DNA from: a virus
Virus record (IMG/VR): IMGVR_UViG_3300041955_001686
Coordinates: 1 to 29,239 of that record
Strand: one strand, 5' to 3'
DNA length: 29,239 nt
Positions 1 to 29,239 of the stretch are shown here, piece after piece. The notes beneath the pieces were generated by a model. The model was not told the origin of the DNA, ran no database searches, and saw only the letters and a list, made by a program, of their open reading frames with translations. A program made the position numbers and the translations under genes. The first letter of the stretch is position 1. Each line of letters starts with the position of its first letter.

Positions 1-309
1 CCGCAGTTCTACTTCGTGACCGTCAACTCGTCCGGACAGATCAACTTCACGGGCGCTGGAGCCGTCGCCGATGGCGTGGTCCAGGACAAGCCCAACGCGC
101 AGGGAGTCGAGGGCGAGGTCGCGATCCTTGGCATCACCAAGCTGGTGACCGGCGCTGCGGTCAACAACGGCGACCCGCTCATGGCCAACGCCAGCGGCCA
201 GGCGATCACTGCAACCAGCGGAAACTTCGTGCGGGCGCGCGCGCTGGCTGCATCGGGCGGCGCTGGCGTGATTATCCCCGCGCTGCTTCTCGGCCCGTAC
301 AAGATGTAG
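1..309 (+). CDS. Capsid cement / decoration protein, DUF2190-like (5' partial)
   Basis: The frame is open from base 1, so the true start lies to the left. The GTG at 16 is in frame but falls inside the conserved beta-rich body, so I treat it as an internal Val. The 102 visible residues are Gly/Ala/Val/Asn-rich, with the layout typical of DUF2190 decoration proteins: a 'GVVQDKP' turn, then 'GITKLVTGAAVNNGDPL', then a short Gly-rich C-terminal beta segment. In that family the protein binds the outside of the capsid and stabilises it. It sits 27 bases before the major capsid gene, the usual order of decoration protein then coat. The gene ends TAG at 307-309. Family assignment is by recognised pattern, not by search. 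Confidence 0.75.
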   Translation, partial: PQFYFVTVNSSGQINFTGAGAVADGVVQDKPNAQGVEGEVAILGITKLVTGAAVNNGDPLMANASGQAITATSGNFVRARALAASGGAGVIIPALLLGPYKM

Positions 310-336
310 CCGTTCATCACATAGGAGAAATCACAA

Positions 337-1350
337 ATGCCTCAGCCAACACTACAAGATGTCCACGTCAATCGCCCGCTGACGAATGTCTCAGTGGCCT
401 ACCTTCAGGAGGCCGCCGGAGTCGAATTCGTCGCCGACAAGGCCTTCCCCGCCGTCCCGGTCGAGAACAAAAGCGATCTCTACTACACGTACGCGCGGGC
501 CGACTTCAACCGCGACGAGATGCAGAAGCGCGCACTTGCCACCGAATCCGCCGGCACGGGCTACAACGTGAATTCCACCGGCACGTACAACTGCGACGTG
601 TGGTCGCTGCACAAGGATGTGGATGACCAGATCCGCTCCAACAGCGACTCGCCGCTCGCACCCGACCGCGACGCCACCATTTTCCTGACGCAGAAGGCGC
701 TGATCCGCCGCGAAAACCAGTGGGTCACGAAGTTCTTCGGCACTGGGATTTGGACCAACAACGTCAGCGGCCAGGCGACCGCGGACTCTACGCACGTCAT
801 CTATTGGGACTCCGGGAACTATCCGAACGGCAACCCGATCACGGACATTCGCCACGCGAAAACCCAGATGCGGCTGTCGAGCGGCGGCTTCGCGCCCAAC
901 ATCTTCGTGATCAGCCGCCCGGTGTTCGACAAGCTCGTAGATCACCCCGACTTCATCGACCGCACCAAGTACGGCCAGACCGCGCCGAACCCGGCAGTGG
1001 CCACCCGCCAAATCATGGCCGAGATTCTCGAACTGGAGGATGTCCTGGTCATCGACGCCGTCTACAACACGGCGGCGGAAGGCGCGACCGAGTCCAACGC
1101 ATTCATCGGCGGCATGAGCGCGGCGCTGTTTTACCGCCCGAAGAATGCCGGCCTGATGACTCCCAGCGCGGGGTATGTGTTCAACTGGACGGGCCTGATC
1201 GGAACGACCGGTGGCGCCGGTGTCCGCATCAAGACGTTCCGCATGGAGCACCTGGCTTCGGATCGCGTCGAGATCGACTCGGCATTCGATATGCGCCTGG
1301 TCTCCCCGGACCTCGGCTTCTTCTTCAACAACGTGATCTCGGCGGTGTAG
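337..1350 (+). CDS. Major capsid protein (HK97-fold type)
   Basis: This 337-residue protein starts at an ATG preceded by AGGAG about nine bases upstream. Length and position, directly after a decoration protein and before small connector genes, fit a major capsid protein. Around residues 187-215 there is a segment reading 'PNIFVISRPVFDKLVDHPDF', the style of the coat-protein P-domain ('pn-lvig--v---L--hp'). The C-terminal part is beta-rich and ends in a hydrophobic strand, as in HK97-fold coats. No N-terminal scaffold or protease domain is visible, so any maturation protease would be encoded upstream. Very long antisense ORFs over this gene are composition shadows. The role is confident; the subfamily is not. 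Confidence 0.85.
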   Translation: MPQPTLQDVHVNRPLTNVSVAYLQEAAGVEFVADKAFPAVPVENKSDLYYTYARADFNRDEMQKRALATESAGTGYNVNSTGTYNCDVWSLHKDVDDQIRSNSDSPLAPDRDATIFLTQKALIRRENQWVTKFFGTGIWTNNVSGQATADSTHVIYWDSGNYPNGNPITDIRHAKTQMRLSSGGFAPNIFVISRPVFDKLVDHPDFIDRTKYGQTAPNPAVATRQIMAEILELEDVLVIDAVYNTAAEGATESNAFIGGMSAALFYRPKNAGLMTPSAGYVFNWTGLIGTTGGAGVRIKTFRMEHLASDRVEIDSAFDMRLVSPDLGFFFNNVISAV

Positions 1351-1352
1351 CC

Positions 1353-1643
1353 ATGATGCTTCGTCGTGAATCATGGGCGCGGCTGACCAGGGGTCTGGTT
1401 CCGCCGCTTTACGTCCTGCGCCCGTTGCAGGGCTTTACGCCGTCTGACATCGGCGACGAGTACCCGGCTCCGGACGCCGCAAACAAGGTCCAATTGACGC
1501 GCACGCGGCAGCTCTATGAGCAGCGCCGGATTGGGACGCAGGTAGAGGTGGAGCGGGCGCTTTCCAGACTTCCAAAGCAGGAACCGGCCAAGCCGGGAAA
1601 GGAGAAGAGACATGGCAGTCAAAGTGGAAAAAACGCCCGTTAA
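1353..1643 (+). CDS. Small phage protein of unknown function, after the coat gene
   Basis: A 96-residue basic protein starts at the ATG two bases after the coat stop (a second in-frame ATG follows at once). Its 3' end overlaps the start of the next gene by 32 bases, which suggests translational coupling in a compact head operon. The sequence has an N-terminal 'SWARLTRGLVPPLYVLRPLQGF' type segment and an Arg/Lys/Gln-rich, probably helical second half ending in a Lys/Pro tail. I recognise no family. Position suggests a minor head or connector component, but this is inference from context only. Confidence 0.6.
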   Translation: MMLRRESWARLTRGLVPPLYVLRPLQGFTPSDIGDEYPAPDAANKVQLTRTRQLYEQRRIGTQVEVERALSRLPKQEPAKPGKEKRHGSQSGKNAR

Positions 1644-1920
1644 CGCCCCGGAGTTTCAGAGCGCGGGTCCGCAGCCGAACTTCAAGGGCACTTACCCATC
1701 GAAGCAGAAGCAGTTCGTGTCGGCGGTGCAGACAGGCACTGGCGCGTCGCAGAACATCGCACATGGCTTGGGCGCGGCTCCTGCGGGCGTACTGATTTCC
1801 TGTACAGACAACAGCGGCAGTTCGAACGCGTTCACGGTGACCGAAGGAACGCACGACGCGACCAACGTGAAGGCGACGGTGACGACGGGTGCCAAGTTCA
1901 AGGTCCTGGCCTGGCTCTGA
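1612..1920 (+). CDS. Small beta-rich virion protein, unknown
   Basis: A 102-residue protein starts at the ATG at 1612, with AGGAG about nine bases upstream, so the start is well supported even though it lies inside the previous gene. After a short flexible N-terminus the body is rich in Gly, Ala, Thr and Val. It carries an 'NIAHGLGAAPAGVLISC' strand motif, a pattern seen in several small phage structural and fibre proteins ('hhsLG--P--V'). It lies between coat and head-tail joining genes, so a head or neck surface protein is plausible. No enzymatic motif is visible. Confidence 0.6.
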   Translation: MAVKVEKTPVNAPEFQSAGPQPNFKGTYPSKQKQFVSAVQTGTGASQNIAHGLGAAPAGVLISCTDNSGSSNAFTVTEGTHDATNVKATVTTGAKFKVLAWL

Positions 1921-1925
1921 TTCCA

Positions 1926-2252
1926 ATGAAAGCAAACTCGTTCGGCAACATCCCGGTCCCGACGCCCGGTTCGCCCGTCCCCGTCACCACCGACACAAAT
2001 CTGCGCGTGGAGCGGCTGCGCTTCGCCGCGGTGATCGGCCAGACCGGGCGCGTGTTCCTCGGTGTGTCCGGAATGAACAAGGCGAACGGCACGGGAGTGA
2101 TCAAGGAGTTCTGGCCCACCGGTTCCGGTGGTGGCGTCGCGGATGCGTTCGACATCTGGGCGGAAGACTCCCGCCATCTGCTGGTGCCATCGGACTACTA
2201 CGTCGATGCCAACAACGCCGACGAAGGCTTGATCGTCGCCTATTGGACTTGA
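1926..2252 (+). CDS. Small virion-associated protein, unknown
   Basis: A 108-residue protein starts five bases after the previous stop. It is beta-rich, with a Pro-rich N-terminal segment (about residues 8-20) followed by strands such as 'RLRFAAVIGQTGRVFLGVSG' and a C-terminal 'VPSDYYVDANNADEGLIVAYW'. The layout suggests a small structural protein similar in style to the preceding gene. It is followed one base later by the head-tail joining candidate, so it is clearly part of the same operon. I do not recognise the family. Confidence 0.6.
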   Translation: MKANSFGNIPVPTPGSPVPVTTDTNLRVERLRFAAVIGQTGRVFLGVSGMNKANGTGVIKEFWPTGSGGGVADAFDIWAEDSRHLLVPSDYYVDANNADEGLIVAYWT

Positions 2253-2253
2253 G

Positions 2254-2577
2254 ATGCCGAACTGGCCCAGCATTGAAGCGTTCGTGGACGGCGTCATCGC
2301 GCAGACGTTCGGCGAGCCGGTGGTGTACCAACCAGTGCAGGCAGGCGCGGCGCACGGGAGCGCGTTCACGGTGACGGCGGTGCGTCATCTCCGGCCGCGC
2401 GACGAGTCCGGCGCGATGGCGAGTTTCGAAGAGATTTCGGTCAATGCATCCGACTTTGCGAATCCGCCGGCAAAAGGCGACTGGGTAACAGCCTGGGGCA
2501 CGCAGTACGTGGTGACGACGGTGCGCCAGCCCGACGCCTACGGCATGCTCAACCTGGCACTTCTTCAGCGCTCGTGA
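2254..2577 (+). CDS. Head-tail joining protein candidate
   Basis: This 107-residue protein starts one base after the previous stop. Its second half has 'ANPPAKGDWVTAWGTQYVVTTVRQPDAYGM' in two short stretches, which matches the general style of phage head-tail joining or attachment proteins: a 'GD-v--g---Y-V' beta hairpin followed by 'D--G---L-L'. Such proteins close the head after packaging and form the docking surface for the tail. The size (about 100-120 residues) and position before the neck and tube genes agree. The stop overlaps the next start (GTGA), so the two are probably translationally coupled. Family assignment is moderate. Confidence 0.5.
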   Translation: MPNWPSIEAFVDGVIAQTFGEPVVYQPVQAGAAHGSAFTVTAVRHLRPRDESGAMASFEEISVNASDFANPPAKGDWVTAWGTQYVVTTVRQPDAYGMLNLALLQRS

Positions 2578-3077
2578 TCAATCCGAAAACAATACTTGGC
2601 GAGTGGGTGACCGCGCTCCAGTCCTGCCCGGACTTGGTGACTGCAATCGGCGGCGACGGCAATAACATCCGCGCGTTCATGGAAGGGCTTGCTACCGACA
2701 ATAATCTGCGGCTGGCCATCCTCCAGATGCCGCCGGGCTCCATCCTGGTCGCGTGGAACGGCACGACGCCGCGGCGTCTCACTGGCGGGGCGCTGCACTT
2801 CGCACACCGCTTCTCGATCTACTTGCGTGCGCCGGAGCAGAATTCCACTGCCACGTATGCCGATCTGTTCTGGTTGCTTGTGAGCGCAATACCAACGGGT
2901 GCTCCATCGTGGGCGTCGCTCCTCCATTTCCAGATCGACCCCGATTGCTTCCCGATGGACATGGATCTTCCGTCTGCGCAGCGAAACACCGTAGTGGTCA
3001 GCGCGGACGGGGCAACGCTCGACTATTTCGAAGTTCAAGCAACGCTCGTGGAGCAAGGCAATCCCGGAGGGGAATGA
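2574..3077 (+). CDS. Neck / tail-completion-like protein
   Basis: A 167-residue protein starts at GTG in a GTGA overlap with the previous stop. The N-terminus ('WVTALQSCPDLVTAIGG') is helical, followed by a beta-rich body and a C-terminal strand ending Gly-Gly-Glu. This layout and position, after head-tail joining and before the tube, are typical of the small neck or tail terminator proteins that cap the tail tube. No sequence motif clinches it, so the function is inferred from order and size. Confidence 0.5.
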   Translation: MINPKTILGEWVTALQSCPDLVTAIGGDGNNIRAFMEGLATDNNLRLAILQMPPGSILVAWNGTTPRRLTGGALHFAHRFSIYLRAPEQNSTATYADLFWLLVSAIPTGAPSWASLLHFQIDPDCFPMDMDLPSAQRNTVVVSADGATLDYFEVQATLVEQGNPGGE

Positions 3078-3087
3078 GGAAAACGTT

Positions 3088-3246
3088 ATGGATTGGGTCT
3101 TTATGCAATCGCCCGAGGGCGAAGTGAAGGAAGTCGAGGCGACTGCCGCAGCGCTCACGCCGCTCATGGTCGCCGGTTGGCACCAGGTTCCAGCACCGAC
3201 GGCCACAGGCCCAAAACCGGCAACTCCGGTTGAGGAGAAGAAATAG
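3088..3246 (+). CDS. 52-residue conserved-style phage protein
   Basis: A short ORF, ATG 3088 to TAG 3246, begins with a GAGGAA ribosome-binding site seven bases upstream. It encodes 52 residues with an acidic segment ('SPEGEVKEVEA'), then 'LTPLMVAGWHQV', and a Pro/Lys-rich tail. The pattern of an acidic start, 'L-PLM--GW-qV' and a Pro-rich end resembles very small proteins often found just before tail tube genes in phages. It fills the gap between the neck gene and the tube gene exactly: ten bases before, one base after. That tight packing is the main evidence that it is real. Confidence 0.6.
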   Translation: MDWVFMQSPEGEVKEVEATAAALTPLMVAGWHQVPAPTATGPKPATPVEEKK

Positions 3247-3247
3247 C

Positions 3248-4276
3248 ATGGCTAATATCAACGAACTGATGGAAGGTTGGGGATTCGGCAAACAGACCGC
3301 CATCGGAACGGCGAATCTGGTCGCCGCCATCTGGCGTCATACCAATCTGAACACCAAGCCGTGGGCGAAGGTCCCGGTGAACGAGGACGACCGGGCTGAA
3401 ATCGGCAAAGGACACGAATTCCCGACGCAGCTCTTCAAGTCGCACTACAACATGCCCGCGTTCGAGATCTCGAAGTACGCTTCCTCGGAGTTTCTCGCGT
3501 GGGCGATGTCTTTCGGTCTGGGCAACGTCACGGTGAGCGGTAGCGGCCCGTACACGTACACCATCGTTCCGGCACTGGGAGCCACGAACCCGACCGGCCT
3601 CGAACTGCCGTACTTCTCGTTCGTGCAGCAGATCCGCCCCGGTGGCTCGGCGGTGCTGGACGAGATGCTGGTGGGCTGCGCCGTCAAATCGTGGAAGCTC
3701 ACCATCAAGAACTCGCCCGGCCGCGCGAGCGCAATGTGCTCGGCGGAATGCGTGACCACCGGGCAGTACACCTCGCCCAGCGGCATCACGCTGCCGGCCA
3801 TCTCGACGCCGCACGAATTCAATGCCGGGATGATCAGCGCTCTGACGTTTAACGGCATCAACTACCTCTCCGGCGGCAGCGCCAAGCAGTTCGTTTCCAT
3901 GGATGCCTCCTGGGAGAACAACTTCCGCCCCGGCTTCTTTCCCGGCTCGGGCGCTCAGGATGGGTACCAGATCCAGGGCCGCTTCGAGTGGGGCGACCGC
4001 GTCTTCGCCGTGCAGTTTGTGGTGCGCGTCCAGGCCGGATCGACCGAGTATTCGAACTTGATCAACCAGACAACGGGGACCGCCACGTTCACGACAACCC
4101 GCGATGCCAACAATTCCTTCACGATGCTCATACAGAAGATGGGCTTCAACGTCGCCGAACTCGGAAACACGGATGGCATCGTGACGCTCCAGATCACCGG
4201 CGTGCAACTCTACGACCCCACCAACGGGATGGTGACGATGACTGTCACCACGCCGCAAACCGGTATCTGCCAATAG
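3248..4276 (+). CDS. Major tail tube protein
   Basis: This 342-residue protein starts at the ATG at 3248 with GAGGAG about nine bases upstream. An in-frame start at 3230 is rejected because it lies inside the preceding small gene and upstream of that ribosome-binding site. The sequence is beta-rich with a repeated Thr/Gly/Phe pattern, including 'SAECVTTGQYTSPSGITLPA' near residues 165-185 and a C-terminal 'GIVTLQITGVQLYDPTNGMV'. These are typical of tail tube subunits that stack in rings to form the DNA conduit. Position just before a tail assembly chaperone and a tape measure confirms the role. No tail sheath gene is visible next to it, which argues for a non-contractile tail. Confidence 0.75.
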   Translation: MANINELMEGWGFGKQTAIGTANLVAAIWRHTNLNTKPWAKVPVNEDDRAEIGKGHEFPTQLFKSHYNMPAFEISKYASSEFLAWAMSFGLGNVTVSGSGPYTYTIVPALGATNPTGLELPYFSFVQQIRPGGSAVLDEMLVGCAVKSWKLTIKNSPGRASAMCSAECVTTGQYTSPSGITLPAISTPHEFNAGMISALTFNGINYLSGGSAKQFVSMDASWENNFRPGFFPGSGAQDGYQIQGRFEWGDRVFAVQFVVRVQAGSTEYSNLINQTTGTATFTTTRDANNSFTMLIQKMGFNVAELGNTDGIVTLQITGVQLYDPTNGMVTMTVTTPQTGICQ

Positions 4277-4286
4277 GAGGTTTTGA

Positions 4287-4895
4287 ATGGAAACCGAAAA
4301 GAAAACCGGCTTCGATGCGTCGAAGCCGTTTGTGGTGCCGATCCTGTCGGGCGGCGAGAAGAGCTGCGAGGTGCGATTCCCTTCGGACGAGGAGTGGTGC
4401 GCGTGGGCGCGCGCACAACGCACTGTGCGGCATTTTCTCGGGCGCGGGAAGTCCCAGAGCGAGGATGTGGATCTGCCGAAGATCAACGCCGAACTGTTCG
4501 CCAAGATCCGCACGGACAAAGATGGTCCGGAGTTCGATGACGCCGAGGCCGGCATGGTGATCGGCCGGATCGAGCGATGCGCCGTGGCCAGCGTGGAACG
4601 CGAAGGCATCAACTACCGGATCGAGATGAAGGTCCCCGGCGCGCGCGTGGTTCACGTACTGCGAATGCCGACCGCCAAGGAGATGCAGGACCACGAGCGG
4701 GCTTCCACCAGCGTCGTGGCAGCGCGGCGGTCAGTGGAGACCAGGGCGTTCCTGGAGCCGAGCGGCGTGCTCTACGACAAGCTCCACATCTCGCACGACG
4801 GTTATGACGGCGCTGTGCCCATCGTGCACAAGTCGGCCGCCGTGTCCGAAGTGATCGCGCAACTGGCCATCGAGGCAGATGAAGACCCGGAATAG
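4287..4895 (+). CDS. Tail assembly chaperone (gpG-like)
   Basis: A 202-residue protein starts at ATG 4287, with a strong AGGAGG six bases upstream. It is rich in charged residues, mostly helical and soluble, and ends 'ADEDPE' before TAG. It occupies the slot between tail tube and tape measure, where phages encode the gpG-type chaperone that coats the tape measure during tail assembly. In many phages a -1 frameshift near the end of this gene makes a longer gpGT product. Here an ORF in exactly the -1 frame is open from 4883 (see the next entry). The stop of this gene lies inside that open stretch. Confidence 0.7.
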   Translation: METEKKTGFDASKPFVVPILSGGEKSCEVRFPSDEEWCAWARAQRTVRHFLGRGKSQSEDVDLPKINAELFAKIRTDKDGPEFDDAEAGMVIGRIERCAVASVEREGINYRIEMKVPGARVVHVLRMPTAKEMQDHERASTSVVAARRSVETRAFLEPSGVLYDKLHISHDGYDGAVPIVHKSAAVSEVIAQLAIEADEDPE

Positions 4896-4966
4896 CCGCG
4901 CCCGGCGACTGGCCGGAAGATCCGGGCGTTCGATTCCTGATCCGGTCGGTACTGCACCAGGACGGG
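4883..4966 (+). other. Open -1-frame leader joining the chaperone to the Zn-ribbon ORF
   Basis: The -1 frame relative to the chaperone has a stop at 4880-4882 and is then open through to 5314. In 4883-4966 it contains no ATG or GTG, yet reads like coding sequence ('GDWPEDPGVRFLIRSVL'). An open, protein-like leader without a usual start suggests the downstream ORF is reached by recoding from the chaperone. No canonical XXXYYYZ heptamer is present in the 13-base overlap. The nearest is CCCGGAA at 4886-4892, which is a poor slip site. A TTG start at 4967 is the alternative. Confidence 0.4.
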
Positions 4967-5314
4967 TTGTGCGGCGCTGAGGAAGATTGTCCAGACCGCG
5001 TCTTCCGCTGCCGCCGGTGCGGATACTCGGCGCAGACGGAAATGGACGGCTGCCCAGCCTGTGGCACGGATTGGAAGGCCATCGATGTCAGCCATGGGCC
5101 GGGCTGTCCCAAGAACCTGCTCGAAGAGGCGATGGACACCCCGAACGGTACTCTGGTGCGGCGGTGTTTCCGAATCCTCAACGCAAAGAGCATCGGGCTG
5201 ACGATCACGCTGGCTGATATCACCGAGGAGGAATTCCGGGTGCTGGAACTGATCGAGGCCGAGCGCCAGGAGCAGATCAGCAGCGGAGGGAAATCTGCCC
5301 GCAACTCTCGGTAG
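4967..5314 (+). CDS. Tail assembly gpT-like ORF with a zinc ribbon
   Basis: The ORF is listed from the only weak start (TTG 4967, giving 115 residues), but coding probably extends upstream to about 4883 as a frameshifted extension of the chaperone. It contains a clear zinc ribbon: 'CRRCGY' then 'CPACGTDW' 12 residues later, with further cysteines on both sides. The C-terminal part ('LADITEEEFRVLELIEAER') is acidic and helical, as in tail assembly proteins. Its place between chaperone and tape measure fits a gpT role, in which the T part contacts tube subunits. A zinc ribbon in this slot is notable. Function is inferred from position. Confidence 0.55.
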   Translation: MCGAEEDCPDRVFRCRRCGYSAQTEMDGCPACGTDWKAIDVSHGPGCPKNLLEEAMDTPNGTLVRRCFRILNAKSIGLTITLADITEEEFRVLELIEAERQEQISSGGKSARNSR

Positions 5315-5360
5315 CGCTATTTCGCAGGCACGAGGAACCGTATTCAGCGCCGCGCGCCCC

Positions 5361-6659
5361 TCACTCTTTGAGGAAGACATCGTATGCGCGGAAAAGCTCT
5401 GGGGCGGCGACCGCGAGTTGAGCAAAATACGCCTGAATGGCCTTTTCAGCATCGCGCAGTTCGTCTTTTGATACACGTGGGGGATCTTTCCCCACATACG
5501 GGTGCATAACCTCATCACGCAAATCCTTATAACGCAGGAGGTCTTCGCCGCGCCTGTCTCCGAGACTGACCGTGATCTCTTTGCCCAACACTCTGCGTGC
5601 TAACACGCGTGGGATTCCAACTACACGCTGCTTGAAGTGCTGATGGCCTTCCGTTGCCGTGATCTCCCCATCGGTGTCCACACCCAGAGCCATTTCAGTG
5701 AAGAACAGGACCTCCGGCTGCTCAAAGTGGAACTTACCGTTGTGGAGGTACGCCTGCGCGATTACCGAAAGTTGTGCGTCCAGCATTGCGTACAGCAAGA
5801 CGAGCGCCGCTCTAGTGAGCATGCTGCCATCTGAGTCCCCTTCGCACTGGCTGGTGAGTGCGAACTCCGTCAGCATCTGCGCTTCGAGCCATTCGCGGCT
5901 AATGATCTCAGTGATGCTAATCTCTGCCATGTTAGAAAAACCACGTCGGGGATTCTTTCGAGCTTTCGTGCGATGTGCGATATCGACATCATCCTTGTCT
6001 CCGCCGGGAGGGATAGTGTAGAGCATTGGGAAATAGAACGCCAGGTATGGATGCAGTTGTGAGCTGATTGAGTCGAGGTAAAGTTCGACAGCGTCGATGG
6101 CTTGCGCTGCTTCGTACCACCCTACGATCTGGGCATATCTATCCCATCGTGGATGGACGATGGCATCACGATATGCAATCGTCTCGCGGAGCTTTCTAGT
6201 GGCCGAAGCGCTCGGGGGAAATTCGTAGTCCCGGCCCATAGCACGACCAAGGAGTGATGGAACGGTTTTGAGTTTCTCCTCAAGACGCTGCTTCAGGGGT
6301 CGAGTTCGTATGTCGCCCTTATCGTTAAGGTACTCTTCGCTGCCACGCAGATAGTCCAATTGGGTCTGCACGTAGAGCCCCGGTCTTTTGGCAGAGATCG
6401 CGAGGCACAGGTCGCTGAGGTACGCGAGATTTGCCTCCAACGCTGCGGCCGCAAGGATCACGACGGCCTTTGCGTATACGCGATCAAAGCTATGGTCCTC
6501 TTTGACCGCAGGTAGCATGTTGCGAGCGTCGCGCAGATGGATTCCAACGAGATTCACGTTGCCTTTGAAATGCTCAAAGATGATCTCGATCAGGTCGTTG
6601 TCAAGATTCAGTAACCGCGGATCAGGCGGTAGAGAAGGCAACCACTCATCACGGCTCAT
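5361..6659 (-). CDS. Tandem HEPN-like protein (predicted RNase toxin / defence cargo)
   Basis: A 432-residue protein on the opposite strand to the tail genes. The start is ATG at 6659 with GGAG eight bases upstream. The frame stays open to 6995, but that would overlap the tail gene at 6750 and adds a residue run with no coding look. Two HEPN signatures (Arg-X4-His) are visible: 'RDAIVH' at residues 164-169 and 'RDEVMH' at 381-386. Each is followed by Pro and preceded by a similar helix ('AALEANLAYL' near 71-80, 'AMLDAQLSVIA' near 291-301). The protein therefore looks like two fused copies of one HEPN domain. Active HEPN proteins are metal-independent RNases that work as dimers, and a fused pair could form the catalytic cleft alone. 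A 60-base sample (5941-6000) has 31 G+C, against 44 in a tape-measure sample (7681-7740), which suggests foreign origin. Substrate and trigger are unknown. Confidence 0.65.
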   Translation of the reverse strand: MSRDEWLPSLPPDPRLLNLDNDLIEIIFEHFKGNVNLVGIHLRDARNMLPAVKEDHSFDRVYAKAVVILAAAALEANLAYLSDLCLAISAKRPGLYVQTQLDYLRGSEEYLNDKGDIRTRPLKQRLEEKLKTVPSLLGRAMGRDYEFPPSASATRKLRETIAYRDAIVHPRWDRYAQIVGWYEAAQAIDAVELYLDSISSQLHPYLAFYFPMLYTIPPGGDKDDVDIAHRTKARKNPRRGFSNMAEISITEIISREWLEAQMLTEFALTSQCEGDSDGSMLTRAALVLLYAMLDAQLSVIAQAYLHNGKFHFEQPEVLFFTEMALGVDTDGEITATEGHQHFKQRVVGIPRVLARRVLGKEITVSLGDRRGEDLLRYKDLRDEVMHPYVGKDPPRVSKDELRDAEKAIQAYFAQLAVAAPELFRAYDVFLKE

Positions 6660-6749
6660 GACCGCTGCTCCAAATGCACGGTGATTAATGGGACCGATTA
6701 CCCAATTCGATTGTAGAAGATAACGAGCATTTCTGCGAAGAAAACAGCC

Positions 6750-7208
6750 ATGCGCAGATTCCAAACGGTCGTCAAGAGCGCCCGCTTCGTTTATTCGCCG
6801 TACACCGCGACTGAGATGCAGGGCTTCGCACAGGTGCTGGCGGATTCGATCCGGGCGCGCATCCAAAGCGGGCAAAACATCTACGATCAGGCGTCCGCGC
6901 CGCTGAAGCCCGGACTGGCGGGCCGACGCGGTTATCCCGACTACAAGGCGGCGCGCGGTCTGAATCCCGTCCGTGACTGGACCTGGAGCGGGCACACCCT
7001 ACGGTGCCTCAAGGTGCTGACCGCGAACGAGAATCGCGCGGCGATTGGGTTTCTCGATGAAGCTCTTCCTGGCCGGCGAATGACGGCCTCGCAGATCGCC
7101 GCGTTCAACAACCGGCGCGAGGCGCAGTGGGGTGTGTCGCCGCGCGACCGCCGGGCGGTTCTCGCCGCGTTCCAGACGCGTCCCTTCGTGATGCTCAAGG
7201 CAGCTTGA
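6750..7208 (+). CDS. Phage virion morphogenesis / tail completion-like protein
   Basis: A 152-residue basic protein, ATG 6750, one base before the tape measure gene. The ribosome-binding site is weak (GAAG about eleven bases upstream). The sequence has 'GLAGRRGYPDYKAARGL', 'DWTWSGHTLRCLKVL', 'AAIGFLDEALPGR' and a late 'REAQWGVSPRD'. That order (linker, W/G-T-L helix, 'IGF' strand, then 'qWG-Sp-d') matches the style of the virion morphogenesis (gpG/tail-completion) family. Its upstream operon neighbour was probably the chaperone/gpT gene, now separated from it by the reverse-strand HEPN gene. Confidence 0.55.
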   Translation: MRRFQTVVKSARFVYSPYTATEMQGFAQVLADSIRARIQSGQNIYDQASAPLKPGLAGRRGYPDYKAARGLNPVRDWTWSGHTLRCLKVLTANENRAAIGFLDEALPGRRMTASQIAAFNNRREAQWGVSPRDRRAVLAAFQTRPFVMLKAA

Positions 7209-7209
7209 A

Positions 7210-10200
7210 ATGGCAGACCAGGCAGAGCGCGTAATCCTCGAAGCCGAGGATCAAGTCACCCCGATAGTGGACAAGGCCAACGCCGGCCTCGACAGCTTCG
7301 AGAAGAAAGCGGAATCGTCGCACGCCAAGGTCATCAGGATTTCGGATCAGACGCGGTCCAGCGTGCAGCGGCTCATCGCCTCCCTCGAAAAGCAGGCCGA
7401 GACCTACGGCAAGAGCGGTGTAGACCGCCTGATCACCCAGCGGGACCAGCTTCTCCAGCGATACAACCGCGAACCGCAGGCAATCGACGCGATCACCCGT
7501 TCCTACGAAAAGATGATCGCCGCGGAAGAAAAGGTCGCGCGTGAAGCCCTCGCAGTCAAAGCGGCCAAGGAAGCCGAAGAAGCCCTGCAGAAGCAGTCCG
7601 AATCCATCAAAGCCTTCGGCGAGCGTGTCGGCCAATTTATGGAGAATCCGCTCCAGGGAGCGAAGGGTGCAATCTCGTCCGTGCTGACGGCCCTTGGCCC
7701 CTTTGGTATCGCGGTCGCCTCCGGCGCGGCCGTTCTCGGCACGATTGCGGTGTCCGCGTTTGAAGCCGCGAAGAGTCTCGGAGAATATGGCACTCGCGTG
7801 AAGGACGCGGAGTTGCGCACGGGTTTGACCGCGAAGGAAGTCGGGCAGTTTGGCTTCGCGGCGCGCGCGGTCGGACAGGACATCTCGATTGTCGAGCGAC
7901 TCATGCGCGGGCTGTCCCAGGCGGCAAACGACAATTCCAACGAAGGCGAAAAAGCGCGGGCCACGATGCGCGCGATGGGCATCGATTTCCACACCGCTAC
8001 CGGGGAGATGAAGCCTACCTCCGAGATTCTGGTGGAGATCTCCGAGGGTTTGAACAAGCTCCCGGAAGGATTTCAACGGGACGCCGCCGCCATGGACCTA
8101 TTTAAGAAGGTTGGCGTCGAGGCGATTCCGTTTATGACGGAACTCAACGAGAACCTGCGCGTCGCCCACGAGCAGGGCTTCGGGCCGACCGAGGAGGACA
8201 TCCGCCGCTTTTCCGAATACCAGCGTGAAGTGACGGTGCTCGAAACCAAGTGGGACGCGCTGGTCCGCAAGTTCAAAGAAGGGCTGGTCGTCACGGTCAC
8301 GTGGGTCGGGAAGGGCGTCGATTGGTTCCTCAACAACATCTCGACCGCCGGCGACGACGAACGGCAGCGCCGCGAAGAGGAACAGGCGATGCAGGATGCC
8401 GCGCAGATCAAGGCGGCGGGCGGTTACGGCGCGAGCGTGTCGATCAGTGGCCATCGCAAGGAAGTGGCCGACCTGGAGCGCCGGGCGCCGGAGATCATGA
8501 AGAACCGCGATGCCACCTTGAAGCGAATCGAGGATTTACGGGCAGAGCAGCAGCGGTTGACCGGTGACTTCGGTGTTCTGCAAGCGATAGCCCCCACTCG
8601 CGACGAGGAAGCCCGCGAAAAGCAGGCCAGCGATATCCAGGGCCAGATCCAGCAGTTGCAGAAGATGCTGCAGGATGCCGAGGCGGCCACCAAGCGGAAA
8701 GACCTGCGTGAAGGCAAGGAAGAGACGGACCGAATTCGCGCCCGCTTCTTCGGTACGCACGACGGCATGGAGAAGGCATACGCTGACGCCAAGAAGGATG
8801 TCGAGCGACTCCAGAAACAACTGCTCGAACCGGATAAGCCGTTGACGAAGGCTCAGGCGCTGGATCTGGGTCAACAACTCCACACCGCGGAAGCTACCGA
8901 AGCGCGCCGCAAAGCGGCACTGGACGCGGTCGCAAAGGGCGCGGAACAGCTCAAGGACTTCCGCCGCCAGGCGGCCGAGTTCGAGAAGAAGGGCGACGAA
9001 GCGGAACTGGACGCGATCGGCAAAATCTACTATCAGCGGGACAAGCTCCTGAAGCAGGCCGCGCAGGTGAAGGCGTCGGAATCGGAAATTGCGGCGATCC
9101 GCAGGTCGGCGGACGAACAGGCAGCCGTCCTATCGAAGAAGGCGTGGGAGGAGTTCGAGAAGTACGCCGAGAAGGATGCGGCCGAGCGGCGAAAGAAGAT
9201 GCTCGCGCTCATGATGCCGAGCAAGGAGCAGATGAAGGAATGGGAGGAAGGCTTCGCCGCGCAGGAACGGATCGAGGACATCGGCGTCCAGGCGCAGCGC
9301 GATGAATTGCGGCGTCGGGCCGCGCGATCCGGGCGTATGGCGGAACTGACTACCGGGCAGGAAACGCCGATGGCGATGTCTGAGGCCGAAAAGAGGGAAC
9401 TGGCGGCTCGTAAGGAAGAGGCAGCGGCGCATCAAGCCTACCAGATCAGACTTGATCTGGCCGTCCAGTTGGCGGACATCGAAGCGGAGCGGATATCGAA
9501 AGAAGAAAACGCGGCCAAGCGCTCCGTCCTAGCGGCGCAGGCGCAGAAGGATCTCTTCACTGAAATCGCGCAGGCGCAGGATCAGTTCGAGGAAAAGCAG
9601 GCGCAGTTCCAGCAGAAACGCGAGCAGGAGTTGCAATCGCAGATCGATGGGCTACAGAAGCAGGCCGAAAAGCTGATCGACGTTCTGCTCACCAAGCCGG
9701 CGAACTTCGGCAAGGATTTGCTCAACACGATCCACTCTGCTGTGCTCAAGCCCATTACGGAGACCCTGGGCGGCGCGGTGGCGAATGTGCTGCATCCGGT
9801 CATCTACGGATCGGACGGGCAGGGCGGAATCAACGGGATGTTACGTGGCACGTCAAAGGACCCGGTACGCGTGTCCACCGACCAGAACACCGCGGCGACC
9901 ATGCAGAACAGCGCGGTGATGGCGGGGTTGACGGCGATCCTTGCCGCCGGGATGGGGATTGCAGCTCCGCACGCATCTGGAGGAATCTCCGGTGTCCCGA
10001 GTATCTCGGTTCCATCGATCTCCGTGCCCGCGCCGGTATCCGGGTCCGTCGCAATGAGCATGCCGACCATGTCGGGCTCTGGCGCAGGGACCACGCTCCC
10101 CGGACCAATCGTTACCGCCGGCGCGGCTCCAGCCGCAGGTCCAGGCGTTGGCGACCTGATGAATCTTCCGATGAGCGCACACGCCGGTGCCGGCATGAAC

Positions 10201-11124
10201 CCACTCGCTACGATTCTCGGCTCGGGCTCGAAGGGCGGCACATCCGGTCTCTACGGGATGTTCAGCAAGGGCGGCTTTTCGAAGTCGCTTTCCAACCTGA
10301 AAGGCACGTTCTGGAACCAGGACGCCTGGAACGCCTCTGATAGCAACTTCTGGGGTGGCGTCCAGGGCGTCGCGAAGTCTCCCGCCGCCGGAGCCGCTGG
10401 GATGATGCTCGCGACCAGCGGACTGTTCGGATCACAGCGCGGGACCTGGACCGGCGCTCTTGAAGATACCGCCGGTGGCGCATTGATCGGCGAGCAGATC
10501 GGTGGACCGTGGGGAGCTGCGATTGGAGCGGCGGCCGGTTTCACTGCCGGGGTTGTCGAGAAACTGCTCGGGATCGAGTCGCCGCAGAGGAAGGCTCACG
10601 ACGATATCAAGAGCATCTACGGCGTGGACATCCCACAGAACAGCGGCACGATCAAGCAGGTCGTCCAGATCGCGCAGTCCCAGTTTGGCGGCGATATCGC
10701 GGTGGCCGTGCGATCCCCGAGCGTGCGTCAACTGGTAATGCTGTACTCGGAAGCCACAGGCCAGAAGATGCCACTGTCGGCCACGACGCCTTACGCCGGG
10801 AGCCTGGTGGAGCAGGGCGGCAAGCTGTATCAACAAGCCAGCTACCAGGATGGCCAGGCGCACGTCTACGCTTCGAACATCCCAACGCTCGGCGGGATCG
10901 CAGCCGGGACCTATCCCACGCCGGGGAACCCGAACACGGCAGGTGGCATGGGCGCGACGTACATGTCGCTGAACATCAGCGGCTCCGACGCGGCGAACTT
11001 CATGACCGGACAATTCGTCACGCCGCAGTTCGTGACCGACCAGGCGATGGCTGCGCAGTATTCGAGCTACGGTCGCACGCAGCAGTCGGCTAACATGCAG
11101 TTGCCCGGATTGACGGTGGCATGA
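7210..11124 (+). CDS. Tail tape measure protein
   Basis: By far the longest tail-core gene here: 1304 residues, ATG one base after the previous stop. Residues 1-145 are Lys/Glu/Gln/Arg-rich and predicted coiled coil. Residues about 150-190 form a hydrophobic Ala/Gly/Val segment. Residues about 380-900 are a very long charged helical rod. Residues about 917-977 are a low-complexity Pro/Ser/Gly/Ala linker with a small repeat ('VPSISVPSISVP'). Residues about 1064-1120 form a second Gly/Ala-rich hydrophobic segment, followed by a compact C-terminal domain. This layout is that of tape measure proteins, which set tail length and may insert into the host membrane during DNA entry. At the usual rule of about 0.15 nm per residue the tail would be close to 200 nm. 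No lysozyme or peptidase domain is seen. Confidence 0.88.
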   Translation: MADQAERVILEAEDQVTPIVDKANAGLDSFEKKAESSHAKVIRISDQTRSSVQRLIASLEKQAETYGKSGVDRLITQRDQLLQRYNREPQAIDAITRSYEKMIAAEEKVAREALAVKAAKEAEEALQKQSESIKAFGERVGQFMENPLQGAKGAISSVLTALGPFGIAVASGAAVLGTIAVSAFEAAKSLGEYGTRVKDAELRTGLTAKEVGQFGFAARAVGQDISIVERLMRGLSQAANDNSNEGEKARATMRAMGIDFHTATGEMKPTSEILVEISEGLNKLPEGFQRDAAAMDLFKKVGVEAIPFMTELNENLRVAHEQGFGPTEEDIRRFSEYQREVTVLETKWDALVRKFKEGLVVTVTWVGKGVDWFLNNISTAGDDERQRREEEQAMQDAAQIKAAGGYGASVSISGHRKEVADLERRAPEIMKNRDATLKRIEDLRAEQQRLTGDFGVLQAIAPTRDEEAREKQASDIQGQIQQLQKMLQDAEAATKRKDLREGKEETDRIRARFFGTHDGMEKAYADAKKDVERLQKQLLEPDKPLTKAQALDLGQQLHTAEATEARRKAALDAVAKGAEQLKDFRRQAAEFEKKGDEAELDAIGKIYYQRDKLLKQAAQVKASESEIAAIRRSADEQAAVLSKKAWEEFEKYAEKDAAERRKKMLALMMPSKEQMKEWEEGFAAQERIEDIGVQAQRDELRRRAARSGRMAELTTGQETPMAMSEAEKRELAARKEEAAAHQAYQIRLDLAVQLADIEAERISKEENAAKRSVLAAQAQKDLFTEIAQAQDQFEEKQAQFQQKREQELQSQIDGLQKQAEKLIDVLLTKPANFGKDLLNTIHSAVLKPITETLGGAVANVLHPVIYGSDGQGGINGMLRGTSKDPVRVSTDQNTAATMQNSAVMAGLTAILAAGMGIAAPHASGGISGVPSISVPSISVPAPVSGSVAMSMPTMSGSGAGTTLPGPIVTAGAAPAAGPGVGDLMNLPMSAHAGAGMNPLATILGSGSKGGTSGLYGMFSKGGFSKSLSNLKGTFWNQDAWNASDSNFWGGVQGVAKSPAAGAAGMMLATSGLFGSQRGTWTGALEDTAGGALIGEQIGGPWGAAIGAAAGFTAGVVEKLLGIESPQRKAHDDIKSIYGVDIPQNSGTIKQVVQIAQSQFGGDIAVAVRSPSVRQLVMLYSEATGQKMPLSATTPYAGSLVEQGGKLYQQASYQDGQAHVYASNIPTLGGIAAGTYPTPGNPNTAGGMGATYMSLNISGSDAANFMTGQFVTPQFVTDQAMAAQYSSYGRTQQSANMQLPGLTVA

Positions 11125-11128
11125 TCCG

Positions 11129-11545
11129 ATGCCAGGCAATCTCGTACAATCAGAACCCAACGGGGTGATGCCAGCATCGCTGTGCACCGCATTCACGGAG
11201 TTGCGCGAATACGCTCAACTCCAGAACCAGTTTCACGATGGCACAATCCAGCGGTCGCAGCTTGCGCAGACCTCGCGCCGGACGTTCCGGCTCAGCAAGC
11301 GCCTGAGCGCGTCAGTGCTCTCGGCGCTGTACAGCTTCTGGATGTCCCAGAACGCCGGGCTGACCCCGTTCGCCTTCTACAATCCGTTCGACGTGGCGTC
11401 AGGCCAGCAGATTGGCAGCAACTACGATCCCACCGGCAACAACACGCAGGGACGCGTGACGGTGGTGTTCCGTGGCAACTGGGCCCAAGCTACGGATATC
11501 GCGCGGACGAACGTGCAGGCTCTCGAACTGGTGGAGGTGGTGTAG
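11129..11545 (+). CDS. Distal-tail (DIT / gpM-like) protein
   Basis: A 138-residue protein starting four bases after the tape measure stop. Its core reads as an 'RRTFRLSKRLS' strand, 'LSALYSFWMSQNAGLTPFAFYNP', and a C-terminal 'GRVTVVFRGNW' plus 'ALELVEVV' strand. The same order of elements occurs in the first ~130 residues of the large hub protein further right ('RKFQF', 'LKAFWESMQG', 'VTFEQ', 'NFIEVV'). Both resemble DUF2460/gpM-type distal tail proteins that cap the tube end. The ribosome-binding site is not obvious, so translation may be coupled to the tape measure gene. Confidence 0.6.
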   Translation: MPGNLVQSEPNGVMPASLCTAFTELREYAQLQNQFHDGTIQRSQLAQTSRRTFRLSKRLSASVLSALYSFWMSQNAGLTPFAFYNPFDVASGQQIGSNYDPTGNNTQGRVTVVFRGNWAQATDIARTNVQALELVEVV

Positions 11546-11652
11546 AGCGTACTGCAGTCGTTCGGAAGTGGGCGACCGGCCCCCGCCGATTCAGTTTCTA
11601 AAGGCGTTGCAGAAAGACGCTATGTTCCGCGTCCAATTTCCGGGTGATACAC

Positions 11653-11678
11653 GCCTGCAAGACACATTGTGTACAGGC
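11653..11678. terminator. Weak hairpin between convergent genes
   Basis: GCCTG at 11653-11657 pairs with CAGGC at 11674-11678, and the interior holds ACAC/GTGT as a second short stem. It lies in the 160-base gap between the + strand distal-tail stop (11545) and the - strand HEPN stop (11706). That is the place where a two-way terminator would be expected. There is only a short T run on the + side (ATTTT, about 15 bases later) and none on the other. Nothing else was seen in 11546-11705. Confidence 0.25.
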
Positions 11679-11705
11679 CGACAATGCTTCATTTTGGGGG
11701 GTGCT

Positions 11706-12461
11706 TTAACGAACGACGGTGTCGAAAGCGACGCCAAAAACACCAACAAACTCTATCGCGTCAGCGATCTGAGATTCGGATATGACGATCTCGCCGTCTC
11801 CCCCATGCGCAAGATGGTTGCGCCATCGTGCGAGATCTTTGAGGCGCTCTTTGGCCCGATCACCGGTAGCTCTCGCCCCTTTGGTGCCCAGTAGTGCTGT
11901 GATTTTGGCGTCCGCTCCGATCTTGTCCCACCATCCGCTGATGTCGAGATTGTCGAATGCTTTTTCCACAACAGAGGGATTCACCCCTGCGAGTGCGGAA
12001 CTGAAGGCTATGGCGTTGAGCCTGAACTTTCCACTCCCTCGCTTGCACGAAGCCAGGTTCTCGATCAGCTCTTCCACGTTGAGGGTCAAGTAATCCCGCG
12101 GCGTATCCAGGGTTGCGAGGAGCCTTCCAGTCAGAACGAGATTTCGATAGCCCAATGTGCCGGCAACGGTATCGTAGCTGGTAGCGTTGGCTGCCTTGTG
12201 ATCGACAATATGCGCGATGGTATTTCGCAAGTAGCGCTCAAGGGAGGCAAGGAGTCGGACGAGAAAGGGGCCGTAGACAGCCTCAGGGCTGCTCGGCCGA
12301 GAATTGATGAATCGCTTGGCAAGTTCAGTCTCCTCCCCTGCTGCCTGCCATTGGAGAACTTTCCCGACGCGCAGCCGGAGCTGTGACGCAAGACGAACGA
12401 ACTCTACGTCAGCCCTAAGCGCCTCGATCTGGGCCTGCAATTCCTGCAGCGGCGTTGGCAT
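11706..12461 (-). CDS. HEPN-domain protein (MAE_28990 / RiboL-PSP-like), partner of DUF262
   Basis: A 251-residue protein whose ATG lies 14 bases after the DUF262 stop, so the two form an operon. An amphipathic helix at the N-terminus leads into a helical body with 'YGPFLVRLLASLERYLRN' (residues 63-80). Near the C-terminus is 'RNHLAH' (214-219), a textbook Arg-X4-His HEPN motif with Asn after Arg and Gly after His. HEPN proteins of the MAE_28990 and related families are known to occur beside DUF262 genes in defence islands and are predicted RNases. It sits in a reverse-strand insertion between distal-tail and hub genes. The HEPN call is good. The exact subfamily and whether it cuts RNA are inference. 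Confidence 0.65.
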   Translation of the reverse strand: MPTPLQELQAQIEALRADVEFVRLASQLRLRVGKVLQWQAAGEETELAKRFINSRPSSPEAVYGPFLVRLLASLERYLRNTIAHIVDHKAANATSYDTVAGTLGYRNLVLTGRLLATLDTPRDYLTLNVEELIENLASCKRGSGKFRLNAIAFSSALAGVNPSVVEKAFDNLDISGWWDKIGADAKITALLGTKGARATGDRAKERLKDLARWRNHLAHGGDGEIVISESQIADAIEFVGVFGVAFDTVVR

Positions 12462-12475
12462 AGGAGTGCCGGTCT

Positions 12476-13630
12476 TTAAATAGCGTCCTCGATGGTCTTT
12501 GTGAGAAGGTCCATTCGTTTCTGCACCGCCTTCGCCGTGTTCGGTTTTCCAACGATGATCTCGAAGTTGGCCTCGTTCTTGAGAAGCCGCGCAGTCTTAT
12601 CGACGATTCGTGCCTTTGCTGAGGTTAGCTTGGTGCGGCTATCCCAAAGGCGGTCGAGCGCCACCATGACGCCGTCGTAAAGAGGTTGAGAAGTTTCGAA
12701 CTCCCCTTTCGCGTTCTCATACTTGAATGCACGCGCGCCGAAAATATCGTGAGCGAGCTTGAGGCGGGTCTTGAAGTCCTCGGTGAGAGCATTGATCTCA
12801 GGCTCCTTGGCCTCCATGTTTTCGATCATGCATCGATCCAGCATGCTGCGGATTGAACCCTTGATATTGCTGCGCTTTCGGAAGGCAAAGAACCGGAGAA
12901 CGAGTTCGCAATCTATCATTCGGCGATACAGAGGATTCGTACGCAGACTTTCGTCGACGTTGCCGTGCCGATCAACGTGCTGATCGTAGGGTGGAATGTC
13001 CCAGACAGATGTGAATAGGGGCTCATGGGAAAGAGCGATCAACATTTCGTTGAAACTTCCAGCGTATAGACAGTTCCGCAATTCTTGCGCATTCAAGTGC
13101 TGGCCGCCAGTGTTAAGACGCTCGAACACCAGCTTCCGAACATCTCCCTTATCCGGCCCGCCGTCAGTCGTGCCGCCGACTAGAAGGACAGTGACGGATA
13201 TTCGACGACGATCAAGGCCGCGCTGCAACGTCTCGGGAAGTTCGCCATAGCGCGAACCATTCAACTCGCTCCATTTTTCCAGGCCGCGAAGCGCGAAGCG
13301 ATTTGCGTAAAAATCAACGATGGAGTTGAGACGCTGCTGCCCGTCCATGACCTCATAGCGGCTCAGGTCCCACTCGTACAGGAAGACGGGCGGGATCGGC
13401 ACGTTCAACAAGAGCGACTCGATGAACAGGCTGCGCTTTTGATCGTCCCAAACCAAACGGCGCTGGTACTCGGGACGAAGATTGAGCCACTTCTTTTGCA
13501 GCACGAAGTCTTGAACCTGGGGCAAAAAAAAGTCGTTCCGCTCCTGATTTAGACGGAACGCCGTGTCGCTGAATTTCTGCTCCAGGTCCTTCGTTGTGGG
13601 TTTCTTGGTCTTTGATTTTGTCTGTGCCAT
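12476..13630 (-). CDS. DUF262 (ParB/Srx-fold, GmrSD N-terminal-like) protein
   Basis: A 384-residue protein from the ATG at 13630, preceded by AAGG seven bases upstream. A GTG at 13660 is in frame but has no ribosome-binding site. After a Lys/Thr-rich start comes the DUF262 core: 'RPEYQRRLVWDDQKRSLFIES' split over residues 52-72, 'LLLNVPIPPVFLYEW' (73-87), and the signature 'DGQQRLNSI' beginning at residue 96. In GmrSD-type enzymes this domain binds and hydrolyses NTP and pairs with an HNH (DUF1524) nuclease. No HNH motif is seen here, and the C-terminal ~250 residues are helical. The downstream HEPN gene may supply the effector. A 60-base sample (12781-12840) has 31 G+C, lower than the tail genes around it. 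Confidence 0.75.
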   Translation of the reverse strand: MAQTKSKTKKPTTKDLEQKFSDTAFRLNQERNDFFLPQVQDFVLQKKWLNLRPEYQRRLVWDDQKRSLFIESLLLNVPIPPVFLYEWDLSRYEVMDGQQRLNSIVDFYANRFALRGLEKWSELNGSRYGELPETLQRGLDRRRISVTVLLVGGTTDGGPDKGDVRKLVFERLNTGGQHLNAQELRNCLYAGSFNEMLIALSHEPLFTSVWDIPPYDQHVDRHGNVDESLRTNPLYRRMIDCELVLRFFAFRKRSNIKGSIRSMLDRCMIENMEAKEPEINALTEDFKTRLKLAHDIFGARAFKYENAKGEFETSQPLYDGVMVALDRLWDSRTKLTSAKARIVDKTARLLKNEANFEIIVGKPNTAKAVQKRMDLLTKTIEDAI

Positions 13631-13847
13631 TCTGGGCCTTGATCCCGCCGGAGCCGTCACGTTTCAGAACGGGGAGGTGCAGACGTACTGCATCGAGATC
13701 ATAAAGCATATTCTACAGCTTCAACAAGTTGGAGGCCCGCAGAGTTCTGAACGAAATGCCGGTCTCGGCAGCAGGCTCCAACTGCATTTTGAACGGGCCG
13801 TTCCAGTAAATCCGCGTTTGTCCGGCAGCCTCTAACACCCAACCTCC
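13631..13847. other. Intergenic gap between divergent DUF262 and hub genes
   Basis: These 217 bases should carry the promoter of the - strand DUF262-HEPN pair and any leader of the + strand hub gene. A short imperfect palindrome (CTTCAAC-AA-GTTGGAG, 13719-13734) sits near its middle, in an AT-richer patch (13700-13727). I cannot assign a convincing -35/-10 pair. No Shine-Dalgarno sequence precedes the hub ATG. The stretch 13713-13847 is also open on the - strand and reads oddly protein-like, see findings. Confidence 0.35.
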
Positions 13848-16800
13848 ATGCCAGACACCATCGGCCGCATCGCCGTCCCCACGGTAATCAACTCCGGCCA
13901 GACATTTCCGCTCACCACGCAGTACCCGTTCGGCTTCTCTGTCGAGCGCCCGGTGATCGTGCATCGCTTCGGCTCGCTCGACGCGAAGCAGGAGCAGCGG
14001 TATTACGTCGGCATCGGCCCGCGCAAGTTTCAGTTCAAGCACCCGAACCTGAACTGGGCCGAAGCCAATCAGCTCAAGGCGTTCTGGGAGTCGATGCAGG
14101 GGTCGTGGCAGGCGTTCACCTATACTGTCCCCAATCCTGACGGAACAACCACCGGCGTGCTGGTCACCTTCGAGCAGACGCCGATCTCGTTCGAGTACCT
14201 GCGTACCGCCGTACAGGTCGGACTGAACTTCATCGAGGTCGTCGATCCCACCCAGGCACCCAGCTACACGGTCAACTCCACCTGCTTGCGATTCCCCTCG
14301 ACCGCGCTGTCCACCGCCCTGCTTTCCGAAGTCCAGCAGATCGTCCCCCTTGTCCACATCCGCGTGCGCGAATCCGCGGTCGCCGACATCTACGTCTCCG
14401 ACCGTCGCGTCACGGTGGGCGGCCAGCTATACCTGCCGCGCCTGATCGGAATCGGCGAGCCTGGCTCCGACGTCCTGATTTCGCAGGACATCAAAGGCAC
14501 CTCCGATAACGTCCGCTTCACCTTCGGCAATGGCGACCGCGTGATGACGCAGCTCGCCAATGACACCGACCTGAAGTACGCCGAGATCGACCTATGCCTT
14601 TTCCATGTGAACTCCGGGATTCTGCTGCAACTGTGGAAAGGTGTCATCCAGAATTTCACGAGCGATGGAACGCCGATCTTCCCAGTCACCTGCTCGGACG
14701 GGTTCTTCCAGATCATGAACCAGTACCCCGAGCGGCAACTGAGCCGCCAGTGCTGGAAGAGCTACAACGATGGCGTGAACTGTCCGTGGGCCTCAAGGGG
14801 TCGCAGCGCAGCGGCGGTGACGGCGGCGGGCGGCGATCCCACAAGCTGCGACTATTACCTCGAATCGGCAAACGGCTGCCAGGTTCACGGCATGGCTCCC
14901 TATTTTGGCGGGCATCAGGCCGACCCGCAGGGCGTCGTCATCAAGGACGATTCCACCGGCTTCCTCGGCTTCGGCCGCAACACAGTAACCGCGACTTCGA
15001 TTGTTTCGGACACGATCTGGGGTCTGGCATTGCCCGAGATCTGGTGCAACAGCGGTGGGAACCCGCTGTTTGCTTTTCTGGCCACGGCCTTGATGGTGGA
15101 TTACCGCGACGAGTCTGGCTATGCCGACTCGCTCGGCATTCTCAGTGCCGGGCCTCTTGGTGGGTTCGCCGCGTCGATGGTCGTCACGAACGCCGACGGC
15201 TATCGATACGTGGTCGCACCCATGGTAGATGGCTACACCTGGCAAGGTCTGAAGGTTGACGGCAATCTGAACGTCACCAAGTACCAGCCGGGCATGGGGC
15301 TGCGCTACGTCACAGGCAGCGACCCAGCGAATTCGAGCACCGACTATTTCTCGCTCGGCCAGGGGTCGCCGCAGGTCTGGGAGCCGAATGTTTATGCGGC
15401 GGGCACGGCGGCGTGCGAGATCCGCATCGTCAAGTCCACCACGATTCAGCCGAGCACGCCCGACCAACATCAGATGACCGTCCCCATCGACTACGGGATG
15501 TGGGGCTGGACGTGGGATCAGAACGGCAACCGGACGGCGGTCAGAGGCCTCATCAATCCGTTCTGGATCGCCGTCAACATGCTGCTGCGGGCGATGGGTC
15601 TGTATGGCGATCCGTCCACCGGGTCAAATCCTGCCGGCGGAAGCGGTCCCACCTCGTTCGCGCAGCTCGCCACGTTCGTGCTGCCGTCCTTGATAGTGGG
15701 CGATGGAAGCGGCGCGGCCGAGATCGCGGCGGACCAGGTCGCGGCCATCCTCGGTAGCGGCGTTGAGACACAGTTCCAGTTCCAGGGAATCATCAGCAGC
15801 CAGAAGCCGTTCCGCGACTGGTTGACCGAGGTGCTCAACTGCTGCCTGGGCTTCTACACCTGGGAGTTCGGGAAGCTCAAGCTCGGATGCCGGATCAACG
15901 CCAGCGCGGTGGATGCTTACACCCTCGCCAACTCTCTGTTTCAAAGCCTGCGGCTGACGCCGATCCAAGCGGGCTTCGAGCACCTGGTGCTTTCGTTCGC
16001 CGACGTTGCATATCAATACCAAGCGAACACGGCAGAGTATTGCGACAAGAGCCACGCGGCGTACTACGGGCGCGGCGGATCTCCGCTCACCAGCCAGATG
16101 CACTCGGTGGGGTGCTCGTCGCTAAGCCAGGCCTTGCGGATCGCTGCCACTCGGACGCGCGAGGAGATCGGCGGCGTGAATCCCGCCGAGTGGCGCGATG
16201 CGCGCGCCGCCGCCTGGCAGACCACGCTGCTCGGCCTGGGTAACGAGGTCGGGCAGGTGGTCTCAATGACGCATCCCGACATCCCCGGACTTCATGGGAC
16301 CTGCAACGTCACTGGCACCTCGGTCACCTGGGCCAGCGGCGATGCGTTCGACACTTCCATGAATAACAAGGAGGTCCTGATTAACGGCGTGCAGGTCTTG
16401 ATCACGGGCTACACGACGGACCCGACCTACCACACCGTGACCGGCTTGCTCCTGGCTGCGGCGCCGGGCAACGGAACCAATCTTCCGTTCCAAATTGTGA
16501 CGATGTCCTTCAGGATTCAGCGATGGAGCCTGAAGAAGGACTGGTCGGTGCAGATCGAGGGCCAGACCGTCACGGATTCCATGTACGACCTGGACGTCGG
16601 GCCGAAGCCGATGGATGTGGTGCCTGCACCTCTGCCGCCGCTGTTCTATCCGATTCCGCTCGGGCCGGCGTGGGCACCGTACCAGGTGCAGGCGCCGACG
16701 AACGACGCTCTGTTTCCGGGCGAGTGGACCTTCGATACCAATCAGTCCTACGCACAGATGGCTGACGGCAGCATGCTCGCGAACCTGGTGGTGACCGGGA

Positions 16801-18266
16801 AGCTGCCGGTGAACGAGTTCAGCGCCACTGGCGCGGGTGCGCCCGGAATTGGATCGATCTCACAGTCCACGACGGGCGGATCGTTGCCGGCCAACGTGAC
16901 GCTGCGCGTGGCCATCTGCGCCATCGATTCAAGTGGGCTTCCTTCGGCCCCGTCGAATATCGCCATCATCGGAACCTCGGCCTCTGGAACGGACACGTTC
17001 ACTTTGGAAGGCATCACCTGGCCGGCGGTCGCGGGCCTCGTTTCCTACGTGCTGTTCGTCGCGACGCAGGACGACTTGATCTGCGCGCAAGCCACCGGAA
17101 CGTTGACAGCGGGTGCGGGCAATACATACACTCCGGGATCGATCTCGTTCGGCGGACCGCTGGTACGCTCGACGTGGGCACTGCCGTCTCCGTATGGCAG
17201 CAAGGTCCGGCTGAAGGCCAAGCAGTTGATCCACGGCGGGGTCATCGGCGGGTCCATCGATAGCGTGTCCACCGGCACGCTGGTCACAGGAAGTCTACAG
17301 GGAGCGCCGCCATCCACGAATCCATCGTGGACGCCGGTGGGCCGCATCGTCTCGATCATCGGCAGGCCGGAAGGCGCCACGCCCTACTTCAGCACGAAGG
17401 TAACGTCATGGGACCAGACCACCGGCACCATCGGCGTTACTCCCGATCCCAACGGCATAGTCCAGGAGGGCGATTGCTTCGTTCTGCGGTTCAACGCCGA
17501 TGCTTCGAACACCGCAACCCCTACATCGATCACGGATTCCGGCTGCCAGAACAACGTCTACCCCAACGGCATGACGCCCGGCGCGGAGGTCGGGAACCTG
17601 GTCCGCGTGATTCAGGGCGTCTCGCGCGGGACACCGCCGCGGAAGATCGTCTCCAACACCGCGACCACCATCACGTGGGACCTCCCCATGGTCATCAACC
17701 CCGGCGACGTGTGGATCATCGAGGAACCGACGTGGCCGTACTCCTGCGACACCACCTCGCTCGACAACGGCAACCCGCTGGCGGTGACGACGATCAACAT
17801 GCCCACCAGCAATTTCGTCGATGAGACGCTAGTGATCGCGGGCTTCACGGTGGACGTGAATGGCAACGAATCGCCCGACGGCGACGCGCCGATCCGCGAG
17901 GACTGGGTGTTCGGAGCTGAAGGCCTGTCGAAAGTCGCCGGCCTGGTGTTCCAGATGCAGGGCACGCTCGGCGTGGAATCCAACGCCGCGCAACCGCTGT
18001 ATTTGAATCGCCCGGTCACTGTCGGCGATGTGAAGGGCTATGTGCAAGCCGCCCCGACCGGTTCCGGGATCACGTTCACGATCTACGTGGGCACCACTGC
18101 GTGGTTGACCTTGACCATTCCCGCCGGCCAGACCGTGGTGGTCGCCACGCCGTCTCAGATCAGCGCCCTGTCGCAGATCCCGTCCAATACGGCGGTCTCG
18201 GTCGGCATCACGGCGGTTGGGACCACATTTCCGGGAGCGAACCTCTCGCTGTTCATCTACTCGTGA
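13848..18266 (+). CDS. Giant tail hub protein: DUF2460-like + DUF2163/gpL-like + hub body + fibre-like C-terminus
   Basis: 1472 residues; ATG 13848 is the first start after an in-frame TAA at 13833. Residues about 30-135 repeat the pattern of the distal-tail protein (see 11129). Residues about 150-360 look like DUF2163/gpL-type hub sequence. They contain four cysteines, C302, C312, C334 and C344, followed by 'HGMAPYFGGH'. In lambda gpL, four cysteines in the equivalent domain bind a [4Fe-4S] cluster. The central part to about 905 resembles the hub body that forms the tube-end platform. Residues about 1008-1088 resemble a fibronectin-III module ('AICAIDSSGLPSAPSN'), and the end is beta-rich fibre-like. 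It thus joins what are often three or four genes. No peptidase motif (NlpC/P60) is seen. Function: tail tip platform and receptor-facing structure. Confidence 0.75.
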   Translation: MPDTIGRIAVPTVINSGQTFPLTTQYPFGFSVERPVIVHRFGSLDAKQEQRYYVGIGPRKFQFKHPNLNWAEANQLKAFWESMQGSWQAFTYTVPNPDGTTTGVLVTFEQTPISFEYLRTAVQVGLNFIEVVDPTQAPSYTVNSTCLRFPSTALSTALLSEVQQIVPLVHIRVRESAVADIYVSDRRVTVGGQLYLPRLIGIGEPGSDVLISQDIKGTSDNVRFTFGNGDRVMTQLANDTDLKYAEIDLCLFHVNSGILLQLWKGVIQNFTSDGTPIFPVTCSDGFFQIMNQYPERQLSRQCWKSYNDGVNCPWASRGRSAAAVTAAGGDPTSCDYYLESANGCQVHGMAPYFGGHQADPQGVVIKDDSTGFLGFGRNTVTATSIVSDTIWGLALPEIWCNSGGNPLFAFLATALMVDYRDESGYADSLGILSAGPLGGFAASMVVTNADGYRYVVAPMVDGYTWQGLKVDGNLNVTKYQPGMGLRYVTGSDPANSSTDYFSLGQGSPQVWEPNVYAAGTAACEIRIVKSTTIQPSTPDQHQMTVPIDYGMWGWTWDQNGNRTAVRGLINPFWIAVNMLLRAMGLYGDPSTGSNPAGGSGPTSFAQLATFVLPSLIVGDGSGAAEIAADQVAAILGSGVETQFQFQGIISSQKPFRDWLTEVLNCCLGFYTWEFGKLKLGCRINASAVDAYTLANSLFQSLRLTPIQAGFEHLVLSFADVAYQYQANTAEYCDKSHAAYYGRGGSPLTSQMHSVGCSSLSQALRIAATRTREEIGGVNPAEWRDARAAAWQTTLLGLGNEVGQVVSMTHPDIPGLHGTCNVTGTSVTWASGDAFDTSMNNKEVLINGVQVLITGYTTDPTYHTVTGLLLAAAPGNGTNLPFQIVTMSFRIQRWSLKKDWSVQIEGQTVTDSMYDLDVGPKPMDVVPAPLPPLFYPIPLGPAWAPYQVQAPTNDALFPGEWTFDTNQSYAQMADGSMLANLVVTGKLPVNEFSATGAGAPGIGSISQSTTGGSLPANVTLRVAICAIDSSGLPSAPSNIAIIGTSASGTDTFTLEGITWPAVAGLVSYVLFVATQDDLICAQATGTLTAGAGNTYTPGSISFGGPLVRSTWALPSPYGSKVRLKAKQLIHGGVIGGSIDSVSTGTLVTGSLQGAPPSTNPSWTPVGRIVSIIGRPEGATPYFSTKVTSWDQTTGTIGVTPDPNGIVQEGDCFVLRFNADASNTATPTSITDSGCQNNVYPNGMTPGAEVGNLVRVIQGVSRGTPPRKIVSNTATTITWDLPMVINPGDVWIIEEPTWPYSCDTTSLDNGNPLAVTTINMPTSNFVDETLVIAGFTVDVNGNESPDGDAPIREDWVFGAEGLSKVAGLVFQMQGTLGVESNAAQPLYLNRPVTVGDVKGYVQAAPTGSGITFTIYVGTTAWLTLTIPAGQTVVVATPSQISALSQIPSNTAVSVGITAVGTTFPGANLSLFIYS

Positions 18267-18351
18267 TCCAGAATCGCATAACGTTAGGCGGATTTCAGCC
18301 CGTAATCTTGTTAACGCGATACATCGCCCGAGGGGCATGGATTACCGGACC

Positions 18352-19614
18352 TCACCGCGATTCGCGCATGCGCTGGATTTGTTCCTCGGAAAACCGCAGC
18401 CACTTCCCTTTCTTCGTGTGCACGCTGCGCTCCAGCTTTACATAGTTGACCCGGTCAATATTGCGTTCATCGTGCGTCTGCAGATCAGGAGATTCCGATA
18501 GTTGTTTGATTTCTTCGAGAAGGCGTTTTTCCTCTTCGGGGTCGCGCTCGCGCTTTGGCTGCTCTTTGATCGCACGCCACGGCGGAAGATACTTATCCCA
18601 CATTCGGGTTACCAAGAAACCCGTGTCTTCCGGTGGAAAGGCCGCAAAGTTAATGAGGCCGGTTCTCAGCACTTCGTCCGGCAGCGCCGAGTAGAGCGCG
18701 TTCAGCTTCTTCAGATCTTCCTTAAAGTCGATTCCGTTGACGAAATCCTGCATCGGGCCAAGGAACAGCGGCACGATCTGGGCGTGGAAATTGTCTTTCG
18801 ACGTGAATACGGAGCAGAACGGCAGGTAATAAAGATACGCCAGATCCACGTGATGGCTTGGCTTGACATTGCGCAGCAACTGCGTCGGCAGAACGAGGCA
18901 GAAGAAAATGTTGATCGTCAGCATGAAGATGAAGTAGGGCACATGCTCGCGCAGCGGCGGCCGGCGACGCGCTATCCAATCCTGGATCACCCAATCCGCC
19001 GCTTCCGGGACACCCAGCAGATTAAGACCGAAGCGCAGCAGCCATTCCGGGTCCATGTTATCGATGATCGTGTCGGCGATCTGCTTCGCGTCTTCCAGCG
19101 TCTTCGGCTTGCGCCAGTGCCCCAGCTCGCCCATCACGGCCCTCACCATTGCATCGAAATCGACGCTTGTCAGGGACTTGCGCCATTGCTTAGCCATGTT
19201 GCGCTCGACTTCCAAAAACTCCCGTTTCGTCCAGCGCTCCAGCGCTTCCGCCTCGGGGCTTTGCCTGAACACAAACCCTTTCTTGTCGCCAAGCTGGACC
19301 GGCTCGCCGCCGGCGAGCATGACGCGGCCGTAGACTGTGCTGAGGTCGAACTGGCGGCTCAGTTCGGCGTTAAGTATGGTCATGTGATGGACGTTGGGAT
19401 AGGACTGTGATTCCGGCGTCCTATCCGCCAGTGATCCTACGAGCTGCTCCGGCGTGCTCTTGCTGCGGATGGTTTTTTCGAGGTCGGCCAGGCATTCCAC
19501 GAAGAACAGCGGCGTGATCGTAGACATGTAGAAGTTGTCCATGAGGACCGCCTCATCGAGGTTCAGGCTTTCCAGCGACGATTTGTCGAAAATCAGCGAT
19601 GGTCCCTGGGCCAT
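18352..19614 (-). CDS. PIN-like domain protein (predicted RNase, cargo)
   Basis: A 420-residue protein, - strand, between hub and tail-fibre genes. It begins 'LIFDKSSLESL' (Asp10), has 'ITPLFFVECLADL' (Glu40), and later 'HVDLAYLYYLPFC' (Asp257) with 'FTSKDNFH' (Asp274). The order Asp, Glu, Asp, Asp, each at the end of a hydrophobic strand, is the arrangement of PIN-fold nucleases, here with a large insert of about 200 residues. A very hydrophobic stretch (227-243) could be a buried helix or a membrane segment. The C-terminus (350-420) is charged and helical. A 60-base sample (18781-18840) has 29 G+C, well below the tail genes on both sides. No antitoxin gene is adjacent. The PIN assignment is my inference from spacing of acidic residues. 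Confidence 0.5.
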   Translation of the reverse strand: MAQGPSLIFDKSSLESLNLDEAVLMDNFYMSTITPLFFVECLADLEKTIRSKSTPEQLVGSLADRTPESQSYPNVHHMTILNAELSRQFDLSTVYGRVMLAGGEPVQLGDKKGFVFRQSPEAEALERWTKREFLEVERNMAKQWRKSLTSVDFDAMVRAVMGELGHWRKPKTLEDAKQIADTIIDNMDPEWLLRFGLNLLGVPEAADWVIQDWIARRRPPLREHVPYFIFMLTINIFFCLVLPTQLLRNVKPSHHVDLAYLYYLPFCSVFTSKDNFHAQIVPLFLGPMQDFVNGIDFKEDLKKLNALYSALPDEVLRTGLINFAAFPPEDTGFLVTRMWDKYLPPWRAIKEQPKRERDPEEEKRLLEEIKQLSESPDLQTHDERNIDRVNYVKLERSVHTKKGKWLRFSEEQIQRMRESR

Positions 19615-19720
19615 ATGAGCCGATTATGCATCAGTTCTTCCGGTCCACGTGATAGGTACCCCCAACGCCGACCGTCTACTACACGACTGCTGCCCTTACC
19701 CGTAAAGGCCGTCCACGGCT

Positions 19721-22700
19721 ATGGACCAAATCTACAAACTACAACCGCATCGCACGATGCACCTCCAGGGCTTTGACGACTACGGCGCGGCGGCTGCGCT
19801 GTGGGGCGCGTCGGACACCGGGTTCACCGTCTCCGGCGTCTTCCGCGATATGGCGGATTTCGCCGTGCTGGTCCTGTTCCAGAAGGACGATCCATTCGGG
19901 CACCCGCTGTTCTCGTATCTTCCCGACGGCGATCTCACGGGCCTCGTTCTCGATTTCGACGTCACCTGGCAGGGCATTCAGTCCTGGGAGTCGCTAAAGA
20001 ACGCCTGGACGGACTGGAACACGCTCGACTGCACCGTGAACGGCGTGGGTCAGAAGGTACCGTGGTTCGGCACGTCCGGTATCACGGTCACCTGCAACAC
20101 GACTGGCCGTACCGGCGCGTCGGCGACGTTCACGCTCAACCTGAACAGCCCGCAGCCGGGCGACAAGGTCACGCTCTGGTATCAGAATCAATCCTTCATC
20201 AGCCCGGCTATTTCCGCGTCGCACGCGACCACCGACCAAGCCATGTGGTGGCAGGGCAACGCCGCATATAACCACTCGGTCATCATCGGGTCGGCCACGT
20301 ACTCTTGCCTGGAGGATTCGCTGAACAGCGCGGGGGTGGCGAACAATATCGCCGGCCAAATCAACGCGTCCGATCCGAATTGCACGGCCACCACGGGCGG
20401 GACGTATGGCAACGAGATCTTCATCACATTGAAAGCCGGTGTGGCGGGGCCGATTGGGGTTTCGAGTTCCGATGGATCGGCCGCGGACACGCTGTCACAG
20501 GTCAGCGCCGCCACGATCTTGCAGTCCATCGCCCAGCAGATCAACGACGTCAATTGGGTGCAGAACGGCCCCGCAGTGCTCGCCGCCGCCGTGGTGTCGC
20601 CGAACCAGTTGGTGATTACGGCCACGCCGGGCGCCGACGGCAACATGGTGGCGTTCTACCAAACGGACAACAACAGCAGCAGCCGGCTGTACTTCACCGC
20701 AACCAACTGGAACCTGTCCGGCGGCTCTTCGGACAACGTGTCCTGGCACGTTCACATCGACTTCACGGCGCTCGGTTGGAGCAGCGTGGACAAGGTTTGG
20801 TGGACCATCGCGCCCGCGCTCCCGAACAGCCAGGCATATCAGTCAACCGAGTGGCAGATGGTCGTCACCAACTGGACGGTGACCAGCAGCCCGGCGACCA
20901 AGCGCGCGCTCAAGGTGGCTGGACCCGGGTCGGTCCGGATCGAAGAGGACAGCACGTGGGTCAACACCACCGGGTATTGGGAGGCCGCGCCAGGCAACGA
21001 CCCGGTGAACGGCGCGTTCGCCTTCTGGAGCCAGGGACGGGCGATCCGGGCGGCGGCTTCCGGTGCCAGCGTCACTATTGAGACGCATTGTCAGTACACG
21101 CACGATATCTATGTCGGCACACGCCTCGATACCACCTGCGGCATCGTGAGCGCCACGTTGGACGGCGGCGCGCCGGTAACGCTCGACTGCTACTATCCCG
21201 CGGCCACCACGTCGCAGACGCGGCGATTGCTGTTCTCCGGCGTCGCGGCGGGGCAGCACAAGGTGGTGATCACGCTCTCGGGCAATAAGAATGCGTCGAG
21301 CCAAGGCTGGTATTTCTATTTCGATTTCCTCGAATGTGCGGTGAAGAGCGACGTGCCGGGTCCGGTCGCGACGACCACCGCCGTGGGCGTGGCGACCGAT
21401 TTCGATACGGACAATACGTACAAGCTGTCGCCGGAGCGGCTGGTATGGAACGTTCAAAAGCTCGGACTGTTGGGCGAGATAGACCACTACTGCGGCGTCT
21501 TCTGGTGGAAGCAGGCGGTGGCGGCAAATCCGTCTTACCCGCAATGCACCGTCACGTTCTCTGGCAATTGGAACGACCAGGATGTCGTCTGGCTGCACAT
21601 TGGCGGCTCCGCGATCGGCAAAACGGTGTTCGGCGGGCAAGACAGCAGCAATACCATCGCGCGGCACTTTGCCAACTTCATCAACGCGATCTTCGATGGC
21701 GTCTGGGCATCGGCCACGGGCGGCGTCCTCACGATCACATCCCATTCGTTCGGCAGCGTGTGGCAGTACCACGTGTACACGGCACTGCCCAACTCGAACA
21801 CCGGCAGCGGTCACGCCACGGTGACCGGGGACCTCCAGGGTGGAACATACGGTGTGACATGGGTGATCGACCCGACCCAGACGCCGGTGCTCAACCGGGC
21901 ATTCCGCGACTGGACCACGGATTTCTTCAACCAGCTCAAGGCGAACAACTTGAGCGCCGTCTGCTCGTTTTCGCAGGAGCTAGTGCAGCCGCCGGACAAT
22001 CCTGCCGGTGGAGCCGTGTGGGTTCAACGCTTCCCCGACGGTACGGCAGTTGAAACCGCCACCGGCTTTGGGACCCTGAATAGTTCGCAGATCGCCTTCA
22101 GCTCCGGGCCGCAGAGCTACACGGCGCAGGCGCACGCCGCGATGGCAGGCTTGATGCTAGCTGCGGGGCTGACGCCCAAACTCCAGTTTGGTGAAATCCT
22201 CTGGTGGTTCCAGGCGAACGCTTCGGGCATGGCGTTTTACGATGCTGACACCCAGGCCGCAGCGCAGTCGGCGCTCGGCCGCGCGCTGGCCACTTTTCAC
22301 GCGCCGAACGACGACCCGTCGGTCAACAGCTACGCCGACGCGAACTTCCTGCGGACGCGCCTGTACAACTATGTGGCCGCGATCCAGAGCTACGTCCAAT
22401 CGCAGTGCGCGTCGGTCGTCTTCGAACTGCTGTGGCCGATGGACGTAAACGACCCGGACAACTGCAAGCTGCTGCGGTACATCAACCTGCCGTCGCAGTG
22501 GACGACACGCTCTGGCTCCGGCTTCGACACCTTCCTCATCGAGGGCTACCAATATCCGGGCATCAACCACAACCTGGATCAAGCGAGCCGATGCGCGCAG
22601 TATCCGTGGAAGGAACTCGCCTGGGACCAGGCCCACTGCCGTTACCTGATGGGCCTCTATTACGGCACGTGGCCGTGGATGCGGGAGTTCGTGAACGCCA

Positions 22701-22807
22701 GCCGCCTCGGGCTTCCGGCCATCAAACTCTGGGCCTACGACCATCTGTGCCTATTCGGATGGCCGGTGCCGTTGCCCACGAGCGACGACCGCTCGTTTAT
22801 TTACTGA
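19721..22807 (+). CDS. Large tail protein with C-terminal glycosidase-like barrel
   Basis: 1028 residues, ATG 19721, first + strand gene after the PIN-like insertion. Residues 1-690 are beta-rich, with Thr/Ser/Asn/Gly-rich blocks and repeated 'W' strands, like tail fibre or carbohydrate-binding modules. Residues about 690-1028 change character: alternating strands and helices with Glu at strand ends, 'LQFGEILWWF' (E825), 'VVFELLWPMD' (E902) and 'FLIEGYQYP' (E941). This is the look of a (beta/alpha)8 glycoside hydrolase, as in the barrel domain of gene-transfer-agent host-specificity proteins. E825 is a candidate acid/base, and E902 or E941 a candidate nucleophile. It likely degrades or binds cell-surface glycan. 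The gene is complete; the catalytic roles are inference. Confidence 0.6.
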   Translation: MDQIYKLQPHRTMHLQGFDDYGAAAALWGASDTGFTVSGVFRDMADFAVLVLFQKDDPFGHPLFSYLPDGDLTGLVLDFDVTWQGIQSWESLKNAWTDWNTLDCTVNGVGQKVPWFGTSGITVTCNTTGRTGASATFTLNLNSPQPGDKVTLWYQNQSFISPAISASHATTDQAMWWQGNAAYNHSVIIGSATYSCLEDSLNSAGVANNIAGQINASDPNCTATTGGTYGNEIFITLKAGVAGPIGVSSSDGSAADTLSQVSAATILQSIAQQINDVNWVQNGPAVLAAAVVSPNQLVITATPGADGNMVAFYQTDNNSSSRLYFTATNWNLSGGSSDNVSWHVHIDFTALGWSSVDKVWWTIAPALPNSQAYQSTEWQMVVTNWTVTSSPATKRALKVAGPGSVRIEEDSTWVNTTGYWEAAPGNDPVNGAFAFWSQGRAIRAAASGASVTIETHCQYTHDIYVGTRLDTTCGIVSATLDGGAPVTLDCYYPAATTSQTRRLLFSGVAAGQHKVVITLSGNKNASSQGWYFYFDFLECAVKSDVPGPVATTTAVGVATDFDTDNTYKLSPERLVWNVQKLGLLGEIDHYCGVFWWKQAVAANPSYPQCTVTFSGNWNDQDVVWLHIGGSAIGKTVFGGQDSSNTIARHFANFINAIFDGVWASATGGVLTITSHSFGSVWQYHVYTALPNSNTGSGHATVTGDLQGGTYGVTWVIDPTQTPVLNRAFRDWTTDFFNQLKANNLSAVCSFSQELVQPPDNPAGGAVWVQRFPDGTAVETATGFGTLNSSQIAFSSGPQSYTAQAHAAMAGLMLAAGLTPKLQFGEILWWFQANASGMAFYDADTQAAAQSALGRALATFHAPNDDPSVNSYADANFLRTRLYNYVAAIQSYVQSQCASVVFELLWPMDVNDPDNCKLLRYINLPSQWTTRSGSGFDTFLIEGYQYPGINHNLDQASRCAQYPWKELAWDQAHCRYLMGLYYGTWPWMREFVNASRLGLPAIKLWAYDHLCLFGWPVPLPTSDDRSFIY

Positions 22808-22850
22808 AGTTGCCTGCGGCTGCAACGGCACAACGTGGCCCGCTGGTTCT

Positions 22851-22870
22851 GAGCGCACTTCACAGCGCTC
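22851..22870. terminator. Hairpin between convergent genes
   Basis: GAGCGC (22851-22856) and GCGCTC (22865-22870) form a perfect 6-bp stem with an 8-base loop. The hairpin is 43 bases after the + strand tail gene stop and three bases after the - strand nuclease-like gene stop. It could stop transcription from both sides. No T tract follows on either strand, so intrinsic termination is uncertain. Confidence 0.35.
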
Positions 22871-22873
22871 GTC

Positions 22874-23401
22874 TTAGACGGCCACATCGAAGAGCAATCT
22901 TGAGATCTCGGGAATCTGAATCCCTATGTGGTTGGCTTGCTGCATTTTGACCTTCCTAAATCCACGTCTATCAGAGGCCGGGAACCGATCCAGTGGTGGC
23001 AGCGGAGAACCAAGAAGATAGTAACTGGCTGGCTCCAACGTCTCCTGGGAGTAGAGCATCCAGGCGACACACCCTCCAGGAAGTCTCCAAATGGTCTCCG
23101 CAATGTCGTAAGGAGTGTTGGGCGGGCTTCCAGACCTTGTCTTCATTTGCAGATGCCGCGTCGTGCTCGCTACAGAGAGAACGAGGTCAAATCCAAACAT
23201 GTCGACCTCAGCCCTTAGGATGTTCAGCAGACGAGGGGGTTTGCGCGTGACAAGGTGCCGCGCAAGCTCGAATAAGAAGCGGTGCTCTTGGATATTCTCG
23301 AAAAAGCGGGAGTTTTGGGCGATGAAGTCGGGACTTGGCATAGTCGGTTTATCAAAACTCGCCGGCACGGTTGAGGCGTACGGGCCAATCGAATCAATCA
23401 T
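22874..23401 (-). CDS. Small PD-(D/E)XK-like protein
   Basis: A 175-residue protein (155 if the Met at residue 21 is the start; neither start has a clear ribosome-binding site). The core reads 'RAEVDMFGFDLVLSV' (64-77) followed by 'RHLQMKTRSG' (82-91). An acidic residue before a Gly/Phe, an Asp entering a strand (D72), then a strand ending Gln-X-Lys (Q85, K87), is the pattern of PD-(D/E)XK nuclease folds, including DUF4365-type proteins. A helix with conserved-looking hydrophobics precedes it. It is 125 bases downstream of the UvrD-like gene on the same strand and may be its third operon member, or a last piece of prophage cargo. A 60-base sample (22921-22980) has 30 G+C. Nuclease activity is inferred. 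Confidence 0.5.
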   Translation of the reverse strand: MIDSIGPYASTVPASFDKPTMPSPDFIAQNSRFFENIQEHRFLFELARHLVTRKPPRLLNILRAEVDMFGFDLVLSVASTTRHLQMKTRSGSPPNTPYDIAETIWRLPGGCVAWMLYSQETLEPASYYLLGSPLPPLDRFPASDRRGFRKVKMQQANHIGIQIPEISRLLFDVAV

Positions 23402-23477
23402 ATAGGATCGTGAGTGCTCTCGACCAGGTGGGGTACGCGCGGAGAGGTAGTTGGAACCATGGTTTCCGGGGGGAGCC

Positions 23478-23517
23478 AGCCTGCGCGCAGACCCGCGCCC
23501 AGGCTTTCAAACTGGGC
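23478..23517. repeat. Overlapping palindromes downstream of the UvrD-like gene
   Basis: Two stems share bases and cannot form together. AGCCTGCGCGC (23478-23488) pairs with GCGCCCAGGCT (23495-23505) with one mismatch and a 6-base loop. GCCCAG (23497-23502) pairs with CTGGGC (23512-23517). They lie 10-50 bases past the UvrD-like stop on the - strand, ahead of the nuclease-like gene. This could be a processive terminator, an attenuator or a REP-like palindromic repeat. No T tract follows on either strand. Confidence 0.4.
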
Positions 23518-23526
23518 CCGCCTTTG

Positions 23527-25629
23527 TCATAGAAACGGACTCGCCTGGCCATAGCCGGTGATGGTTGCCGAGCGCCGGGCGCGAGTCAGCGCCACGTAGA
23601 GCAGGGATCGCTCCCCGGTTTCGGCGTCGCGCCGCGCCACCGTGTCTTCCGCGTCAACGACTGCGGCCTTTAGTGGGAGGATGCCCTCGTTCGCAGCGAC
23701 TACGATGATGTGCTCGAACTCAAGCCCTTTGACCCGGTGCATGGTGGCGACACGGATACCTGGCTTGTCCCGCTGCTCGGCTGCATTTCGCTTAATCTCG
23801 TACGCACCAAACCCGGCGGCCTGCAACTGGGAGATGTAGCCTTCCACGAGGCGCTTGGTTCGCGCCACCACGCAAACAGATTCCAGCGGCGCACCGTCCT
23901 TCTGGATCTCCCCAATGTGCTGTTTCAGGAAAGCGACTTCCTCGGCAAAGGTGCCGAAGCTCCGGACCAACGGAGGCCGACCATGGGTCAAAGAGACGTA
24001 GCCCTTCTGCTGGTCCATTCCACCATCCAGGTCGTCGATCTCGCGACCCTCCAGGAGCGCAACTGCAAACCGGCGAGTCTCATCGGTGGTGCGGTAGTTG
24101 ATCTTGAGCTTCTTGCCGCGGCCCTTGATGTTGATCCCGCACTGGCCTAGCGAGACGCGATGGCGGTAAATCCGCTGGTGCGCATCGCCGACGATGAACA
24201 AGTCGTTGGTCCCTTCCGGCACAATCGCCCGCATCAAGCGGAACGCCTCGGCGCTCATATCCTGAGCCTCATCGACGATCACCGCCCGATAGGGCAGGGA
24301 GATTCCCTTGCTCTGGATCAGGCCGCGGGCGTCGCGCAGAAGATCGATGTACTCCTTCTTCCCCTGTTCGTTGAGTTGGGCCCGGTACTCCTGAAAGACA
24401 GGCCAGATCCGTTTCTTGGCGTCGCGGCCCAGTTTTGTTCCACGGCCAATGCGGGACGCCTTGAGGTACTGATCAGCGTCTGTGATGTTCTGTGCCTGAA
24501 CGACCTGTTCCCACTCGGAGCGATAAAAGTTCGGAGCGAGCCCGAGATCGGACGGAGCTTGGTTGAGGGCGTAGGCCCATGCCTCGTTTTCGTCTTCATC
24601 GAAGACGACCTGATGCCGGTATCCCTGCCCGCGCAGGAAATTCGCCACCCAGGCATCCAGGTTCACGACGTCAATGCGTGAGAGTGCGTCAACCGAGCAG
24701 AGCTTGCGTAGATTCTCCTGGATATCCGTGGCCAGGTTGCGTGTGAATGTCGTGAACAGTATGCGGTCCTCCTTCTTGTTGAAGACCTCCTCGGCGAGAT
24801 AGCGGGCGCGGTGCATCGCGACCACCGTTTTGCCCGTACCGGCACCGCCGAGAACGCGGACAGGTCCGTTGGCCTGCATCGAAACAAGTTTCCGCTGCTT
24901 CGGATGGAGGAAAACGCGCCATTGGTCGAGCGGAGCGTTCAGCACCTCGGCCAAATCCTTGGCCTCGTCGACCACGTAGAACCGCCGCTTGGAGTCCTCG
25001 TTTTGCAGAGCGGCCACGAAATCCTTCTGATCGACCGGAACTTCCTCTTCCGGTTTCTCCATCTCGCGAAAGACGTCGTCCAAGCTGAAGCCGGAGGCGA
25101 GCATGAATAGTGCTTCGTAGGCCTCCTGCGGAAGCCGTCTCTCCGCAGCCTCCAACTCAGCGTCTGAGTTGATGCCTCGCACAACGCCGATCAGTTCTTC
25201 CGGCACCCCCAAGCGCAATAGTTGCTTGTCCTTGATCTCAGAGAATAGCCCCGTCTTGGCAGCGGCGGGAGCAGGCGCGGCCGGAGGCGCCTCCTGAGGT
25301 TCCGCACTGAGCATCTGTAATGCGCCAGTGGCCGGATGCACGACAAATTGCTTCCGTTCTGCCCAACGGTAGGCTTCGTCGTGGTGATCCACCCATGACA
25401 GAACGTAGACCTGCGAATTCGAAGGATGGAAGACTACGGCTCGATACGCCTGGTTGATGCGCACAGAATAGAGATCCTTGCCCTTGGCGCTCTGGATCAC
25501 CTCGTAGTTCAACCCCGGCGCATCGGGCCGCTCGCGGAAACGTTCGATGAACTCCCGCACTTGCTTCTGGTGGCTCTTCTGGACGTTCGAGAAGGCCAGC
25601 AGAAAATCACTGGAAAGGGCAATCGTCAT
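23527..25629 (-). CDS. Superfamily 1 (UvrD/Rep-like) helicase with N-terminal RelE/ParE-like domain
   Basis: 700 residues; its ATG overlaps the stop of the upstream helicase (ATGA), so the two are translationally coupled. Helicase motifs: Walker A 'GGAGTGKT' (261-268), Walker B 'IVDEAQD' (451-457), 'GDAHQ' (481-485), 'NYRT' (511-514), motif V around 'ATMHRVKGLEFEH' (628-640), motif VI 'YVALTRAR' (678-685). This is a complete ATP-dependent 3'-5' DNA translocase core. Residues 1-100 resemble a RelE/ParE toxin fold: a helix pair, then 'LYSVRINQAYRAVVF' and 'VYVLSWVDHHDEAYRWA'. In that family the domain cleaves mRNA or poisons gyrase. Here, fused to a helicase, it may serve as a sensor or a nucleic-acid-binding arm. 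Residues about 110-235 are an Ala/Pro/Glu-rich linker and a helical domain. Probably a defence or DNA-repair function. Confidence 0.8.
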   Translation of the reverse strand: MTIALSSDFLLAFSNVQKSHQKQVREFIERFRERPDAPGLNYEVIQSAKGKDLYSVRINQAYRAVVFHPSNSQVYVLSWVDHHDEAYRWAERKQFVVHPATGALQMLSAEPQEAPPAAPAPAAAKTGLFSEIKDKQLLRLGVPEELIGVVRGINSDAELEAAERRLPQEAYEALFMLASGFSLDDVFREMEKPEEEVPVDQKDFVAALQNEDSKRRFYVVDEAKDLAEVLNAPLDQWRVFLHPKQRKLVSMQANGPVRVLGGAGTGKTVVAMHRARYLAEEVFNKKEDRILFTTFTRNLATDIQENLRKLCSVDALSRIDVVNLDAWVANFLRGQGYRHQVVFDEDENEAWAYALNQAPSDLGLAPNFYRSEWEQVVQAQNITDADQYLKASRIGRGTKLGRDAKKRIWPVFQEYRAQLNEQGKKEYIDLLRDARGLIQSKGISLPYRAVIVDEAQDMSAEAFRLMRAIVPEGTNDLFIVGDAHQRIYRHRVSLGQCGINIKGRGKKLKINYRTTDETRRFAVALLEGREIDDLDGGMDQQKGYVSLTHGRPPLVRSFGTFAEEVAFLKQHIGEIQKDGAPLESVCVVARTKRLVEGYISQLQAAGFGAYEIKRNAAEQRDKPGIRVATMHRVKGLEFEHIIVVAANEGILPLKAAVVDAEDTVARRDAETGERSLLYVALTRARRSATITGYGQASPFL

Positions 25630-28600
25630 TCGGCAACCTCATCGGGCAATAGATCCAGCAGCGCCTCCGGTGTACTCAGTACGGCATCGGCAAAGAACAC
25701 CCGCCAACCTGCGCTCTCGAAGCAGCACACGCCGTCAGCTTCATGTTCCAGCAGAACGGCAAGGCGGCAAACGGGCCATGCGAGTTCAGCAGCGGCAATA
25801 ATCTCGCCTTCCTCGCTGGTCAACTCAAACCCTGCCTCCGGTAAAGCCTTGCCGCGCTCGGCAGCCCTGCGGCAAAGATCGTGCATCTCTGGAGCCACGA
25901 GTTCCATAAGCGCGGCGAGCTGGTCAGGGACTACACCCTCGTGCGGCCGGCGCGCGGGCTCGAAGATCGGCGCGTAGACTTCGCCGTTCAGGCCGAGCGA
26001 ACTGACGAAGTCGAAATGATCGAGGAACTGTAATAGATTGCCCAGCCGGAGGAATTCACGCCAGGCTCTTTTCCACTCGACCGGTCCGTGATGGGCATAA
26101 TCGTCGAACAGACAGAGGCGCACGTTGAGATTGGCGAAGTCGCGCGCCTGCAAGGCCGCGGAATCCATTCCGCCCTCAGCTTGGAGCAACGGGCTCCCGT
26201 CAGAGTGGGTCCGCTGCCAGTGGAGCCGCAGACGGCCAGGAGTGTCGCGATCATTCTCCAGCAGACTCACCACAAAAGACTGCGCATAGGTCGGCCAGGA
26301 TCTGGATCGCCCGGCCCCGAGCAGGAGCATGAGAATCCCAAAGGACGACAAGCCGCCAAGGCTCTTCCAATTGCCTGTATTTGCCGGGTCGAGTTTGGCG
26401 AGTAGAGCACCGAGCTTCGCTCCAGGAGACAGAAGTTCCGCCTCAAATCGGGGCACTGGGGTTTTGAACTGCTCTTGTACGTCGTCCCATGTCAGCGACC
26501 AGACGCGAAATCTCCCCGAACGCATGAGCGCCATTCGCTGGGCGGTGTCCGTGCCCACGCGAAGGCCTGAGTTCGGATCGGCATGGTACTCGTAACCATC
26601 CGTGAAGACGGCGATAGGCAGGTCGCTCCCCTCTGGGCGCTCAGGATAGAAAACAAAATCAACGCGGCTTGGAACAGCCACCCCCTGTGCCAAGCCAACG
26701 TCCACCTGCGGTTCAATCAGATAATTCCCAAATTCCGACCGCAGGTAGAAGCCTTCTTTGCCGTTCACCACATGATGCGTGACACTACGCGGCGGCTCGC
26801 CTTCCGGGGTTCGGCGCAGAGCCTCGATGAAACGGCCCTCCAACTCACTTTCCAGCAACCGGTTGATACGGATGGCATCCAGCCGGTCGGTTCGCTTCAA
26901 GTGCTGCCGGTTGTCGAGGATCAGCTTCAACAATTCGAGGGCTGCCTGCCGGGATGTGTTTTGCTGGTCGTGCCGCCCCCGGTATGCGAGGAGGCAGCGA
27001 TAGCAGCCGTCCTTCTCCGGGTCGTTCTGGCAGATGCAATTCTTAAGGACGTCGTGGGCTAGCTCGAACACTTCCAGGAGGCTCTGTTGGTCACGCATCA
27101 ACTCCTTCAGGTAGCCGGTTCCTCCTGGCACACCGTCATAGAGCACGAGATACCGCTTGCGCACGTCGGAACCAGGCACCGGTTCATCCATCACGGTTGT
27201 AAGGAGGTGGCCGGGATCACCTCGGAACTTCTTCCTGAGACCCAAATCGAGCGCCGCGACAAAGGAGTGGATGTTGCGCTCCACGTCGAAACTCGCCACG
27301 GGGAGCAGCATGCGGATGGCCTCCGATGTGAATTCCCGGTAGAGGAAGCATGCCTCGATGACCTTTTCTTTCTCTTCCTTGCCCCAATAGCGGCAGTAAA
27401 TGGCATGCTCGATTTTGCCGTTCTTCTTGACCTTTCCGCATGCGCCGCACAACTCGAAGGGTCTGTCTACCACTGATCGCCCGGCGATGGTCAGTTGCGG
27501 GCCGCCGGCCATCTTCTCGCCGAAGTTCACTTCCCGCAGTTTGATCTTGCGGAAAAACTCGAACCCGAATGGCACCTCTTCGCGGTCAATAAAGTAAGCC
27601 TCGCTGATGTCGGCGTCTTCCTTCACCACGAACATGTTCTTCTGATAGAACTGCGGCTCGCGGTCGTCGCTCTCGTCGTAGGAGCGGCTCTCCTGCTCCG
27701 AGGACGTCGAAATGACCTGCCGCATCCGCAGCATGTTACGCCGCTGTCCTTCATCGGCCCAAAGCGGATTGTCGCAGCGAGGGCACGAGGCCCGAGGCTC
27801 CGACCGCCCCTCCAGTTCCAGGTAGGAGCAGTCGCTGCAGAACCGCCACGCCTCGATTTGAGAAACTTGGAGGTTCACCTGGTCGACTTCCAGCTTGCGG
27901 CCTTCGGCATAGAAGTGGTTCGCCGGCGCCAACTCCAGGATCGCGGCCGACGCCGGGCGCTCATACTCATAAGTCCGCGTCTTGTATTTCCGCTCGTCAT
28001 CTTCAGCTTTCGGATTCCGCCGATAGATGACCGACCTCAGGATGACGCCAGCTTCCGGGAAAGCATAGTTGGGCAATAACCCCTCGTCGGTGAAGAAATT
28101 CAGGACCTGCCGTTCGTTCATGGACCGGACGATTTCATTCATCGCTGCCTTCTCGCGCAGCAGTTGTTGAAGCGTGTCCTCGAAGTTCTGATCGCGTGCC
28201 GGGTCCTGCTTCACGTCGCGGATTCTCTTGGTGAGAGCCTGAATCCGGCTGCGCAGTGCTTTCCGTTCCGCGGCCAACTCCTCCAGGCCTCCCCAGATCG
28301 AACGTTCCAGGCCCGTGATGTCGAGGTCCGTTCCGCGCGAGAAGGCCCGAATCCTCTCGCGGGTGTAATCGGCGACCTCCTTCTCGAACAGGGCGAGGAA
28401 GCCATCCTCCATCGCTGTGCGGTTCTGCTCAAAGAAGGCAAGCAAGTTCGCGGGGAACCCCTTGGTCCGGTTGCCGCTCTCGACCACATCCAGCACTGCT
28501 CGCAATTCGTCCGGGAGCGCGCCCTCCGGCACACCCGTCTCTACCCAACGATCAAACACGTAAGCTGTTAACTGCCGCTCCAGCACTGCGGACGCGTTCA

Positions 28601-29239
28601 AGAAGCAGCCAGGCGTTTCCACGCGCCCCTGGATCATCTCTTCCGGCTCGAAGTAGAAGAACAGGTCGTGTGGCCGTGCGTTGGCCACAGTCAGTACAAA
28701 GGAATTACCGTCTACCCGCCCGGCGCGGCCCACCCTCTGCAGATAATTGCTTGGCTTCGGCGGAACCGAACAGAGTGCAATCGACGAGAGATCGCCGATG
28801 TTGATCCCCATTTCCAAGGTCGGCGTGCAGGAGAGCAAGTTCGGATCGCCGGGCATGCGCTCTTTGTCCTCGCGACGGAATCCATCTTCCACGCGTTCCC
28901 GCGTCTCGCGGTCAAGAAGACCCGTGTGCTCCTCCGAGAAGATTCGCTGCACGTCGCCCGATTCGTACAACCGGCGGTAGTAGTCTTCTTTATCAGGAGC
29001 CCGCTCGAAGTGCCCGTCGCAGTTGTACCGCATGCAGTGGTTGCCTTCAAACGTTTCGGCATCGTCCGGACCAACGGAAACAGCGTAGCTGCAGTACTTG
29101 CAGCGGAACTGAATCACGCCAGTTGTGACCTGAAAAGCACGCGGCTCCAGACCCCAAACACGCGCGCCCTTTGCATTGCGTTCAAAGACGAGTCCCGACT
29201 CCTTGAGCCCGCTCAACACGGTCTCGTAGATCGCCTGCG
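25626..29239 (-). CDS. DUF1998-type superfamily 2 helicase with nuclease-like domain, DruE/DISARM-like (5' partial)
   Basis: The frame stays open to the right edge, so the N-terminus, including RecA1 with Walker A/B, is missing. Numbering from the GTG at 29219: a cysteine cluster (40-67, 'CKYC', 'CMRYNC'), motif V 'SCTPTLEMGINIGDL' (130-144) and motif VI 'QRVGRAGR' (161-168). Next come a long coiled-coil region, a zinc ribbon ('CSDC' and 'CPRC'), another Cys pair ('CGAC'), and the DUF1998 signature 'CICQNDPEKDGCYRC' near 730. Then a PD-(D/E)XK/DUF559-like segment near 850-905 ('RVDFVFY', 'AVFTDGYEYHAD', 'GRFRVWSL'). DUF1998 helicases occur in DISARM (split between DrmA and DrmB) and Druantia (DruE, single large protein). 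The one-piece layout resembles DruE. It is predicted to be a DNA translocase acting against foreign DNA. The stop TGA overlaps the next gene's ATG. Confidence 0.75.
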   Translation of the reverse strand, partial: QAIYETVLSGLKESGLVFERNAKGARVWGLEPRAFQVTTGVIQFRCKYCSYAVSVGPDDAETFEGNHCMRYNCDGHFERAPDKEDYYRRLYESGDVQRIFSEEHTGLLDRETRERVEDGFRREDKERMPGDPNLLSCTPTLEMGINIGDLSSIALCSVPPKPSNYLQRVGRAGRVDGNSFVLTVANARPHDLFFYFEPEEMIQGRVETPGCFLNASAVLERQLTAYVFDRWVETGVPEGALPDELRAVLDVVESGNRTKGFPANLLAFFEQNRTAMEDGFLALFEKEVADYTRERIRAFSRGTDLDITGLERSIWGGLEELAAERKALRSRIQALTKRIRDVKQDPARDQNFEDTLQQLLREKAAMNEIVRSMNERQVLNFFTDEGLLPNYAFPEAGVILRSVIYRRNPKAEDDERKYKTRTYEYERPASAAILELAPANHFYAEGRKLEVDQVNLQVSQIEAWRFCSDCSYLELEGRSEPRASCPRCDNPLWADEGQRRNMLRMRQVISTSSEQESRSYDESDDREPQFYQKNMFVVKEDADISEAYFIDREEVPFGFEFFRKIKLREVNFGEKMAGGPQLTIAGRSVVDRPFELCGACGKVKKNGKIEHAIYCRYWGKEEKEKVIEACFLYREFTSEAIRMLLPVASFDVERNIHSFVAALDLGLRKKFRGDPGHLLTTVMDEPVPGSDVRKRYLVLYDGVPGGTGYLKELMRDQQSLLEVFELAHDVLKNCICQNDPEKDGCYRCLLAYRGRHDQQNTSRQAALELLKLILDNRQHLKRTDRLDAIRINRLLESELEGRFIEALRRTPEGEPPRSVTHHVVNGKEGFYLRSEFGNYLIEPQVDVGLAQGVAVPSRVDFVFYPERPEGSDLPIAVFTDGYEYHADPNSGLRVGTDTAQRMALMRSGRFRVWSLTWDDVQEQFKTPVPRFEAELLSPGAKLGALLAKLDPANTGNWKSLGGLSSFGILMLLLGAGRSRSWPTYAQSFVVSLLENDRDTPGRLRLHWQRTHSDGSPLLQAEGGMDSAALQARDFANLNVRLCLFDDYAHHGPVEWKRAWREFLRLGNLLQFLDHFDFVSSLGLNGEVYAPIFEPARRPHEGVVPDQLAALMELVAPEMHDLCRRAAERGKALPEAGFELTSEEGEIIAAAELAWPVCRLAVLLEHEADGVCCFESAGWRVFFADAVLSTPEALLDLLPDEVAE

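Follow-up and report, generated by a model that had tools for sequence, protein, structure and literature searches.

The DNA analysed here, called the window throughout, is the whole of the linear viral contig IMGVR_UViG_3300041955_001686 (29239 bases). Phage structural genes, among them a head closure gene, lie within positions 337–22807 and are all on the plus strand, and the defence-type genes are all on the minus strand, at 22874–29237 (Table 1). An initial annotation of the sequence had proposed a three-gene defence operon at this end, consisting of a DUF1998 helicase, a RelE-fused UvrD helicase and a small nuclease-like protein. The coordinates it gave all agree with those found here, except that the first of its genes, the helicase, extends past the window.

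Table 1. Positions of the features discussed, in the window unless an L number (our locus label) is given
Feature	Position	Strand	Basis
Major capsid protein	337..1350	+	phrog_1005 E 2.6e-80; Phage_cap_E
Tape measure protein	7210..11124	+	phrog_12506
HEPN (RiboL-PSP) and DUF262/GmrSD_N proteins, first tail-gene gap	11706..13660	-	HEPN E 3.3e-12; DUF262/GmrSD_N E 4.3e-26
Tail-tip (central fibre J-like) protein	13848..18266	+	42% identity to sister-contig protein matching phrog_31
420-aa protein, second tail-gene gap	18352..19614	-
TIM-barrel-type distal tail protein, convergent to the operon	19721..22807	+	phrog_6040; 35% identity to sister TIM-barrel tail-sheath-like protein
Operon slot	22874..29239	-
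175-aa PD-(D/E)XK-like protein	22874..23401	-	D-G-D-L...R-H-x-Q-x-K motif conserved in 7 sequences
armD, 700 aa, RelE-fold domain and UvrD/GajB-like SF1 helicase	23527..25629	-	Pfam, PADLOC, Foldseek
armC, C-terminal 1203 of ~2090 aa, cut by contig end	25626..29237	-	Pfam Helicase_C and MZB; sister gene; tree
ArmC C-terminal domain	25638..25928
Sister contig, first tail-gene gap, 239 aa	L014:15784..16503
Sister contig, second tail-gene gap, 190 and 380 aa	L014:10131..11842
Sister contig, operon slot	L014:2..3741
ZorE with the ArmC C-terminal domain	L131:33278..34381
Other loci listed with this domain	L083:3080..3370; L096:3254..3535; L128:8735..9907; L130:18567..19787

A second viral contig, IMGVR_UViG_3300032893_003192 (39,015 bases; L002, L003, L013, L014), is referred to here as the sister contig. 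The two contigs share ~5.7 kb (window positions 23505–29238) at 95.2% identity, and the similarity ends 22 bases beyond the armD stop.

The armC reading frame is open up to the contig end; the earlier proposal had placed the right part of the locus outside the window. The gene does not truly begin at the GTG at 29219, since the sister gene starts 886 codons further upstream. The full-length sister ArmC is 2089 aa, is 97% identical to the window protein, and carries DEAD, Helicase_C and MZB in a single polypeptide. MZB is the current Pfam name for the DUF1998 zinc domain. The window fragment matches Helicase_C and MZB and belongs to the YprA family. The reading of a defence operon with a DUF1998 helicase at its centre is correct. 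The parts of ArmC that lie in the window are the second helicase (RecA2) domain, zinc clusters, MZB/DUF1998, a Vsr-like nuclease motif and a C-terminal domain. Among 52 homologues the cysteines C467/C470/C485/C488, C597/C600/C615 and C734/C736/C745/C748 are conserved, and D860, D880, G881, H885, D897 and R901 are invariant and form a D...DG...H...D...R motif. With Foldseek the whole 429-aa ArmC tail gave no significant match and the Vsr fold was not confirmed, and therefore the nuclease assignment rests on the motif and on Bell et al. (2025; PMC12458937).

ArmD shows a UvrD-helicase match (E 1.2e-28) and a weak HigB/RelE match at the N-terminus (Pfam). A model of the N-terminal 240 aa, built with 33 aligned homologues (pLDDT 89), matches the YoeB/RelE/YafQ toxins (Foldseek; best E 3.2e-4, probability 1.00), and the RelE-UvrD fusion proposed initially is thereby upheld. 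Walker A K267 and Walker B D453 are conserved, and the helicase core resembles Gabija GajB (PADLOC).

The armC stop and the armD start overlap as ATGA (gaATGAcg), so the coupling of the two helicase genes is also as first described. A search with an ArmD profile collected 80 genome loci, 76 of which have at least 1 kb of upstream sequence. ArmC is adjacent or at the same locus in 75 of these 76, which shows the wide conservation of the helicase pair that the initial annotation had singled out for checking, and the commonest armC-armD junction is a 4-base overlap. Comparison of the window with the sister contig gives Ka/Ks values of 0.06 for ArmC and 0.03 for ArmD, which indicates that both are under strong purifying constraint. 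With the pairing kept in nearly all loci and Ka/Ks this low, the association is not due to chance.

A four-gene system with these components has been published as a preprint, with experimental tests, under the name ARMADA Type II (Bell et al., September 2025; PMC12458937). In that work it consists of a BrxHII/SNF2 helicase, a PglX-like methyltransferase, a YprA helicase-nuclease and a RelE-UvrD helicase. The loci tested there were those of Escherichia coli NCTC 12900 and ATCC 8739; all four proteins were required, and protection was direct and non-abortive (PMC12458937). The window genes are almost certainly the armC-armD (3′) end of such an operon. The window ends within armC, so that armA, armB and the N-terminus of ArmC would lie beyond the contig end; the sister contig holds armA-B-C-D in the canonical order on one strand, with the RelE-UvrD gene last. 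Its ArmA is a 964-aa SNF2/BrxHII/DrmD-like helicase (DrmD E 2.6e-92, BrxHII E 2.7e-60) and its ArmB a 1523-aa methyltransferase (PADLOC; type IIG E 5.5e-260, DrmMI E 1.6e-61). Identities to the ATCC 8739 proteins are 49% (ArmA), 50% (ArmB), 41% (ArmC) and 50% (ArmD). Bell et al. mutated eight catalytic residues of E. coli ARMADA II, which proved either essential or contributory (PMC12458937); all eight are conserved in the sister operon, and the two in ArmD also in the window. It should be pointed out that the numbering of these residues is that of NCTC 12900; it was carried over unchanged to ATCC 8739, and every residue there lies within the motif expected for it.

A maximum-likelihood tree of ArmC (30 proteins, 682 columns, over the region shared with the window) places the window protein inside a 22-member ARMADA II group with the ATCC 8739 ArmC, with support of 100/100. 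Four proteins that have the gene order of Type I branch outside this group, as do two DruE, which are the only Druantia references in the tree and both Druantia III-like. The closest relatives of the window ArmC are chromosomal proteins of Solibacteraceae and other Acidobacteriota.

The likeness to ARMADA Type II thus covers the four genes, their order and strand (in the sister contig), the ArmC clade, the RelE-UvrD fusion and the tested residues, with the tested proteins 41–50% identical to those of the sister operon; the difference is that the operon here is probably in a tailed phage beside tail genes, and not in a chromosome, plasmid or satellite-like element. ARMADA Type I differs in having a separate ArmC clade, a YprA gene that is usually first, and no RelE-UvrD (PMC12458937). 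Gabija shares the UvrD-type helicase core of GajB; in ArmD, by contrast, this core has an N-terminal RelE fusion and the neighbour is ArmC, and no GajA match was found among the neighbouring proteins scanned.

The locus might also be looked at as a variant of Druantia or DISARM. In PADLOC the ArmC fragment matches DruE1 best (E 1.7e-53), and ArmA and ArmB match DISARM DrmD and DrmMI. The DruE1 label, however, stems from PADLOC 2.0 (2023) being older than ARMADA. DruE is a YprA-family helicase with an MZB domain, as is ArmC, but it lies outside the ARMADA II clade, with a split between ArmC and the Druantia III DruE of 100/100 in the tree, as the placement suggested at the outset shows when run with two DruE. 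DruE also has a PLD nuclease in place of Vsr, and its partner DruH is absent here (PMC12458937). DISARM class 1 has an SNF2 helicase (DrmD) and an adenine methyltransferase (DrmMI) related to ArmA and ArmB, but its DrmA and DrmB are separate genes and its DrmC is a PLD nuclease; here the helicase and DUF1998 module form one fused polypeptide and RelE-UvrD is last. A complete DISARM or Druantia set upstream would have told against the initial reading. In the sister contig the upstream genes are armB and armA, with none of DruA-D, F, G, H or M. Membership of either system was therefore rejected on the fused polypeptide, the upstream ArmA and ArmB, and the tree position, and this alternative is most improbable. 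The suggestion of a distinct or variant anti-phage system holds in part: the genes belong to a defence operon that is neither DISARM nor Druantia, but it is one already described as ARMADA II.

The third gene starts 125 bases after armD on the same strand. Residues D67, G70, D72, R82, H83, Q85 and K87 are invariant in its product and six plasmid relatives. This motif fits PD-(D/E)XK of the QxK type, and the product is probably a genuine PD-(D/E)XK-like protein. Comparison with family libraries and solved structures gave no significant match; in a profile search of solved structures the one nuclease match was weak (2ost, E 0.17). A distinct three-gene system with this small protein as effector would account for the strand, the short distance and the motif. 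However, the gene has no homologue in the sister contig or at the other ARMADA loci examined, its plasmid relatives occupy unrelated contexts, and a nuclease motif is already present in ArmC, all of which makes such a system very unlikely. No relative was found in viral contigs either. Since the other ARMADA loci examined lack a homologue, the gene is best regarded as a neighbour and not an ARMADA component. What was annotated as a three-gene system is thus the armC-armD end of a four-gene operon; the small nuclease-like gene is present as described, but it is not an operon member.

Notable is the genomic setting, on which the initial annotation, made without knowing that the DNA is viral, did not comment. 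In the sister contig the gene order is two tyrosine recombinases, a primase, small and unassigned genes, and then armA-B-C-D. Beyond armD, and convergent to it, the genes are, in order, those for a tail fibre, a TIM-barrel tail protein and a tail tip, a 133-aa gene, and one that is tape-measure-like. The window repeats this tail order with proteins that are 35–42% identical, and its operon is at the same convergent position. Because similarity ends so close to the armD stop, a nearly identical ARMADA module is present in two divergent phages. The window contig itself ends inside armC, and therefore the place of its operon inside a phage is taken from synteny.

ARMADA II also stands among phage genes in at least three further viral contigs. 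One of these (L005/L016/L017) has terminase and capsid genes; in L099 the translations read as replication proteins of the SSB and primase kind; and in L100 a gene for a phage tail protein converges on armD. Among named phages (50,697 records) there is no full-length ArmD, and the distal tail protein of the window has no relative among named phages. No report of ARMADA in tailed phages was found in the literature searched, a search that had most subscription journals outside its reach.

On these comparisons of gene content and order, the ARMADA II operon would be cargo of a temperate tailed phage, kept because the lysogen is protected from competing phages; we put the probability of this reading at about 0.8. 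The host of the carrier phage is probably in the Acidobacteriota. Against the reading, a cargo of 16 kb is large for a tailed phage, and the prophages could be defective. A host-borne ARMADA II might instead abut the end of a prophage, with the viral-contig caller having cut too wide. The window stops inside armC with its far side unseen, chromosomes and plasmids often carry ARMADA II, and the closest relatives are chromosomal, all of which fit a host location. Such an arrangement is nevertheless unlikely: the sister operon is flanked by recombinase and primase genes at one end and by tail genes at the other, two divergent phage contigs have the operon, with 95% identity, in the same convergent place, and in both contigs the corresponding gaps in the tail-gene region are occupied by other opposite-strand genes.

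These gaps extend the phage-cargo reading. The first, between the small gene and the tail tip, holds the HEPN and DUF262 genes in the window and a gene for a 239-aa protein in the sister; the second, between the tail tip and the TIM-barrel gene, holds one gene in the window and two in the sister, again all on the opposite strand. The HEPN and DUF262/GmrSD_N pair in the tail module is probably another defence cargo. The 95% identity of the ARMADA DNA set against 35–42% for the tail proteins, together with the different genes in matching gaps, inclines us to think that in this tailed temperate phage lineage the tail-gene gaps serve as fixed slots in which defence cargo is placed on the opposite strand. 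A complete 16-kb ARMADA II, swapped as a module between divergent phages, would be the largest such cargo. ARMADA II itself is already known; what is added here is the tailed-phage home and the probable modular exchange. A system known from chromosomes and satellite-like elements is thereby extended to tailed phages with their own structural genes, which suggests that phages use a 16-kb helicase-nuclease system in conflict with one another.

A mechanism can be proposed, the details of which we consider evenly balanced between right and wrong. ArmB, a PglX-like predicted methyltransferase, would mark host and prophage DNA or read its modification state, and the ArmA SNF2/BrxHII motor together with ArmC might survey incoming DNA by translocating and opening it. 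DruE, a related helicase-nuclease, loads on 3′ ssDNA tails (PMC13192584). ArmC might load on phage DNA that is unmodified or contains ssDNA, unwind it and cleave it through the putative Vsr-like nuclease, and ArmD would extend the unwinding. The RelE domain of ArmD could either cut translated mRNA or act as a binding module. A prophage whose DNA is marked by the ArmB that it encodes would be spared self-attack and exclude competitors. The strong purifying selection on the phage-borne armC-armD pair offers a cheap comparative test of ARMADA, as do the armB-armC gap, which sometimes holds Zorya II or Druantia genes, and the C-terminal domain that ArmC has in common with ZorE.

With respect to distribution, E. 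coli plasmids carry the same four genes, and cyanobacterial and alphaproteobacterial plasmids carry at least the methyltransferase-helicase-UvrD part, with a further helicase upstream where visible. In E. coli ATCC 8739 the set adjoins Druantia III and Zorya II. A contig from a metagenome-assembled genome titled Methanococcoides (L027) carries ARMADA II; Bell et al. (PMC12458937) describe Type II as absent from archaea, and the archaeal label may be a case of mis-binning.

The armB-armC junction is a hot spot for cargo, with other genes there in 17 of 46 loci (examples are L022, L037, L040, L044, L061, L075, L083, L086, L092 and L096). Absence of armB upstream of armC in these 17 was considered and rejected, as in most of those checked armB is further upstream beyond the cargo genes, at roughly 3–14 kb in several. 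The cargo includes ZorA-ZorB-ZorE (L083), DruE (L061), TmtA-like proteins, HEC-01A-like ATPases and AbiEii.

The C-terminal domain of ArmC also ends type II ZorE (ATCC 8739, E 8e-18) and is found at the C-terminus of HATPase-DUF3883 proteins. Bell et al. consider the late ArmC domains to be inactivated nucleases, and the available text of their preprint has no mention of a domain common to ArmC and ZorE (PMC12458937). The shared domain may help explain why both systems travel together. Docking of the domain on ArmD was also considered. The idea came from L088:3056–12115, where a 377-aa nuclease-like gene is followed by one for a HATPase-DUF3883 protein of 1623 aa, which carries the ArmC C-terminal domain, and then by a RelE-UvrD gene. 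It is weakened in that one of the nine gammaproteobacterial genomes that have the domain carries it on ZorE without ArmD, and a 1856-aa case proved to be a truncated ArmC. The L088 locus has no ArmA-C in view and is possibly a separate system.

A second class of RelE-UvrD proteins, 31–35% identical to ArmD, is present in viral contigs (L101–L121, e.g. L102:734–9730). Several of these genes come after those for a ResIII helicase and a Type III methyltransferase and after a small gene that weakly resembles GIY-YIG, and some of the loci have a DUF262/GmrSD gene nearby. In a Tsukamurella plasmid locus (L132:7980–18173) the YprA helicase is annotated as two genes, with two consecutive UvrD-helicase genes downstream.
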